DNA from: an uncultured Oscillospiraceae bacterium
Lineage (GTDB): Bacteria > Bacillota > Clostridia > Oscillospirales > Ruminococcaceae
NCBI GenBank assembly: GCA_949743955.1
Contig: CATJVQ010000035.1
Span: 1 to 64,000 of the forward strand
Direction of reading: 5' to 3'
DNA: 64,000 bases
Of the stretch, positions 1-64,000 are shown one piece after another; within the stretch, counting starts at the first letter, position 1; every line of letters begins with the position of its first letter. The notes under the pieces were generated by a model. It was not told where the DNA came from. It saw only the letters and a list, made by a program, of their open reading frames with translations, and made no database searches. The translations under genes and the position numbers were made by a program.

Positions 1-1146
1 ATCCTGGAAGAAGTCCTCAACTTCCTTGATGTCATCGGTCATGACGCGGAGGTTCTCGAAGTCGGTGCCGTAGTTGCCCTTGAAGAGCAGGTCAACGTAA
101 TCGTTGCAGACGATGCGGGTCTCTTCGTCGATCACTTCGCCGAAGTTGAAGATGCTGCCGTCGGTGTGATCGTCGATGTGCGTGGACTTCTTGATGATGT
201 AGCGCTCGTCCGGCTCGACATCGCGGTAATCGGAGTAAGCGACTTCGCCCTCAATGAAGAAGACAAGGTTTGCATCGTGGAGATCGAATTCGACTTTGTA
301 ATCGTCGAGCTCAAAGTCGCGCACACCGGCTGCGGCTTTGATGGTGACATCGTAAACATCAAGGTTGTTTGCCTTGTCGCGGCGTACACGCTTACGGGTG
401 ACGGTCACGCCGCCGGAAGCCACGTCAACGCGGAAGTCTTCGTCATACTCAACCGCCAGGCGGATCACAACTTCCTTGGTGTCATCCTCACCGTAGGTGT
501 AGAGCTTCCACTCGTTGCCGGCGTTGTCAAACAGCTCGAAGGAATCCTTATTCGCGATGGTGTATTCCCCGTTGCCGACCGCGTTAAAAAGAACGGCCAA
601 AGCATCGACAATATCATCCGGATCGGTCAGGACCGCGACGAGGGCCTCGCCTTTTTCAAGGGTATCAATGGCGAGGGCAGCCGTGTAAGCGGCCTTGCCC
701 GCGATGCTCGAAACACCGGGAGCTGCAGTCGCATTCTCTTCAGCTTCCTCTGCCAGTTTGTCCGTGGTTTTATTGGATTTAAGCGCCGTGTTGAGCTCGC
801 TAACGAGAGACGAATTTCCCTTCACTGCACTGTCTCTGACAACCGCCTTGCGGAAGGTATCGAAAGCGGAGAGAGCTTTGTTCGCATTGCGGGCAACATT
901 CGCCGCGGAGGTTTTCTCCAGAGCCTTATACGCATCCTGATAAGCGGTCAGGGCGTCATAGGTCGCCTTGTCGAGAACGTCTACAAGCTTCTCGGAGCTT
1001 TTGAACTCACCGTCGGGTTCATACGCATAGATCTGGAAATCATAGTCCTTGGAGTTGTCAGTCTTCTTCAGCGTAGCCGCAGAAGCCATGGACGCCATGC
1101 CCAGAACCATGGAACCGGCGAGAACACTGGCCAGTACCTTTTTCAT
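1..1146 (-). CDS. Secreted protein of unknown function, C-terminus outside the window
   Basis: The reading frame stays open for 382 codons from ATG at 1146 to the window edge, so the 3' end is missing. The start is preceded by a GAGGAG site. The protein begins with a typical Sec signal peptide (MKKVLASVLAG, then a hydrophobic run ending near residue 22 at SMASA). The middle is Ala/Lys/Asp-rich, probably helical, followed by an acidic beta-rich part. The last 50 visible residues (FNFGEVIDEET, GNYGTDFENLRV) match the N-terminal half of the small secreted protein at 45443-45922 (FDFSQVIDEET, GHYGTDKENLRV), so the two share a domain. No known family was recognised. It is probably exported to the cell surface or medium. 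Confidence 0.75.
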   Translation of the reverse strand, partial: MKKVLASVLAGSMVLGMASMASAATLKKTDNSKDYDFQIYAYEPDGEFKSSEKLVDVLDKATYDALTAYQDAYKALEKTSAANVARNANKALSAFDTFRKAVVRDSAVKGNSSLVSELNTALKSNKTTDKLAEEAEENATAAPGVSSIAGKAAYTAALAIDTLEKGEALVAVLTDPDDIVDALAVLFNAVGNGEYTIANKDSFELFDNAGNEWKLYTYGEDDTKEVVIRLAVEYDEDFRVDVASGGVTVTRKRVRRDKANNLDVYDVTIKAAAGVRDFELDDYKVEFDLHDANLVFFIEGEVAYSDYRDVEPDERYIIKKSTHIDDHTDGSIFNFGEVIDEETRIVCNDYVDLLFKGNYGTDFENLRVMTDDIKEVEDFFQD

Positions 1147-1293
1147 AGTGACATTTCTCCTCTTTTGTATTTTTAAGCGTGTCTGAACGTTTTGCAGTTT
1201 AGAGATATCTCAAAATTATCTCTGCATCCAGTATCAGCACACTTTTTCAGTCGGGAAGCTCTCCACGTTGTTTTCATCCTCGACTGTGCTTTC

Positions 1294-1322
1294 ATTATAA
1301 AATAAATTACAAAATGGTTAAA
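1294..1322 (-). promoter_or_regulatory. Probable promoter of the secreted protein gene
   Basis: On the minus strand a TATAAT (1299-1294) lies 17 bases downstream of TTTAAC (1322-1317). This gives a leader of about 140 bases before the ATG at 1146. Nothing else is recognised between 1323 and 1560, an AT-rich stretch without an open frame. Confidence 0.45.
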
Positions 1323-1580
1323 CAAAAATTACGGAACTATCTTTTTATATTTCTTTTTTAAATAATGAATGAATTATAAATACGAACTCAAAGCAGTATA
1401 TTTATGAATAAACTGTATCTAAATAAGACGTTAAATATGAACCAAAGGGAGGGGGATTCCTGAAAAACAAAACTCTTGCCCGAATAAACAATACCAAATC
1501 GTTTAATAATCATAAATCAGTTACTCTCCGGGGAATTCTTTCAAAAGCTGAAGTCTCTCCAGCATAACCCACAGCGGATG

Positions 1581-1672
1581 TGGTATAATAAGGATGAAAA
1601 ACTTAATGAGGATCTCTTGATCTCACCAAAAGGCAGACCCCCGGAGAGCGGCTACTCTCCGGGGGTCATTTT
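1581..1672 (+). ncRNA. Candidate antisense RNA (antitoxin) with its promoter
   Basis: An extended -10 element (TGG-TATAAT, 1581-1589) points right; no good -35 is present. A transcript starting near 1596 would run through the GC-rich hairpin at 1636-1667 and stop in the following T-rich bases. Its last bases would be complementary to the 3' end of the small toxin-like gene at 1666-1773 and to that gene's terminator. This is the arrangement of the Bacillus TxpA/RatA type I system. The RNA is inferred only from the promoter and hairpin. Confidence 0.4.
1636..1667. terminator. Strong shared hairpin terminator
   Basis: The arms GACCCCCGGAGAG and CTCTCCGGGGGTC form a near-perfect GC-rich hairpin. 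It overlaps the stop codon of the small minus-strand peptide gene and is followed by TTTT on both sides, so it could end transcripts in both directions. Confidence 0.65.
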
Positions 1673-1773
1673 AAGGCTTGCTGTCCATTGCCGTGGCGGT
1701 CAAGCCATTTGCTCACGCAGAAGGCAGCTACGTTCGCTGCGACCGTCACTAAAAAGCTTAAAAGGATCTCCAT
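1666..1773 (-). CDS. 35-residue membrane peptide, holin-like / type I toxin candidate
   Basis: A short frame starts at ATG 1773 behind a strong GGAGG site (GGAGGGAGGATC-ATG). It encodes MEILLSFLVTVAANVAAFCV followed by SKWLDRHGNGQQALK: one transmembrane helix and a short polar tail with the SKWLD motif. This is the plan of the small holin-like toxin peptides common in Clostridia. It has its own promoter at 1820-1848, a hairpin terminator at its stop codon, and an opposing promoter that would make an antisense RNA. If expressed without the antisense RNA it would be expected to insert in the cell membrane. It is too short for standard gene calling. The family assignment rests on size, hydrophobicity and the KWLD tail; function is inferred. 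Confidence 0.6.
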   Translation of the reverse strand: MEILLSFLVTVAANVAAFCVSKWLDRHGNGQQALK

Positions 1774-1819
1774 GATCCTCCCTCCTTCCTGTTGCCAGTA
1801 TAGGGAGGACAGCGCCCTG

Positions 1820-1848
1820 ATTATTCTAGGTTTCGACTATCTTCGCAA
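1820..1848 (-). promoter_or_regulatory. Promoter of the small toxin-like peptide
   Basis: On the minus strand TTGCGA (1848-1843) and AATAAT (1825-1820) are separated by 17 bases. Transcription would start about 40 bases upstream of the peptide's ATG. Confidence 0.45.
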
Positions 1849-1885
1849 TATCCATGAAAATGGGGTGCGCAGGGCGTGTCCCCTC

Positions 1886-1914
1886 TTGCAAAATGAAGGG
1901 AATTGTATTAGAAT
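1886..1914 (+). promoter_or_regulatory. pgk promoter
   Basis: TTGCAA (1886-1891) and TAGAAT (1909-1914) are separated by exactly 17 bases and lie about 70 bases upstream of the pgk start codon. Confidence 0.6.
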
Positions 1915-1984
1915 AAACTGGTATAGGAATAGGGACAATGAGGGGCGAAACGTCCCGTTCTGAAAAAAGAAAGGATGATCTGCA

Positions 1985-3175
1985 ATGACTTCACTCAACA
2001 AAAAGTCTGTGGAGGATCTCGACGTCGCCGGTAAGCGCGTACTCGTGCGCGTAGACTTCAACGTGCCGCTTAAGGATGGCGTCATCACCAACGACAAGCG
2101 TATCGTCGCGGCGCTGCCCACCATTAAATATCTTGTCGAGCATAAGGCGCGCGTCATCCTCTGCTCGCATCTGGGCCGCCCGAAGGAGGGCTGGGAGCCC
2201 GAGTTTTCTCTCGCTCCGGCGGCGAAGCGTCTGGGTGAACTGCTCGGCAAGGATGTCGCCATGGCGAAGGACGTCATCGGCGAGGATGCGAAGGCTAAAG
2301 CCGCCGCTCTTCAGGATGGCGACGTGATGCTCCTCGAGAATGTCCGCTATCACAAGGAGGAGAAAAAGAACGATCCCGCTTTCGCCAAGGAACTCGCCTC
2401 CCTCGCGGAAGTCTATGTCAACGACGCGTTCGGCTCCGCGCACCGCGCGCACGCCTCCACGGCCGGTGTCGCCGACTATCTGCCCGCGGCCTGCGGCTAC
2501 CTGATGCAGAAGGAAATCAACTTCATGGGCGGCGCGCTCGAGAACCCGAAGCGTCCGTTCGTGGCTATTCTCGGCGGCGCAAAGGTTTCCGACAAGATCG
2601 GCGTCATTGAGAACCTCATCGGCAAGGTTGACACGCTCATCATCGGCGGCGGCATGGCGTACACGTTCTTCAAGGCGAAGGGGTACTCCATCGGTACCTC
2701 TATCTGTGAGGACGATAAAGTTGACCTGGCCAAGGAAATGCTTAAGAAGGCGGAAGAAAAGGGCATCAAGCTCCTGCTGCCGGTCGACAATAAGATCGGT
2801 GACGCGTTCAAAGAGGACTGCCAGATGCAGGTTGTCGACTCCAGCAAGATCCCCGACGGCTGGATGGGCATGGACATCGGCCCGAAGACCATCGCGCTCT
2901 TCTCCGACGCGATTAAGGGCGCAGGGACAGTTGTCTGGAACGGCCCGATGGGTGTCTTCGAGTTCGAGCAGTTCGCTGAGGGCACGCTGGAAATCGCCAA
3001 GGCGGTTGCGGCGAGCGGATCTGTGTCGGTCATCGGCGGCGGTGACTCGGTCGCGGCTGTGACCAAGCTCGGCTTTGCCGACAAGATGAGCCACATCTCC
3101 ACCGGCGGCGGCGCGTCCCTTGAGTTCCTCGAGGGCAAGGAGCTGCCCGGCATCGCGTGCCTCAACAATAAGTAA
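1985..3175 (+). CDS. pgk: Phosphoglycerate kinase
   Basis: This cytoplasmic glycolytic enzyme transfers phosphate from 1,3-bisphosphoglycerate to ADP. The 396 residues are full length for the family. Visible hallmarks are the N-terminal substrate loop [11 protein letters not shown] (about 18-28), the HLGRP loop (about 60), GGAKVSDKI near 197, and the C-terminal nucleotide-domain motifs NGPMGVFE and [10 protein letters not shown]. The start is supported by an AAAGGATG site 7 bases upstream. It is the first gene of a pgk-tpiA-gpmI run; the upstream gap holds its own promoter. Confidence 0.98.
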
Positions 3176-3275
3176 GCAGCTTATCCGGGCGGAAACTGTT
3201 TTCGTCCGGCACCCCGGCCGGACGCGGGAAGCCCCGCGTCCGGTTCATTCATCATGAGGAAAGGAAGCGCTGAAT

Positions 3276-4038
<763 letters not shown>

Positions 4039-4046
<8 letters not shown>

Positions 4047-4067
4047 AAATTTTCAAATTTTATGTCC
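4039..4067 (+). terminator. Hairpin at the tpiA stop codon
   Basis: GGACATAAAA pairs with TTTTATGTCC around a short AT loop. The tpiA TAA lies in the left arm. It resembles an attenuator or mRNA-end structure more than a classical terminator, since no long T run follows. Confidence 0.4.
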
Positions 4068-4133
4068 ACGAAAAGTTATTTTGACTTCGAAGAAGTCAAT
4101 TTTGCCCGCTTTGCGGCCAAAAACATAACTTTT
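4068..4133 (+). repeat. Three-way-junction repeat element, single copy
   Basis: After ACGA, the outer arms AAAAGTTAT (4071-4079) and ATAACTTTT (4125-4133) enclose two hairpins: TTGACTTC-GAA-GAAGTCAA, then the linker TTTTG and CCGC-TTT-GCGG. The same order of elements, with matched base changes in the arms, occurs twice at 48216-48437 on the minus strand. In both places the element lies between two genes and is oriented with their transcription. Confidence 0.65.
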
Positions 4134-4140
4134 CCTGCGG

Positions 4141-4178
4141 GGATAAAGTTTGCGCATAAATGGATTCAACTTTTATCC
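4141..4178 (+). other. Second hairpin between tpiA and gpmI
   Basis: GGATAAAGTT pairs imperfectly with AACTTTTATCC. The bases after it (ATGGGGCAGTG near 4183) resemble the ATGGGGCATTG that follows the outer arm in the 48-kb repeats, so this may be part of the same element. Confidence 0.4.
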
Positions 4179-4246
4179 CTGCATGGGGCAGTGTCTGCAA
4201 AAATAATTTTTAATCTTCCATTTGAAAAAGGAATGGTTACTGTATC

Positions 4247-5761
4247 ATGAAAAAACCACTGGCACTGATTATTCTTGACGGCTTCGGCTACAACCGCGAC
4301 AATTACGGCAACGCCATCTCGGCGGCGAAGAAATCGACCGTTGACCGCATGCTCTGGGAATGCCCGCACACGTTCATCGGCGCGTCCGGCATGGACGTCG
4401 GCCTGCCTGACGGGCAGATGGGCAACAGTGAAGTCGGGCACACAAACATCGGCGCAGGACGCATTGTGTACCAGGAGCTCACGCGCATCACAAAGGAGAT
4501 CGACGAGGGATCCTTCTTCCAGAACGAGGCGCTGTGCGGCGCGATGGAGAACTGCAAAAAGACAGGCGGCGCTCTCCACCTGATGGGCCTCCTCTCGGAC
4601 GGCGGCGTCCACAGCCACAACACGCATCTTTACGGGCTTGTCGAGATGGCCAAGCGCTTCGGCCTCCAGAAGGTTTACATCCACTGCTTCCTCGACGGGC
4701 GCGATGTCCCCCCCTCCTCGGGCGCGGACTATGTGCGGCAGCTTGCGGATAAGCTCGATGAAATCGGTGTGGGGAAAATTGCCACCGTCATGGGCCGGTA
4801 CTATGCCATGGATCGCGACAACCGCTGGGAGCGCGTGGAAAAGGCATACCGGGCGATTACAGCGGGCGAGGGCGAAGCGGTCGACTGCCCCGTCACGGCA
4901 GTGAAGAAGAGCTATGAGGGCGGCGTTACGGATGAGTTTGTCGTCCCGGTCGTGGTAAAGGGCATGGAGCCGATGAAGAACGGCGACTCGTGTGTGTTTT
5001 TCAACTTCCGTCCCGACCGCGCCCGCGAGATCACGCGCACCATCGTCGATCCGGAATTTACAGGCTTTGCCCGTCCGGCCGGGAATCTCGACGTCTATTA
5101 TGTCTGCATGACGCAATATGACGCGACGATGCCGAACGTCCATGTGGCGTTTAAGCCGCAGTCGCTGGAGAACACGTTCGGGGCGTACATCGCCTCGAAG
5201 GGGATGCACCAGCTCCGCATCGCCGAGACGGAGAAATACGCGCACGTGACATTTTTCTTCAACGGCGGTGTCGAGAAGACATATGAGGGTGAGGACCGCG
5301 CGCTCATCGCCTCCCCGAAGGTGGCGACCTACGATCTTAAGCCCGAGATGAGCGCATACGAGGTGGCGGACGAGTGCGTCTCCCGCATCGAGAGCGGGAA
5401 GTACGACGTCATCATCCTCAACTTCGCCAACTGCGACATGGTGGGCCACACCGGCGTGTTCGACGCGGCGAAGGCGGCTGTCGAGGCGGTGGATACGTGC
5501 CTCGGGAAGGTACTGGACGCCATCCTCGCGCAGGGCGGCGCGGCGCTCGTCACGGCCGACCACGGCAACGCCGACAAGATGTATGAGGCGGACGGTTCCC
5601 CGTTCACCGCGCACACCACCAACCCGGTGCCGCTGTTCGTTGTGGGGTATCCGTGCGCGCTGCGGGAGGGCGGACGGCTCGCCGACCTCGCCCCGACCAT
5701 GCTCCACATGCTCGGCCTTGAGCAGCCCGCGGAGATGTCCGGCAAATCTTTGATTCTCTAA
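4247..5761 (+). CDS. gpmI: 2,3-bisphosphoglycerate-independent phosphoglycerate mutase
   Basis: This Mn-dependent cytoplasmic enzyme interconverts 3- and 2-phosphoglycerate. The 504 residues match the usual length. It starts with the metal-binding LIILDGFG strand, has the phosphoserine loop DGQMGNSEVGHTNIG (catalytic Ser near residue 63), HCFLDGRD, FFNFRPDRARE, and the C-terminal metal motifs NCDMVGHTG and TADHGNADKM. Its GGAATGG-type ribosome site is modest. It closes the glycolytic run; the 200 bases before it hold the structured repeat, which may affect its expression. A strong terminator follows. Confidence 0.98.
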   Translation: MKKPLALIILDGFGYNRDNYGNAISAAKKSTVDRMLWECPHTFIGASGMDVGLPDGQMGNSEVGHTNIGAGRIVYQELTRITKEIDEGSFFQNEALCGAMENCKKTGGALHLMGLLSDGGVHSHNTHLYGLVEMAKRFGLQKVYIHCFLDGRDVPPSSGADYVRQLADKLDEIGVGKIATVMGRYYAMDRDNRWERVEKAYRAITAGEGEAVDCPVTAVKKSYEGGVTDEFVVPVVVKGMEPMKNGDSCVFFNFRPDRAREITRTIVDPEFTGFARPAGNLDVYYVCMTQYDATMPNVHVAFKPQSLENTFGAYIASKGMHQLRIAETEKYAHVTFFFNGGVEKTYEGEDRALIASPKVATYDLKPEMSAYEVADECVSRIESGKYDVIILNFANCDMVGHTGVFDAAKAAVEAVDTCLGKVLDAILAQGGAALVTADHGNADKMYEADGSPFTAHTTNPVPLFVVGYPCALREGGRLADLAPTMLHMLGLEQPAEMSGKSLIL

Positions 5762-5775
5762 TGTTTAGAACCGAA

Positions 5776-5813
5776 ATAAAAAGAGATACAGGCAGCGCCT
5801 GTATCTCTTTTTT
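5776..5813. terminator. Bidirectional terminator between gpmI and ogt
   Basis: AAAAAGAGATACAGGC and GCCTGTATCTCTTTTTT form a perfect stem with A and T runs on both sides, ending the two convergent genes. Confidence 0.9.
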
Positions 5814-5816
5814 GTT

Positions 5817-6314
5817 TTACCGTGCCCTCTCCATATGGAGCAGCCATTCCTTTTTTTCGATACCGCCCGCATAACCCGTCAGGCTCCCGTTTGTCCCGAC
5901 GACACGGTGACAGGGGATGATCAGCGAGATGGGGTTATGTCCCACAGCGCCGCCCACCGCCTGCGCGGACATCCCGGGCAAGTTCATCTGCCCGGCGATG
6001 CGCTTCGCTATCTCACCGTATGTCATCATCTGCCCGAACGGGATGGCGAGCAGGATATCCCATACGGCCCTGCGGAAGGGCGTGGCCCGCAGGGACAGCG
6101 GCGGGATAAAACCCGGATCCCGGCCGCTGAAATAGATGTCCAGCCACCGCTCCGCCTCCTGAAAGACAGGCAGATCCCGCTCCTCATATGTTTCCGGCAG
6201 CGTACTGCCGAAATATTTCTGGCCGTCGAACCACAGGCCGGTGATTTTTCCGCCGCTGCCGGAGAGCGTGATCCCGCCCAGGGGAGAGAGGCAGTGGTGA
6301 ATATACGTTATCAT
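5817..6314 (-). CDS. ogt: Methylated-DNA-[protein]-cysteine S-methyltransferase
   Basis: This suicide repair protein removes O6-alkyl groups from guanine in DNA. The active-site motif IPCHRVVG is present, followed by GSLTGYAGG, and the helix-turn-helix part RIAGQMNLPGMSAQAVGGAVG precedes it. About 165 residues is normal for Ogt. The ATG at 6314 lies 13 bases after an AGGAG inside the end of ftsK; a GTG at 6326, overlapping the ftsK stop as GTGA, is the alternative start but has the Shine-Dalgarno only 2 bases away. It is probably translated with ftsK. Confidence 0.93.
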   Translation of the reverse strand: MITYIHHCLSPLGGITLSGSGGKITGLWFDGQKYFGSTLPETYEERDLPVFQEAERWLDIYFSGRDPGFIPPLSLRATPFRRAVWDILLAIPFGQMMTYGEIAKRIAGQMNLPGMSAQAVGGAVGHNPISLIIPCHRVVGTNGSLTGYAGGIEKKEWLLHMERAR

Positions 6315-6322
6315 TCTATCGG

Positions 6323-9241
6323 TCACGGCTCCTGATTCATTTTCATCTCGTAGAGCTGTTCGCGGGTCATGAGGACCTGCCGGGGCTTCGAGCCCTCAAA
6401 CGGCCCGACAATCCCCTTCTCCTCGAGCTGATCGACGATGCGCGCGGCACGGGCGTAGCCGAGCTTGAGCTTGCGCTGGAGGAGGGACGTGGAGGCCATC
6501 CCCATCTCGACGACGCATTCGATGGCGGCGGGGAGCATATCGTCCTCCTCCTCGAAGCCGCCGCCCTCGTCGTCGGTATCGCTGCCGCGCTTTTTCCCCT
6601 TCTCGGCCGCGGCCTGCCGCTCTATTTCCTCCATCACCTTATCGTCGTACTCGCTCTCGCCGCCGCGCTTGATGAACTCGACAACCGCCTCCACCTCCTG
6701 ATCCGAGACAAAGCACCCCTGCACGCGCTGCGGCTTGGGCGCGCCGACAGGGTAAAACAGCATGTCCCCGCGGCCAAGGAGCTTTTCCGCCCCGCCGGAG
6801 TCGAGAATGGTGCGGCTGTCAACGGACGAGGAGACCGCGAACGCGATGCGCGAGGGGATATTCGCCTTGATGACGCCGGTGATCACGTCCACAGACGGGC
6901 GCTGTGTGGCGATGATGAGGTGCATCCCCGCGGCACGGGCCATCTGGGCCAGGCGGCAGATGGAGTCCTCCACGTCGCCGGGGGCGGCCATCATCAGGTC
7001 GGCGAGCTCGTCGATGATGATGACAACCTGCGGCATCGGGGCGAGCTCCGGGCGCGACTGGCACAGGCGGTTATACCCGGCGATGTCGCGCACCTGATTC
7101 TCCGCGAACTGCTGGTAACGCTTGAGCATCTCCGACACGCTCCACGCGAGCGCCCCGGCGGCCTTCTTCGGATCGGTGACGACCGGGACGAGCAGGTGCG
7201 GGATGCCGTTATAGATCCCCAGCTCCACCACCTTCGGATCGACCATCAAAAGCTTGACCTGATCGGGCGGGGACTTATAGAGCAGGCTGATGATGATGGA
7301 GTTGATGCACACGGATTTACCCGATCCGGTGGATCCGGCAATGAGCATATGGGGCATTTTGGCCGCGTCCGCGATCGTCACGCGGCCGGAGATGTCGCGG
7401 CCGAGGGCGATGGTGAGCGGGCTTTTGGCGCTGCGGAATTCGTCGGAATCGATGATTTCGCGGATCTGCACCATGTCGACGTTCTTGTTGGGCACCTCGA
7501 TCCCGACCGCCGGCTTGTTCGGGATGGGCGCTTCGATGCGCACGCCGGCGGCGGCGAGGTTGAGGGCAATATCGTCGGCCAGAGAGGTGATCTTGCTGAT
7601 CTTCACCCCTGCCGACGGCTGGAGCTCATACCGTGTCACAGCCGGGCCCTTGGCAATGTCGATGACACGTGTCTGCACGCCGAAGGACTGGAGGGTATCC
7701 ACCAAGCGCTGGGCGTTGGCTTTGAGTTCCTCCGTGCTGTCCTCGCCCGCACGCCACTTCGGTTCGCTCAGGAGGCTGATGGGCGGATACGCATACGCCG
7801 CCTCGAACGGAGAGGGATGCCGCACCAGTCCGGCCGCCGGGACAGCGGGCACGGCAGGGGACGGCGCCCCAGCCGCCGGAGCGGCATGCGGCGCGGGGGG
7901 CGGTTCGCTCTCCTCCGCTTCCCGCACAGCGTCGTCAAGGCTGTCCTGGAGCTTCTGGCCGACATCATCGTCAAACACCGGATCCGGCGCTTCGGAGACG
8001 GGCTCGGGGGCGGGGCCGTCGTCAGGCGTGAGGGCGCGGCGAAGGATTTCGTCGATCACCTCGTCGGTCGTCTGCGGACGGGGCGGCGGGGGGGAATTGC
8101 GGAAATGCAGCGGCGCGGCCATCTCCGGCAGCGGCGGTTCAGGGACATCCTCCTCCAGAGGAATCTCATCGAACGGATTCGTCTCCTCCGTGTCGGGCGG
8201 TGTCTCAAGGGGGAGCCCGTCCGATGTGACCGGGCCGTTATACATATCCCGCAGAATCCCCGCGTTCGGGGAGAAATCGAACTCAAACTTCCCCGCCGGA
8301 TGCGCCGCTGAAAAGAGCGCCTCTCTGGCGCTGTCGACAGAGGACTCTATCGACTTGCGCGCAAAGCTGCCCTGCGGTACGCTGTCGAACGGATCCGGTT
8401 CCTCGGCAGGCGGCGCCGGGGAGGCTTTCGGCCGTTCGAAGATCTTTGCCACATCCACTGTGTCCGCCTCCGGTTCCGCGCGCTTCTGGCGCTTCTTCCG
8501 CGGCGGCGGCGCTTCCTGATCGAGGGGAACGTCCACATTGAAGCGGCCGCTGCCGGGTTCGGGCGGCATTGTCTCCGGGGCGGAACGGGGGGACGGATCG
8601 TCCTGCGGCGCATAGGAGCGCGTGGGCGGCGTCCAGTCGGGGATCTCCTCCTCCCGGCGGGACTGGACCCGCTCGGCATAGGTGTTGCTGATGTGGCGGA
8701 CGGGGCGCATCGCACTGTGATAGAGGCCGATGAGCGTCGCGCCGGAAAAAATCATAATAAAGACGAAAAGTAAAAGCACGGTGACAATTCTCGCCGGCAG
8801 ATCCCCGCAGGCGATGAGCGGCAGCGCGATAACGGAGCTGAGTACACCGCCGCCGTTGAGCTCGTTCCCGGCCTCATACAATTCGACAATGCAGTCCCAC
8901 AGCCCCTCCTCCTTGAGCGCGCCGTAGGAAAAGACCTGTACGGCGGCGGAAATCATCAGAATAAGGACAGCCGTCTGCCACACCTTGCCGCCGATGGTGC
9001 CTACAGGCTTGTCAAGCGTTGTCATAATCGCGACATAGATGAAAAGCGGGGCGATAAAAAATGCGCCCGGCCCGAGCAGACCGAACATTGCGCCGCGCAG
9101 GCCCTTCCACAGGCTGGCTCCCTCGATAAAGGACAGCGCTGCTAAAAACAGGCCCACCGCGAACAGGATAATGGCGTAAATCTGGCGTTTGGATCGCGCC
9201 TCCTCTGCCGCACGCCTAGACGGCGCCTTTCTGGTTGCCAT
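6323..9241 (-). CDS. ftsK: DNA translocase FtsK/SpoIIIE
   Basis: This membrane-anchored ATPase pumps chromosomal DNA through the division or sporulation septum. The 972 residues show four N-terminal membrane helices (about 20-175), a long Pro/Glu-rich linker (about 200-470), the RecA-like motor with Walker A GSTGSGKS and Walker [12 protein letters not shown], and a C-terminal winged-helix gamma domain ([21 protein letters not shown]) that reads KOPS-like sites. The start at 9241 (MATRKAPS) follows AATGGAGGAACC; a longer frame to 9289 lacks a ribosome site. It follows tepA and ylzJ, the order seen upstream of spoIIIE in Bacillus. Confidence 0.97.
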
Positions 9242-9306
9242 GTTGGTTCCTCCATTTATGTAAATCTTTATGTAATACGCTCGGTACAAAGCCGAGCGGA
9301 AATAGC

Positions 9307-9546
9307 CTATCTGTAAAACCCATCTGACGACAAACTGCTTGACAGCAAACCGCCGTCGGGCAATATGCTGCCTGGGGAAAAGGTGAGATAATCCCGCGGA
9401 TTGGTGGAGAGCACGCGCGAGACGGCGAATCCCTCGGGGGTGCGGTGCCCCGCGAGGAGCACGCCGCGGACAGTGCGCGTCTCGGGCGGCGGCGCCTCTT
9501 CAGGCTCCAGCAGCATGGGAAGCGGGGCGACGGAATGCAGAATCAC
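9307..9546 (-). CDS. YlzJ-like protein
   Basis: A 79-residue protein starting [17 protein letters not shown] and containing a central [24 protein letters not shown] segment, which fits the small YlzJ-like family of Firmicutes. Its function is unknown. It starts with GTG overlapping the tepA stop (GTGA), with GAGGAGG in the end of tepA serving as ribosome site, so the two are translationally coupled. Position between a ClpP-like gene and ftsK/spoIIIE supports the call. Confidence 0.8.
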
Positions 9547-10259
9547 GCTTCCTCCTCCCCCTCCTCAATCTGGCGGTACAGCTCGGCGATGACATCGCTG
9601 AGCCCGCCCAGCGAATCAATGAGCCCCTCCTCGACAGCCTTCTCCCCGTCGAGCACGGTGCCCATATCCATCGTCAGTTCCCCGGAGTTCATCATCAGTT
9701 CCCGGAAGCGATCCGGGGTGATGCGGGAATTTTCACACACAAAGCGCACGATGCGCTCCTGCATGCGGTCGAAATAGGAGAGTGTCTGCGGCACGCCGAG
9801 GACCAGCCCGTTCATGCGCACGGGGTGGACAGTCATCGTGGCGGAGGGTGCGATAAAGGACCGCTTCGCGCTCACGGCGAGCGGGACGCCAATGGAATGC
9901 CCCCCGCCGAGCACAAGCGAGACGGTGGGCTTTTTCATGCCGGAGATGAGCTCCGCGATGGCGAGCCCGGCCTCCACATCGCCGCCGACGGTGTTGAGGA
10001 TGATGATGAGCCCCCTGATTTCGGGATCCTGCTCGATGGCGACAAGCTGCGGGATGACGTGCTCATATTTGGTGGTTTTGTTCTGCTGGGGGAGGATGTA
10101 GTGCCCCTCGATCTGCCCGACAATGGTCAGGCAGTGGATGGTATGCTTTCCCTTGGTCTCGGTCAGCGAACCGGTGCTTTCGATCTGTTCGCGCTGTTCC
10201 TTGGTGGGGGTTGCTTCCTCCTCATCGTTCTCCTGCGGGCGATCTTCTTCCGTTCTCAT
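9543..10259 (-). CDS. ClpP-like serine protease, TepA family
   Basis: The protein (about 238 residues) has a charged N-terminal tail (about 1-35) and then a ClpP/crotonase-type fold. The oxyanion and nucleophile region is visible as [18 protein letters not shown] and [15 protein letters not shown], the Ser of GHS being the likely nucleophile, with HPVRMNG corresponding to the family's His region. TepA-type proteins were linked to protein translocation and spore formation in Bacillus. The ATG at 10259 lies 8 bases after GGAGG; in-frame TTG 10274 and ATG 10265 are too close to that site. A small hairpin (AAAGCGG/CCGCTTT, 10273-10296) lies directly upstream of the ribosome site. Confidence 0.88.
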
Positions 10260-10326
10260 GCGCATGGCCTCCAAAGCGGTGAGTTTTCCGCTTTAGTTTG
10301 GCCCGCGCGGGAAGGATTTATCCGTT

Positions 10327-10827
10327 TTAATAGCCTTCCCCCGGGGAGAGGGACTCATCCTTCTCGATCCACGCGCCGGCGACGTCGATCGTGCGGTAGC
10401 TCTCCCGGCTGTCGCGCACGACAACGGTGCGGATGCCCGCGTTGATGATGAGGCGCCGGCACATCGAACAGGGGAGCGTGTCCGCCACGAGCTCGCCTGT
10501 CTCATAATGGAGGCACGCCAAGTACAGTGTCGCGCCGATCATCTGCTCGCGGGCGGCGTTGATGATGGCGTTGGCCTCGGCGTGGACGGAGCGGCACAAT
10601 TCATACCGCTGCCCCTGCGGCACGCCCAGCGCCCGGCGCGTACAGGCGCCCAGGTCGCTGCAATTCGCTCGTCCGCGCGGCGCGCCAACATAGCCAGTGG
10701 AGAGGATAGCGTCGTTTTTCACGATGATCGCCCCGAAGTTCCGGCGCAGGCATGTCCCGCGCGAGGCGACTGTCTGGGCGATGTCCAGATAGTAGTTGGT
10801 TTTGTCTCTGCGCTGCATGTGTGCCAT
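10327..10827 (-). CDS. Deoxycytidylate/cytidine deaminase family protein
   Basis: A zinc-dependent deaminase of about 166 residues. The zinc and catalytic motif HAEANAI and the second zinc motif PCSMC are intact, and the ASRGTCLRRNFGAIIVKND..STGYVGAPRG segment is typical of dCMP deaminases, which make dUMP for thymidylate synthesis; ComEB of competence loci is closely similar. Start chosen at ATG 10827 (MAHMQRRDK) behind AAAGGGGAC; the frame extends further without a ribosome site. It stands upstream of tepA in the same direction. Confidence 0.9.
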   Translation of the reverse strand: MAHMQRRDKTNYYLDIAQTVASRGTCLRRNFGAIIVKNDAILSTGYVGAPRGRANCSDLGACTRRALGVPQGQRYELCRSVHAEANAIINAAREQMIGATLYLACLHYETGELVADTLPCSMCRRLIINAGIRTVVVRDSRESYRTIDVAGAWIEKDESLSPGEGY

Positions 10828-10954
10828 ATGCGCTGTCCCCTTTCCCTGCGCTCCGTTATACGGGGCCCTCCTATTTATTTTATCCGAAAGAGGGGGACAA
10901 TGCAATCGTTTTCGTATGGTTGGCGGGGAATTTGAATCATTTTATTCGGCGGAA

Positions 10955-10992
10955 ATAAAAAGCGGGCAGCGGACTGTCCGTCCGCTGCCCGA
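10955..10992 (-). terminator. Terminator of the GntR-type regulator gene
   Basis: CGGGCAGCGGAC and GTCCGCTGCCCG form a perfect stem, followed on the minus strand by CTTTTTATTT. Confidence 0.85.
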
Positions 10993-10999
10993 TCCGTTT

Positions 11000-12538
11000 T
11001 TACAATGTGCCCAGTTTGGAAAAAGAGCGGATGCTCATGCTGAGAAATTGTGCCGCATTTTCCGCTGTCAGTTTTTTTCTCAGAATCAAATCCAGAATCT
11101 GCGGAATTGAACCCTGCCAGTATCCGGTTCGGACAAAATCAAGCGCCTGATTATAGCCGACCGGATACGTATGCGGGACCGCCGTTTCCAGCGCCCGAAC
11201 CGCAGGATGCAGACTCTGCGGCACCTTCTTTAAAATATCTTCCACATCATACAGTTCAATCGGCGGCAGCGTCCCCATCCGGTTCAGATAGGGGTGCAGG
11301 TTTTCCGGCTCGCACACAAACGCGATGAGATCCCATGCGGCCTGTGGATTCTCGCAGATGGAGGAGATGCACAGCGGCATTCCGCCCATAAAGGTGAAGG
11401 AATTGGCCGGGCCGGCCGGGAAAGCGGCCAGTCCATAGGTCTGCTGGCCGCCGGCCGAGCTGTCCAGCAGCCATGTGTAGACAGCCGGGTGTGCAATCAT
11501 CATGGAGATCTGCCCTTTGACAAGCATGGAGGTAATATCCCTCGCCGACAGATCGAACATATTGGGCGGGCAGATTTTTTCCTCGAGCGCCAGACCGGTG
11601 TACCAGTGCAGGGCGTCTATAAATTCCGGCTCCTCTGTCGCGGGGAGGACACGGCCGTTATCAATCCGGAACATGCGGCCGCCGCGCTGGATAAGCCAGG
11701 GCATCATATCCTGAAGGGTCTGCGGCTCATGGCTGGTGGAATAAGCATAGGCGTAGAGCCCCTGCTCAGGATTGCTGAGCATTTTTCCCACTTCGACAAA
11801 CGTATCGTGCGTAAGCGGGCGTTCCTCCGGATCGGGAATTCCCGCATTTTGAAAATGATCGCGCCGGTAAATCAGCAGGCGTGTCTCAGAAAAAAGCGGG
11901 TAACCGTAGAGCTTACCGTCATGCACATAGGCGTTCAGTCCGTACCGAGCACAGCGCGCCTTTATCCGCTCGAGCTTTTGCGGGGCAATGAACTCATCGA
12001 GCGGCCGGATGATCCCCATGCGCGCCAGAATGCCCACAGCGTCGTTGCTTACGGAGAAAATGTCCGGCATTGATTTGTCGACAAATTTGTTTACAATATT
12101 CTCAATCGCGTCGTACCAGTTGTTCCAGTGTACCAGTTCAATATTCCAGCCGCTGCGTGTCGTATATTCGTCGAAGGCCTTAAGGAGAAACAGATCGGTC
12201 AGCCCCTCCTCCATCGCTATCTGGAGCTTCTTCGCCGCGGAGGTTTTGACAGAGGGAGGGGTAAAGCCATCGTCATTCTCGAACCACTCCTTCTTCATGA
12301 TCCGGCTGACAAACGTCCCCTTAGGGCGCACGCGCTCCACCATTCCGACTGTTTCCAATTCATCCAGCGCGCGGCGGATGGTAGGGCGGCTGATCCGAAG
12401 CTCTCTGCTCAATTCCAATTCATTTGGCATACGGGAGCCGAGAGGATATTCCCCGCTTTTTATCCGGTTGCTGATGATCAGGCGCACCTGACTGTGTAGA
12501 GGAATAGACAGCTCCCGGTTGATCAGATCTTCTCCCAC
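11000..12538 (-). CDS. GntR-type DNA-binding domain fused to an ABC solute-binding-protein domain
   Basis: The first 80 residues are a GntR winged helix (PLHSQVRLIISNRIKSGEYP, PNELELSRELRISRPTIRRAL, ERVRPKGTFVSR). Residues about 98-510 read as a family 1 extracellular sugar-binding protein (MalE-like): FVDKSMPDIFSVS, KLYGYPLFSETRLLIYRRD, GKMLSNPEQGLYAYAY, MLVKGQISMMIAHPAVYTW, GLAAFPAGP. There is no signal peptide, so the binding domain is cytoplasmic and would act as the ligand sensor. Start is GTG 12538 with GGGGCGGTGG upstream. The gene follows the FGGY kinase and MalG permease genes and probably regulates that sugar locus. The domain pairing is unlike the usual UTRA, FCD or LacI-like partners of GntR. 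Confidence 0.88.
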   Translation of the reverse strand: MGEDLINRELSIPLHSQVRLIISNRIKSGEYPLGSRMPNELELSRELRISRPTIRRALDELETVGMVERVRPKGTFVSRIMKKEWFENDDGFTPPSVKTSAAKKLQIAMEEGLTDLFLLKAFDEYTTRSGWNIELVHWNNWYDAIENIVNKFVDKSMPDIFSVSNDAVGILARMGIIRPLDEFIAPQKLERIKARCARYGLNAYVHDGKLYGYPLFSETRLLIYRRDHFQNAGIPDPEERPLTHDTFVEVGKMLSNPEQGLYAYAYSTSHEPQTLQDMMPWLIQRGGRMFRIDNGRVLPATEEPEFIDALHWYTGLALEEKICPPNMFDLSARDITSMLVKGQISMMIAHPAVYTWLLDSSAGGQQTYGLAAFPAGPANSFTFMGGMPLCISSICENPQAAWDLIAFVCEPENLHPYLNRMGTLPPIELYDVEDILKKVPQSLHPAVRALETAVPHTYPVGYNQALDFVRTGYWQGSIPQILDLILRKKLTAENAAQFLSMSIRSFSKLGTL

Positions 12539-14060
12539 AAAACCACCGCCCCTTTGACGCTGAACGTTCCCTGATTTCTACTGCCGCCGGTACAGTCCGG
12601 CAGCCTCCGCCGCTTTGTAAAGCGCCGCGCTGAACCATTTCGTGATAGGCCGGTATTGGGCGGGGTTCATAGCAGTGTGATATACGGCACAGCCGCCCCG
12701 CCGCCTCCCGGACGCCGGAAAACATCCCGCAGCCCACGCCCGCTAGGATAGCCGCTCCCAGAACGGCGCAGTCCGTTTGTTCCGGAACAGCCACCTTCCG
12801 CCCGCAGACATCAGCCAGAATCTGCATCCAGAGGCGCGAACGCGCAGCGCCGCCGCTGACAAAAAGCCTTTCCGGCAGGAGCCCCCATTCCCCCAGAAGG
12901 GCCACATTGCGGGCAATATCCGCCGATACCCCTTCCAGCGCAGCCCTCGCGATATCCGCCCGCCGTGTGGACAATGTCAGCCCCAGAAGTGTTCCTCTGG
13001 CGCCCGGATTCCAGTATGGGCATGCCGCCCCCTCAAAATAGGGCAGCAATGTCAGTCCGCCCGCTCCGGGCAGGGAGTACGCCTCGATATCGTTATCAAT
13101 TTCCGCAAGCGGCGCGCCCCCATACAGCTCCGCGCGGACCCACTCCATCAGTTTGCCCGTGGCCAGCATGGCCCCTTCGAGCACCCACAGGCCCGGGACC
13201 GCCGCGCGATGGCAGACCATGCGGCGCAGCGGATCCAGAACCGGACGATCGCAGACAGCCAGCAGGTTCGCCGCTGTCCCGATGCCTGTCTCCACGTCGC
13301 CCGCAGAGACAGCACCTGCTCCAAGCGCCGCGCACTGCTGATCGCCGCCGCCGCTGACAAGAGCGACTTTCCCCATCCCCCAGCGGCGGCAGAGGGTTTC
13401 GTTCAGCGTCCCGACTACGGTTCCCGGCTCCACAAGCTCGGGCAGGCGCTCCTTTCCTAGGCCGCTGTAACGCATCAGCTCATCGCTCCACATGCCGCCG
13501 GAGAGATCGAAGAGCATGGTCTGGCAGGCATTGGAAACATCCAGAAAATGCCGGCCCGCTCCAAGCCGGCACAATACAAAGTCATGCACCAGCCCGAAAC
13601 AAGCCGTCCTTCCAAAAATGTCCGGTTCTTTTTCCCGAAGCCACAGGATGAAAGCAAGTGTCCAAATCGTGCTGACCGGGACGCCGGTGATTTCGTAGAC
13701 CCGGGCCGCGCCCACTTCCCTCTCCAAGCGGGCGCACTGTTCCCCGCTGCGCGAATCCATCCAGGTGATGGCGTTGCGCAGCGGGCTGCCCTGGCTGTCT
13801 GTGCAAATCAGCGTGTCCCGCTGTGTGGAGAGGGACAGCGCCCGGATGTCTTTCCGGTCTCCCGAAAAGCGGTCCAGGACCCTGTCCACTGCGGTGACAA
13901 CAGCCTGCCAGAGATCCTCCGGACTCTGTTCCGCCCAGCCGGCATGCGGAAAGAAAAGCGGATACTCTACAGTTGATTTTACCATGTTCTTCCCATCATT
14001 GTCAATCAACATGGCTTTTACTGCCGTTGTCCCGATGTCGATCCCCAATACGTAATCCAT
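12420..14060 (-). CDS. FGGY-family sugar kinase (xylulokinase-like), frameshifted 3' end
   Basis: An ATP-dependent sugar kinase: N-terminal GIDIGTTAVKAMLID phosphate loop, SLSTQRDT, ITWMDSRSGEQ, SGGGDQQCAALGAG, LPYFEGAACPYWNPGARG and LFVSGGAARSRLWMQILAD, all in the order of xylulokinases. Family members are about 490-500 residues; this frame gives 546 and runs 119 bases into the regulator gene. Up to about 12637 the protein looks normal. In the neighbouring frame the DNA then encodes SAALYKAAEAAGLYRRQ and a stop at 12578, the tail expected for this family. A one-base insertion near 12634-12638 (or a sequence error) therefore replaced the natural C-terminus. The substrate is unknown. It follows malG by a few bases. 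Confidence 0.88.
   Translation of the reverse strand: MDYVLGIDIGTTAVKAMLIDNDGKNMVKSTVEYPLFFPHAGWAEQSPEDLWQAVVTAVDRVLDRFSGDRKDIRALSLSTQRDTLICTDSQGSPLRNAITWMDSRSGEQCARLEREVGAARVYEITGVPVSTIWTLAFILWLREKEPDIFGRTACFGLVHDFVLCRLGAGRHFLDVSNACQTMLFDLSGGMWSDELMRYSGLGKERLPELVEPGTVVGTLNETLCRRWGMGKVALVSGGGDQQCAALGAGAVSAGDVETGIGTAANLLAVCDRPVLDPLRRMVCHRAAVPGLWVLEGAMLATGKLMEWVRAELYGGAPLAEIDNDIEAYSLPGAGGLTLLPYFEGAACPYWNPGARGTLLGLTLSTRRADIARAALEGVSADIARNVALLGEWGLLPERLFVSGGAARSRLWMQILADVCGRKVAVPEQTDCAVLGAAILAGVGCGMFSGVREAAGRLCRISHCYEPRPIPAYHEMVQRGALQSGGGCRTVPAAVEIRERSASKGRWFCGRRSDQPGAVYSSTQSGAPDHQQPDKKRGISSRLPYAK
12578..12638 (-). other. Out-of-frame original C-terminus of the FGGY kinase
   Basis: Codons in the frame one base away read SAALYKAAEAAGLYRRQ then TAG at 12580-12578. 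Using this stop leaves a normal 39-base gap before the regulator's GTG, unlike the overlapping longer frame. Confidence 0.65.
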
Positions 14061-14064
14061 GTCT

Positions 14065-14889
14065 TCACCCCTTGACCGCCACGGCGGAAAGGCCGCTGAT
14101 CAGATTCTTTGAAAAGAACGAGAAGAAGACCAGTATCGGAATGGTCCCCACGGAGAGGCCCAGGATCTGGGCGCCGTAGTCGTTGCGGAACCCTGTGGAG
14201 AGGCCCTTGATCCCCAGCGGCAGTGTAAACAGCGCCTCCTTGTTGAGCACGACAAGAGGCACAAGCAGCGCGTTCCAGCTCCACAAGAACGAGAGCAGGG
14301 CCAGTGTCATGACTGCCGGCCGCAGGAAGGGCAGCGCAATTCTGAAAAAGATGGCATATTCGTTGCACCCGTCGATACGGGCGCTCTCGATCACCTCGTT
14401 GGGGATAGCGTCGCCGATAAACGAGGTCATCCAGAAGACGCCGAAAGCGCTTGCCCCGTTGGGCAGGATGATGGGCCAGAGGCTGCCCAGAAGGTGCAGG
14501 CTCCTCATCTCGATCATAAACGCTATCAGGCCGAGCTGTGTCGGGATCATCAGGGTCAGCAGGACGAAACCGTAGAGAACCTTTTTTAGGCGGAATTCAT
14601 ATTTGGAAATAGCATACCCGCACATGGCGCTGATGATGACACAGAGCACACACGAACCCGCCGCCGCCAGAATCGAGTTTCGGTAATAGGTGAGGATGGG
14701 CACGGTGAAGAGTGTCTTCATATTCTGCATCATGTAGTTGCCCGGTACGATCTTGATCCCGGTAAACAGATCGTTGATATAATAGGTCCCCATCACCATC
14801 ATCGAATAGAACGGGAACAGTGCGATGACGGAGAGCAGTGCCATGAAGAGGATCGCAGCTGCCCGCGGAGGTGTCAGCCGTTTGTTCAT
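14065..14889 (-). CDS. Sugar ABC transporter permease, MalG type (orphan)
   Basis: About 274 residues with six membrane helices and the permease EAA loop EVIESARIDGCNEYAIFFRIALP that contacts the ATPase. It would form the membrane channel with a MalF partner. The start at ATG 14889 (MNKRLTPPRAA) has GAAAGGCGG upstream; the longer frame to 15066 runs into the insertion element and is rejected. No MalF gene or solute-binding protein precedes it: the IS110-type element begins within about 80 bases. The kinase gene follows, so this is the remains of a sugar uptake operon. A complete unrelated importer lies at 22277-25939. Confidence 0.9.
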   Translation of the reverse strand: MNKRLTPPRAAAILFMALLSVIALFPFYSMMVMGTYYINDLFTGIKIVPGNYMMQNMKTLFTVPILTYYRNSILAAAGSCVLCVIISAMCGYAISKYEFRLKKVLYGFVLLTLMIPTQLGLIAFMIEMRSLHLLGSLWPIILPNGASAFGVFWMTSFIGDAIPNEVIESARIDGCNEYAIFFRIALPFLRPAVMTLALLSFLWSWNALLVPLVVLNKEALFTLPLGIKGLSTGFRNDYGAQILGLSVGTIPILVFFSFFSKNLISGLSAVAVKG

Positions 14890-14964
14890 GAGTATAATCC
14901 GCCTTTCTGCGAAAGGCACCGACGGGGTTATGAAACGCAGGTGCTTTCGCCTAAAAATGATGTT

Positions 14965-15190
14965 TGCTATACTATCCACGGAAGCGTTCGGTACACTACA
15001 GAAACCGTGGAGGTGAGTGGCGGGGCTGTATAGCGGCAACCCCGCATGTGTATATGGTTCGGTCACCCGTTAAGGCATCAACGAATGGCGCAGTACAGTA
15101 GCCCGTAAACTTATCTCTTTCAAATCGACTCGATTTTGCCGGGTGGCCAGTCCCTGCCGAACCTTCTCAATATGCGTTTGGAGGGATTAC
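14965..15190 (+). ncRNA. Candidate bridge RNA region of the IS110 element
   Basis: An extended -10 (TGC-TATACT, 14965-14973) would start a transcript near 14980. The RNA begins with a stem CCACGG (14976)/CCGTGG (15005-15010), followed by a stem-loop GCGGGG/CCCCGC (about 15019-15045) with an internal loop, and further structured bases before the transposase. IS110-group elements are known to make a bridge RNA from this upstream region whose loops pair with target and donor DNA. Presence of the RNA is inferred from position and folding. Confidence 0.5.
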
Positions 15191-16453
15191 ATGGCCTTCA
15201 AAATTCTTCGCAAGAACTGCTGTGGACTGGACGTTCATAAAACCTGGATATTTGCCTGTATTGGGATTACCGATTCCAATGGCCAGACAGAGTACAAGCA
15301 GGCTCGCTTCTCCTCGTTCTCCAAAGGATTACAGGATTTGGCTGACTGGCTTGCGAAATACTCTTGTTCGGACGTCTGTATGGAGTCCACAGGGAAATAC
15401 TGGATTCCTGTGTTCAACATTCTCGAAAAGACCTGTTGGGTTACCCTGGCCCACCCCAAGTACACGAAACCGCAGAAAGGCAACAAAACTGACCGTAAAG
15501 ACGCCAAATGGATTTGTGACCTGTATATGTGCGGCATGATCAAGCCCAGCTTTATTCCGCCGCCTGACATCCGTCAGCTCCGTGACCTGATGAGGTACCG
15601 TATGAAGCTTACCAACATACTGACCGGGGAAAAGAACCGCGCTCAAAACTGCCTGACTATTTCCAATCTGAAACTGGACGATGTGTTTTCTGACGTGTTT
15701 GGAAAATCCTCACGTTCCATCATCCAACATATGCTGGAACATCCCGGCGAACAGTTTGACGTATCCCCGTTTATTGACCGGCGTTGCAGGCACCCTGTTG
15801 AAGAAATTCAGGCTGCTGTTGACGGGGCAATATCCCGTGAGCAGGCGGCTAAACTCAAGGAATGCTTACTGCACATCGATCAACTCAAGGAACACCAGAC
15901 ACATATTGAAACCGAAATTCTTCGGCTTGCTAAACCCTACCCGTACCAACTGGAACTGGCCCGCACGGTTCCCGGTTTCTCTGCCGCCCCGTTGACTGCT
16001 GTTGCTCTCATCTCAGAAATTGGCGTGGATATGTCTGTATTTCCCTCTGCAAAACACCTGGTTTCCTGGGCCGGGTGCTGCCCTCGCAATGACCAGAGCA
16101 ACAAGAAAGTAAAATCCACCCGTATTTCCCGTGCCGGATGCTACTTGAAGCCCTTGTTAGTCCAGGTTGCAAATGCTGTCATCAAATCCGACAAGTATCC
16201 CGAATGCAGGGAACGCTACCGTAGGCTCAAGGCCCGCCGCGGGCACAAGAAGGCAATCATCGCCGTGTGCCGGATGCTCCTGACCGCTATCTGGAACGTC
16301 CTTTCCAAGCTGGAGCCTTATTCCGCAAAAGGCTATCTCGCTGACAAAATCACTGAGCATTCCGTTGTGATTTCCAAGGCTCAGGGGCTGGAACTACTCC
16401 GTAAGCGGGGATATATTTTCTCTGATGAAGTAAATATCCCTGATGCAACTTAG
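15191..16453 (+). CDS. IS110-family transposase (recombinase)
   Basis: A 420-residue protein with an N-terminal RuvC-like DEDD domain (CGLDVHKTW with the first Asp at residue 14, CMESTGKYW, GNKTDRKDAKW), a coiled middle region, and the C-terminal Tnp_20 part (ARTVPGFSAAPLTAVALISEIG, FPSAKHLVSWAG, STRISRAGCYLK, the Ser of which fits the catalytic serine region). It cuts and rejoins DNA under guidance of a bridge RNA. ATG 15191 follows GGAGGGATTAC. The frame is intact, so the element may still be active. Confidence 0.95.
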   Translation: MAFKILRKNCCGLDVHKTWIFACIGITDSNGQTEYKQARFSSFSKGLQDLADWLAKYSCSDVCMESTGKYWIPVFNILEKTCWVTLAHPKYTKPQKGNKTDRKDAKWICDLYMCGMIKPSFIPPPDIRQLRDLMRYRMKLTNILTGEKNRAQNCLTISNLKLDDVFSDVFGKSSRSIIQHMLEHPGEQFDVSPFIDRRCRHPVEEIQAAVDGAISREQAAKLKECLLHIDQLKEHQTHIETEILRLAKPYPYQLELARTVPGFSAAPLTAVALISEIGVDMSVFPSAKHLVSWAGCCPRNDQSNKKVKSTRISRAGCYLKPLLVQVANAVIKSDKYPECRERYRRLKARRGHKKAIIAVCRMLLTAIWNVLSKLEPYSAKGYLADKITEHSVVISKAQGLELLRKRGYIFSDEVNIPDAT

Positions 16454-16552
16454 ACCCTTTTCTTTCATCTACTTTTTTGGCGCTCTTTTGAGGGCCTGGT
16501 TTATTGCGCCCTTTTCCTGCTGCGCTCGTCATTCAGCCTGTTTCAAACTTGT

Positions 16553-17935
16553 GTCCTCCTTTACTGCGGGGGAAACGAATCCTATGTGGGGATGGTCGAA
16601 GGGATCCCGGAGAAGCTGGAGTATGGGTGGAAATCCTTCCGCGAGGATTTCAAAAGTACCTGCCGCCGGCTCGATCCGGAGCGGTTTTATCTGGAATCCT
16701 CCCCCTGCGGCGGGGATTACCCGAGCGATCCCCGGGAAGGGGACAGCCATCCGCTCTATTATACTTACCGTCATGCCGTGGTGCAGTATCCGCTCTTCAT
16801 TTCTGAGCAGGCGCGGTCCACCACCGGGCCGCTGCGCAGTCTGCGCCGTTTCATGACCGGCGAGGAGCTCTGGCCGAAGGGATATGTCAACCAGGTGACA
16901 GCCGGGCAGTATAACCCGACCTACAATATCTCCTATCCCGACAAGCCCTATTATCAGTACGATCCCGACTATCAGGAAAAGTATCAGGTGGGCTGGTCTG
17001 TTCCGCAACTGCGGGAAGATACGCTGTTCATGGTAACAAGCTGGAAAAAGGTCCCCATTCCGGAGACCTGGTGGCGCAGGGCTGCCTCGTTCTTCGCTTC
17101 GGAATGCGGCCCTCTGGAACGCTTCTTCGACGCGGAAAATATTGAGGAACTGATTTACCGGGTCAACGCTGCGACCGCCTGGTTCTTTAAGGACGATGCC
17201 GAGCGTATCCGGCGGGGAAAGCCCCACTATGAAGCCGGAGAACCGCGGCGCTGCCAGGGATATATCTATGTCAAGCTCAACGATACCTGGCCGCAGTTTT
17301 ACTGCACCCTCATCGACTTTTTTCAGGAGGTTTACATCCCCTATTACCAGTACCGCCGTTCTTTAAGCCCGGTACTGCTGTCGTTCGATTTTCAGGACCG
17401 TATCTTCCTGTGGGGAGTCAACGATACCTCTGAGGAAGTACAGGGCACGCTTCATGTCCGTGTATTCAGCCAGATCCGCAACCGTGTTGTCAATGAATTT
17501 TTTATCCCCGTTTCTATCGAGGCCGGAGAGTCCAAGGTCCTTACCTCGTTGGACAGAGTGTGCCCCATTGTAACGGAATCCGTTGTACATGCGGTCCTCA
17601 CCGGAGCGGACGGGAAGGTACTCTCCTCCTCCGATACGCTGGTGGATATGGAACGCCACCAGACCTTCCCGCAGGCGAAGCTGTCTCTTCAGGCGGAGGG
17701 GAATACGCTGATCCTCCGCACGGACCGCTATGCCCACTGCGTGGAGATCACAGGCAGTGAAGACGGCGACGAATTCGGCTGGTATTTTTCGGACAACTAC
17801 TTTAACCTTCTCCCCTATGAAGAAAAACGAGTGGAGATTCTTGGGCATCATACAAAGGGGGGCATTCGCGCCAAAGCGCATTATTCCAGCCATATAACCG
17901 AAACCGAGTATACGGCTCCCCACTGCCGGTTATAG
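16553..17935 (+). pseudogene. Glycoside hydrolase family 2 (beta-mannosidase-like), 5' part missing
   Basis: The frame carries the second half of a GH2 exo-glycosidase: LLYCGGNESY near 16556-16585, where NE holds the acid/base Glu, and YPLFISEQARS, where the Glu fits the nucleophile, followed by C-terminal beta domains to 17935. A family member would be around 850-1000 residues; about 460 remain. The signal and sugar-binding domains plus the first half of the barrel are missing, replaced by the insertion element. In-frame codons upstream of 16553 do not look like GH2 sequence and end at a TAG at 16451. An internal GTG (16586) could be translated but would give a truncated, probably inactive protein. 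Confidence 0.82.
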
Positions 17936-18055
17936 TCCCAAAAAAATTCCGCTATATGAGCAGAGTACAGGAATTCTCTGAATTTCCTACCTTTCCTTTT
18001 CCCACTGAAATGATAAAATAAAGGAAAAGGAAGGTTTGGAAAGGAGATATGCCTG

Positions 18056-19489
18056 ATGCAGACGATGGAACGGACTGCCCCTGTAAAGACAGGGATCCAT
18101 TCGCATTCCATTATCCGGTTCCTCAACGAACTGGAGCTGCGGGGAATGGAACTGCACAGCCTTTTGATTTCTGCTCACGGGAAACTGATTTTTGAAGGGT
18201 ATTGGGCGCCGTACCGCCCGGATATCCCGCACATTCTCCACTCCCTGACAAAGGTGTATACCAATACCGCCGTGGGGTTTGCCGCCGCAGAGGGGCTTCT
18301 TCGGCTGGACGACACTGTCCTCAGCTTTTTCCCGGAATACGCCGGCCTTCTGGACGATCCCCGGCAGAAGAGGATGACTGTCCGGGATCTCATCACCATG
18401 CGCAGCGGGCATGGCAGGATGATCAGCGGCAACGAATGGCGGCCGATCCGCACGAGCTGGATAAAGGAATTTTTTAAGGAGCCCCTTGTCTGGGAGCCCG
18501 GCGAGAAGTACCAGTATTCCAGCGGCAACAGTTATATGCTCTCCGCCATCGTCCAGAAGGCGAGCGGGCAGACCGCCTGCGATTACCTGCAAAGCCGCTT
18601 TTTTGAACCGCTCGGCTTAAAGAATGTGCAGTGGGATTTGAGCCCCGAGGGGATCAATCCCGGGGGGAACGGGCTGTCCCTGTGCACGATGGATATCCTG
18701 AAAACGGCCCAGTTCTATCTGCAAAAGGGGTGCTGGGGCGGCCGGCAGATCCTCCCGGCCGAATGGATCGAGCGCTCCCTAGGCCAGCGGGACGCTCCGA
18801 CGGACGGCCAGCCGCTCTATGGGTATCACTGGAACAATTTCGGCAATGGGCGCGCCTATATTGCCGGCGGCGCCTTCGGGCAGGCGGCTGTGCTGATTCC
18901 TGAACTGGATATGGCCATGGCTGTCACGGCCGGCCACAACAAGGATACGCTTTTTGAGGTGATGGAGCATACCCTGCTGGAGAAACCCGGGGAAGTCTCG
19001 CCGGAGGAGGACACTATCTTAAAAAATAAAGGCGACTGCCTGAACCTGCTTGTACGTGTGGAACCGACCGAGTCGCCGATTCTGCCGCCGGGGGCAAAAC
19101 GGGTTTATTCCTGCGGGGAAAACGAGGACTCCATTACGGAGATCGCCCTCTCCCAGGAACAGAACGTACTCCGGTTTACAATGGCGGATCACCGCGGACG
19201 CCACACTGTTCTGTGCGGAATGGGCGGCTGGATATCCTCCTCCACATCAATGACCGGCAACTATCTGCATCATCAGTACCAGCCGGAGCATGCGCTGGTC
19301 TGTGCCAGCGGATGGTGGGAAAATCCGGATCGCCTGACGCTCATCTGGCGGTATCCGGAGATGGCCTTCTGCGATCGGGTTACGCTGCGCTTCTCAGAGA
19401 ATGGGGAGACACTTTCCATGCTGCGGGAAGTCAATGTCAACTCACAGGGGCTGAAACGGCCGGAAGTGACGGGAATCTGCCTCAGATAA
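18056..19489 (+). CDS. Serine beta-lactamase-fold hydrolase
   Basis: A 477-residue protein. Residues 25-310 form a class C beta-lactamase/esterase fold: nucleophile motif S63-LTK, GLLRLDDTVLSFFPEY, TVRDLITMRSG, second motif Y154-SS in YQYSSGNSYML, and YGYHWNNFGNGRAYIAGGAFGQ. The remaining 160 residues form an extra beta domain. There is no signal peptide, so it is probably cytoplasmic; such proteins are often esterases or deacetylases of sugars rather than antibiotic-degrading enzymes. The ATG has AAAGGAG 8 bases upstream. Its place between a glycoside hydrolase and a sugar importer suggests a carbohydrate ester as substrate (inference). Confidence 0.85.
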   Translation: MQTMERTAPVKTGIHSHSIIRFLNELELRGMELHSLLISAHGKLIFEGYWAPYRPDIPHILHSLTKVYTNTAVGFAAAEGLLRLDDTVLSFFPEYAGLLDDPRQKRMTVRDLITMRSGHGRMISGNEWRPIRTSWIKEFFKEPLVWEPGEKYQYSSGNSYMLSAIVQKASGQTACDYLQSRFFEPLGLKNVQWDLSPEGINPGGNGLSLCTMDILKTAQFYLQKGCWGGRQILPAEWIERSLGQRDAPTDGQPLYGYHWNNFGNGRAYIAGGAFGQAAVLIPELDMAMAVTAGHNKDTLFEVMEHTLLEKPGEVSPEEDTILKNKGDCLNLLVRVEPTESPILPPGAKRVYSCGENEDSITEIALSQEQNVLRFTMADHRGRHTVLCGMGGWISSSTSMTGNYLHHQYQPEHALVCASGWWENPDRLTLIWRYPEMAFCDRVTLRFSENGETLSMLREVNVNSQGLKRPEVTGICLR

Positions 19490-19492
19490 GAA

Positions 19493-19527
19493 AAAACGCC
19501 CTGCGCTGGCAAGCGCGGGGCGTTTTT
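19493..19527. terminator. Bidirectional terminator
   Basis: AAAAAACGCCCTGCGC and GCGCGGGGCGTTTTTTT pair, with A and T runs on both sides, ending the hydrolase gene and the convergent histidine kinase gene. Confidence 0.85.
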
Positions 19528-19539
19528 TTCTATATTGAA

Positions 19540-21285
19540 TCACAGGAAGGACAGCCGGTTCTCCTCCTCTTCCAGATCGATGCGCGGTACGCGCAGAGAG
19601 ACCAGTGTTCCGTTCTCTGCCGAGCTGTCAATCGACAGCCCGTATTCATCTCCGAAAATGAGCTTGATGCGCCAGCAGGTGTTGGCAATGCCAATTTTTT
19701 TGTGGCGGATGCTCTCTGTCTGCAAAGCGGATTTGTTCCCCAGAATCTTTTGCAGTTTTTCGAGCTTCTCCGGCGGAATGGGAACACCGTTGTTCCAGAT
19801 ATCGACCAGAAGGCAGGCGTCCTGTTCCCGCGCCGTCACGCGCAGCGTACCCCTCCCGGCTTTCTCCAGGCCATGGTAGACGGCGTTTTCCACCAGCGGC
19901 TGAAGGATCATTTTGGTCATCTTCTGCCTCATCAGGCCGGGCGGCACGTCGATTTCACACTCAAAAGCGCCCGCGAACCGGATCTGCATAATTTCCAGAT
20001 AGTTCTGGATGGACTGCATCTCCTTGGAGAGCGGAACGATTTCGTTCTCCCGCAGCGCATAGGTGAAAATACCGGACAGATTGGTCACAATATTGACAAT
20101 GATCGGCGCATGGCAGGAGACGGCGATTCCACAGATGCACTGCATCGTGTTTAGGAGGAAGTGCGGGTTAATCTGGCTTTCGAGCATCTGCCTCTCGCTC
20201 GCGGAGCGGGAGAGCTCAGCCTCATACAGCTCCTGCTGCGTTGTAATAATCCGGTGCGCCATATCGTCCTGCCAGTCTAAGAGGCGGTTCACCGTCTTGG
20301 CGATGTTTCCGATCTCGTTGTCGTCGGAAACATTGATACGCTTTTTAAAGTCCCCGTCCCTGATTTTTTCAATCTCGCCGGTGAGCCGGGAAATCGGCCG
20401 GACAATGCTGGAATTGATGATGCGCAGAGTGGAGAGAAGCAGCAGGAACATCAGAACGGCTGTCAGGAGGGTAAAGCCGGAAAAGAAGGAGTAGCTCTTC
20501 ATGGAGTTTTGGATATCTATATCACAGACGAGCTTCCAGCCCGTATCCCCGATATCCTCCGTGAGAGTGGAAGGCTTCTTCACCAGTTCCTCCAAATCGA
20601 AATTTTCCCGTGTCGTGGAGGCAATACTGCTCCCGTCCTTATCAATGAGGTAATAGCGCGAGCTGTCGTTCGTGTCGATATTTTGCAGAATCCCCTCCAG
20701 AATCCCCTGCTCCAAAACGACCAGAATCGTGCCGGTGCGCTTCCCGAAGGTAGGGTAGTCCGTGGATATTACCGGCTGCACATAGGCGATATAGGGGCGC
20801 CTGCCGGGGTTGTCCAGCAGGGTGAAAAAAGCACTGCGTTTCTCCTGTGTCAGAATCGTTTCATAGCGATCCAGGATGGAGCGCATATCCAGATCGTTGG
20901 GGTTATACTGGTAGCGCAGCCTTCCGTCGGTCCGGTAAACCGCGATATCCTTTAGGTAGCGGTTGGTCTGTACCGCGGTGGAAGCCTTATCGTTCCAGAC
21001 ATTCCACTGCTGATAGAAATCGAAGTCCTCCGTTGGTGTCAGGAAGCTGGTCACCGTTTTCCCGTAGGAGAAATAGTACCCCACCAGGCGCGCCTCCTCC
21101 AAAACCTCCTCAATCGAATAGGCAACCTGCTGGACGACGCTGCTGCTGTACTGATCGACCAGCTTCCGGGTGGAGGCCGAGATACGAGTATAGCCGAATG
21201 TCTGGATGATGCTCCATATCAAAAAGACGGACACGCTCAGAAGAAAAAATTTCTGATGAATCGTTCTGACCTGCGGTTTTTTCAT
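19540..21285 (-). CDS. Sensor histidine kinase, YesM family
   Basis: A 581-residue membrane kinase. It has an N-terminal membrane helix (about 14-33), an extracellular Cache-like sensor (about 35-260), a second helix (about 268-290), HAMP (SSIVRPISRLTGEIEKIRDGDF), the His_kinase domain with SQINPHFLLNTMQ (phosphorylated His), and the ATPase domain with QPLVENAVYHGLEK. Its gene begins 2 bases after the response regulator stop (TGAGAATG), with AAGGGAG in the regulator's end. YesM/YesN pairs typically switch on neighbouring sugar ABC importers; the importer here is transcribed away from it at 22277. Confidence 0.95.
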   Translation of the reverse strand: MKKPQVRTIHQKFFLLSVSVFLIWSIIQTFGYTRISASTRKLVDQYSSSVVQQVAYSIEEVLEEARLVGYYFSYGKTVTSFLTPTEDFDFYQQWNVWNDKASTAVQTNRYLKDIAVYRTDGRLRYQYNPNDLDMRSILDRYETILTQEKRSAFFTLLDNPGRRPYIAYVQPVISTDYPTFGKRTGTILVVLEQGILEGILQNIDTNDSSRYYLIDKDGSSIASTTRENFDLEELVKKPSTLTEDIGDTGWKLVCDIDIQNSMKSYSFFSGFTLLTAVLMFLLLLSTLRIINSSIVRPISRLTGEIEKIRDGDFKKRINVSDDNEIGNIAKTVNRLLDWQDDMAHRIITTQQELYEAELSRSASERQMLESQINPHFLLNTMQCICGIAVSCHAPIIVNIVTNLSGIFTYALRENEIVPLSKEMQSIQNYLEIMQIRFAGAFECEIDVPPGLMRQKMTKMILQPLVENAVYHGLEKAGRGTLRVTAREQDACLLVDIWNNGVPIPPEKLEKLQKILGNKSALQTESIRHKKIGIANTCWRIKLIFGDEYGLSIDSSAENGTLVSLRVPRIDLEEEENRLSFL

Positions 21286-21287
21286 TC

Positions 21288-22058
21288 TCAGACTCCCTTC
21301 GCCTGTATCGCAGCATGTCCTTTTCGGTATTCGGAGGGAGTGATAAAGAAGTGTTTTTTGAATACCTTATTAAAATAGGCGTAATCATCAAAGCCGATGA
21401 TCTGCGAAATGCGTGCGGAGGTCAGCTCCGTGCTCTCTAGCAGCAGCGCGGCTCTCTGCATCCGCAAATGGGTGACATAGTGGGAGAAGGTCATCCCCTT
21501 CTTTTTCATGAACAGGTTGCAGCAGTAATTGGGCGCCAGAAAAAACTGCTGCGCCAGGTCCTTGAGATAGAGGCGCTGGTTGTAATTCTGTTCGATAAAT
21601 TTCAGCATCCGGTCAAAATTGGTTTCGTTTTCCAGCGGCTCCTGTATCTGCGGATCGGATTTTTCCGCCTCCTTGCCCTCCAGCTTTTTGTAAAGGCGGG
21701 CGAGAAGCTGGCGCACTGTCTCCGCGGAAAGAGGCTTCAGGCAGTAATCGAACGCGCCGAGCTTCACCGCCTGCTGCGCGTACGCAAATTCGGCGAAGCC
21801 GCTGACGATGACGAATTCGCACTCCACTCCCCTGCCGCGGAAGTAGCTCATCAGATCCAGTCCACTGATTTCGGGCATCCGGACGTCGGTGATCACGACA
21901 TCCGGATGCCCAGCCTCTATAATCTGGAGGGCGTCGGCAAAGCTGCGTTCGGCGGCAATCACATGGAAGCCGAGCGCCTCCTGATCAAACAGCTCCTTCA
22001 GATAAACCAGTGTCCACGGTTCGTCGTCCACAAGCACGATCGCGTATACTCTTCCCAT
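21288..22058 (-). CDS. Response regulator with AraC-type DNA-binding domain, YesN family
   Basis: Residues 1-125 are a receiver domain (VDDE acidic pocket, phosphorylated Asp in VVITDVRMPEISG, later VSGF and Lys in YCLKPLS). Residues about 150-250 hold two helix-turn-helix motifs (LYLKDLAQQFFLAPNYCCNLF and SARISQIIGFDDYAYFNKVF). The linker is short for YesN-type regulators. It forms an operon with the kinase and is divergent from the importer operon; the shared 218-base gap has a perfect palindrome and a promoter. Confidence 0.95.
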   Translation of the reverse strand: MGRVYAIVLVDDEPWTLVYLKELFDQEALGFHVIAAERSFADALQIIEAGHPDVVITDVRMPEISGLDLMSYFRGRGVECEFVIVSGFAEFAYAQQAVKLGAFDYCLKPLSAETVRQLLARLYKKLEGKEAEKSDPQIQEPLENETNFDRMLKFIEQNYNQRLYLKDLAQQFFLAPNYCCNLFMKKKGMTFSHYVTHLRMQRAALLLESTELTSARISQIIGFDDYAYFNKVFKKHFFITPSEYRKGHAAIQAKGV

Positions 22059-22096
22059 TTTTTGCCCTTCCCATCACGCGGTTTTCAGCGCATTAT

Positions 22097-22116
22097 AGTG
22101 ATATAAAGATATCACT
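22097..22116. promoter_or_regulatory. Perfect palindrome upstream of the two-component operon
   Basis: AGTGATAT-AAAG-ATATCACT is a perfect inverted repeat 39 bases upstream of the response regulator start. It abuts a minus-strand TATAAT (22097-22092), so it may be an operator for that promoter. Which protein binds it is unknown. Confidence 0.45.
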
Positions 22117-22215
22117 TATATTATAATGGAAATGGGACGAAATTGCAAATTTCTGTCGAATCATACAGAAAAAAGTGAGATAGTTACATGAAATCCCTGA
22201 GATTGATTCATTTTT

Positions 22216-22239
22216 TATTCATAAAATACGTGATATACT
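22216..22239 (+). promoter_or_regulatory. Promoter of the ABC importer operon
   Basis: An extended -10 (TGA-TATACT, 22231-22239) lies about 40 bases upstream of the first permease gene. The -35 region is a T run without consensus, as expected for an activator-dependent promoter. Confidence 0.45.
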
Positions 22240-22276
22240 CTGAGACATCCCATTTTAAAGGAAGGAAGATGAGCCG

Positions 22277-23239
22277 GTGAACACATCCGTTGGCACTGCC
22301 GCCGCAGCTTCAGCCTCCAAGGCCGGGTTCCTCAAGGGGCGAACCTGGAAAAAAATCTGGCAGAACCGGGCGCTCTATGTTTTCGCACTCCCCATGACGC
22401 TTTATTTCATCATATTCAACATTGTGCCTTTATACGGGCTACAGATTGCGTTTAAGGATTTCAAACCGTCGAAGGGGATTATTGGCAGCCCGTGGGCGGG
22501 GTTTAAGTATATAGAAAAATTTTTGACCTCGTTTTCCTTCTGGGATCTGCTGCGCAACACGATGGTATTGAGCATCTACTGCCTGCTGCTCACCTTCCCC
22601 TTTGCCATTCTTCTGGCGCTGATTGTCAATTACACTCCGTTTAACAGCTTAAAAAAGCTGACGCAGACTGTCTCCTATGCGCCGCACTTCATCTCAATGG
22701 TCGTTCTGGTCGGCATGATGAACGTCTTCCTCATGCCCGGCAGCGGGACAGTGAACATCTGGCTCGGGAAACTGGGAATAGAAGCCATCGACTTCATGGG
22801 TTCCCCAAATATGTTCCCCCATGTCTATGCTTGGTCGCGTGTCTGGTCGCACACCGGCTATAACGCGATTCTGTATATCGCGGCGCTGACCAGCGTGGGG
22901 CCGGAGCTGCACGAGGCGGCGATAGTCGACGGGGCAAACAAGCTCCAGCGCATCTGGAATATCGACATTCCGGCCATCCTGCCCACCGCTGTCATCATGC
23001 TCATCATGGAGTCGGGGAATCTCCTCAATGTCGGGTTTGAAAAGGCGTTCCTGATGCAGTCCCCCGGCAACCTGACCACTTCGGAAATCATCAGCACTTA
23101 TGTCTATAAGGTGGGCCTGCTCAACACCCAGTACAGTTATGCCGCCGCCATCGGCCTCTTTAACAATGTCATCAACTGCGCAATTCTGTTAATCGTTAAC
23201 AAAATCGCCAAGAAGACGACTGAAACCAGCCTGTGGTAA
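22277..23239 (+). CDS. ABC importer permease, LplB family
   Basis: A 320-residue membrane protein with six helices, starting with the family-typical LYVFALPMTLYFIIFNIVP..LQIAFKDF and carrying the EAA loop ELHEAAIVDGANKLQRIWNIDIPAI. GTG start at 22277 with AAAGGAAGGAAG upstream. It pairs with the next permease to form the channel of an oligosaccharide importer. As usual for this class, no ATPase gene is adjacent; a shared MsmX-type ATPase elsewhere is likely. Confidence 0.95.
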   Translation: MNTSVGTAAAASASKAGFLKGRTWKKIWQNRALYVFALPMTLYFIIFNIVPLYGLQIAFKDFKPSKGIIGSPWAGFKYIEKFLTSFSFWDLLRNTMVLSIYCLLLTFPFAILLALIVNYTPFNSLKKLTQTVSYAPHFISMVVLVGMMNVFLMPGSGTVNIWLGKLGIEAIDFMGSPNMFPHVYAWSRVWSHTGYNAILYIAALTSVGPELHEAAIVDGANKLQRIWNIDIPAILPTAVIMLIMESGNLLNVGFEKAFLMQSPGNLTTSEIISTYVYKVGLLNTQYSYAAAIGLFNNVINCAILLIVNKIAKKTTETSLW

Positions 23240-23253
23240 AGGAGGAAAACTTT

Positions 23254-24153
23254 ATGGCACATACTCGCGTACACCGCAGCCGGCAGGATCTGGTGATTGA
23301 CAGTGTGATAGGGATCCTCTCCGTCGCCATTCTGATAGCCTCCGCCTATCCGCTCTACTTCGTGCTGATTGCTTCGTTCAGTGATCCGACGCTGATCGCC
23401 ACCGGGCAGGTCACGTTTTTCCCGAAGGGAATCACGACGTCGGCCTATGAGTATATTCTCAAGGAAAAAAACATCTGGCTCGGTTATCGGAATACAATTA
23501 TTTACACCATTGCCTCCACGCTCTTTGGCCTTGCCGTCACCATTCCCGGAGGATACGCTCTCTCCCGCAAGGATTTTATCGGCCGCGGTATTCTGATGAA
23601 GCTGCTGACCTTCACGATGTTCTTTAACGGCGGACTCATCCCCACCTATATCATGGTCAGCAAGATGCACATGCTCAATACACGATTTATCCTGATTGTC
23701 TTGGGGTGCATCACCGTCTTCAACGTTATCGTCGCCCGGACCTTCTTTACCGGCAACATTCCGGATGAGCTTCTTGAGGCCGCTTCGATCGACGGATGCG
23801 GGAACACCCGGTTCTTCTTCTCGATTGTCCTCCCGCTCTCGAAAACCATTATCGCCGTCATCGGGCTCTATATTGCCGTCTGGCAGTGGAACTCCTATTT
23901 CAATGCCCTCATCTATGTCACCAACCGCGAGCTGCTTCCGCTGCAGCTGGTGATGCGCGATCTGCTGATTCAGGGCCAGTCCCTGGCCTCCTCGGAGGAC
24001 ATGGACGCCGCCTCTGTTAAATACCTGATGGAAATTGCCCAGCTCATCAAATACGGTGTTATTGTTGTTTCCACACTGCCTATTATCTGCGTCTATCCGT
24101 TCGCACAGAAATATTTCGTCAAAGGGGTGATGATCGGTTCCGTAAAGGGTTAA
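23254..24153 (+). CDS. ABC importer permease, MalG/YtcP type
   Basis: A 299-residue permease with six helices (ILSVAILIASAYPLYFVLIASFS at the start) and the EAA loop ELLEAASIDGCGNTRFFFSIVLPLS; the C-terminal YPFAQKYFVKGVMIGSVKG is typical for the family. ATG 23254 has AAAGGAGG 7 bases upstream; an in-frame GTG at 23233 overlaps the previous gene and is less likely. It is the second channel subunit. Confidence 0.95.
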   Translation: MAHTRVHRSRQDLVIDSVIGILSVAILIASAYPLYFVLIASFSDPTLIATGQVTFFPKGITTSAYEYILKEKNIWLGYRNTIIYTIASTLFGLAVTIPGGYALSRKDFIGRGILMKLLTFTMFFNGGLIPTYIMVSKMHMLNTRFILIVLGCITVFNVIVARTFFTGNIPDELLEAASIDGCGNTRFFFSIVLPLSKTIIAVIGLYIAVWQWNSYFNALIYVTNRELLPLQLVMRDLLIQGQSLASSEDMDAASVKYLMEIAQLIKYGVIVVSTLPIICVYPFAQKYFVKGVMIGSVKG

Positions 24154-24196
24154 ATAGCCGGATAAAACACAATTCTGAAGAAAGGTGTGTAAAAAA

Positions 24197-25939
24197 ATGA
24201 AAAAGAAGACGAGAGTTCTGAGCGCCATTTTAGCCGCCTGCATGCTGGCGGCCGCGGCGACCTCCTGTTCTTCCTCCGGAAATGAGTCCTCCAGCGCAGA
24301 TCCCGCTCCCGCCGCCCCCGACGCGCCCAGCGCCGCGGATAACAACGAGGCGGCGGCACAGACGCCTCCGGAGAGCACCGGCGGGCCGAGCAGCCAGTAC
24401 TTTAACGCGGACGGCAGCATGATTCTTCCTCTCGTGCAGGAGGAGACGCGTTTCCGTGTCCTGTGGAACAAGCAGCCGAACGATAAGGGCACCATGGCGG
24501 ACAAGGTAATCCTCAACCAGGCCTATGAGGCGACCGGCATCACCTGGGATGTGGAAGAGGTCTCCGAGCAGGGCTGGGACGAGAAGGTTTCGGTTGTATT
24601 CGCCTCCAATGATCTGCCTGACCTGTTTTGCGGAAAGATTGATAATCTGATTAACTTCACGGATCAGTGTCTGGATGTGACGGATATGCTGCCGGAGTAT
24701 GCGCCCTATATGGCGGATTTCTACTTCAATCAGTATCCGGCCATCTTCGGCGCGGAGGCGTTTGAGGGGCGGATGTATTCCATGCCGCAGGTGCGTGTCA
24801 ACAACATCTGCTATGGCGGCGGCTGGGAAATCAACACCCGGTGGTTGAAGAACGTGGGGATGGAGCTTCCGGAGACCATCGACGATCTCTATGAGGTGCT
24901 CAAGGCCTTCCGGGATCAGGACGCCAACGGCAACGGCGACCCGAACGATGAAATCCCCTACTCCTTTGTCAAGATCGACGCCAACAATAAAGTGGGCGAG
25001 CGCGGCGTCACCCAATGGATGAACGCCTTCGGCATGATTAACGACGGAGCGAACAAAGCGGAGCACTACATCATGGCAGAGGATGGGAAGATTATTTTCA
25101 CGCCTCTGGATCAGCGGTTCTATGATATGCTCGTCTACCTCAACAAGCTCTATTCCGAAAACCTCATTGATAAGGACAGCTTTGTTCAGGAGGTTACGGA
25201 TCAGTATGCCAAGGCGACCTCCGATAAGATCGGTTTCGCTACCTGCGGCGGCCTGATCACCGAGCTGTGGGGCGAGACTGTCAGCGACGATATCGAATAT
25301 ATCCTCCCGCCCAAGAGCCAGTATGACCGTGCTCTCAAGCAGTCGGACCCGCCGGCGGAGCTCAATCTGCATGTTTACACCATTACCACTGCCTGCGAGC
25401 AGCCGGAGCTGCTGCTCCTCTTCCAGGAATACTGCAACACCGGTTTTGATAACCGTGTCCTCTCCCTGTTCGGGCCGGAGGGCGGCGCCTGGCTGTGGAA
25501 CGACGAGGAAAAAATGGTCAACAACTCCGACTTTACCGATAAGCCCTACGCGACCGTTGCGCAGGCCCGTGCGACACTGGCCCCCAACTACCGCATGGCG
25601 AGTATCATGGAGGAGGGCGACGAGGGAAAAAGAGAGTATGTCGGCTTCTCTCTGAAGTACAACCAGAGCCATAAGGACTTTTACGGCGTCGCCGGCGGCG
25701 CGGCCTACGGCGAATGCTTCCCGCTGGGCAACGATACGGCTGAAAACACTGCCGAGCGTTCGGAGATGTTCGCTGAAATTTCGACCTATCTGCAGAACTT
25801 CATCGCGGAATCGATTATGAACGGCATTGATGAGGCAAAGTGGGAGGCCCATAAGACCAACTGCCAGAAGCTGAACGTTGAAGGTTTTGTAGCCAACTAT
25901 CAGGCGCTGTATGATTCTCTGATGAGTCTGCGCGGCTAA
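24197..25939 (+). CDS. Solute-binding lipoprotein of the importer, LplA-like
   Basis: A 580-residue lipoprotein. The signal peptide (MKKKTRVLSAILAACMLAA) ends in a lipobox AATSC, with Cys24 as lipid anchor, followed by a Ser/Ala/Pro-rich spacer (about 25-60) and a large family 1-type binding domain (QAYEATGITWDVEEV, SNDLPDLFCGKI, YSMPQVRVNNICYGGGWEINTRWL). Start ATG 24197 is behind AAAGGTG; GTG 24185 is in that ribosome site. The large size suggests an oligosaccharide ligand. It closes the importer operon; a terminator follows. Confidence 0.94.
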   Translation: MKKKTRVLSAILAACMLAAAATSCSSSGNESSSADPAPAAPDAPSAADNNEAAAQTPPESTGGPSSQYFNADGSMILPLVQEETRFRVLWNKQPNDKGTMADKVILNQAYEATGITWDVEEVSEQGWDEKVSVVFASNDLPDLFCGKIDNLINFTDQCLDVTDMLPEYAPYMADFYFNQYPAIFGAEAFEGRMYSMPQVRVNNICYGGGWEINTRWLKNVGMELPETIDDLYEVLKAFRDQDANGNGDPNDEIPYSFVKIDANNKVGERGVTQWMNAFGMINDGANKAEHYIMAEDGKIIFTPLDQRFYDMLVYLNKLYSENLIDKDSFVQEVTDQYAKATSDKIGFATCGGLITELWGETVSDDIEYILPPKSQYDRALKQSDPPAELNLHVYTITTACEQPELLLLFQEYCNTGFDNRVLSLFGPEGGAWLWNDEEKMVNNSDFTDKPYATVAQARATLAPNYRMASIMEEGDEGKREYVGFSLKYNQSHKDFYGVAGGAAYGECFPLGNDTAENTAERSEMFAEISTYLQNFIAESIMNGIDEAKWEAHKTNCQKLNVEGFVANYQALYDSLMSLRG

Positions 25940-25968
25940 GAGGCAACAGACATCCATCTTACAATCAC

Positions 25969-26003
25969 GGGGCCTGAAGACATGCGTTCTTCAGGCCCCT
26001 TTT
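25969..26003 (+). terminator. Importer operon terminator
   Basis: GGGGCCTGAAGA and TTCTTCAGGCCCC pair around a short loop and are followed by TTTTA. Confidence 0.85.
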
Positions 26004-26056
26004 ATGCTCTGAAAACAGGAACACAGAAAATCGTATACAGGGAGAGGAATCGGGGT

Positions 26057-26350
26057 ATGGAAATCTGTAAATCCGCAGTCGCGGGCACGCTGGAATCCAG
26101 CGACGCGCAGATCTGGGTGGAGCCGGGCGACGGGGAGCTGGAGCTCTTCATCGACTCGGTTGTGGAGAAGCAGTATGGGGAGGAGATCCGCCGGGTGGTT
26201 CTGGAGACAGCCGCCTCCATGCAGGTGGAGCACGGGCGGATCACCGTTGTGGATAAAGGGGCCCTCAACTGTACACTGCGCGCACGCCTTCTGACAGCCA
26301 TCTGCCGCGCAGGCGAAATATCCTATGATTTTGGAGGGCGGGCGGAATGA
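26057..26350 (+). CDS. citD: Citrate lyase acyl carrier protein (gamma subunit)
   Basis: The 97-residue protein starts MEICKSAVAGTLESSDAQIWVEP; the Ser-Ser segment near residue 14 carries the phosphoribosyl-dephospho-CoA prosthetic group in this family. It holds the acetyl/citryl group while CitE and CitF act. ATG 26057 is used (GGAGAGG upstream). It is the first gene of the citD-E-F-C-XG operon and overlaps citE by ATGA. Confidence 0.95.
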   Translation: MEICKSAVAGTLESSDAQIWVEPGDGELELFIDSVVEKQYGEEIRRVVLETAASMQVEHGRITVVDKGALNCTLRARLLTAICRAGEISYDFGGRAE

Positions 26351-27249
26351 AAAAACGTCTCAGACGCACGATGCTGTATGTACCGGGCAACAGCCCCGGC
26401 ATGATCCGCGACGCACACATCTATGGCAGCGACAGTGTGATGTTCGATCTGGAGGACTCCGTCAGCCCGCAGGAGAAGGATTCCGCCCGTCTGCTCGTCT
26501 ATAACGCGCTGCGCTCGCTGGACTATGGGGACACCGAGCTTGTTGTGCGCGTCAACGATCTGCGCTCGCCGCAGGGAATCCAGGATCTGGAGGCCATGGT
26601 GCGCACCGGAAAGGTCATCATTCGCCTGCCCAAGACGGAATGTGCGGCGGACGTGGAGGAGTGCGAGCGGGAGATCCTGCGCATCGAGCGGGAGTCCGGC
26701 CTCCCCGAGGGCTCCACGCACATGATGGCCGCGATAGAATCCGCGAAGGGAGTCTTAAACGCGAAGGAGATAGCCTTCGCCTCCGAAAGGCTCATCGGCA
26801 TCGCCATCGGGGCGGAGGACTATGTAACGGATTTAAAGACCAACCGCTCCGCGGGCGGGATCGAGCTACTGTTCGGGCGGAGCATGGTGCTCCTCGCGGC
26901 GCGCGCCGCCGGTATAGACGCTATCGACACCGTCTACTCCGATATCAACAATGAAGAGGGCTTCCGCGAGGAGGTCCGGCTGATTAAGCAGCTCGGCTTC
27001 GACGGGAAGAGCATCATCAATCCCCGCCAAATCGGGCCGGTACATGAAATTTACACGCCCAGCGAGAAGGAGATCGAAAAATCGCTGCGGATTATGGAAG
27101 CCATTGAGGAGGCGCACCGGAAAGGGAGCGGTGTCATCTCCCTCAACGGAAAGATGATTGACAAGCCGGTCGTGGAACGGGCGCGCTGCCTCCTGGAGCG
27201 GGCACAGGCGGCAGGCGCATTAAAGGAGGATGAGAGCTATGGTGGATGA
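26347..27249 (+). CDS. citE: Citrate lyase beta subunit (citryl-ACP lyase)
   Basis: This subunit cleaves citryl-ACP into oxaloacetate and acetyl-ACP. 300 residues, HpcH/HpaI TIM-barrel type: RRTMLYVPGNSPGMI, VMFDLEDSVSPQEKDSAR (metal/substrate Glu-Asp), VVRVNDL, IIRLPKTE, AAIESAKGV, IGAEDYVTDL, GFDGKSIINPRQI. It overlaps citD at its start and citF at its end. Confidence 0.97.
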   Translation: MKKRLRRTMLYVPGNSPGMIRDAHIYGSDSVMFDLEDSVSPQEKDSARLLVYNALRSLDYGDTELVVRVNDLRSPQGIQDLEAMVRTGKVIIRLPKTECAADVEECEREILRIERESGLPEGSTHMMAAIESAKGVLNAKEIAFASERLIGIAIGAEDYVTDLKTNRSAGGIELLFGRSMVLLAARAAGIDAIDTVYSDINNEEGFREEVRLIKQLGFDGKSIINPRQIGPVHEIYTPSEKEIEKSLRIMEAIEEAHRKGSGVISLNGKMIDKPVVERARCLLERAQAAGALKEDESYGG

Positions 27250-28780
27250 GAAGACACTGCAAAATATTCCGCATCTGGACATGCTCGACGCTCTGCACGG
27301 CCCCTTTGTCCCGGAGCATGCGATCAAGGACTCAAAGACGCTCGCGCAGCGGGAAAAGCTGTCGAATAAAGTTGTCGGCAGCTTTGAGGAGGCTGTCCGC
27401 CTCTCCGGGCTGCGGGACGGGATGACGATTTCGTTTCATCACCACTTCCGCAGCGGGGATCAGATTGTCAATCGGGTGGTGGATAAGCTCGCGGAGATGG
27501 GATTCCGGGATCTCACCCTCGCCGCAAGCTCCTTAACGGATATCCATGCCCCCCTTATTCGCCACATCCAGTCGGGCGTCATCCGCCGGATCGAGACGAG
27601 CGGCCTGCGCGGCGCGCTGGCGAACGCCGTTTCCAACGGGCTGATGGACATCCCCGTCGTCTTCCGCTCCCATGGAGGCCGTGCCTATGCCATCGAACAG
27701 GGGGAGCTGTCCATCGACGTCGCCTTCCTCGGGGCGCCGAGCTGCGACCCCTACGGCAACGCCAACGGCTACTCCCGGGACCGGGACACCGGCGTCATCT
27801 GCGGCTCGATGGGCTACGCCAAGGTCGACGCGCAGTACGCGAAGAAGACGGTAATCCTAACCAACAATCTCGTCCCCTACCCCAACGCACCCTTCGGCAT
27901 TCCCGAATCGGATGTGGATTACATCGTCCTCATGGATGAAATCGGCGACCCGGACGGCATCATGAAAGGGGCGACACGCTTTACGCAGAACCCGAAGGAG
28001 CTCCTGATAGCACAGCGCGCCGCCGACGTGATCTATGCAAGCGGCCGGTTCCAGAACGGCTTCTCCATGCAGATGGGTTCGGGCGGAGCGTCGCTCGCGG
28101 TGGCGCGCTATCTGCGGGAGATGATGCTGAAGAGCGGTGTCAAGGCGAGCTTCGCGCTGGGCGGCATCACCGGCTCTATTGTGGATATGCACGAGGAGGG
28201 GCTGATTAAAAAGATTCTGGATGTGCAGTCCTTTGATCTGAAGGCGGCGCAGTCACTCAAAAACAACCGGTTCCACCAGCAGATCTCCGCCTCCTACTAC
28301 GCCAGCCCCAGCAATCCGGGCACGGCGGTCAACCAGCTGGACGTCGTGGTGCTCTCGGCGCTGGAGGTGGACTGCAATTACGACGTGAATGTCCTCACCG
28401 GAAGCGACGGCATTATCCGCGGCGCCATCGGCGGGCACCCGGACACCGCCGCGGGCGCGAGTGTCGCCATTGTGGTGGCCCCGCTCATCCGCGGGCGCAT
28501 CCCGACTGTGGTCGAGAAGGTGGGCACCGTCGTAACCCCGGGCAAGACTGTGGATGTAATCGTCACGGATCAGGGCATCGCTGTCAACCCGCACCGCATC
28601 AACCTGACACGCAATCTGCGTGAGGCAGGCATCCCGCTGTGCAGCATCGAGGAGCTCAAGGAGAAGGCGGAGCGGATTGTCGGAAAGCCGAAGCCGATTC
28701 CGTATACGGACCGGGTGGTGGGCGTTGTCGCCTACCGGGACAACACGGTGATCGACGTCATCCGTCAGGTGAAGCCGTGA
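27239..28780 (+). CDS. citF: Citrate lyase alpha subunit (citrate:acetyl-ACP transferase)
   Basis: This subunit swaps citrate for acetate on the acyl carrier protein. About 513 residues: KLSNKVVGSFEEAVRLSGL, TISFHHHFRSGDQIVN, SNGLMDIPVVFRSHGGRA, FLGAPSCDPYGNANG, FSMQMGSGGASLAV, GSDGIIRGAIGGHPDTAAGA. The ATG at 27239 lies 9 bases after GGAGG, inside the end of citE; ATG 27230 is too close to it. The next gene starts at its stop (TGATG). Confidence 0.97.
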   Translation: MVDEKTLQNIPHLDMLDALHGPFVPEHAIKDSKTLAQREKLSNKVVGSFEEAVRLSGLRDGMTISFHHHFRSGDQIVNRVVDKLAEMGFRDLTLAASSLTDIHAPLIRHIQSGVIRRIETSGLRGALANAVSNGLMDIPVVFRSHGGRAYAIEQGELSIDVAFLGAPSCDPYGNANGYSRDRDTGVICGSMGYAKVDAQYAKKTVILTNNLVPYPNAPFGIPESDVDYIVLMDEIGDPDGIMKGATRFTQNPKELLIAQRAADVIYASGRFQNGFSMQMGSGGASLAVARYLREMMLKSGVKASFALGGITGSIVDMHEEGLIKKILDVQSFDLKAAQSLKNNRFHQQISASYYASPSNPGTAVNQLDVVVLSALEVDCNYDVNVLTGSDGIIRGAIGGHPDTAAGASVAIVVAPLIRGRIPTVVEKVGTVVTPGKTVDVIVTDQGIAVNPHRINLTRNLREAGIPLCSIEELKEKAERIVGKPKPIPYTDRVVGVVAYRDNTVIDVIRQVKP

Positions 28781-29775
28781 TGACTGAGGAGTTCTGGTCC
28801 CCTCTTCGGGGAAAGCGCCTGGAGGCGGTCAGGGATTTCCTCCAGGCGCAGGGGCTGCGCTGGGACGAGAGAAGCGCATCCACCCTCCTCTTTCTGGAGG
28901 AGGACGGGCACATCGCCGCCTGCGGATCGCTGGATGAAAACATCCTCAAGTGTATCGCCGTATCGCAGGAGCGGCAGGGGGAAGGGCTGGCGGCCCGGCT
29001 GGTGAGCGGTCTGACGGCGCAGGCTGTCCAGAACGGATACACGCACCTGTTTCTGTTCACCCGGCCCGAAAAGGGGGAGCTGTTCTCAGATCTGGGGTTT
29101 TATGAGGTCGCCCACACCCCGGACATCCTCTGGATGGAAAACCGGCGGGGCGGTATCCGGCGTTTCACTGATTCTCTCCGGGCAGATCCCCCGCCCGGCG
29201 GGGTGACGGGCTGCATCGTCGCGCATGCGGATCCCTTCACGCGGGGGCATCAGTACCTCTGCGAGGTGGCGTCGGCCTCCTGCGACCAGCTGTACCTGTT
29301 TATCCTGACAGAGGACCGCGGGATGTTCCCGGCCGCGGATCGCCTCCGTCTCGCGCGGGAGAATACAGCGCACCTTGCCAATGTGCGGGTCTGTGGAAGC
29401 GGCCCGTATCTCATCTCCTACGCCTCCTTTCCGGACTATTTCTTAAAGGAGGCGCAGGTTCTCCCCTCCCGGTACGATCTGGACCTGACAGCCTTCGCCG
29501 AAAAGATTGCCCCGCCGCTGGGCATCACCCGCCGGTTTGTGGGCAGCGAGCCGTTTTCCGCCGTGACCGCCGGATACAACCGGGCGATGGAGCGGCTGCT
29601 GCCTGAGCGCGGCATTGAAGTGGTGGAGCTTCCCCGGCGGGAGGCCGGGGGGCAGAGCATATCGGCCGGGCGGGTGCGCGATCTCATCCGGCGGGGGCAG
29701 GTTTCGGAGGCCCTCCCCTTTCTGCCTGTGCCCACTCGCCGGTATGTGGAGGAGACAGTATGCAGAACGAAGTGA
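28780..29775 (+). CDS. citC: [Citrate (pro-3S)-lyase] ligase
   Basis: It acetylates the citrate lyase prosthetic group with ATP and acetate, activating the enzyme. The 331 residues show an N-terminal GNAT-like domain (ILKCIAVSQERQGEGLAARLV) and a C-terminal nucleotidyltransferase domain (GCIVAHADPFTRGHQYL, an HXGH-like variant, and GGQSISAGRVRDLI resembling ISxTxxR). Start at ATG 28780, overlapping the citF stop. The HXGH position reads FTRGHQYL with Thr-Arg-Gly-His, as in other CitC proteins. Confidence 0.95.
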   Translation: MTEEFWSPLRGKRLEAVRDFLQAQGLRWDERSASTLLFLEEDGHIAACGSLDENILKCIAVSQERQGEGLAARLVSGLTAQAVQNGYTHLFLFTRPEKGELFSDLGFYEVAHTPDILWMENRRGGIRRFTDSLRADPPPGGVTGCIVAHADPFTRGHQYLCEVASASCDQLYLFILTEDRGMFPAADRLRLARENTAHLANVRVCGSGPYLISYASFPDYFLKEAQVLPSRYDLDLTAFAEKIAPPLGITRRFVGSEPFSAVTAGYNRAMERLLPERGIEVVELPRREAGGQSISAGRVRDLIRRGQVSEALPFLPVPTRRYVEETVCRTK

Positions 29776-31091
29776 CGCTCGAGGAGATGCTCCTCTCCCG
29801 GGAGGAACGCGCAGAGAGGCAGCGGAAGCTGATGAAGCATTTCCGCCTGCCGCTCGTCTGCCTGACGATGAACATTGCCGGGCCGGTCAAGACATCCCCC
29901 CTCATCCGGATGGGCTTTGAGGAGGGTGCCCGGCGCATCTGCTCCCTGCTGGGGGACACACTGGAGGCCCGGATCGAGCGTGCGCCTAAGACCGGTTACG
30001 AGGGGTACTATCTCTTTCGGGATGATCCGGCAGAGGTCAAGCGGCGTCTTGTGTCACAGGAGGAGCGGGATGCGCTGGGCCGCCTGCTGGATGTGGATGT
30101 CCTGTGCACGGATGGGGCGAAGATCTCCCGGGAGGAAACCGGCCTCCCGGCGCGGAGCTGCCTTCTCTGTTCCAATCCGGCATCGGCCTGCGCGAGGAGC
30201 CGGAGGCATCCGCTGTCCGCGCTGCGGGAGAGGACGGATGAAATCCTGTCCGGTTATTTTACTCCCCGCATGGCTGGCGCTGTCTCGGAAAAGGCTCTGC
30301 GCGCCCTGCTCTATGAGGTCTCCGTCTCGCCCAAGCCGGGGCTGGTGGACAGGCTGAATTCCGGCGCGCACAAGGATATGGACTTTTTCTCCTTCGTGGA
30401 TTCCGCGCTGGTGCTTCGGCCCTATTTCAAGGAGTGCGCGCTGGAGGGGCTGCGGGATCGGAGCGGATCCGCGGGACTGCTGGAGAGGCTGCGCGTCAGG
30501 GGGCGAGAGGCCGAAAGGGTCATGCTGCGGGCAACCGGAGGAGCAAACACCCATAAGGGCCTCATCTTTTCCCTGGGCCTTCTCTGCGCCGCGGCAGGGA
30601 TGCGGTATGAGACCGCCCGGCCCCGGGACATCTGTGAAGCCGCCGCCGGGCTGGCACAGGGAACCTTGCCGGATCTGGACGTGCCGGGAGAAAATCTCAC
30701 CCACGGCGAGGAGCTTTACAGGCGGTATCAGATCAGAGGGGTGCGCGGTGAAGCGGCGCAGGGGTTCCCGAGCGTGCGGACTATCGGGCTGCCCGCCTTG
30801 GAGAGAGCGGTTTCCAGAGGCCTTTCTCTCAACGATGCCGGCGTTATCGCGCTGCTCCACCTGATTGCCCATGTGCAGGACACCAATTTTATTGTGCGCT
30901 GCGGGCTGGCGAAAGCAGAGGAGATCCAAAAAGAGCTGCGTACATTTTTATCGGGGAACCCACCTATACAGGGGATGCTCGAAAAGGCCGCGTTACTGGA
31001 CGGGGAGTGGAGCCACCTCGGCTTCAGTCCCGGCGGCTGCGCCGATCTGCTGGCCCTGTGCTTTTTCCTGCATTTTTTGCAGGTGGGATAG
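29760..31091 (+). CDS. citXG: CitX-CitG fusion: apo-citrate lyase prosthetic group synthesis and transfer
   Basis: Residues 1-170 match CitX (holo-ACP synthase: REERAERQRKLMKHFRLPLVCLTMNIAGPVK, MGFEEGARRI, VDVLCTDGAKISR), which attaches the phosphoribosyl-dephospho-CoA group to CitD. Residues 175-443 match CitG (ALRALLYEVSVSPKPGLVDRLNSGAHKDMDFF, GGANTHKGLIFSLGLLCAA), which makes the precursor from dephospho-CoA and ATP. Both halves are complete, so one polypeptide does both steps. ATG 29760 overlaps citC, with GGAGGAG upstream. The operon lacks a citrate carrier and oxaloacetate decarboxylase nearby. Confidence 0.94.
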   Translation: MQNEVTLEEMLLSREERAERQRKLMKHFRLPLVCLTMNIAGPVKTSPLIRMGFEEGARRICSLLGDTLEARIERAPKTGYEGYYLFRDDPAEVKRRLVSQEERDALGRLLDVDVLCTDGAKISREETGLPARSCLLCSNPASACARSRRHPLSALRERTDEILSGYFTPRMAGAVSEKALRALLYEVSVSPKPGLVDRLNSGAHKDMDFFSFVDSALVLRPYFKECALEGLRDRSGSAGLLERLRVRGREAERVMLRATGGANTHKGLIFSLGLLCAAAGMRYETARPRDICEAAAGLAQGTLPDLDVPGENLTHGEELYRRYQIRGVRGEAAQGFPSVRTIGLPALERAVSRGLSLNDAGVIALLHLIAHVQDTNFIVRCGLAKAEEIQKELRTFLSGNPPIQGMLEKAALLDGEWSHLGFSPGGCADLLALCFFLHFLQVG

Positions 31092-31257
31092 AGTGCTTTC
31101 CCCGCCGCGGCTTTACTGTATGGCACTCACGTTGATAACGGCCCCCGATCCTCACAGAGCCACCCGCACGGGCGGGGCAGAGGGGGCGGCCTTGGATATT
31201 GATATGGTTTTACCAGCATGAAGGAGGAAATGCCCCCGGCTGTGGCAAAAACAGAAC

Positions 31258-31300
31258 GCAAAAAGCGGCGTGAACAAGTCTCCCGTTCTCGCCGCTTTAG
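31258..31300 (-). terminator. Minus-strand terminator after the GGDEF gene region
   Basis: GCGGCGAGAAC and GTTCACGCCGC pair with one mismatch and are followed on the minus strand by CTTTTTGCG. The 31092-31417 gap otherwise contains only a short minus-strand frame (from about 31413 to 31313) reading NPAFWRLYGFWGKLNSEPAC.. that ends just before this hairpin and may be a gene remnant. Confidence 0.6.
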
Positions 31301-31417
31301 TCTGTCTCTGATTATCAGTTTTCAATTAGTCCCTGGTACATCTTCGTCAGCTTCGACACGCAAGCCGGCTCAGAGTTCAACTTACCCCAAAAGCCATACA
31401 GCCTCCAGAAGGCGGGA

Positions 31418-33475
31418 TTACCGCCTTCTCTCTATCCCGGACGCCTGATAATATGCCGCCTTATCCTTATACATCAAGGTTTCCGCCTCGGCAATAATAG
31501 ATTGCAGTCTTTCTGTGCTGTCACTTTTCCAAGCAGCGCCGACAGCTAAGACAACAGCGTATTCACTCATTGTTTCTTTCAACCTTTTTATCCTGTTCCA
31601 CAAATCCGTTTCGCTGATTCCGCTGCATACCGCCAGTAACTCGTCCCCTCCCAAGCGAAACAGCCCATACTCCCTGAATGTGTTTTTCATGCATTCACAG
31701 GCAGAGAGAATCAGCCTGTCTCCGGCTACATGCCCTTCATTATCATTTACTCTTTTTAACCCCGTAATATCACAGTAAACGATTCCAATACTATTGTCCT
31801 GCCCCATGTTTTCTATGTATTCATAGAGTGCATAGCGGTTACCAATCTGCGTCAATTGGTCCAGATAAGATATCTGTTTCAGATTTCTCACAAGATTTCT
31901 TATCTTTAACAGGGATTCGATAAAATGCCCCATAACCCGGAGGGTATTGGTGGTATGGCGCAGCGTTTCCACGGGCGGGTTATCCACCCCATAAAATCCA
32001 ATGATATTCGTGTCATCATATAAAGGCACTACCGCAATTGAAACAATATTCTGTCTTTTCAGATTTTCATATTGCAGGGGATCTTCTTCTTTCATATCCT
32101 CTATGTTCTCAAATACCATATTCTTATTTTCATAAAATTGGCGATACCAGACATCGCAGATCTCCGGAGGGAGGTTTTGCAGATTATCTTTTTCCGGCGC
32201 AACTCCGTCTGCAACCCATTCATAGGTGTTGTCATCGCCGCCCAGCTGGTTCTTTTCAAATATATAGGCTCGCTCGCCATTCAATACTCTGCCGCTGGAT
32301 TCCAGCACAATTCTCAGGGATTTTTCCGGATCGGTTGCCCGCAAAGCTGTCTGCAAGGTTTCATTGACTATCTGCTCCATTTCATTAATCGTTAAGAGGC
32401 TCTGCACCATCTGATTGATATAGCGGCTAAGCTCCTGAAATTCCAGGCTGCTCTGCGCATCGGCCCGTTCCTCCAGATTTCCTTTCGCGATTGATTTTAG
32501 TTTTTGTATCACATCCTGGATCTTTTCCACTACATATTTATTCATATATCGCGTGACCGATATCACCAGAATAAACAATATAATAAACAGGCAGACCAGA
32601 ATCAACAGCATACTGGAGGGGAGATCTTCATAGAGATAATCGACAGCAATTACCCGCCCGATGTAATTGGAATCTATCTTCTGAAAAACGCAAAAAGAAT
32701 ATTGTCCATTAATTTTGCCATAAAACCCTTTTGGATTGTTTTCTATATCTTCAAAACGAAGACCCACATCAGAACACGCATTTCCGACAAACTCCAGCCG
32801 ATTGGAGCCTGCAATTAACCCGCTCTCTATATCAATGGCATAATAACTTATGTTCGGATTAACCCGGAACAAGGAAAAGATATAGGAGAGTTCATTTTTT
32901 TCTGTTACTTTGAGAACATTTACCGGGTTCATTCCGATTTGTACAATAAATTCCCCACTGTCACTCCAGACTGCGGAATACTGCATCAGTTTCGCTTCCG
33001 CCGTATTTTCTTTGATATCCTGAACCAGCATTAGAGATTTATCCTGAAGCATTGGTTTGAAGAAACTCATTTGTTCGCCGGAATCCATCGTATAACCATA
33101 ATATTGCGGCTCCGTTCCTGAAAATATTTTTCCTTCCCGGTCAAAAATATGGATTTCATCCACCTCCACCTCTGCCGCAATCTCTTTGAGTTCATTCAAA
33201 GAATAAAGCTTTTCCGAATCTCCATCTATGATGCGGGACACCGTCTTTGCCGCATGGAAACAGCGCTGCGTATACTCATCCTTTATTTTAATAAGCTCCG
33301 CTTGATTTTCCGCTAATACCTGCTCCATTTGCTGAAAAGTTCGATCCGCATCCCGGTAAGCCTTCCTCTGTTCATTCATCAGTTGAAAAGTCAGTATCAT
33401 AAAAAACATCAGCAAGGCCGAGATCCCTACAATCCGATATATATTTCTTCTGATCATATTTTTTAAGGTGTACAT
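31418..33475 (-). CDS. Membrane-bound diguanylate cyclase (GGDEF) with GAF domain
   Basis: A 685-residue signalling protein. Two membrane helices (about 13-32 and 275-297) flank an extracellular sensor region; then come HAMP, a GAF-like domain (about 360-520: GERAYIFEKN, ENIVSIAVVPLYDD-type segments) and GGDEF (about 530-680). The active loop reads RLGGDELL (GGDEL variant), with YCDITGLKRVNDNEGHVAGD upstream, so c-di-GMP synthesis is likely. GGAGG lies just before ATG 33475. The gene is clearly more AT-rich than its neighbours and bordered by gene debris, suggesting later arrival. No phosphodiesterase or c-di-GMP receptor is seen nearby. Confidence 0.93.
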   Translation of the reverse strand: MYTLKNMIRRNIYRIVGISALLMFFMILTFQLMNEQRKAYRDADRTFQQMEQVLAENQAELIKIKDEYTQRCFHAAKTVSRIIDGDSEKLYSLNELKEIAAEVEVDEIHIFDREGKIFSGTEPQYYGYTMDSGEQMSFFKPMLQDKSLMLVQDIKENTAEAKLMQYSAVWSDSGEFIVQIGMNPVNVLKVTEKNELSYIFSLFRVNPNISYYAIDIESGLIAGSNRLEFVGNACSDVGLRFEDIENNPKGFYGKINGQYSFCVFQKIDSNYIGRVIAVDYLYEDLPSSMLLILVCLFIILFILVISVTRYMNKYVVEKIQDVIQKLKSIAKGNLEERADAQSSLEFQELSRYINQMVQSLLTINEMEQIVNETLQTALRATDPEKSLRIVLESSGRVLNGERAYIFEKNQLGGDDNTYEWVADGVAPEKDNLQNLPPEICDVWYRQFYENKNMVFENIEDMKEEDPLQYENLKRQNIVSIAVVPLYDDTNIIGFYGVDNPPVETLRHTTNTLRVMGHFIESLLKIRNLVRNLKQISYLDQLTQIGNRYALYEYIENMGQDNSIGIVYCDITGLKRVNDNEGHVAGDRLILSACECMKNTFREYGLFRLGGDELLAVCSGISETDLWNRIKRLKETMSEYAVVLAVGAAWKSDSTERLQSIIAEAETLMYKDKAAYYQASGIERRR

Positions 33476-33545
33476 TTGAACCTCCCGCGTATGAAGTAAG
33501 AAGTTTGAGTAAAATTGTGTTACCTCCGCAAAAGGGATGTTGCGA

Positions 33546-33866
33546 TCAGTATACTACATCGGGGCAAAAATAGCAATCGCCAATGAAATAGGCAAGCAGG
33601 AAAACAGCGGGATCCACTAACCGCTGATTGCGTTCCTGCATACACTTCCGGTCATAAAGCCGCTTCACATATTCAACAGAATCCGCTTCACTCAAGATGT
33701 ACTTAAAGCGTACCCGGGCGGTAAGTTTCCAGGTGTCCTCCTGCCTCTCACAGTAAAGAACACATTGGGGTTTGATTGCCGGGTTTCTCTCCCGCAGGTC
33801 GAGAACAGCCACAGCCGCCCAGGTGTCTGCTCCAAGGGCTATCCCTGTGAAGAAGTCCGCGCCGGC
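33546..33866 (-). pseudogene. Fragment of an unknown gene
   Basis: An open frame without ATG runs from 33866 to a stop at 33546, encoding AGADFFTGIALGADTWAAV then AVLDLRERNP, VLYCERQEDTWKLTARVRF and CYFCPDVVY. It looks like the C-terminal part of a real protein. Upstream bases encode further plausible peptide (FLWKYDEKANGVLR) in another frame, with stops between, so the gene seems decayed. An internal GTG (33812) could start an 88-residue peptide. The family is not recognised. Confidence 0.4.
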
Positions 33867-34071
33867 TTATCGAATCTGCGGGGCCGGCACCGTTTTCAGC
33901 GCAACACACCGTTTGCCTTCTCGTCATACTTCCAAAGGAATTTGGCGGGATGATTTCTGCTTATTATAGCATATTTGTGAATATACTTTACAATATTAGC
34001 TCTCTATACGACATTTTAATGTGATTCTGTAGATTTTCCGCAGGCATTCGCACATTACCTTTTAAAACAGA
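33867..34071. other. Gene-free AT-rich stretch
   Basis: No supported gene. It contains the further decayed coding traces of the neighbouring fragment up to about 33950, a minus-strand TATAAT near 33965, and otherwise unremarkable AT-rich sequence. Confidence 0.4.
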
Positions 34072-34107
34072 AAAATGCGCCGCAGGCAAAGATCTGCGGC
34101 GCATTTA
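34072..34107 (-). terminator. Terminator of the riboflavin transporter gene
   Basis: AAATGCGCCGCAG and CTGCGGCGCATTT pair and are followed on the minus strand by a T run (ATTTTTC). Confidence 0.85.
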
Positions 34108-34137
34108 TACCAAAAGAGACAGAGGGAAAAGGGAGGC

Positions 34138-34746
34138 TTACCGTCCCTGAATGAAGGTATGCAGGCGCTTATAGAGCAAGAACGTGACAACAGAAACCAC
34201 GATACCCTTCACAAGCGTGAACGGCCCCGCCCCGAGCAGGATGTACATATTGATATCGCCGATGAGGGGGTTCACCTTCGCGCAGGCGGCAAGGATAGCC
34301 TCCAGCGGCATGATGTTCATGTAGAACGGGATGATGAGAAAGCGGTTTGTCACCATGGCGACCAACGCCATGAGGACAGAGCCCAGCAGGCAGGCGAGGA
34401 GCGCGCCGGAACGCGTATGGCGGCGGCGGTAGACGAGGCCGGCCGTTAGGGCCATCGTGGCCGTGACGAAGAAGTCAGAAAGCTCCCCCACGCCGCCGGA
34501 TGTGGAGAAAAGGGCATTGATCAGATCCTTGACCGCCGCGGCCAGAACCGCGGGTACGGGCCCGAACATGAACGCTGTCAGCAGAATGGGCACGCTGCTG
34601 AAATCAAGCTTTAAAAACGGCGGGAAGAACGGCAGCGGGAACGAGAACATCATCAGCACGGTCGAGAGCGCGGCGAACAGGGCCGTATAGGCAATCGTGC
34701 GGGTGGCCGCCGGTGTGCGGGCGGCTGCGGTGGTGCGTGTACTCAT
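34138..34746 (-). CDS. ribU: ECF transporter S component, riboflavin type (RibU)
   Basis: A 202-residue membrane protein with about six helices that binds the vitamin and docks on the energizing EcfAAT module. The first helix carries the AALSTVLMMFSFPLPFFPPFLKLDFSSVPILL segment typical of RibU (shown by its LDFS and PILL parts), then GPVPAVLAAAVKDLINALF. The ATG follows AGGAGGAG. Upstream lies an FMN riboswitch with a terminator, which makes riboflavin the likely substrate and predicts shut-off when FMN is plentiful. Confidence 0.9.
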   Translation of the reverse strand: MSTRTTAAARTPAATRTIAYTALFAALSTVLMMFSFPLPFFPPFLKLDFSSVPILLTAFMFGPVPAVLAAAVKDLINALFSTSGGVGELSDFFVTATMALTAGLVYRRRHTRSGALLACLLGSVLMALVAMVTNRFLIIPFYMNIMPLEAILAACAKVNPLIGDINMYILLGAGPFTLVKGIVVSVVTFLLYKRLHTFIQGR

Positions 34747-34807
34747 CAGAAAATCTCCTCCTGTGTGGGTCCGCTGGGAGTGACTGGCCGCTTATCCACG
34801 CAAAAAA

Positions 34808-34830
34808 CCCCATGGATTTTCTCCATGGGG
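34808..34830 (-). terminator. Riboswitch-controlled terminator
   Basis: CCCCATGGA-GAAAA-TCCATGGGG is a perfect stem followed by TTTTTT on the minus strand, between the FMN aptamer and ribU. Flanking arms CGCTTATC and GATAAGCG can pair around it. Confidence 0.85.
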
Positions 34831-34851
34831 CAAAAAGACGCAGATAAGCGC

Positions 34852-34981
34852 CCTGTTTCTTTCATCCGGACTATACCGTCGGTCCGGGAATCGCACCCGA
34901 GTCAGCCAAACTGGCGCGCGGACTTGTGGCCCAAAGGCCCATCACCGCCGGTGAGGACTTGCACCTCGCCCCGAAACAGAC
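34852..34981 (-). promoter_or_regulatory. FMN riboswitch (RFN element)
   Basis: On the minus strand the aptamer shows the conserved order CTGTTTCGGGGCGAGGTG, CAAGTCCTCACCGGCGGTG, GACTCGGGTGCGATTC, CCGGACCGACGGTATAGTC and CGGATGAAAGAAACAG, with P1 formed by CTGTTTC/GAAACAG. FMN binding is expected to favour the downstream terminator and reduce ribU expression. Confidence 0.95.
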
Positions 34982-35036
34982 TGTTTATTTGTTTTTATTA
35001 TATGCCCCTCTGTGCGGAATGTCAACCCTGTTCCGC

Positions 35037-35065
35037 TTGACTTTTTCTGTCGAACACAATATAGT
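35037..35065 (+). promoter_or_regulatory. deoB promoter
   Basis: TTGACT (35037-35042) and TATAGT (35060-35065) are separated by 17 bases, 38 bases upstream of the deoB start. Confidence 0.7.
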
Positions 35066-35103
35066 GTAAGGAGAAAAGATCTGAAAGAAAGGCGGTTTTT
35101 GGC

Positions 35104-36282
35104 ATGTCAAAAACTGTGCAGCGCGTTTTCCTTCTGGTGCTCGACAGCTTCGGCATCGGCGCTGTGCCGGATGCAGGAATGTATGGCGATGAGGGAAGCG
35201 ACACCTTCGGCGCCGTGGCCGGACATCCACTGTTTTCGGTCCCTCACCTGCGGGAACTGGGCCTTTATAACATCGCGGATGTCACTCCGCCGGGAGCTGT
35301 CCCGCACCCGGCGGGCAGCTTCGGGCGGTTTCGGGAGCTTGCGCGCGGAAAGGACACCACCACGGGCCATTGGGAGATTGCCGGGCTTGTTCTCGAGCAC
35401 CCGTTCCCCACGTATCCGGGTGGGTTCCCCCATGAGGTGACAGGCGCTTTTGAGGCAGCCGTCGGGCGGGGCATCCTCTGCAACCGGCCGTATTCCGGGA
35501 CAAAGGTCATCGCCGATTACGGGGAGGAGCATCTGCGGACAGGGAAGCTCATTGTTTACACCTCGGCGGATAGCGTCTTCCAAATCGCGGCGCACGAATC
35601 CGTCGTGGATCCGGAGGAGTTGTACCGCATCTGCCGCACGGCGCGCGGCATCCTCACGGGGGAGCACGCTGTCGGGCGTGTAATCGCGCGCCCATTTAGC
35701 GGGGAGCCCGGGCAGTTTACCCGCACTCCCCGCCGCCATGATTTCTCGCTTGAGCCTGTCGGGGAGACAATGCTCGACCGCCTCTCCGGCGCGGGGCTGG
35801 AGACCATCGGCGTTGGAAAAATCGGGGACATTTTCGCCGGGCGGGGCCTCTCGTCCTCGACCCCCACCGCCTCCAACCGCGACGGCATGCTGCTGACGCT
35901 CGACATCCAGAGAAGGGACTTCACGGGGCTGTGCTTTGTCAATCTCGTCGACTTCGATATGCTCTACGGCCACCGCAACGATACCGCCGGCTACGCCCGC
36001 GCGCTCGGCGAATTCGACTGCATGCTCGGCGCGTTCCTGTGCGGCATGCGGGAGGGGGATGTCCTGATGATAACGGCCGACCATGGGTGCGATCCATCCA
36101 CCCCGAGCACGGATCATTCCCGCGAGGCTGTGCCTATGCTGGCGTATGGAGCGCCTATCCGGGCAGGGGCGGATCTTGGCATACGGAACGGTTTCTGCGA
36201 CATCGGCGCGACAGTACTCGATCTCCTCGGCGTTCCGGGCGGGACGAAGGGCCGTTCGTTTGCTAGGGATATCCTGTGCTGA
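35104..36282 (+). CDS. deoB: Phosphopentomutase
   Basis: It interconverts ribose (or deoxyribose) 1-phosphate and 5-phosphate in nucleoside salvage. 392 residues of the alkaline phosphatase superfamily: LLVLDSFGIGAVPDA, DTTTGHWEIAGL with the catalytic Thr, NLVDFDMLYGHRND, MITADHGCDPSTPSTDHSRE with metal ligands. ATG follows GAAAGGCGG. It has its own promoter, diverging from the riboswitch-controlled gene. Confidence 0.97.
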   Translation: MSKTVQRVFLLVLDSFGIGAVPDAGMYGDEGSDTFGAVAGHPLFSVPHLRELGLYNIADVTPPGAVPHPAGSFGRFRELARGKDTTTGHWEIAGLVLEHPFPTYPGGFPHEVTGAFEAAVGRGILCNRPYSGTKVIADYGEEHLRTGKLIVYTSADSVFQIAAHESVVDPEELYRICRTARGILTGEHAVGRVIARPFSGEPGQFTRTPRRHDFSLEPVGETMLDRLSGAGLETIGVGKIGDIFAGRGLSSSTPTASNRDGMLLTLDIQRRDFTGLCFVNLVDFDMLYGHRNDTAGYARALGEFDCMLGAFLCGMREGDVLMITADHGCDPSTPSTDHSREAVPMLAYGAPIRAGADLGIRNGFCDIGATVLDLLGVPGGTKGRSFARDILC

Positions 36283-36301
36283 AAGCCGAAAGGAGGCCGC
36301 C

Positions 36302-36994
36302 ATGTTTTCCAAACGCACCTTTGATTTTCTCTCCGAGAACCGCCTGCGCAACAGCCGGGAATGGTTCGACGGGCATCGGGGCGAATATGAGGAGGCTGTC
36401 CTAGCCCCTATGCGCGATCTTGTAGAGGCGCTCGCTCCCGCGCTGCTCGAAATCGATCCGCAGCTGATCGTTACCCCGCGCATCGACCGCACGATCTCAC
36501 GTATCCGGCGGGATACGCGCTTCTCCCACGATAAATCTCTCTACCGCGACGTCGTCTGGTGCGTGTTCCTGCGCGACAAGAAGCTCTGGAACGGGCCCCC
36601 CGGCTTTGTGGTGGAGCTCTCCCCTCGCGGCTGGCGCTACGGCTGCGGCTATTATCAGGCCGATCCGAAGGTGATGGATGCGGCGCGCGGGCTCATTTTA
36701 GAGCGAAACCGTGTCTTCCTCGAGGCGCTCAAGGCCTACCGCTCGCAGGATGTTTTCCACCTGGAGGGCAATGCCTACAAGCGCAGCCGTTTTCCCTCCG
36801 AGCCGCCGGAAATACAGGAGTGGCTGGGGCAGAAGTCGTTCTGGGTGGCGCACAACAGCGAGGACTGGGATCTGCTGTGCTCAGACCGCCTGGTCCCCAC
36901 GCTGTGCGATCATTTTCGCCTGATTGCGCCTGTCTACCGGTTCTTCTGGCTGGCCGAGGCAAACGCTGTCCGCCCAAACGCGGAGAGTCAGTAG
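36302..36994 (+). CDS. DUF2461 family protein
   Basis: A 230-residue protein starting FSKRTFDFLSENRLRNSREWFDGHR, with the family's TISRIRRDTRFSHDKSLYRD motif and a conserved RYGCGYYQADP segment. The biochemical role of the family is unknown. ATG 36302 follows AAAGGAGGCCGCC, 19 bases after deoB, so co-transcription with deoB is likely. Its last bases overlap the convergent gene. Confidence 0.9.
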   Translation: MFSKRTFDFLSENRLRNSREWFDGHRGEYEEAVLAPMRDLVEALAPALLEIDPQLIVTPRIDRTISRIRRDTRFSHDKSLYRDVVWCVFLRDKKLWNGPPGFVVELSPRGWRYGCGYYQADPKVMDAARGLILERNRVFLEALKAYRSQDVFHLEGNAYKRSRFPSEPPEIQEWLGQKSFWVAHNSEDWDLLCSDRLVPTLCDHFRLIAPVYRFFWLAEANAVRPNAESQ

Positions 36995-37320
36995 GAGCGG
37001 ATGAGCTCCGCTAGCTCCCCGATGACGGGCAGCGGCGCGGCCCTAAGCTGTAGCGCATGGACAATGCCGATGATCCGGCATACCCAGCAGAAGACGTAAA
37101 GGATGCCGAAGAGCAGCCACCCTATCCCGGGGATGACGTGCAGCACCGCGGCGGCGAGGCCTGTCAGAAACAGCAGCAGGCTCTGATTGGCGTGGTAACG
37201 TGCAAAACGGTTGTCCTTCATTAAAAACAGAAGCAGCAGAAACAGAATTCCGATATAGCCGATTATCGCCATTACCCGGCCGTTCTCCGCTTCCATTCGA
37301 TCAATCCCTGTAATCTCCAT
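36988..37320 (-). CDS. Small membrane protein, DUF4870-like
   Basis: A 110-residue protein with three predicted membrane helices (AIIGYIGILFLLLLFLM, QSLLLFLTGLAAAVLHVIPG, WLLFGILYVFCWVCRIIGIV) and the FARYHANQSLLLF motif typical of DUF4870/Tic20-like proteins. Start at ATG 37320 behind AAGGGGG; longer in-frame ATGs lack a ribosome site. Function unknown. Confidence 0.8.
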   Translation of the reverse strand: MEITGIDRMEAENGRVMAIIGYIGILFLLLLFLMKDNRFARYHANQSLLLFLTGLAAAVLHVIPGIGWLLFGILYVFCWVCRIIGIVHALQLRAAPLPVIGELAELIRSY

Positions 37321-37403
37321 CTGCTTTACCCCCTTGATTTTTACGTTCATATCTATCATAATGGATTCAACTGGTTTCGTCAAATTTTTCTGGAGGCGAT
37401 TTC

Positions 37404-39146
37404 TTGGCTTCATCCCCGCAGAGACCCGGTAAGTTCCGGCTCTTTGTCTCCTACTACCGGCCCCGTATGGGCCTCTTCCTGGCCGATCTGTGCTGCGCGT
37501 TCATCGTGGCGGCGGCAGACCTCTTCTACCCTGTCGTCACCGGGAATATCATCGACCGCTACATCCCCGAGGGGAACCTGCGCCTCCTGTGCGTCTGGTG
37601 CGCCGCGCTCGTGGGCATCTATCTGCTCAAGGCCGCCCTTAACTGGTTTATGCAGTTTTATGGGCATATGGTCGGCGTGGGCATGCAGGCGGATATGCGC
37701 CGTGACCTGTTCGCCCATTTACAGACCCTCCCCTTCTCTTACTTCGACGAGAACAAAACCGGCTCCATCATGTCCCGCATTGTCAACGATCTGATGGAAA
37801 TTTCCGAGCTTGCTCACCACGGCCCCGAGGATCTGTTCACCTCCTTTGTGACGCTTATCGGCGGATTCATCCTCATGTGCCGGCTCAACATCCCGCTGAC
37901 GCTCATCATCTTTGCGTTCCTCCCGCTGCTCTTACTCTTTACGGCGAAAATGCGTATGCAGATGAACCGCGCCTTCGCGCGCCGCCGGGAGGAGATCTCC
38001 GGCATCAACGCCACGATTGAAAACAGCATCTCCGGTATCCGGGTATCCAAGGCGTTCCAGAACGACCGCGCGGAGCTCTGTAAATTCATGCACGCCAACG
38101 ATCTGTTCCGCGAGGCGTGCCGCATGTCCTACCGCGCGATGGCCAACTTCTTCTCCGGCATGGAGTTTCTGACAAACATGATCCTCGTCGTCGTCCTTCT
38201 CGCGGGCGGATGGTTCGCTATCAGCGGGCGTATCACGCCCGGCCAGTTCGCCTCCTACATTGCCTTTGTTAATATCTTCTTCAACCCCATCCGCCGGCTC
38301 ATCCAGTTTGTGGAGCAGTTCCAGTCGGGGATGAGCGGGTTCGAGCGGTTTTACCATGTCATGGGCCTCGAGCCGGAGCAGGACTCCCCCGGCGCTGTCG
38401 AGGCGAAAAACGTGCGGGGAAACCTCTCCTTCTGCGACGTGGACTTCACCTATGCCGATGATTCGAACCAGATTCTCCACCGCCTGAACCTCGACATCCC
38501 CGCCGGACAGACCGTGGCGCTCGTGGGCCCCTCCGGCGGCGGCAAGACGACACTGTGCCACCTTATCCCGCGCTTTTACGAGATCTCCGGCGGCAGCATC
38601 CTGCTCGACGGACGCGACACCCGAGAGTATACCCGGGCCTCCCTGCGCGCGTCCATCGGCATCGTGCAGCAGGAGGTGTTCCTGTTTACAGGCACCATCC
38701 GCGACAATATCGCCTACGGCAAGCCCGACGCCACGGAGGAGGAGATCGTCGCCGCGGCCAAACGCGCGAACATCCACGACACCATCTGCTCGCTCGAAAA
38801 CGGTTACGACACCTACATCGGCGAGCACGGGCTCAAGCTCTCGGGCGGGCAGCGCCAGCGCATCTCTATCGCGCGCGTCTTCTTAAAGAACCCGCCCATC
38901 CTCATCCTCGACGAAGCGACCAGCGCGCTCGACAACGCGACAGAACGGCTTATCCAGGCCTCGCTCGACGAACTCTGCCGCGGGCGGACGACACTCGTCG
39001 TGGCGCACCGGCTCTCCACCATCCGTGGCGCGCAGAACATTGTCGTCCTTACGGACGAGGGCATCCGCGAGCAGGGCACGCACGAGGAGCTGCTCGAAAA
39101 GGGCGGCCTGTACGCCGAGCTCTACCAGTCCCAGTTCCGCTCATGA
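37404..39146 (+). CDS. ABC exporter, fused permease and ATPase
   Basis: A 580-residue half-transporter of the MsbA/LmrA type. Six membrane helices occupy about 15-320; the ATPase (about 340-575) has Walker A GPSGGGKTT, Q-loop GIVQQEVFLF, signature LSGGQRQR, Walker B ILILDEATSALD and the switch His in VVAHRLST. It starts at TTG 37404, 7 bases after TGGAGGCG, and probably works as a homodimer. Substrate unknown. Its stop overlaps the next gene's ATG (ATGA). Confidence 0.94.
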   Translation: MASSPQRPGKFRLFVSYYRPRMGLFLADLCCAFIVAAADLFYPVVTGNIIDRYIPEGNLRLLCVWCAALVGIYLLKAALNWFMQFYGHMVGVGMQADMRRDLFAHLQTLPFSYFDENKTGSIMSRIVNDLMEISELAHHGPEDLFTSFVTLIGGFILMCRLNIPLTLIIFAFLPLLLLFTAKMRMQMNRAFARRREEISGINATIENSISGIRVSKAFQNDRAELCKFMHANDLFREACRMSYRAMANFFSGMEFLTNMILVVVLLAGGWFAISGRITPGQFASYIAFVNIFFNPIRRLIQFVEQFQSGMSGFERFYHVMGLEPEQDSPGAVEAKNVRGNLSFCDVDFTYADDSNQILHRLNLDIPAGQTVALVGPSGGGKTTLCHLIPRFYEISGGSILLDGRDTREYTRASLRASIGIVQQEVFLFTGTIRDNIAYGKPDATEEEIVAAAKRANIHDTICSLENGYDTYIGEHGLKLSGGQRQRISIARVFLKNPPILILDEATSALDNATERLIQASLDELCRGRTTLVVAHRLSTIRGAQNIVVLTDEGIREQGTHEELLEKGGLYAELYQSQFRS

Positions 39147-39952
39147 CGGCGGAGGAACGCTTCCAGGCGGCTGCTGGCCGGGCAGGGGAGCGGACGGGGA
39201 GCGGCATCGGCACGCTCGGGGAAAAGACACTCCACGCCTGCCTCAAATATTACCTTGATCCGGACAAAACGCATCACGAGGTGCGCGTTGGCCGGTATGT
39301 GGCGGATATAGCGGACGGGAAGAGCGTCACGGAAATCCAGAGCCGCCAGTTCTACCGGCTGCAGAAGAAGCTCGCCGCCTTTCTGGAGCGCGGACCGGTG
39401 ACAGTGGCGTATCCGGTGGCGAAGCGGAAGTGGGTAAACTGGGTCTCGCCGGAGACGGGGGAGATCGTCAGCCGCCGCCGTTCGACGCGCAGCGGGAGCG
39501 CCGCGGACGTGCTCCCCGAGCTCTACGATCTGCGGGCGTTTCTGGGGCGGCTACATATTCATGTCCTGCTGCTGGAGGTGGAGGAATACCGCCTTTTAAA
39601 CGGCTGGGGGCCGGAAAAGAAACGGGGCGGCGCCCGGTATGAGCGCCGCCCCGTGGCATTGCTGGGAGAGGTGGAACTCCCCCCCGGCGATAATTATGCC
39701 CGGCTTCTGCCGCCGGGGCTCCCGGAATCGTTCACCGTAAAGGATTTTGCGAAGCGATGCCGCCTGTCCGAAGCACGGGCGCGCGCCGCATTGGGCGTCC
39801 TCACCCGGACAGGCGCTGTCCTGCGCGCCGGGAAGCGCGGGAGGGCACTTGTCTATGCGCACGGAAACGCCTTAAAAGTGGAAGCGCTTGACAAGCTCCT
39901 GCCTGGTGCGGCGGTCCGCGAAGATGAAGGTCCCCGCGAGGAGCAGCGCTGA
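39143..39952 (+). CDS. Unknown protein with nuclease-like N-domain and winged helix
   Basis: A 269-residue protein that starts in the exporter's stop codon, so it is translationally coupled. Residues 30-85 read TLHACLKYYL..HHEVRVGRYVADIADGKSVTEIQSRQFYRLQKKL: an E, then D in VADI, then E-x-Q, an arrangement resembling a PD-(D/E)XK nuclease core. Residues about 195-245 resemble a winged helix (FTVKDFAKRCRLSEARARAALGVL, RAGKRGRALVYAHG). No family was recognised and catalysis is not proven. Its last 81 bases overlap the convergent gene. Confidence 0.78.
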   Translation: MTAEERFQAAAGRAGERTGSGIGTLGEKTLHACLKYYLDPDKTHHEVRVGRYVADIADGKSVTEIQSRQFYRLQKKLAAFLERGPVTVAYPVAKRKWVNWVSPETGEIVSRRRSTRSGSAADVLPELYDLRAFLGRLHIHVLLLEVEEYRLLNGWGPEKKRGGARYERRPVALLGEVELPPGDNYARLLPPGLPESFTVKDFAKRCRLSEARARAALGVLTRTGAVLRAGKRGRALVYAHGNALKVEALDKLLPGAAVREDEGPREEQR

Positions 39953-40531
39953 ATAAACGCTCACCACACAGTACGGCCACCACACCTCCGTGACGCCGAA
40001 GACCGTGAGCAGGACGGATCCGATGCCCAGCACCGCTATCTCCAGTTCATACAGGATAAAGTCGCGGAAGAGCGCGGGGCGCACGATCATGATGACTGTC
40101 ATCACCCCCTGAGCCGCGATGAGAAGGCCCGGGATGACGTAGTCGATCATCCAGCCGTGGTTCCCGGTGGAGAGGTCAATGAGGTATCCGAGCGCCGAGA
40201 CAGCCAGAAGCTGGACAAAAATCATCAGCCCCGGATTCCGGTAGGATTTGCGGAAAAAGAAGGTCAGCCAGCAGTAGACTGTCGCCGCGAGGGCGATGAG
40301 GGACCAGATAACGTCCGACTCAAAGCGCCAGTTGAGATACAGCGACGCGATGACGAACGCCACCGATACCAGCGCGAGCAGGCGCACCACCGTGCGGAAG
40401 ACACCGGAGGAGCGGATCTCGGGATAGTCGCGGCGGCGGGTATCGTCGAGGCGCTCCGTGCGCGAGCCGCACAGGACGCAGACGTCCTCATCCCCAGGCA
40501 GCTTGACGCTGCAGCGCCGGCAAAATGTCAT
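39872..40531 (-). CDS. Zinc-ribbon membrane protein, DUF6320-like
   Basis: A 219-residue protein. The N-terminus is a zinc ribbon (MTFCRRC..VCVLCGSR, two CxxC pairs); residues 45-205 contain six predicted membrane helices. It lies 14 bases downstream of the acyltransferase-like gene, in the same direction, a pairing typical of DUF6320 proteins. The function is unknown; a membrane platform for the acyltransferase is a possibility. Confidence 0.82.
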   Translation of the reverse strand: MTFCRRCSVKLPGDEDVCVLCGSRTERLDDTRRRDYPEIRSSGVFRTVVRLLALVSVAFVIASLYLNWRFESDVIWSLIALAATVYCWLTFFFRKSYRNPGLMIFVQLLAVSALGYLIDLSTGNHGWMIDYVIPGLLIAAQGVMTVIMIVRPALFRDFILYELEIAVLGIGSVLLTVFGVTEVWWPYCVVSVYSALLLAGTFIFADRRTRQELVKRFHF

Positions 40532-40545
40532 ATCCCCGCCCTCCT

Positions 40546-41820
40546 TTACACTTCATTGTGGACGATCTCTACTTCCAGACCATGGGAAGAAAGAAAACTG
40601 AAGAAGTACTGCTCGACCGCTGTATCATAAACGGCGCTGGTAAAGGAGACCGTGAGCCGGTCACCGAAGCTGACTGCTCCCACCTTTACAGGCTTAATCC
40701 GGGATGTGCTCATGAGGACATCGAAGCGTTCCACAAATTCGGCGATATCCTCCGGCAGGCGGACAACGCCCAGATTCGAGAGAGCGCACGACTGCCCCCT
40801 CTCGCCCCGCCGGTGAATGATGCGCAGGCCGAGGCTTTTCACACCCAGCGGCAGGAACCGCAGTGCCAGATTCCGTTCCGCCTCGACATTGTAGCGCAGC
40901 TTCTGCTCGATTTTTTCACGCCGGAGCTCCTCATCGAACTCGCGGCGAACCTTTTCGAGGATCTCCTCGAAGGAATAGTCCCGCTCAAACAGGACGCCAA
41001 TGTTCAGATAGGAGAAGAAGTTGGAGAGGGTGTGCGAATCATAGAACGTGCGCAGGTTCACAGGGATGCAGATGACGATCGGCCTCCTTCGATCGGTGCG
41101 GGCCCCTCCCCCGCGGTGGATGGCCTGGATGAGGGCGGCGCTGAGGAACTGTGTCACTGTCGCTCCCGCCGCCTTCGCCGCCGCGCGCACCTCCCGCACG
41201 GAGAAGATCCCCGTCACGACACGCGTCACCTTTTTTTCGAGCGCGACACCTGTCACCCGGCAGGCGGGCGCCGCCGTATGGCTCTCCTTTCTTTGGGCCG
41301 TGCTGTAATTTTTGAGGAAGCTGTCCTCCTCGTATTCGAGCGGATGATCGTCCTGGTCGAAGAAGCCGCATTCCGTGAACGTCCTCTCCGGGAAGCGCAG
41401 GGAGAGGTAATTATACAAAAGCCTCTCCAGAAACACGATAGCGCCCGTCCCGTCGGTCAGGGAGTGGAAGACCTCCAGATTGATTTTGCAGCCAAAATAC
41501 GTCACACGGAAGAGGAAGCCTCGCCCCGCCCCGCGCTCAATGCGTAAGCAAGGATATGTCTTTTCCTGTGTGACGGGGGGCCGGGCGAAGTTGCTCTCCA
41601 GATAGTACCAGAACATCCCCTTGCGCTGCTTGACCGCGAACGACGGCAGATCCCGCAGTGTCCGCTCCACGGCCTCCTGTAAAGCGTCCGGCTCCACAGG
41701 GAGGCGCAGCAGAACGGAAATCCGGTAGACATTCGTATTATTGGCGTTCGATATGGCGGAAAAGCCCTTCGCCGCATTGTCCAGACGTTTCCAGTAAAAC
41801 TCGCGATAATCCCTTTCCAT
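40546..41820 (-). CDS. HXXXD-type acyltransferase (condensation-domain-like)
   Basis: About 424 residues with the fold signature of CoA-dependent acyltransferases and condensation domains: the catalytic-type motif H-SLTD-G in EVFHSLTDGTG (about residue 120), AAGATVTQFLSAALIQAIHR, and IPVNLRTFYDSHTLSNFFSY. It could transfer an acyl group to an alcohol or lipid; the substrate cannot be told. Start ATG 41820 is 8 bases after GGGGGG; ATG 41826 is too close. It is followed by the zinc-ribbon membrane protein gene. Confidence 0.82.
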   Translation of the reverse strand: MERDYREFYWKRLDNAAKGFSAISNANNTNVYRISVLLRLPVEPDALQEAVERTLRDLPSFAVKQRKGMFWYYLESNFARPPVTQEKTYPCLRIERGAGRGFLFRVTYFGCKINLEVFHSLTDGTGAIVFLERLLYNYLSLRFPERTFTECGFFDQDDHPLEYEEDSFLKNYSTAQRKESHTAAPACRVTGVALEKKVTRVVTGIFSVREVRAAAKAAGATVTQFLSAALIQAIHRGGGARTDRRRPIVICIPVNLRTFYDSHTLSNFFSYLNIGVLFERDYSFEEILEKVRREFDEELRREKIEQKLRYNVEAERNLALRFLPLGVKSLGLRIIHRRGERGQSCALSNLGVVRLPEDIAEFVERFDVLMSTSRIKPVKVGAVSFGDRLTVSFTSAVYDTAVEQYFFSFLSSHGLEVEIVHNEV

Positions 41821-41982
41821 CCGCATATCCCCCCTTTTGTCCGGCGGCCATGCTTTTATTATAGTCTATCCTTGGGGGTAATACAACCTCCCCTTTGTAA
41901 ACACTGACTTTTCCGTATCCGCACTTTTGTGGAAAGCTGCCCGTAAATACCGGGCGGTACGGCTTGAAATACCGGCCTTTCC

Positions 41983-42011
41983 TTGACAGCTGAAGGAAAG
42001 GGGACTATAAT
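41983..42011 (+). promoter_or_regulatory. Consensus promoter of the MFS gene
   Basis: TTGACA (41983-41988), 17 bases, TATAAT (42006-42011): a perfect housekeeping promoter. It shows that in-frame starts before about 42018 cannot be used. Confidence 0.9.
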
Positions 42012-42051
42012 GTGTCCGAAAAATTTACTGGAGAGAGAGGGGGGGTACCCT

Positions 42052-43248
42052 GTGAAAAGACCTTCTTCGTCCGCCTGGATGATGCTGCTTCTGTCCGCCG
42101 TCTATTTCGTCAGCTATCTGACCCGCAACAGCTACAATGTCGTGATTGCCGAGCTGATGCGGCAGACCGGCTTCGGCCAGTCCGTTCTGGCCCTGTGCAT
42201 CACCGGCAGCCTGATTACATACGGCGCGGGGCAGCTTGTCAGCGGCTTTCTGGGGGACAGAGTGCAGCCCAAGCGCCTCATCATTCTGGGCCTGTGCGTC
42301 ACGGCGCTCATGAATCTGCTGATGGCGTTCTGCCGTATCCCCTCCCTGATGCTGGCTGTCTGGTGCGTCAACGGTCTGGCGCAAGCCTTTCTGTGGCCGC
42401 CCCTAGTGCGGCTGATGGCGGCGCTCTTTACGGAAGAGGAGTATGAAAAGGCGATGGTGGCCGTGACCTGGGGAGGCTCCGCCGGCAATATCGCCCTGTA
42501 TCTGACAGCGCCGGCGCTCATTTCCCTGCTCGGCGTGAGCAGTGTGTTCATCACCGCCGCGCTGTGCGCCTTTTCGGCCGTGGCGGTGATGGCGTCGAAG
42601 TGTCCGTCCATTTCTGTCCGGCTGGAGGAAAAGAACGCTCCCGGCGTGCGGCGGCAGGCCCTCTTCAAAATGCCGCTGGTCTGGTGCATCTTTCTGACCA
42701 TTATTTTGCAGGGGATCCTGCGGGACGGTATTACAACCTGGACGCCGGTCTATATCAACGAGACCTACCACCTGGGCAGCAGCTTTTCTATCCTGTCCGG
42801 CACGGCGCTGCCCCTGTTCAGCCTGGCGGCGATACAGGCGGTGTCCCTGCTGCACCGCAGACTGCTCCATAATCCCATAACCTGTGCCGCCGCGCTGTTC
42901 GGGCTGGGGGGAGTGTTCGGCCTGCTTCTGGCGCTGTTTCCCGGCGCCGGAACAGCGCCTTCGGTGGGGCTGTGCGCCCTTCTCACCGGCTGCATGCACG
43001 GGGTCAATCTCATCCTAGTCGGCATACTGCCCGCTTATTTCCAGCGGTACGGCAGAGTCTCCCTATTTTCAGGGCTCCTGAACGCGTTCACCTACGTGGG
43101 CAGCGCCCTCTCCGCCTATGGCTACGCCGCTGTCGCCGACCGTGCCGGCTGGCTGGCGGTGATCGGTTCCTGGCCGGTGACAGCGTTCCTCGGTCTGGCT
43201 GTCTGCCTGCTGTGTGTCCGGCCGTGGAGAAGGTTTCAGAACAGGTAG
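42052..43248 (+). CDS. MFS transporter, organophosphate-antiporter-like
   Basis: A 398-residue membrane protein with 12 predicted helices. The N-terminal FVSYLTRNSYNVVIAELMRQTGF and the GAGQLVSGFLGDRVQPKRLI loop (an OPA/GlpT-like MFS motif) suggest uptake of a phosphorylated or organic-acid substrate; the actual substrate is unknown. GTG 42052 is chosen because it lies behind a GAGGGGGGG site and downstream of the promoter at 41983-42011. It is monocistronic. Confidence 0.88.
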   Translation: MKRPSSSAWMMLLLSAVYFVSYLTRNSYNVVIAELMRQTGFGQSVLALCITGSLITYGAGQLVSGFLGDRVQPKRLIILGLCVTALMNLLMAFCRIPSLMLAVWCVNGLAQAFLWPPLVRLMAALFTEEEYEKAMVAVTWGGSAGNIALYLTAPALISLLGVSSVFITAALCAFSAVAVMASKCPSISVRLEEKNAPGVRRQALFKMPLVWCIFLTIILQGILRDGITTWTPVYINETYHLGSSFSILSGTALPLFSLAAIQAVSLLHRRLLHNPITCAAALFGLGGVFGLLLALFPGAGTAPSVGLCALLTGCMHGVNLILVGILPAYFQRYGRVSLFSGLLNAFTYVGSALSAYGYAAVADRAGWLAVIGSWPVTAFLGLAVCLLCVRPWRRFQNR

Positions 43249-43263
43249 CTTCTGCTGTACACA

Positions 43264-43293
43264 TTGACTTTTTGCCCCCGCCTGTGGTATAGT
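43264..43293 (+). promoter_or_regulatory. tRNA-Leu promoter
   Basis: TTGACT and, 18 bases later, an extended -10 TGG-TATAGT, directly upstream of the tRNA gene. Confidence 0.7.
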
Positions 43294-43313
43294 AAACGCA
43301 GTTCTTTTCTTTT

Positions 43314-43395
43314 GCGGGCGTGGTGGAATGGCAGACACGAAGGTCTTAGAAGCCTTTGCTCCGGCGTACGGGTTCAAGTCCCGTCGTCCGCACCA
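43314..43395 (+). tRNA. tRNA-Leu (anticodon TAG), CCA encoded
   Basis: The acceptor arms GCGGGCG and CGTCCGC pair, the T arm reads ACGGG-TTCAAGT-CCCGT, and the anticodon loop CTTAGAA sits on stem AAGGT/GCCTT, giving TAG. The extra arm is of class II length, as expected for Leu, and CCA is encoded. Confidence 0.95.
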
Positions 43396-43480
43396 AATCA
43401 TTGGGGCCGCTGGATGCCCATGCGGATACGTCCGCAGGACGTCCGGAATTTTCCGGTACAGGGAAGCCCTTTCCGGTTTG

Positions 43481-43521
43481 GCGGTACAGCCCCAATAGCA
43501 GGGGCCGTACCGCTGCTTTTT
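43481..43521 (+). terminator. Terminator of the tRNA-Leu transcript
   Basis: GCGGTACAGCCCC pairs with GGGGCCGTACCGC and is followed by TGCTTTTT. The 86 bases between the tRNA and this hairpin hold further small inverted repeats but no gene. Confidence 0.75.
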
Positions 43522-43609
43522 ATATGGAGAAAGCTGCCCGCCAAGTGAATGATCCGGCGGTCTGATCCCCTGCTTTCCGGTGCCGGGGACGCTATCGGAA
43601 ATCTGTACG

Positions 43610-43638
43610 TTGAAAAAGGCGGAGAAATAGAGTATAAT
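43610..43638 (+). promoter_or_regulatory. Promoter of the RCC1-repeat gene
   Basis: TTGAAA (43610-43615), 17 bases, TATAAT (43633-43638), 34 bases upstream of the start codon. Confidence 0.8.
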
Positions 43639-43672
43639 TAAAAAGAGAAGACACTTTCGGGAGGGGATGAAC

Positions 43673-45409
43673 ATGCCGTCTTCGATGTCGATACGGTATG
43701 CGCAGGCCAAGCCTGTCAGCTTTATTATACAGCAGAACGAGAATATACCCGTCGCCATCCTGGAAAACGAAGTACTTTACGACCGTTTTCTGCGCCGGCG
43801 GGTCGTCCGCTTCCGGCTGCGCAACGATATGCAGTCCATCATCGACTCCGCCGCCATCTGTGTGCGGTTTTACCGCCGTGTACGTGGCAGGGACGTGTTG
43901 ATTTCCACACGCACGGGGCTGGCTGTTGCTCCCTTCGCGCTCAAAATCCGCCCGGGGGATATGTTCGGTCCCGGCCTCATCTACATGTTCCCCAGGGGCG
44001 AAGTCGATAGCGTTGAAATTGCCGTAACAAAGGTATTCGTTGTAGACTTTCCAGGGGACGATGAGCTCCCCGAGGAGATCGCCTACGCTGAGCCCGGGCG
44101 GCGCATCTGGCGTCCGCAGTCCAAGGAGCAGGCGCCCCCCGCGAAAGCCGCCGCACAGAGATCGCACAGGGCGCCCGAGGAGCCGGAGCCTGTCCTCCCC
44201 TCCGAGGTGCCCGCTTCATCCGCGGAGGAGGCGGAGGAAAGACATCGTGTCCCGCTTCTGCCCATATTGATCCCGATTGTCCTGCTGGCAGTCGCGCTGC
44301 CGCTGGCGGCGTGGGGTTTTTCCGGCTACAGCCTGCGTAAAACACAGTATGAGGCGGCCAAAGCCGCCGCCGAAGAGGACGCCGCCGCTGCGCTGCCGCT
44401 TCTCGCGGCTCTGGGCGATTACCGCGACATACCCGAGCAGATCTACCATATCGGCGAAGAGGCCGAAGCGGCGGGAAACACCCCGCTGGCCATGGCCGCC
44501 TACCGTTCCGCCTATACATATGCCGACGCCGGGAAGAAATACCGCGCCTGGGTCCTGCCGGGCCGGCTGGCAGGGGGCGTTTGCCATGCGGTCGCTCTCA
44601 CACCGGAGGGCACGGTTCTCGCCGCCTCGGCCGGCGCGGAGGGGACCGACTTCGGGCAGGCGGATGTGAGTGACTGGAGCGAAGTCGCCGCCCTCTCGGC
44701 CGGGCAGTTTCACACCGTGGGCATCGACTCTCACGGCCGTGCGCTGGCCGCGGGCAGTGCGGATCTCTGCGGCGTGGAAAAATGGATGGGAATGGCTCAG
44801 ATGACAGCCGGGCCGAATTCGACCCTGGGTGTGCGCAAGACAGGCGAGGTCTATTTCCTAGGCAGCAGCGACTGCGGGCAGGACAAAGCGGCCGAATGGG
44901 AAGGCATCCTGCGCGCTTCGGCGGGAGAGAACCATGCTGTCGCCCTCAATGGTCTCGGGCGTGCACGGGGCACCGCCTTCACCGGGGACGCTTCCCAGGA
45001 TTACGGCCAGTGCGACGTGGACGGCTGGGCCAGTCTGGTGGACATCTGCGCGGCCTCGAGCCATACGCTCGGCCTGCGCGCGGATGGGCGCGTCATCTCC
45101 ACAAAATATACCGGCCCCTCCCGCAGCGACTACGGCCAGTGCAGCGTGGCGGACTGGGAAAACATCGTCGCCGTCTCCGCAACGGGGTGGCACAGTGTCG
45201 GACTGCGCAGCGACGGTACCGTTGCCGCCGTGGGGAAGAACACCGAGGGCGAGTGCAATGTGGGCGGCTGGGAAAACATGATCGCCGTCTATGCCGGAAA
45301 CGGCTATACGCTCGGCCTCGCGCTGGACGGAACAGTATCCGTCGCCGGCAGCTTCCCTGAGGGCGACGCGCAGATGAAAGAACAAATCGCCGCATGGCGT
45401 TTGTGGTAA
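43673..45409 (+). CDS. Membrane-anchored RCC1-repeat (beta-propeller) protein
   Basis: A 578-residue protein. Residues 1-125 form an uncharacterised beta-rich domain; 150-190 is a Pro/Glu/Ala-rich linker; one membrane helix (LLPILIPIVLLAVALPLAAW) lies near 200-222. An Ala-rich helical segment follows (about 230-300), then about six to seven RCC1 repeats of roughly 40-50 residues, recognisable by HAVALTPEGTV, HTVGIDSHGR, HTLGLRADGRV and HSVGLRSDGTV. The N-part is probably cytoplasmic and the propeller outside. Start ATG 43673 is 8 bases after GGAGG. Role unknown; protein binding is likely. Confidence 0.85.
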   Translation: MPSSMSIRYAQAKPVSFIIQQNENIPVAILENEVLYDRFLRRRVVRFRLRNDMQSIIDSAAICVRFYRRVRGRDVLISTRTGLAVAPFALKIRPGDMFGPGLIYMFPRGEVDSVEIAVTKVFVVDFPGDDELPEEIAYAEPGRRIWRPQSKEQAPPAKAAAQRSHRAPEEPEPVLPSEVPASSAEEAEERHRVPLLPILIPIVLLAVALPLAAWGFSGYSLRKTQYEAAKAAAEEDAAAALPLLAALGDYRDIPEQIYHIGEEAEAAGNTPLAMAAYRSAYTYADAGKKYRAWVLPGRLAGGVCHAVALTPEGTVLAASAGAEGTDFGQADVSDWSEVAALSAGQFHTVGIDSHGRALAAGSADLCGVEKWMGMAQMTAGPNSTLGVRKTGEVYFLGSSDCGQDKAAEWEGILRASAGENHAVALNGLGRARGTAFTGDASQDYGQCDVDGWASLVDICAASSHTLGLRADGRVISTKYTGPSRSDYGQCSVADWENIVAVSATGWHSVGLRSDGTVAAVGKNTEGECNVGGWENMIAVYAGNGYTLGLALDGTVSVAGSFPEGDAQMKEQIAAWRLW

Positions 45410-45442
45410 AGTGTACTGAAACGACGAAAGGAGAGGAGTCCC

Positions 45443-45922
45443 ATGCACAAAAGACTCTTGGCTGCTGCGTTTGCCTGCGTGCTGATGCTGGCGGGGGCAC
45501 CGCCCGGCTTTGCACAGACCTATTATCTCGACGACAAAACATCCTGTATCTTCGATTTTTCCCAGGTGATCGATGAGGAGACTGTCATTCACTGCGGCGA
45601 TAACGTCAAACTGACTTTTCTGGGGCACTATGGGACAGATAAGGAAAACCTGCGTGTATGGACCACGCCCCTTGAACACGTGACGGAGTCGCTGAACGAT
45701 GAGGACATCGACTTCTACATTTTTGGCGCGCTGCCCAAATTTGCCCGCCCGGTGAAGGTTTCCATCCGTGCGGGAGAGGGCACGTTCCTCTATGAGTACA
45801 CCCAGGACGGGGAACTGCGCCTGGTCGACGCCGCCTATGAGGACGGGGAGTGGGTCTTCGAGGCGAAAACCCTCGGCGCCTATCTCGTCACCGAGGAGGA
45901 ATATCCCGAGGGGAGCCTTTGA
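45443..45922 (+). CDS. Small secreted protein sharing a domain with the gene at 1-1146
   Basis: A 159-residue protein with a signal peptide (KRLLAAAFACVLMLAGAPPGFA, cleavage near residue 24) and one mature beta-rich domain. Its first 60 mature residues (DDKTSCIFDFSQVIDEET, GHYGTDKENLRVWT) match the end of the first gene of the window (DDHTDGSIFNFGEVIDEET, GNYGTDFENLRVMT). ATG 45443 has AAAGGAGAGGAG upstream, 33 bases after the RCC1-repeat gene, so they are probably one operon. Family and function not recognised. Confidence 0.82.
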   Translation: MHKRLLAAAFACVLMLAGAPPGFAQTYYLDDKTSCIFDFSQVIDEETVIHCGDNVKLTFLGHYGTDKENLRVWTTPLEHVTESLNDEDIDFYIFGALPKFARPVKVSIRAGEGTFLYEYTQDGELRLVDAAYEDGEWVFEAKTLGAYLVTEEEYPEGSL

Positions 45923-45941
45923 GAACGACTGCCACGCTGTA

Positions 45942-45980
45942 AAAAAAGAACCGCCGCGGAAAACTGCGGCGGTTCTTTTT
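45942..45980. terminator. Bidirectional terminator
   Basis: AAAAAGAACCGCCGC and GCGGCGGTTCTTTTT form a perfect stem between two convergent genes. Confidence 0.9.
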
Positions 45981-45984
45981 CGGG

Positions 45985-47517
45985 TTATACAATGGGAATC
46001 AGCAGCATTCGTTTGCCGGGCAGGATCGGCGCGTCGAGCTCGTTCTCGCTCATGACAGCCTCAAGGGACGTATTGTAGTGCTTGGCGATTTCCCAGACCT
46101 CCTCGCCGGCGTCGGCATAGTAGATGATAAGGCTGGCGTCGGCGCCGCGAGCCTTGGGGTTCTCGGTATCGCAGGTGAGGGCAACGGCTACCTTCGGCCG
46201 TGTCAGCGAATAGATACACCCACAGACGGACACCTCGCACCGGCAGTCGAGCTCATGCGCACCTGACATGGAAAACGAACAGGACAGCACCTCGGCGCGC
46301 GGGGAGAAGAGCAGTCCCTCCGCCGTGTCCACCGGGATACGCACCTCGCATTCCCCGGGCTGTTCGGCATAGAGGACGCCGCCGTCCGCATCCGCGGCAA
46401 ACAGGCCTGCGACCAGTTTCACGCATGCTGTCACCGCGCCCGGTTCTGTGCGGACGCCTATCTCCGTGACTGTGCAGAACAGATCAATTACCCCCACAGC
46501 GTCCGCGGGCAGAGAAAGGACGCACTTGTGGATAGCGCGCTCGTCGGCGATCTTTAAGAGGCTCAGGCATCCCACCGCCGCGCGCTCGATACGGCACTCA
46601 TATTCGGTGGAATAGCAGTCCGTGATCAGCGAGAGATGCTGGCGGCGGTGTGTGCGGACCCGCGCGCTGAGCGTGCAGTCCAGCCCTAGGAGGCGGCTCT
46701 CCCCATCCAGATCCGGTTTCGGGCTTACCTCGTTCCCGGTAACGGACAGTTCCACATCGCATACACTCTCCTCATCCACACCGTCCACATCCAGGATTTG
46801 GCTGATGGGGAGGGAATATTCCATCGTTTCCGGACGCGCATCCTCCGCCTCGGGCTGATACAGGAGATGCAGCATCAGTTCCCCCTTGATGACCACCTTA
46901 CCCCCCACGATCTTGTAATCCCCAAGCCGGCAGCAGCAGTCTAGGCGGATGACGCTCTGCACGCTCGGCTTCTGGCTCGGGAGCTGCAAATCCTCATGGA
47001 CGGAGAAGGACCGCGTGGTATCAGAGCCCACCTGGGTCAGGTCGCACTCGGCGCTCCGCAGCTGGATGCCGCAGCCCTCGGCCCCGGCGATAATTTCCGA
47101 CTGCGTGCGGGAGAAAACCCGGCAGCCGATGGTGATGGCGCAGCGCACCTCAAACCGGCGCTGGTTGACAGCGCGGCAGTTGACATAGTCCGTGCGTGCG
47201 GAGATGTCGAGGACAGGATCCATAACGCCCGGACGCAGGTCGCAGGATTTGGTATACGGCAGCTTCTGTTCCACACAGCGGATACTCGAATCCGCCCCTA
47301 GGTAGAATACGCGGACAAGCGCGCACAGATCCACGGTCAGCTTATCACCGCCCGCCTGCGCGCCCGTGACCGTGGGCGTGCAGAAGCAGCGCAGGATCTT
47401 CACAATGTCCGGGCAGTAGTCCGGCAGCAGCACGTCGCTCTCCACGGACTGCTCCATGCTGCCCTCATAGGCGGTGTCGCTCACCGTCACGGTCTGTTTC
47501 GTAATATTCGGCTCCAT
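45985..47517 (-). CDS. SPOCS (DUF3794) / LysM spore-associated protein
   Basis: About 510 residues with three SPOCS-like beta domains (VESDVLLPDYCPDIVKILRC.. at the start; later SLPISQILDVDGVDEE and a third near 380) and a C-terminal LysM (about 465-510: DAGEEVWEIAKHYNTSLEAVMSENEL, ILPGKRMLLIPIV) that binds peptidoglycan. Proteins of this make-up occur in spore-forming Clostridia and are tied to spore coat or outgrowth. Start at ATG 47517 (MEPNITKQ) behind AAAGGGG; the longer frame lacks a ribosome site. No signal peptide, which fits assembly from the mother cell. Confidence 0.9.
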   Translation of the reverse strand: MEPNITKQTVTVSDTAYEGSMEQSVESDVLLPDYCPDIVKILRCFCTPTVTGAQAGGDKLTVDLCALVRVFYLGADSSIRCVEQKLPYTKSCDLRPGVMDPVLDISARTDYVNCRAVNQRRFEVRCAITIGCRVFSRTQSEIIAGAEGCGIQLRSAECDLTQVGSDTTRSFSVHEDLQLPSQKPSVQSVIRLDCCCRLGDYKIVGGKVVIKGELMLHLLYQPEAEDARPETMEYSLPISQILDVDGVDEESVCDVELSVTGNEVSPKPDLDGESRLLGLDCTLSARVRTHRRQHLSLITDCYSTEYECRIERAAVGCLSLLKIADERAIHKCVLSLPADAVGVIDLFCTVTEIGVRTEPGAVTACVKLVAGLFAADADGGVLYAEQPGECEVRIPVDTAEGLLFSPRAEVLSCSFSMSGAHELDCRCEVSVCGCIYSLTRPKVAVALTCDTENPKARGADASLIIYYADAGEEVWEIAKHYNTSLEAVMSENELDAPILPGKRMLLIPIV

Positions 47518-47594
47518 GGCAAATCCCCTTTCCCGGCTTTCACATACCCCATTGTATGAGGACACGCCCCGTGATAGACCGGAAAACGCCGGGA

Positions 47595-48176
47595 TTACAT
47601 AAGCCAGACCTTCTCATTGGTGGAGGAGATGGCGACAGCGCCCGCGCCCAGCGCGCACAGGACATCCTCCTTATCGCTGATGAGCCCCCCGGCAATGATG
47701 GGGCGGGAGGTGGACGCTGCGATGCGGCTGATCACCTTGGGCATCGCGCCGGGGAGGATTTCGATGAGATCCGCGCTGTCCCCGGCAAGGATTTTGCGCA
47801 CATTCTGCAGCGCCAGCGAGTCGAGCACAAAAAAGCGCTGCACAGCGATGAGCCCGGACTGGCGCGCATAACCGACAAGCGCCGGGCGGGTGGAGATGAT
47901 ACCGTCGGCAGCGGTGGCGGTGCGGATAAAATCGACAGCCACCTCGCGCGGGGAGAGTCCGTCGATGAGGTCGATATGAACGATAGCGGCCTTCCCCGCC
48001 TCATGGATGCGCGCGGCGATGCCGCCGATGGAAACCAGATCCCCATACAGCACGAACACTGCCCGGCTCTCGCACGTCAGGCATTTTTCGAGCCCCGCCT
48101 CGCTCTTGACCGCCGCGATGACCGGGAATTCCTCAAGCTGCTCGAGCAGCGTATGGCTCGTCACGCGCTGCTGCAT
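47595..48176 (-). CDS. glpP: Glycerol-3-phosphate-responsive antiterminator
   Basis: A 193-residue GlpP-type RNA-binding antiterminator: FPVIAAVKSEAGLEKCLTCE, VFVLYGDLVSIGG, IVHIDLIDGLS, FIRTATAADGIISTRP, VDLIEILPGAMPKV-like LIEILPGAMPKV, IIAGGLISDKEDV. It binds leader RNA of glycerol genes when glycerol 3-phosphate is present. ATG follows AAAGGAGGGC. No glp genes are in the window, so its targets lie elsewhere. The 111-base repeats form its upstream region. Confidence 0.92.
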   Translation of the reverse strand: MQQRVTSHTLLEQLEEFPVIAAVKSEAGLEKCLTCESRAVFVLYGDLVSIGGIAARIHEAGKAAIVHIDLIDGLSPREVAVDFIRTATAADGIISTRPALVGYARQSGLIAVQRFFVLDSLALQNVRKILAGDSADLIEILPGAMPKVISRIAASTSRPIIAGGLISDKEDVLCALGAGAVAISSTNEKVWLM

Positions 48177-48215
48177 ACCTCAGCCCTCCTTTTGGGTCAT
48201 TTTATAAAGATACAC

Positions 48216-48455
48216 AGATATTTCCGTTTTCAGCAGTTCCACAGCAATGCCCTATTAGAAAAGCCATGGTTTTGCCTGTATAACAGGCAAAATTTGATTC
48301 CCATGAAATCAAAAATGGCTTTTCGTAGATATTTCCGCTTTCAGCAGTTCCACAGCAATGCCCCATTAGAAAAGTCATGGTTTTGCCTGTATAACAGGCA
48401 AAATTTGATTTCCATGAAATCAAAAATGGCTTTTCGTAGATATTTCCGCTTTCAG
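48216..48455 (-). repeat. 111-bp tandem repeat array of three-way-junction elements
   Basis: Two full copies (48216-48326 and 48327-48437; period 111) and the start of a third, which ends in a perfect hairpin (AGATATTTCCGCT/AGCGGAAATATCT, 48438-48466). On the minus strand each unit reads ACGAAAAG-CCAT, helix TTGATTTC/GGAATCAA, TTTT, helix GCCTGT-TAT-ACAGGC, AAAA, and ATGGCTTTT. Outer arms are 48259-48267 with 48315-48323, and 48370-48378 with 48426-48434. Same design as 4068-4133. Confidence 0.85.
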
Positions 48456-48464
48456 CGGAAATAT

Positions 48465-49475
48465 CTACCGCTGCATTTCATCCTGTACGCCGCCCGCGTG
48501 CGCCTCGATAAGGCGGACAAGCTCCGCAGCGTCGGTACAGGGCAGATCCCCGTGTACGGTGCATTTGGCGGCGGCCATCGCGTCCCCGCAGCGAACGGCG
48601 CTCTGGATGCTGTCCGCTGTCAGCAGGCCGTAGAGCGCGCCCGCGACATAGGCGTCCCCACTGCCGATGCGGTCCACGATATCTATCGTGTAGGGAGGCT
48701 CGGTGAAGAAGGCGTCCGCCCCGGCGTCATAACCGAGGGAGGCGAACGTGTGGCGCGTGGGGGAGAGAACATGCCGCTCAGTCGAAAACAGGCGGCGCAC
48801 GCTGTATTCCCGCGCGAACGCACGCACCATCTCCATGCGCTCTCCCGTGCGGCCGAACATCCGCCGCAGGCTCTCCTCCGACACGAAGAGCACATCGAAG
48901 AGCGGAAGCAGCGGCTCCACGACTGCGCGCTCCTCCTGATCCTCCCAGAGATTCGCACGGTAGTTGACATCGAAGGAGACCATCGCGCCCGCCGCCTTAA
49001 AGCGTTCGATCAGGCGGACAGCAGTCTCCCGGGGGCCGGGGCCTATGCCGAGCGTGATGCCGCTCACATGGAACAGGCGTGTGGAAAGAAGGGAGGAAGG
49101 GACTTCATCAGGCGTGAGCGAATGGATGGAGGAATTCGCCCGGTCATAGACAACCGCCGGCCGGCGGGGAGAGGAAGCGCTCTCGTAGTAGTAGACGCCC
49201 ATCCGCGCGCCGGGGCGCGTATCGGTGACGATCCCCTCGTCCGAAACGCCGGAAGCGCGCGCCTCGGCGCGGACAAACCGGGACAGCGCATTGTCCGGCA
49301 GCTTCGAGCAGACAGCCGCGCGCAGTCCGAGCTGCGCAAGCCCCGCCGCGACGTTCAGTTCCGCTCCGGCGGCGCATTTTTCCAGCGTCCCCGCCTCGCA
49401 CAGGCGTCTCCCGCCGGCTGGGGAGAGGCGGAGCATCAGCTCTCCCAGCGTGACCGCGTCAAATTTCTGTTCCAT
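48465..49475 (-). CDS. kdgK: PfkB-family sugar kinase, 2-keto-3-deoxygluconate kinase-like
   Basis: A 336-residue ribokinase-type enzyme: LGELMLRLSPAGGRRL, AGAELNVAAGLAQLGL, GVYYYESASSPRRPAVVYDRANSSI typical of KdgK, FDVNYRANLW, and the catalytic DRIGSGDAYVAGALYGLL with its base Asp. It phosphorylates 2-keto-3-deoxygluconate (or a related sugar acid) for the Entner-Doudoroff type route. Its ATG overlaps the rsmA stop (TGATG). No other uronate genes are adjacent, so the exact substrate is uncertain. Confidence 0.88.
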   Translation of the reverse strand: MEQKFDAVTLGELMLRLSPAGGRRLCEAGTLEKCAAGAELNVAAGLAQLGLRAAVCSKLPDNALSRFVRAEARASGVSDEGIVTDTRPGARMGVYYYESASSPRRPAVVYDRANSSIHSLTPDEVPSSLLSTRLFHVSGITLGIGPGPRETAVRLIERFKAAGAMVSFDVNYRANLWEDQEERAVVEPLLPLFDVLFVSEESLRRMFGRTGERMEMVRAFAREYSVRRLFSTERHVLSPTRHTFASLGYDAGADAFFTEPPYTIDIVDRIGSGDAYVAGALYGLLTADSIQSAVRCGDAMAAAKCTVHGDLPCTDAAELVRLIEAHAGGVQDEMQR

Positions 49476-50365
49476 CAGGCATTCTCCTTTTCTGGCACCG
49501 CGAGGCCGGAAAGTGCGTTGGCCGCGGCGGCAAGTTCGTCGAGTGTGAGGGCTTCGGCCCGTGCGCCGGGGGATATCCCGCCCTCCTCCAGCACGCGGAT
49601 TACCTCCGCCTTGGGGAGCCCGAGCCCCGCCGAGAGCGCGTTGGAAAATGTCTTGCGGCGCTGGGCGAAAGCGGCCCGGATCATGCGGAAGAAGAAGGCT
49701 TCATCCCGCAGGGAGACCGGCGCCTCCCGCCGCACACGCAGGCGGATGACGCAGGAATCCACATCCGGCGCGGGCAGGAACGAACCGCGTGAGACGGGAA
49801 AAAGCATCTCCGGCTCCGTGTAGTACCACACGGCAGCGCTGACCGCTCCGCACGCCCGCTCGCCGGGAGGCGTACACAGGCGCACAGCCGCCTCCTTCTG
49901 AACCATGACTGTGATCGTCTCCATAGGCAGGCGGCTCTCGAGCAGGCGCATGATGAGGGGGGAGGTGATGTAATAGGGCAGGTTGGCGGCCACGCTCACG
50001 CGCATGCCGGGCAGCTCCTGCCGGATGAGCGCGCCCAAATCGGCGGTCATGGCGTCGTCATAAACGATATGGATATTTTCACAGCCGCCGAGCGTCTCCC
50101 GCAGGACGGGGCGCAACCGCTCGTCCACCTCCACGCAGACCACCCGATCCGCCCGCCGCGCCAGCTCCCGGGTGAGCACGCCCACTCCCGCGCCGATCTC
50201 CAGCACGCCGCAGCGCTCGTCCGTCGCGGGGAGGGCCTCCTGTGCCATGCGCGGGCACACAGAGGGGTTGATGAGGAAGTTTTGTCCGAGGGATTTGCGG
50301 AAGACGAAGCCGTGCCGTGCGAGCAGCTCGCGCACATAGCGGATATTGGTGAGGGCGGGTTCCAT
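49475..50365 (-). CDS. rsmA: 16S rRNA dimethyladenosine transferase
   Basis: It dimethylates two adenosines near the 3' end of 16S rRNA. 296 residues: KSLGQNFLINPSVC, the SAM loop VLEIGAGVGVLT, CVEVDERLRPVL, and the catalytic NLPYYITSPLIMRLLE (NLPY). It is coupled to kdgK by a one-base overlap. A minus-strand extended -10 (TGC-TATAAT, 50406-50398) lies 30 bases upstream. Confidence 0.97.
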   Translation of the reverse strand: MEPALTNIRYVRELLARHGFVFRKSLGQNFLINPSVCPRMAQEALPATDERCGVLEIGAGVGVLTRELARRADRVVCVEVDERLRPVLRETLGGCENIHIVYDDAMTADLGALIRQELPGMRVSVAANLPYYITSPLIMRLLESRLPMETITVMVQKEAAVRLCTPPGERACGAVSAAVWYYTEPEMLFPVSRGSFLPAPDVDSCVIRLRVRREAPVSLRDEAFFFRMIRAAFAQRRKTFSNALSAGLGLPKAEVIRVLEEGGISPGARAEALTLDELAAAANALSGLAVPEKENA

Positions 50366-50407
50366 GGCGGCCTCCTTATGACAGCGAATATGTTTTTATT
50401 ATAGCAT

Positions 50408-50445
50408 AAAAACGCGCCGCAGACCACCTGTCCGCGGCGCGTTTT
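50408..50445. terminator. Hairpin terminator upstream of rsmA
   Basis: AACGCGCCGC and GCGGCGCGTT form a stem with A and T runs on either side. On the minus strand it ends the phage-like gene pair just before the rsmA promoter. Confidence 0.8.
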
Positions 50446-50456
50446 CCTGTTTCGGT

Positions 50457-50723
50457 TTAAGGCTGCGTCATCTCCGCGGCAATGTAGGCGGTGACACCGC
50501 CGGAGAGGTTGTCCGTCTCAAAATAAGGGACGGGCGTGACCGTCACGTTATCCCGCAGGACCTTGTGCGCAGTGGAGAGCGTCTGCGTGCCGAAGGCCCT
50601 GGGCGTAACGCAGTAGTCCCCCTCGTAGACGTCCGGCTTTGCCGCCGCGGAGGAGAGTCGCCCCTGAAGAGCGCTTCCGGTACCGCAGAGACATCCGGAC
50701 AGCGGCCGGGATACACGCTCCAT
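50457..50723 (-). CDS. Phage-tail-like small protein
   Basis: An 88-residue protein: VYEGDYCVTPRAFGTQTLSTAHKVLRDNVTVTPVPYFETDN then SGGVTAYIAAEM. The PRAFGTQTLSTA..DNVTV.PVPYFE pattern resembles short tail or baseplate-associated proteins of gut Firmicute prophages. GAGGAGG precedes ATG 50723, inside the end of the upstream gene. No other phage genes adjoin it, so it is an isolated remnant or a domesticated pair. Confidence 0.65.
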   Translation of the reverse strand: MERVSRPLSGCLCGTGSALQGRLSSAAAKPDVYEGDYCVTPRAFGTQTLSTAHKVLRDNVTVTPVPYFETDNLSGGVTAYIAAEMTQP

Positions 50724-50724
50724 A

Positions 50725-51057
50725 TCAGTCCACCTCCTCGGAGAGATTCAGTCTCGCCTTCGTGATAAACGTATCGACTTCGCCGGTCGCCCTAGTGAGC
50801 TGGATATCGTAGACGTATTTGCCGAACGCGAGATCCTTTGTATCCTCCGGGCGGAGGGTCAGGAGCATCGTGTCGGTGGGGATGTCCACGACCAGCAGCG
50901 GGCGGATATCCTCATACTTCGCCTTCATGGCGAAGCGGACGGTGTCGCCCTCTCCCGGTATGTACGGCTCCCCGGCGGTATCCGTAATCTCGACATGGGC
51001 GGTAAAGGTGTCCCCTCGGGTGAGGGTGATGGTTGTGCCAAAAATGTGGTAGCTCAT
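50725..51057 (-). CDS. Phage baseplate-like small protein
   Basis: A 110-residue beta-rich protein: TTITLTRGDTFTAHVEITDTAGE, DTVRFAMKAKYED, PEDTKDLAFGKYVYDIQLTRATGEVDTFI. This Ig-like plan matches the N-terminal part of phage baseplate upper proteins. GGAGG lies 6 bases before ATG 51057. It is co-directional with and directly followed by the other phage-like gene. Confidence 0.65.
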   Translation of the reverse strand: MSYHIFGTTITLTRGDTFTAHVEITDTAGEPYIPGEGDTVRFAMKAKYEDIRPLLVVDIPTDTMLLTLRPEDTKDLAFGKYVYDIQLTRATGEVDTFITKARLNLSEEVD

Positions 51058-51420
51058 GATTTACCTCCGGTTACAAAATATATGGAAGGGTCAGTTTCAG
51101 AGTGGAAGAAGCCCGATCCATGGTGCCTGTGCGAATGTCCCTCCCCCTATTGCGCCGATAGATTCGCCTAGAGGCGCAGGGGAAATGGATATACCCGCAT
51201 TCCATGAGCAATCGTTTTCTTTTACGGACACAGGAAAAAATAAAATATTGAAAAGGCGTTTTTTTAATATGCTCCCGATCTGTATGGCGAATAAAAATGG
51301 TTGCGCCGCCTTTTAAAACGTGCTATAATAGCCGCAAGCAGCTATTATAGTCTGATTTTTTTGGCCGCCCTACGGGCATGGGCTATTATAGCGTCTATTA
51401 TCGTTTTGTTTTTTGGCCGG
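51058..51420. other. Gene-free stretch with AT-rich inverted repeats
   Basis: No supported gene. Around 51322-51355 GCTATAATAGC pairs with GCTATTATAG, followed by a T run, and GGCTATTATAGCG recurs at 51380. These may be a terminator and the -10 region of the tRNA-Gln promoter (minus- and plus-strand TATAAT-like bases are present). Confidence 0.35.
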
Positions 51421-51495
51421 TGGGCTGTAGCCAAGCGGTAAGGCAACGGACTTTGACTCCGTCACTCGCGCGTCCGAATCGCGCCAGCCCAACCA
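51421..51495 (+). tRNA. tRNA-Gln (anticodon TTG), CCA encoded
   Basis: Acceptor arms TGGGCTG and CAGCCCA, D arm with AGCCAAGCGGTAAGGC, anticodon stem CGGAC/GTCCG-type around CTTTGAC giving TTG, and T arm with GCGTCCGAATCGC. CCA follows the discriminator base. Confidence 0.95.
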
Positions 51496-51538
51496 AAATC
51501 CCTGTTCCAGATTATAAATCTGAAACAGGGATTTTTCA
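51496..51538 (+). terminator. tRNA-Gln terminator
   Basis: AAAATCCCTGTT and AACAGGGATTTTT pair around an inner AGATT/AATCT stem and end in a T run. The stretch from 51539 to 51700 has a hairpin AGCGGCCG/CGGCCGCT near 51617-51650 but no gene. Confidence 0.85.
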
Positions 51539-51661
51539 TAGGGGGTGCTGCCCCCTCTTGACGTCTGATTTACTCGCTCACCGCTCAGAAATCCTCCTGT
51601 CACCCCCAAAGATGAAGAGCGGCCGATGGCATTCGCCCGGCCGCTTGCAGGCCTTATGTGA

Positions 51662-51730
51662 GTGTGTAAAAGAGAATTATACACACAAGTTTCGACGCTT
51701 CTTGACATTTCAGGGAGGGAGCCCTATAAT
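51662..51730 (+). promoter_or_regulatory. Consensus promoter with upstream inverted repeat
   Basis: TTGACA (51702-51707), 17 bases, TATAAT (51725-51730). An inverted repeat GTGTGTA/TACACAC lies just upstream (about 51663-51687) and may be an operator. Confidence 0.8.
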
Positions 51731-51753
51731 GAAGGCACTGGAGGGTGAATTTT

Positions 51754-52935
51754 ATGGCATCATGTAATTTTGACGAAGTGATCGAACGGCGCGGGACCAA
51801 CAGCGTTAAGTTCGATTTTGCCGCGGAACATGGACTGCCGGAGGACGTGCTGCCGCTCTGGGTGGCCGATATGGACTTCCGTGTCCCGGAACCGGTGATC
51901 GGCGCACTGCAAAAGGCTGTCGATCACGGCATTTTTGGATACAGCGATACAAAATCAGATTACTTTGAGGCACTTTCCGGGTGGTTCTCGGAGCGCTTTG
52001 GCTGGCGGCCGAAAGAGGAATGGCTCGTGAAAACCCCCGGCGTCGTGTTCGCGCTGGCGATGGCGGTGCGCTCCCTGACCCGCCCCGGCGACAGTGTGCT
52101 CATCCAGCCGCCGGTTTATCCGCCGTTTTTTAACGTCATCCGGGAGAATGACCGGAAGATCGTTGAGAGCGAACTGGTGTATCAGGATGGGCGCTATTCT
52201 ATCGACTTTGAGGACTTCGAGCGCAAAATTACAGAGCAGCATGTCAAGCTCTTTATCCTCTGCAGCCCTCATAATCCTGTGACACGCGTCTGGACACGGG
52301 ACGAGCTGCGCGAAATCGGGAAAATCTGTGCAAAGCATCAGGTTTTCGTCGTGTCGGACGAGATCCACTGCGACTTCGCTTTCGATGAGCATCCCCACAC
52401 CGTCTTTCTCGACGCCAACCCCGAACTCGCCTCCCGCAGCATCGTCTGCACGGCGCCGAGCAAGACCTTTAACCTCGCCGGACTGCAGGCGTCCAACATC
52501 TGGATTCCCAGCGCCAATGTACGCGCCGGTTTCCTCAAGGAGATGGCCCGCAGCGGCTGCTCCGGCCTTAACCGGATGGGCATCATCGCCTGCCAGGCCG
52601 CTTACACGGGCGGATCCGGGTGGTTCAAGGAGTGCTGCGCCTACCTGCGCGCCAACCTGGATTTCCTGCGGGATTTCCTCCGGGAACGCCTGCCGCAGAT
52701 CCGCTTGGTCGAGCCGGAGGGGACCTACTTCGCCTGGCTCGACTGCTCCGGGCTGGGGATGCCGCCCGACGCGCTCAATCACTTCATCGTCCAAAAAGCG
52801 CGGCTGTGGCTCGACGATGGGCAGATCTTCGGCGCTTCGGGCGGGCAGTTTCAGCGCGTTGTGCTCGCCTGCCCCCGCAGGACGCTTGAGGAGGCGCTTT
52901 CCCGGCTGGAGAACGCTGTCAGACAGAACCAATAA
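51754..52935 (+). CDS. patB: PatB/MalY-type aminotransferase (cystathionine beta-lyase)
   Basis: A 393-residue PLP enzyme of fold type I. Visible hallmarks: CNFDEVIERRGTNSVKFD, LPLWVADMDFRVPEPV, FGYSDTKSDYFEAL, the SPHNPVTRVW segment, VVSDEIHCDF with the PLP Asp, and the Schiff-base Lys in TAPSKTFNLAGLQ. Such enzymes split cystathionine or cysteine conjugates to a thiol, pyruvate and ammonia. ATG 51754 follows GGAGGGTG; an in-frame GTG at 51745 overlaps the ribosome site. Confidence 0.93.
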   Translation: MASCNFDEVIERRGTNSVKFDFAAEHGLPEDVLPLWVADMDFRVPEPVIGALQKAVDHGIFGYSDTKSDYFEALSGWFSERFGWRPKEEWLVKTPGVVFALAMAVRSLTRPGDSVLIQPPVYPPFFNVIRENDRKIVESELVYQDGRYSIDFEDFERKITEQHVKLFILCSPHNPVTRVWTRDELREIGKICAKHQVFVVSDEIHCDFAFDEHPHTVFLDANPELASRSIVCTAPSKTFNLAGLQASNIWIPSANVRAGFLKEMARSGCSGLNRMGIIACQAAYTGGSGWFKECCAYLRANLDFLRDFLRERLPQIRLVEPEGTYFAWLDCSGLGMPPDALNHFIVQKARLWLDDGQIFGASGGQFQRVVLACPRRTLEEALSRLENAVRQNQ

Positions 52936-52937
52936 AA

Positions 52938-52978
52938 TGAAAAAACGGGGCCGCTGTCATCTGGACAGCGGCCCCGTT
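52938..52978. terminator. Bidirectional terminator
   Basis: AAAACGGGGCCGCTGTC and GACAGCGGCCCCGTTT form a perfect stem between the convergent patB and galT genes. Confidence 0.9.
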
Positions 52979-52991
52979 TGGCTGCTCGCGT

Positions 52992-53963
52992 TTACTTTTT
53001 GCTCTGGTACTTTTCGTAGGCGGCGCGAAGCTCCTCGGCTGTCGACTCCGGGCAGGTGGGGTTGCAGTGCGCCCAGCAGCCCGTCTCGCTCGAGGCATTG
53101 AATTTCTGCTTGTCCGCGCTGCGCATGGGCGGGAAAAATTCGATGTGGAAATGATAGAAATTACTCGTATCGCCGCTGTTAACCGGCGCGTTGTGCATGC
53201 ACATCATATACGGGAAGCGGTAGTCGAAGAGATTGTCGAACATGCCGACCGTGTCGCGGATGGTGATGCCCAGCGCCGCGCGCTCCTCCTCTGTGAGGTC
53301 CGTGATATACTGCACATGGCGGTTCGGGAAGATGTACACGCCATACGGGTACTCGGTAAAGAACGGCAGAAAGACGGTGAAATGCTCGTTCTTAAAGATG
53401 ATGCGCTTCCCGAAGGCCAGCTCCTGGCGGAGCATCTCATCAAAGAGGCAGACACTGTGCTCCTTATAATAGGCGTTCGCGCTCTGGAGCTCCAATTCGA
53501 TCTTCTTCGGGATGACCGAATAGCCGTAGATCTGCCCGTGGGGATGCGGCATCGTGACACCGACAACGTCGCCGCGGTTCTCGAAGATGAAGACATACTT
53601 GATTTTCGGGTCGGCGCGCAGCGCATCGAAGCGCTCACACCAGAGGCTGACGAGCTTGTTCATGTGCTCGTCGGACAGTTCGGGCAGCGTGGTGGTGTGG
53701 CCGGGCGAATAGAGGACAACTTCACACTTGCCGTATGCCTCGCGCACACGGAAAAAGTCGTTGGCCACATCGTCCGGGACAGGCGGATTCTGCGAGAGAG
53801 CGGGGAAGTCGTTATCGTATTTGAGCACGTCGTAGTCGTCGGGCACCTTACCGGATCCCGGGCAGAAGGGGCACCAGTTCTTCGGCATCTGCGGGCGGGC
53901 CTGCCGGTGCGAAGCAATCATAACCCAGTCGTTAATCAGGGGATGCCATCTCAGTTCAGCCAT
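52992..53963 (-). CDS. galT: Galactose-1-phosphate uridylyltransferase
   Basis: It exchanges UMP between UDP-glucose and galactose 1-phosphate (Leloir pathway). 323 residues: N-terminal HPLINDWVMIASHRQARP, zinc-binding CPFCPGSG, the catalytic HPHGQIYGY, and C-terminal NFYHFHIEFFPP. It lies 32 bases downstream of galK, in one operon; galE is not in the window. Confidence 0.96.
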   Translation of the reverse strand: MAELRWHPLINDWVMIASHRQARPQMPKNWCPFCPGSGKVPDDYDVLKYDNDFPALSQNPPVPDDVANDFFRVREAYGKCEVVLYSPGHTTTLPELSDEHMNKLVSLWCERFDALRADPKIKYVFIFENRGDVVGVTMPHPHGQIYGYSVIPKKIELELQSANAYYKEHSVCLFDEMLRQELAFGKRIIFKNEHFTVFLPFFTEYPYGVYIFPNRHVQYITDLTEEERAALGITIRDTVGMFDNLFDYRFPYMMCMHNAPVNSGDTSNFYHFHIEFFPPMRSADKQKFNASSETGCWAHCNPTCPESTAEELRAAYEKYQSKK

Positions 53964-53995
53964 TGTCAGTTCCTCCTCAGAATATTACTGCGTTC

Positions 53996-55288
53996 CTATG
54001 CGTTTGCCAGTTCCGCGGTGATTTCACATCCGCCGACAGGGCGGATGGAGAGCACATGGCAGCTTCCCTTTCCGAACACGCTCTCAATTCCGGCGCGGTA
54101 CGCTTCGAGCTTATTGTCCGGGACAAAGGCCTGAATCGTGCCGGCAAAACCGCCGCCGTGCACACGCCACGCGCCGCATCCCGCGAGCATGCGCTCGCTC
54201 AGCGAAAGCGCCACGCTCAGTCCCTGATGCTCCGGATCCGACGAAGCGAACACATTCTGCAAATACATCGCCGACGAACGGCCCGACTCGATGATGAGCT
54301 CCTTAAAGCGTTCGAAATCGCCGCCCCGGAGCGCCGCCACCTGCATCGGTACGCGGGCGTTATCGGAGAAGAAGTGAATGGCGCGCACCAGCGCACGGTC
54401 CGAAACCTTCGGGTGGATTTCACCCAAGCGCGCATAGAATTCGTCCTCATCCACCTCGCGCAGGACCTCCTTGCCGAAGCACGCGGCCACGGCGCGCATC
54501 TCGGTGGGAATAGCGCCATATTCGGGCGTGAGGTCGGCGTGGTCGCCCTTTGTGTCCACAATGCACAGGTTGTAGCCGCTGTGGGAAAAGTCGAATTCCA
54601 CCTTCTCCACCACGGGCTTCGCCGTATCTTTAAAATCAATGGTGACGAAGCTGCCCACGGAGGACGCCATCTGATCCATCAGTCCGCTCGGCTTGCCGAA
54701 GTAGACGTTCTCCGCATACTGGGAGATCTGCGCGATTTCGACCGGGCTGACCGCCCCGCCGTTATAAAGCCCGGAAAGGAGGTTGCCGATAAGCACCTCA
54801 AACGCCGCCGACGAAGAGAGCCCGGATCCGCTCAGAACGTCGGACGTGGTGTACGCGTCGAGCCCGCCGATCTTATACCCGAGCTGCACGAAGCGCGACG
54901 CCATGCCGCGCACGAGGGAGCAGGCGTGATTGCGCTCCTCCTCCTTCTCTTCAAGATCGTCCACCGCTACGATATCCCGCGGGTACCCCTTGGACTGGAT
55001 GCTGATAACGCCCGAGTCGGAGAGCGCCGCCACCGCGATGACATCCAGATTGACCCCCGCCGCGAGCACACGCCCGCGCTGGTGATCCGTGTGGTTGCCC
55101 CCGACCTCGGTGCGCCCCGGAGCGGAAAAGAGGCGGACATCCCTCTCCTCCCCGAACAGGGAGGCGAACTGATCCACCGCTTCGGCGTAGCGCTCCTGCT
55201 GAAGGGCGGCCCGGTCCCCGTAAAGCCAGGCAAAGGTTTCTTTGAAAGCGCCGGAAAGAATCTGCTGTTTGAGTTCCATGGGTTTCAT
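53996..55288 (-). CDS. galK: Galactokinase
   Basis: It phosphorylates galactose at C1 with ATP. 430 residues, slightly longer than average because of an N-terminal extension of about 50 residues before FSAPGRTEVGGNHTDHQRGRVLA (substrate signature). It also shows LSGSGLSSSAAFEVLIG (ATP loop) and the C-terminal WRVHGGGFAGTIQAFV motif of GHMP kinases. First gene of the galK-galT operon; the 264-base gap upstream is shared with the divergent capA-like gene. Confidence 0.95.
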   Translation of the reverse strand: MKPMELKQQILSGAFKETFAWLYGDRAALQQERYAEAVDQFASLFGEERDVRLFSAPGRTEVGGNHTDHQRGRVLAAGVNLDVIAVAALSDSGVISIQSKGYPRDIVAVDDLEEKEEERNHACSLVRGMASRFVQLGYKIGGLDAYTTSDVLSGSGLSSSAAFEVLIGNLLSGLYNGGAVSPVEIAQISQYAENVYFGKPSGLMDQMASSVGSFVTIDFKDTAKPVVEKVEFDFSHSGYNLCIVDTKGDHADLTPEYGAIPTEMRAVAACFGKEVLREVDEDEFYARLGEIHPKVSDRALVRAIHFFSDNARVPMQVAALRGGDFERFKELIIESGRSSAMYLQNVFASSDPEHQGLSVALSLSERMLAGCGAWRVHGGGFAGTIQAFVPDNKLEAYRAGIESVFGKGSCHVLSIRPVGGCEITAELANA

Positions 55289-55389
55289 CGGAAAATTCCT
55301 CCGTTTCGTCTAAAAAAATCCTACCTCTATCCTACCGCGAATGCGCGCCGATTGCAACCTTTATTTTGTGATCGTTTCATGGACTATTG

Positions 55390-55418
55390 TTGCAATCCCG
55401 GGAAAAAATGAGTATAAT
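55390..55418 (+). promoter_or_regulatory. Promoter of the CapA-like gene
   Basis: TTGCAA (55390-55395), 17 bases, TATAAT (55413-55418). The leader to the start codon is about 130 bases. Confidence 0.75.
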
Positions 55419-55552
55419 GACAGGGAACGCCGCCGGAAAGGGATCGAAGGCGAAAAAGCGAGGATGCCGGAACGTGCCGGGAGCCGGCTTTCCCGGCGCT
55501 TCCTTGGATGTGCGGAACACGGCGTGACACTGCAAGCAAGGAGGTTTCCGTA

Positions 55553-56782
55553 TTGAAATTCAATAAAACCCATGCTATCTTCGCGCTCTCCTGCGCGATT
55601 CTGTGCCTGCTGCCCGCCTGCGTGCTCTCCGCGCAGAGCCTCAGCCGGCCGGAAAAGGATGCTGTCCCGGCGGCGGCATCCTCCTCCTCGCAGGCTGAGC
55701 CGCTGAAGCGGAAGAAAACGCCTGCCTCCTCCAAGGTGAAGGAGCCCGAGCCCATCCGCCTGACACTGCTCGCGGCCGGGGACAACCTTATCCACGATGT
55801 CATCTATCAGCAGGCGTTTTCCCGCACGGGCGGAGAGGGCTACAGCTTCTCCCCACTCTATGAGCGCTTACAGGGCGATATCGCCGCGGCGGACATCGCC
55901 TTCATCAATCAGGAGACGATTATGGACGATACCCGCCCGCCCTCCGGTTATCCGGCATTCAACACGCCGAGCGTGATGGCATCGCAGCTCGCCGGCGCCG
56001 GGTTCGATATTGTCAACCTCGCCAACAACCACATGCTGGATCTGGGGATAACCGGGCTCGAAGCGTCGATGGACGTCATCGACGGCACGCAGGGGCTCAC
56101 GCGTATCGGCGCGTGGCGCGAGGGGGAGGATAAGACACAGATAGCCCTCGCCAAAGTGAAGGGTGTCACCTTCGCGTTCGTGGGATTCGCAGAGTATACA
56201 AATGTGGGCGGATCGTCGATGTACCGGGACCAGATCGTGTATACCGACGATTGGCCCATCATCGAAGCGCAGCTCGCCGCAGCGCGGGAGCGGGCGGATG
56301 TTGTGGTCGTTTCCGTCCACTTCGGGACAGAGAACGTCACTGTTCCGAACCAGGCGCAGGAGGCGTTTGCGCGGCGCATGAACGAGCTGGGGGCCGACAT
56401 CGTGCTCGGGCATCATCCGCATATGGTGCAGCCGGTGGAGGTTCTCGAGGATGAGGGCGGACACCGCACGCTCGTCTTCTATTCGCTGGGGAATTTCGTC
56501 TCGGCCCAGTCGCGTCCGGACAACCTTGTCGGGCTGATGCCCATCATCCCCATCGAGAAAGCGCCGGACGGGAAGATTTCCGTCGGGGATCCGCTGTGCC
56601 GAGCCGTTGTCACGCATTACGATTCCGGCATGCGGAACCTCTCGCTCTATCCGCTCGAGGAGTACTCCCCGTCCCTCGCCGACGGGCACGGCGTAAACGC
56701 CTACGGCAGCTTCTCGCTGGACGGCATCCGCACGCTGCTTAAGGACACCATCTCCAATAGTTTTATCGTGCCGGGCCGGTAA
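55553..56782 (+). CDS. CapA/PgsA-like metallophosphatase-fold membrane protein
   Basis: A 409-residue protein anchored by an N-terminal hydrophobic segment (about 8-28) with a Ser/Lys/Pro-rich linker (about 35-70). The domain (about 75-400) has the PGA_cap metal motifs: LLAAGDNLIHD, NQETIMDD, NLANNHMLDLG, VVSVHFGTENV, DIVLGHHPHMVQPVEV and YSLGNFV. CapA relatives take part in polyglutamate or capsule formation, but no capBCD genes are near, so the role is open. TTG 55553 lies 8 bases after AAGGAGG. Confidence 0.88.
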   Translation: MKFNKTHAIFALSCAILCLLPACVLSAQSLSRPEKDAVPAAASSSSQAEPLKRKKTPASSKVKEPEPIRLTLLAAGDNLIHDVIYQQAFSRTGGEGYSFSPLYERLQGDIAAADIAFINQETIMDDTRPPSGYPAFNTPSVMASQLAGAGFDIVNLANNHMLDLGITGLEASMDVIDGTQGLTRIGAWREGEDKTQIALAKVKGVTFAFVGFAEYTNVGGSSMYRDQIVYTDDWPIIEAQLAAARERADVVVVSVHFGTENVTVPNQAQEAFARRMNELGADIVLGHHPHMVQPVEVLEDEGGHRTLVFYSLGNFVSAQSRPDNLVGLMPIIPIEKAPDGKISVGDPLCRAVVTHYDSGMRNLSLYPLEEYSPSLADGHGVNAYGSFSLDGIRTLLKDTISNSFIVPGR

Positions 56783-56823
56783 AAAGAAATCCCGGAAAAT
56801 TGACTGAAAATTAACGAAATCGC

Positions 56824-56852
56824 TTGAAATGACTTCTCCCTATGGATATAAT
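56824..56852 (+). promoter_or_regulatory. pckA promoter
   Basis: TTGAAA (56824-56829), 17 bases, TATAAT (56847-56852). Starts before this point are excluded; the leader is about 95 bases. Confidence 0.8.
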
Positions 56853-56951
56853 GATAGATGTGGAAGATTTTTTCTAAAGATTTTCCGAAGAGCTTCAAGG
56901 GTCAGAGTGATTTTGGGCCGGCCGCCATGCGCCGGCGGAATGGAGGAAAAA

Positions 56952-58721
56952 ATGACCAAAAATCCCAACGTACTCGGGTGGGTCGACGAAACTATCGCCC
57001 TGTGCAAGCCGGACAAGGTGGTCTGGCTGGACGGAAGCCAGGAGCAGCTCGATGAATTGCGCCGCCAGGCCTGCGAGACCGGCGAGATGATCAAACTGAA
57101 TGAGGAAAAGCTGCCCGGCTGCTACCTGCACCGCACCGCTGTAAACGATGTGGCGCGTGTGGAGCACCGCACCTTTATCTGCACAAAGAAGAAAGAGGAC
57201 GCGGGCCCCATCAACAACTGGATGGATCCCGATGAGATGAAAGCTAAACTCACGAAGATGTACGACGGTGTCATGAAAGGCCGCACGATGTACGTCATTC
57301 CCTACTGCATGGGTCCCATTGGTTCGAAGCTCTCGAAGGTCGGCGTGGAAGTGACCGACTCCATCTATGTCGTGCTCAACATGGACATTATGACCCGCAT
57401 GGGCAAACAGGCGCTCGAGCATCTGGGCGATACCTCCAACGATTTCGTGCGCGGCCTGCACTCGAAGGCCGATGTCGATGAGGAGAACCGCTATATCGTG
57501 CAGTTCCCCGAGGATAACGCTATCTGGAGCATCAACTCCGGCTACGGCGGGAACGTCCTGCTCGGCAAGAAGTGCTTCGCGCTGCGCATTGCCTCCTATC
57601 AGGGCAAGAACGAGGGCTGGATGGCCGAGCATATGCTCATCCTCGGCATTGAGAATCCGCAGGGCGAGACCAAATACGTTGCGGCCGCGTTCCCGTCCGC
57701 GTGCGGGAAGACCAACCTCGCCATGCTCATCCCGCCCGAGGTGTATAAGAAGCAGGGATATAAGGTCTGGACCGTCGGCGACGACATCGCCTGGATGCGT
57801 ATCGGCGAGGACGGCAGGCTCTGGGCTATCAATCCCGAGGCCGGATTCTTCGGTGTCGCGCCCGGCACCAATGATAAATCCAACCCGAACGCGCTGGCAA
57901 CCACCAAGCGCGGCACCATCTTCACGAATGTCGCCCATAATCTCGACGATAACACCATCTGGTGGGAGGGGCTCGACAAGAACCCGCCGGAGAACGCTGT
58001 CGACTGGAAGGGCAATCCCTGGAACGGCAAAACGTCCGCAGAGAAGGGCGCCAACCCCAACAGCCGCTTCACCGCGCCGGCGAAGAACTGCCCGTGCATC
58101 AGCGATAAGTTCAATGACGTCAACGGCGTTCCGATTTCCGCCATCGTCTTCGGCGGGCGCCGCGCGAAGACCGCTCCGTTGGTCTATCAGTCCCGCGACT
58201 GGGCGCACGGTGTGTTCGTCGGCTCCATCATGGCCTCCGAGACGACCGCCGCCGCGACCGGCGCCGTAGGCGTTGTCCGCCGTGACCCGATGGCGATGCG
58301 CCCGTTCTGCGGCTACCACATGGGCGACTACTTCGGCCACTGGCTCGAAATGGGCGAACGCCTGGGGGATAAGGCCCCGAAGATCTTCAACGTCAACTGG
58401 TTCCGCACCGACGATGAGGGCCACTTCATCTGGCCGGGCTTCGGCGATAACATGCGTGTCCTGATGTGGATCCTCGCCCGCTGCGAGGGCAAGGCCGACG
58501 CTGTGGAGACCCCCATCGGCTACGAGCCCAAGCCCGAGGACATCAACATTGAGGGCCTCGAGGGCATCACCGCCGACACCGTGCGCGGCCTGCTCGATGT
58601 GGATAAGGATCTCTGGCGCGAGGAAGCCGCCGGGATTGAGGACTTCTATAAGCAGTTCGGCGACCGCCTCCCGAAGGAGATGGCCCATCAGCTCGAGGTG
58701 CTCAAGAAAAACCTTCAGTAA
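56952..58721 (+). CDS. pckA: Phosphoenolpyruvate carboxykinase (GTP)
   Basis: It interconverts oxaloacetate and phosphoenolpyruvate with GTP/GDP. 589 residues of the GTP-type family: YVIPYCMGPIGSKLS, GYGGNVLLGKKCFALR, the P-loop FPSACGKTNLAML, and GAVGVVRRDPMAMRPFCGYH. In fermenting anaerobes it often fixes CO2 onto PEP. ATG 56952 follows GGAGG; the longer frame covers the promoter. Confidence 0.97.
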   Translation: MTKNPNVLGWVDETIALCKPDKVVWLDGSQEQLDELRRQACETGEMIKLNEEKLPGCYLHRTAVNDVARVEHRTFICTKKKEDAGPINNWMDPDEMKAKLTKMYDGVMKGRTMYVIPYCMGPIGSKLSKVGVEVTDSIYVVLNMDIMTRMGKQALEHLGDTSNDFVRGLHSKADVDEENRYIVQFPEDNAIWSINSGYGGNVLLGKKCFALRIASYQGKNEGWMAEHMLILGIENPQGETKYVAAAFPSACGKTNLAMLIPPEVYKKQGYKVWTVGDDIAWMRIGEDGRLWAINPEAGFFGVAPGTNDKSNPNALATTKRGTIFTNVAHNLDDNTIWWEGLDKNPPENAVDWKGNPWNGKTSAEKGANPNSRFTAPAKNCPCISDKFNDVNGVPISAIVFGGRRAKTAPLVYQSRDWAHGVFVGSIMASETTAAATGAVGVVRRDPMAMRPFCGYHMGDYFGHWLEMGERLGDKAPKIFNVNWFRTDDEGHFIWPGFGDNMRVLMWILARCEGKADAVETPIGYEPKPEDINIEGLEGITADTVRGLLDVDKDLWREEAAGIEDFYKQFGDRLPKEMAHQLEVLKKNLQ

Positions 58722-58740
58722 GCGGTAATACTGTAAAACG

Positions 58741-58769
58741 AAGCGGGAGCCGGAACCGGCTCCCGCTTT
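58741..58769. terminator. Terminator between pckA and tmcAL
   Basis: AAGCGGGAGCCGG and CCGGCTCCCGCTT form a perfect stem between the two convergent genes; T runs are short. Confidence 0.75.
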
Positions 58770-59912
58770 CTATATCCTGATAAGCCCTTCCGTCCAGTCC
58801 CGCCCGCAGACGCCGCGCGGGGATTGCAGGAGCGCATACTGATCGTCCGCGGCGGCCTCGAGGCGCGCCAGACGCGCCGCGGCCCCCCCCGTCCGCGCCA
58901 GACGCGACAGCGACGCGTTCACCGGTATCCCTCCCCGTACGCCATGCAGCAGCGCGCGCCCGCACGCCGTACAGCCCAAAAGGCGCACATACGGCGGCGG
59001 AGACGCGCTCATCTCCTCCGTCACGCCCAGATACGCGCACAGCGCCAGACGCCGCAGCCGCGCGAGCGTATACCGCTTGGTCTTGGCGAGCGCGTACAGC
59101 TCCTCCAGCGTCCGTGCCCGGCGCGACGCCGCATACAGCCGCCGCTCGATGCCCTCCGCGCATTCGGGAAGGGTATCCCACCTATCGAACGCCCGCAGGC
59201 GCGAGAGAAGCGGCGCCTCCAGCGCCGCCGGCAGACAGACGGGCGCACCCGCATAGACGGACACGTCCGGTACGTATGGATCGATCCTCTCTCCCGCCGC
59301 GACGCGCTTTCGCAGGAGCGACGCGCTCGCGTACTCCCCGGCCGGAGCGGCTGCGTCGTGCGCTGTCCCGACACGGGGAAACGTCTCGGGGCGGATACCC
59401 GTCCCCCGGAGCGCCAGCAGGTATTCGACAGCTAAGACGTTATTCGGCTCCCGCAGGATACCGGCTGTCTCCGGGCCGTACGTCTCCCGCACCGCCGCCT
59501 CCCTGGCCGCCGCGAACGTGACACCCGCCTCCATCCGCCGGCGGATACCCTCCCCCACGGCCGGATCCTCTACGGCCTCCGCCGCCCGGTACAGCGGCGA
59601 AAGCTCCCCGCACTCGCTGCCGAAGACTAGCTTCTCCGCCCCCAGCGCCGCCGCCGCCGCAACGCCGCCGCGCGCAAACCGCTTCGCTCCCGCCACTGCC
59701 TGCGGCAACGGCAGCTCGGCCACCAGATCCACCCCGCCCAGAAGCGCCGCGCGCGTGCGCGTCCATTTATCGTAGAGCGCCGGCTCCCCCCGCTGGGTAA
59801 AGTTCCCGCTCATCACGACCGCGACATGCGCCTCCTCCGCTCTGACTCTGGAGAAAAGATACGCGTGACCGTTATGAAACGGGTTCAGTTCCGCAATGAC
59901 TGCCGCGAGCAC
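58770..59912 (-). CDS. tmcAL: tRNA(Met) cytidine acetate ligase
   Basis: A 380-residue nucleotidyltransferase-like protein (YlbM family) that acetylates the wobble cytidine of elongator tRNA-Met using ATP and acetate. It shows VIAELNPFHNGHAYL (HXGH), VVMSGNFTQRGEPAL, and GILREPNNVLAVEYLLAL, the family's adenylation signatures. Very GC- and Ala/Arg-rich. Start ATG 59912 lies behind AGGGGACG. Confidence 0.93.
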   Translation of the reverse strand: MLAAVIAELNPFHNGHAYLFSRVRAEEAHVAVVMSGNFTQRGEPALYDKWTRTRAALLGGVDLVAELPLPQAVAGAKRFARGGVAAAAALGAEKLVFGSECGELSPLYRAAEAVEDPAVGEGIRRRMEAGVTFAAAREAAVRETYGPETAGILREPNNVLAVEYLLALRGTGIRPETFPRVGTAHDAAAPAGEYASASLLRKRVAAGERIDPYVPDVSVYAGAPVCLPAALEAPLLSRLRAFDRWDTLPECAEGIERRLYAASRRARTLEELYALAKTKRYTLARLRRLALCAYLGVTEEMSASPPPYVRLLGCTACGRALLHGVRGGIPVNASLSRLARTGGAAARLARLEAAADDQYALLQSPRGVCGRDWTEGLIRI

Positions 59913-59952
59913 AGCGTCCCCTCCTTTTTTCTTGCAGGATTTCCCGAAACGG

Positions 59953-59981
59953 TTGAAATTTCTGTCCCTTTGTAATAATAT
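59953..59981 (+). promoter_or_regulatory. ackA promoter
   Basis: TTGAAA (59953-59958), 17 bases, TAATAT (59976-59981), 44 bases upstream of ackA. Confidence 0.6.
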
Positions 59982-60025
59982 AGAAGTTATAGACTGAATG
60001 TCAAGAAAATGGAGGGAATTATAGG

Positions 60026-61222
60026 ATGAAAGTTCTGGTCATCAACGCGGGAAGCTCCTCGCTCAAGTACCAGCTCATCGACATGGACAATGAAAATGTG
60101 CTCGCTAAGGGCAACTGCGAGCGCATCGGCGTGGACGGACTCATCACCCATAAGACAGGATCCGGCGTCAAGATGCAGTATGAGACCCCGTTCCCCACGC
60201 ATAAGGAAGCGTTTATGGAGGTTGTCCACGTCCTTACCGAGGGCGAGGGAAAGGTGATTGACGATGTGAAGGAGATTTCCGCTGTCGGGCACCGTGTGCT
60301 CCACGGCAGCGAAAAGTATAAGGTCTCCACTGTCATTACCGACGAGGTCATCGACGATATCGATTCCTTCCGCGACCTCGGCCCGCTCCACAATCCGCCC
60401 CAGGCCGCCGCAATGCGCGCCTGCCGCAGCGTCTTTGGGCCCGAGACTCCCATGGTCGCCGTCTTCGATACCTCGTTCCATCAGACCATGCCGGAAAAGG
60501 CGTACATGTACGGTACCCCCTATGAGTACTACGAAAAGTATCATATCCGTAAATACGGTTTCCACGGTACCAGCCACCGCTTTGTCAGCCAGCACTACAT
60601 TGAGATGCGCGGCATCGACCCGAAGGGGAGCAAAATTGTCGTCTGCCATCTGGGGAACGGATCGTCTATCACCGCCGTGCGCGACGGCGCGTGCATCGAT
60701 ACGTCGATGGGCTTCACCCCGCTCGACGGTATCATCATGGGCACCCGCTCCGGCGCGGTCGATCCGTCGGTCGTGACATTCCTCATGAACAAGGAGGGGC
60801 TTACCCCCGATCAGATGAGCGACATCATGAACAAGAAGTCCGGCTTCCTAGGCATCTCCGGCCTCTCAAGCGATGCGCGCGACCTTGTCAGCGCCTCCCA
60901 TGAGGGCCACGCCCGCGCCAAGCTCGCCTGCGACATCGTGCGCTACCAGATCAAGAAGTATATCGGTTCCTACGCCGCGGCCATGGGCGGCATCACGGCA
61001 CTCCTCTTCACCGGCGGCATCGGGGAAAATTCCGACGAGCTGCGTACTGAGGTCTGCGAGGGGCTCGAGTTCATAGGCATCCGGCTCGATGAGAATGAGA
61101 ATCGCCACAAGACCGGCGAGGATCACAAGATCTCCGCTGCGGACGCGTCCTGCGAGGTCTGGGTCATCCCCACCAATGAGGAGCTCGCCATAGCGAAAGA
61201 TACCGTCGCCCTCATCGGCTGA
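60026..61222 (+). CDS. ackA: Acetate kinase
   Basis: It makes ATP and acetate from acetyl phosphate, the last step of acetate fermentation. 398 residues: VLVINAGSSSLKYQLID, VGHRVLHGSEKY, FDTSFHQTMPEKAYMY, KYGFHGTSHRFVS, CHLGNGSSITAVRDG, FTGGIGENSDELR. ATG follows ATGGAGGG. No phosphotransacetylase gene adjoins it. Confidence 0.98.
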   Translation: MKVLVINAGSSSLKYQLIDMDNENVLAKGNCERIGVDGLITHKTGSGVKMQYETPFPTHKEAFMEVVHVLTEGEGKVIDDVKEISAVGHRVLHGSEKYKVSTVITDEVIDDIDSFRDLGPLHNPPQAAAMRACRSVFGPETPMVAVFDTSFHQTMPEKAYMYGTPYEYYEKYHIRKYGFHGTSHRFVSQHYIEMRGIDPKGSKIVVCHLGNGSSITAVRDGACIDTSMGFTPLDGIIMGTRSGAVDPSVVTFLMNKEGLTPDQMSDIMNKKSGFLGISGLSSDARDLVSASHEGHARAKLACDIVRYQIKKYIGSYAAAMGGITALLFTGGIGENSDELRTEVCEGLEFIGIRLDENENRHKTGEDHKISAADASCEVWVIPTNEELAIAKDTVALIG

Positions 61223-61245
61223 CAGTTCTGTCCGGGCACCGAAAC

Positions 61246-61286
61246 AAAGAGCGGCGCATGGGGATTTTGCTCATGCACCGCTCTTT
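61246..61286 (+). terminator. Hairpin between ackA and the TfoX-like gene
   Basis: AAAGAGCGG..GCATG pairs with CATGC..CCGCTCTTT. It may end ackA transcription or separate expression of the two genes. Confidence 0.55.
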
Positions 61287-61303
61287 CCATAGGGAGGATT
61301 ATC

Positions 61304-61567
61304 ATGGCCGCACTTGCATCTCTGGGGCTCGGCAGAACCATGGAAAAGAAACTGCGCTCGGTCGGCATCTGTTCGGCGGAGGAGCTGCGGGAGGCCGGCA
61401 GCCGGGAAGCTGTCCGCCGCCTCAAGGCGCAGTATCCGTCCACCTGTGTCGTCATCCTCTACCATTTGGAGGCCGTTCTCCAGGGCACTGAAATCAAACG
61501 GCTCGACAGTGCCTGTAAGTCCGAGCTGAGCGCCTGGTTCAGGCGGCTTTCTGACCAGACCGCATAA
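61304..61567 (+). CDS. TfoX C-terminal domain protein
   Basis: An 87-residue helical protein: LASLGLGRTMEKKLRSVGICSAEELREAGSREAVRRLKAQYP. This is the TfoX_C helix-hairpin-helix-like domain found as a stand-alone protein in many Firmicutes, whereas in Proteobacteria it is part of the competence regulator Sxy/TfoX. Its role here is unknown. GGAGG lies 7 bases before the ATG. Confidence 0.85.
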   Translation: MAALASLGLGRTMEKKLRSVGICSAEELREAGSREAVRRLKAQYPSTCVVILYHLEAVLQGTEIKRLDSACKSELSAWFRRLSDQTA

Positions 61568-61587
61568 ATATCCATATTGAGAAAAGG

Positions 61588-61650
61588 AAAACAGACCCGC
61601 CGCCATGGGATGGGTCTGCTTTCATATAGGGGGAGAAAATAGGGGGGTAA
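61588..61650. repeat. Terminator-like repeat, copy 1
   Basis: GGAAAACAGACCC..GGGTCTGCTTTCATA followed by GGGGGAGAAAATAGGGGGG. The same hairpin plus G/A-rich tail recurs at 61838-61905. Confidence 0.6.
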
Positions 61651-61837
61651 AGATACGGCCTTTTCCTAAGCGGACAAGCCGTGGATCGGGCACCTTACTG
61701 ATGATATCACACGACCTGTGGCTTTTCAATATTCTTAAAAAAATTGTAAATAATTTTGATATCTTTATAGTCAATTATTTTCCATTCTTTATTTTTAGCA
61801 GAAATCCTGCCCCTGATACATCTCTTTTAATAAAGGG
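61651..61837. other. Gene-free AT-rich stretch between the two hairpin repeats
   Basis: No open frame or RNA gene is supported. From about 61735 the bases are strongly AT-rich with T runs, unlike the flanking coding sequence. Confidence 0.4.
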
Positions 61838-61905
61838 AAAACAGGTTCGCCCCTCTGCGGGACGGACCTGTTTTCATATGGGGGGAGATAAAATAGGGGG
61901 GCAGG
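61838..61905 (-). terminator. adhE terminator / hairpin repeat, copy 2
   Basis: GGGAAAACAGGT..ACCTGTTTTCATA followed by GGGGGGAGATAAAATAGGGGGG. On the minus strand the hairpin is followed by TTTTCCCTTT and lies directly after the adhE stop. Confidence 0.7.
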
Positions 61906-61907
61906 AG

Positions 61908-64000
61908 TTATACGTTCTCTTTGCCGTAGAACGCCTTTTTGTAGACTTCCTGAATCTCCGTAATGAGCGGATAACGCGGGTTCGCTGTCGTGCACTGATC
62001 CTCGAAGGCGCGGTAGCTGAGCTTCTCGAGACCCGCCAGGAAGACGGTCTCATCCACCTTGCACTCCTGAATAGTCATCGGGCAGTTGATGTCCTGCATC
62101 AGCTTACGCACCGCGGCCGCCAGGCTCTTGACGCCCTGCTCCGGTGTATCGGCCTTGAGGCCCAGATGCTTGGCAATCTTCTGATATTTCTGGTCGGCGA
62201 CAAACTTGCCGTACTTCGGCCAGGTGGCGAATTTGGAGGGCTTCGCACCGTTGTATTCAATCACCCACGGCAGCAGCACCGCGTTCGCGAGGCCGTGCGG
62301 GATGTGATACTCGCCGCCGAGCTTATGCGCCATGGAATGGTTGAGGCCGAGGAACGCGTTCGTGAACGCCATACCGGCGATGCAGGAGGCATTGTGCATC
62401 TTCTCGCGGGCGAGCTCATCTGTCTGGCCGTTGTGGTAGGCACGCGGCAGGTACTCGAAGACCATCTCGATCGCCTGCATGGCCAGACCGTCGGTGTAAT
62501 CGGAGGCGAGGATGGAGACATACGCCTCAATCGCATGCGTGAGCACGTCCATGCCGGTGAAGCAGGTCGCGGACTTCGGCAGGCTCATGACAAACTGCGG
62601 GTCGATGATGGCCACGTCCGGGGTCAGCTCGTAGTCGGCGAGCGGGTACTTGATATTGCCGTTCTCCTTATCGGTGATGACGGAGAAGGACGTCACCTCG
62701 CTGCCGGTGCCGCTCGTGGTCGGGATGCAGACCATCTGCGCCTTGTCGCCCAGATGCGGGAAGTGATAGGTCCTCTTGCGGATGTCGAGGAACTTGAGGC
62801 GCAGGCCGTCGAAGTCCGTGTCCGGATGCTCGTAGAACAGCCACATGCCCTTGGCCGCGTCCATCGCGGAACCGCCGCCAAGCGCGATGATAACGTCCGG
62901 CTGGAACTGGTTCATCAAAGCGACGCCGCGCATAATGGTCGCCTTGCTCGGATCCGGCTCGACCTCGGAGAAGATCTCCGCGTGGCAGTACTCGGTGCGC
63001 TTACGCAGGTAGTAGAGCACCTTGTCCACGTTCCCGAGCTGGACCATCATCGGGTCGGTGACGATGAACGCGCGGGAGATGTCCGGCATCTTCTCCAGGT
63101 ACTGAATGGAATCCTTCTCAAAGTAGATCTTCGGCGGAATTTTGAACCACTGCATGTTGACTCTCCTCTTCGCGATACGCTTCTTGTTGACCAAGTTGAC
63201 GGAAGAAACGTTCGAGGTGGTGGAGTTGTGGCCGAAGGAGCCGCATCCGAGAGTGAGGGACGGGGTGTTCGTGTTGTAGATGTCGCCGATGGCACCCTGC
63301 GAGGACGGGGAGTTGACGATAACACGGCCGACCTTCATTTCTTCGCCGTAGGCGTTGCAGAGCTCGGCGTTGTTGGAGTGGATAACGGCGCTGTGGCCGA
63401 GTCCGCCGAACTCGAGCATCTTGCGGGCCTTCTCAAAGCCCTCTTTCTCGTCCTTGACAACGAAGTACGCCAGCACCGGGGAGAGTTTCTCGCGGGAGAG
63501 CGGATACTCGGGGCCGACATCGCCAAGGCGCGCTAAGAGGATCTTTGTCCCCGCGGGCACCTTCACACCCGCCTGCTCGGCGATCCACCACGCCGGCTGG
63601 CCGACGACCACCGGGTTAACGGACTGCTTCTGCGCGTTGATGACGTAATCGGAGACCTTCGTGATTTCGTCGCCCTTGAGGAAGTAGCAGCCGTAGTAGT
63701 TCATGATCTTCTCGAATTCCTCGTGAATCGCCTCGTCCACGATGGCGGCCTGCTCGGAAGCGCAGATCATGCCGTTATCGAACGTCTTGGAAAGAATGAG
63801 GTCGTTGCAGGCGCGGGCGACGTCCACATCCTTATTGATATAGCAGGGCACATTGCCCGGGCCGACACCCAGCGCCGGCTTGCCGCAGGAGTATGCGCTC
63901 TTGACCATGCCGGAACCGCCGGTGGCCAGAATCATCGACACGCCGGGATGGTTCATCAGCGCGCTGGTGGCCTCAATCGAGGGGAACTCGATCCACTGGA
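61908..64000 (-). CDS. adhE: Bifunctional aldehyde-alcohol dehydrogenase, 5' end outside the window
   Basis: AdhE reduces acetyl-CoA to acetaldehyde and then to ethanol with NADH. The frame is open to the right edge, giving about 697 residues of an expected 870 or so; only the first part of the aldehyde dehydrogenase domain is missing. Visible are ILATGGSGMVKSAYS, GVGPGNVPCYI, the catalytic Cys in FDNGMICASEQA, and the iron-dependent alcohol dehydrogenase domain with ALGGGSAMDAAKGMW, PTTSGTGSEVT and the metal-binding HSMAHKLGGEYHIPHGLANA. An internal ATG at 63956 is not the start. A hairpin terminator follows the stop. Confidence 0.97.
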   Translation of the reverse strand, partial: QWIEFPSIEATSALMNHPGVSMILATGGSGMVKSAYSCGKPALGVGPGNVPCYINKDVDVARACNDLILSKTFDNGMICASEQAAIVDEAIHEEFEKIMNYYGCYFLKGDEITKVSDYVINAQKQSVNPVVVGQPAWWIAEQAGVKVPAGTKILLARLGDVGPEYPLSREKLSPVLAYFVVKDEKEGFEKARKMLEFGGLGHSAVIHSNNAELCNAYGEEMKVGRVIVNSPSSQGAIGDIYNTNTPSLTLGCGSFGHNSTTSNVSSVNLVNKKRIAKRRVNMQWFKIPPKIYFEKDSIQYLEKMPDISRAFIVTDPMMVQLGNVDKVLYYLRKRTEYCHAEIFSEVEPDPSKATIMRGVALMNQFQPDVIIALGGGSAMDAAKGMWLFYEHPDTDFDGLRLKFLDIRKRTYHFPHLGDKAQMVCIPTTSGTGSEVTSFSVITDKENGNIKYPLADYELTPDVAIIDPQFVMSLPKSATCFTGMDVLTHAIEAYVSILASDYTDGLAMQAIEMVFEYLPRAYHNGQTDELAREKMHNASCIAGMAFTNAFLGLNHSMAHKLGGEYHIPHGLANAVLLPWVIEYNGAKPSKFATWPKYGKFVADQKYQKIAKHLGLKADTPEQGVKSLAAAVRKLMQDINCPMTIQECKVDETVFLAGLEKLSYRAFEDQCTTANPRYPLITEIQEVYKKAFYGKENV

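Follow-up and report, generated by a model that had tools for sequence, protein, structure and literature searches.

A GntR winged helix joined to a type II sugar-binding protein domain: a putative sugar-responsive regulator in an uncultured Oscillospiraceae bacterium

Transcription regulators of the GntR/HutC type, such as YvoA/NagR, TreR and DasR, have UTRA, about 160 residues long, as their effector domain, and the sensor of AraR has the LacI/Peripla_BP type I fold. The fusion protein described here is similar to the GntR/HutC-type regulators in its type of winged helix and in its sugar-catabolism context, but in place of UTRA it contains a class II solute-binding-protein portion some 400 residues long. 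AraR is the nearest analogue, as it also combines a GntR winged helix with a cytoplasmic, periplasmic-binding-protein-like sugar sensor; since the sensor of the fusion is of type II (SBP_bac_1/SBP_bac_8) and that of AraR of type I, the two are considered analogous and separate inventions. In fold, length and cleft segment, the C-terminal part of the fusion resembles the ABC sugar-binding proteins 5ci5 (Thermotoga lettingae), 1eu8 (trehalose/maltose), 7c63 (beta-glycosides) and CbpB 7x0i (cellodextrins). These are exported lipoproteins serving an importer, whereas the fusion has no signal peptide and possesses a DNA-binding domain. According to a survey, the Pfam profiles of solute-binding proteins (SBPs) also pick up the sensor domains of sensor kinases and of transcriptional regulators, cytosolic ones among them (PMC9602780). 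A GntR domain fused to SBP_bac_1/8 was not found described in the openly accessible literature; the architecture may already have an entry in InterPro or a similar domain database.

Domain composition and fold of the fusion protein

In this study, a stretch of 64,000 nucleotides (referred to as the window) from an uncultured Oscillospiraceae bacterium of gut type was analysed. The fusion ORF was present exactly where the preliminary description had placed it, at 11000..12538 on the minus strand, encoding 512 aa from a GTG start without an internal stop. The start codon is supported by the N-termini of four independent homologues, which are collinear with it. An assembly artefact or a chance ORF was ruled out, because the same architecture recurs in five collinear loci from four genomes and two phyla.

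Residues 16–77 (12308..12493, minus strand) form a GntR winged helix-turn-helix, as indicated by matches to Pfam PF00392 (1.3e-15; 57 bits versus a curated cut-off of 27) and to YvoA/NagR (9.3e-9), and the Pfam match fits the GntR superfamily of transcription regulators. When the N-terminal part was compared with the PDB by phmmer, YvoA was the best solved match (residues 6–93) and AraR was also detected; the GntR models of NCBIfam were restricted to the N-terminal 80–125 residues or so. Following a variable linker (residues 78–104; 12227..12307, minus strand), in which identity among the homologues was 5–33% and pLDDT fell below 50 at residues 88–101, the solute-binding-protein domain occupies residues 104 (approximately) to 512 (11003..12229, minus strand). 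Pfam assigned residues 120–428 to SBP_bac_8 (4.6e-22) and SBP_bac_1 (5.5e-21), both exceeding the curated cut-off. NCBIfam matched the C-terminal part with MalE- and GanS-type models, and phmmer matched it with the sugar-binding proteins 1eu8, 5ci5 and the 7c63 series in the PDB.

A known GntR effector domain as the C-terminal half was ruled out by Pfam and NCBIfam, in which UTRA, FCD, the MocR aminotransferase, YtrA and the AraR effector domain all gave no match to the fusion. Pfam also gave no match to the type I families Peripla_BP_1, 3 and 4. With SBP_bac_1/8 as the sole C-terminal match, the protein belongs to the GntR superfamily but to none of its described subfamilies (UTRA, FCD, MocR, YtrA or AraR). 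Kyte-Doolittle analysis detected no signal peptide, lipoprotein export segment or transmembrane segment in the fusion, the maximum over 19 residues being 1.13 versus 1.7–2.3 in the N-termini of three operon binding proteins. Lacking a hydrophobic N-terminal segment, the fusion is not a transport SBP and has only the SBP fold.

An AlphaFold2 model of the fusion, calculated from an eight-row alignment, had a mean pLDDT of 81, with the linker disordered at residues 88–101. In a Foldseek search, the sugar-binding proteins 5ci5, 1eu8, 7c63 and 7x0j were matched across the C-terminal domain with TM-scores by target length of about 0.8, for example 5ci5 (E 9e-24; 0.81), and every top match was a sugar-binding protein of type II. 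Searching BFVD with the fusion model returned nothing informative. Pfam, the model and Foldseek indicate that the two-lobe class II binding-protein fold spans the full length of the SBP domain. Thus, the preliminary description was correct in proposing a GntR winged helix fused to a complete cytoplasmic MalE-like domain (residues 104–505 or so), as judged by Pfam, the model and the lack of a signal peptide; the structure prediction that it had called for superposes the C-terminal domain on ABC sugar-binding proteins (TM 0.8).

Homologues and linked loci

No homologue was recovered when genome contigs were scanned with the single protein; a profile built from two aligned sequences and run against 85,000 species genomes recovered four full-length homologues with 35–57% identity to the window fusion and with identical domain order. 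Two of them are in Treponema sp. Gx481_bin162 (57% and 35%), one is in a Lachnospiraceae MAG (locus L049; 37%) and one is in an uncultured Oscillospiraceae MAG (36%), whose contig is that of G1122, a genome assigned to the family of the window. Members were found in at least 1 of 391 genomes of the window's class and at least 2 of 397 of its family; both counts are lower bounds, because no more than a few candidates were scored in each genome. In the family of the Lachnospiraceae MAG, 1 of 397 genomes had the fusion; none of the other nine matches there started before profile position 89, which is what plain binding proteins should give. The architecture is rare, at about 1–2 per 400 genomes sampled. 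Plasmid and viral collections contained no fusion, and a Sinorhizobium match (H1; query residues 35–454) carried no annotation. A GntR-SBP protein in G826 of the same phylum (L037:1285-2718), 477 aa in length, is more distant (23% identical); its neighbours are a gene of the enolase superfamily and an importer of ribose type (RbsB-like). An AU test of single versus repeated origin, with G826 set against the five fusions, did not separate the two (p 0.27).

Each of the four full-length homologues adjoins a sugar importer, a glycosidase or an FGGY kinase. The intact Treponema locus L048 has the order LacI regulator, fusion and GH2 gene (opposite strand), followed by SBP-malF-malG-FGGY kinase. 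A second locus type, referred to as type B, is represented by L049, L051 and partly L050. The order in L049 is SBP-malF-malG, two glycosidase-like genes, fusion and FGGY kinase; L051 has the same order minus the kinase, with ThuA and Gfo/Idh/MocA genes upstream; and L050 has a glycosidase-like gene, the fusion and a kinase. The kinases pair in the same way as the fusions, that of the window with L048 and that of L049 with L050.

Proteins of approximately 725 aa are encoded in pairs next to the fusion in L049 (5569-9945) and L051 (5403-9755), and also in L050 (2-1501). They had no match in Pfam or NCBIfam. The model of one was poor (pLDDT 52) and its best matches, GH42 and GH164, are a hint only; an unnamed glycosidase family is possible on this basis.

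Upstream of the linked operons, no shared operator motif was found beyond chance, palindromes being present. Two candidates were tried and rejected as shared operators, a palindrome of the L049 promoter (ATGTAACGTTACAT) and a repeat of TTGTA found in L048, neither of which was common to the other loci beyond chance. The shuffle count of the L048 repeat is not evidence, because the pattern was derived from its own two copies.

The broken locus in the window

The kinase and permease genes that the preliminary description had reported next to the regulator are both present, but they are remnants of a larger, broken locus. The FGGY-family sugar kinase (12579..14060, minus strand) is 58% identical to that of L048, and the MalG-type importer permease (14065..14889, minus strand) is 85% identical; the corresponding value for the fusion is 57%. 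The C-terminal 30 residues or so of the kinase are encoded in a different frame (12578-12690), ending about 40 bases before the regulator start, and this shift accounts for the 119-base overlap of the listed kinase and regulator ORFs. The shift could be a frameshift or a sequencing error.

Beyond malG, an IS110-family transposase gene (15143..16453, plus strand), present as a single copy in the assembly, is situated at the deletion junction (14890-16543). It is followed by the C-terminal half of a GH2 beta-mannosidase-like enzyme (16544..17935, plus strand), which corresponds to residues 430–886 of 887 and is 77% identical to the Treponema enzyme. Compared with the intact L048, IS110 stands where the binding protein, malF and GH2 residues 1–429 should be. 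In the draft assembly (66 contigs, 98% complete), the importer binding protein is missing throughout, the best match in the genome being a 24% paralogue, and GH2 residues 1–429 are missing from both the window region and the whole assembly; malF, searched within the window, is missing there, with a 24% paralogue as the best match. On this comparison, the importer binding protein, malF and the N-terminal half of GH2 appear to have been lost through an IS110-associated deletion.

As the locus that it would regulate has decayed here, the regulator gene has either been orphaned recently or acts on another target. The window copy, and this copy only, could even be a non-functional relic of the decaying locus, which would be compatible with a regulatory role for the family. 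Such a relic would fit the IS110 element at the join, the frameshifted kinase tail and the genes gone from a 98%-complete assembly or, for malF, from the window; yet the regulator ORF is complete (512 aa versus 510 in Treponema) with every clade-invariant residue kept, malG and the GH2 fragment are still 77–85% identical to Treponema, and the shifted kinase frame may have arisen in sequencing, the assembly being a draft of 66 contigs. We regard a relic as a real, if somewhat doubtful, possibility.

Elsewhere in the window, a beta-lactamase-fold serine hydrolase is encoded at 18056-19489, residues 2–293 of which gave a partial match to 3-succinylated cholic acid synthase (216 bits versus a cut-off of 800). 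A YesMN-like sensor kinase and an AraC-type response regulator lie beside an importer that has two permeases and a binding protein of its own (19540-25939), and a citrate lyase cluster (26347-31091) encodes CitE- and CitF-type subunits by Pfam, then likely ligase and accessory genes. Two more GH2-like genes of the genome are seemingly broken (G000:C46:4326-5374 and G000:C22:12093-14489), the signs being fragmentation and a TAA inside a frame.

Sensor domain, sugar cleft and proposed mechanism

The preliminary description had further proposed that the binding protein of this importer was itself converted into the sensor. This part was not supported. BLASTP at E≤1e-3 revealed no match of the L048 operon binding protein to either the window or the L048 fusion, and the type-B operon binding proteins were 21–24% identical to the fusions in local alignment. 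In the tree, the five fusions formed one clade (100/100) separate from the operon binding proteins, and a quick tree with extra binding proteins again did not place this clade as their sister. An AU test did not firmly reject a grouping of the type-B binding proteins with the fusions (p 0.30). That the fused domain is a duplicate of the operon's binding protein, and hence senses the same sugar, is very unlikely in view of these alignments and trees, even though the Pfam families are identical and the type-B binding proteins resemble the fusions in the [ED]-x-R pattern of the pocket (GGDxR versus FSETR) and in having an equivalent of W141. The L048 operon binding protein belongs to a subfamily other than that of the fused domain. 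The sensor domain is thus best described as a recruited sugar-binding protein of importer type, not a recent acquisition and not demonstrably derived from this importer.

The densest invariant block in the fusion clade is residues 201–220, in which 11 of 20 positions are invariant and which ends in YGYPxFSETR. From conservation and alignments, its last ten residues, 211–220 (YGYPLFSETR; 11879..11908, minus strand), are the cleft motif, which includes E218. This residue aligns with E117, and W141 (codon 12116..12118, minus strand) with W41, of the Thermus thermophilus beta-glycoside-binding protein; both are unchanged in all five fusions. Mutant crystal structures cover the two reference positions (E117A, 7c71; W41A, 7c6x); the W67A entry shows that residue numbers in the PDB and in the chain file differ by one. 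At the FSETR site of the fusion, the closely related solved protein CbpB has WFTETR. Two other tryptophans of the reference pocket, W67 and W177, are replaced in the fusion by A167 and Q273. These residues support a working sugar cleft with a predicted ligand unlike cello-oligosaccharides. Our best guess for the ligand, drawn from the recurrent gene linkage, is an imported beta-glycoside or the kinase substrate.

The solute-binding domain might, alternatively, bind no ligand and serve as a dimerisation or protein-interaction module, for example docking to the importer or the kinase, so that transport activity and not a free sugar is sensed. Such a role would agree with the two missing tryptophans, with the distance of the fused domain from the operon binding proteins, and with the position of the kinase, directly beside the regulator in 3 of the 5 fusion loci and elsewhere in the locus in a fourth. 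We consider it unlikely, since conservation within the domain peaks in the cleft segment, neither W141 nor E218 varies, and the permease side faces another compartment than the surface with which the domain usually partners.

Given a cytoplasmic MalE-like half in a GntR-type protein and importer, glycosidase and kinase neighbours, a sugar-responsive regulator is the natural reading. We therefore favour, with a probability of about 0.7, a cytoplasmic one-component transcription regulator that senses a sugar and controls a locus for uptake and breakdown. The GntR winged helix, presumably as a dimer, would bind operator DNA at a predicted position, and the complete ABC-type sugar-binding domain would sense the sugar inside the cell. 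Binding of the ligand would close the two lobes and shift the winged helices, so that the DNA is released or, less likely, bound tighter. In CbpB, the binding of cellodextrins brings about closure through a rotation of some 17 degrees at the hinge (PMC9601137). Release from the DNA would turn on the genes for the binding protein, MalF, MalG, the glycosidase and the FGGY kinase; by analogy to most GntR regulators, repression with induction by DNA release is the expected direction. Several observations count against this mechanism: the W67 and W177 equivalents are absent, no operator is shared, the window locus is broken, and a LacI-type regulator that could be the controller of the importer lies beside the L048 fusion.

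More broadly, we lean slightly towards the view that the fusions constitute an undescribed family of sugar-responsive GntR regulators, which would use a cytoplasmic type II ABC sugar-binding protein as the effector, the closure of its lobes setting the spacing of the winged helices, and would have spread horizontally between Clostridia and Treponema with a glycoside-uptake locus. The sensor domains carried by GntR winged helices would then include a type II importer binding protein. ABC sugar-binding proteins, a large pool with many solved ligands and structures, could accordingly become intracellular transcription sensors through simple fusion. If true, this would be the type II counterpart of the LacI story, which concerns type I binding proteins, and would provide a direct template for sugar biosensors.
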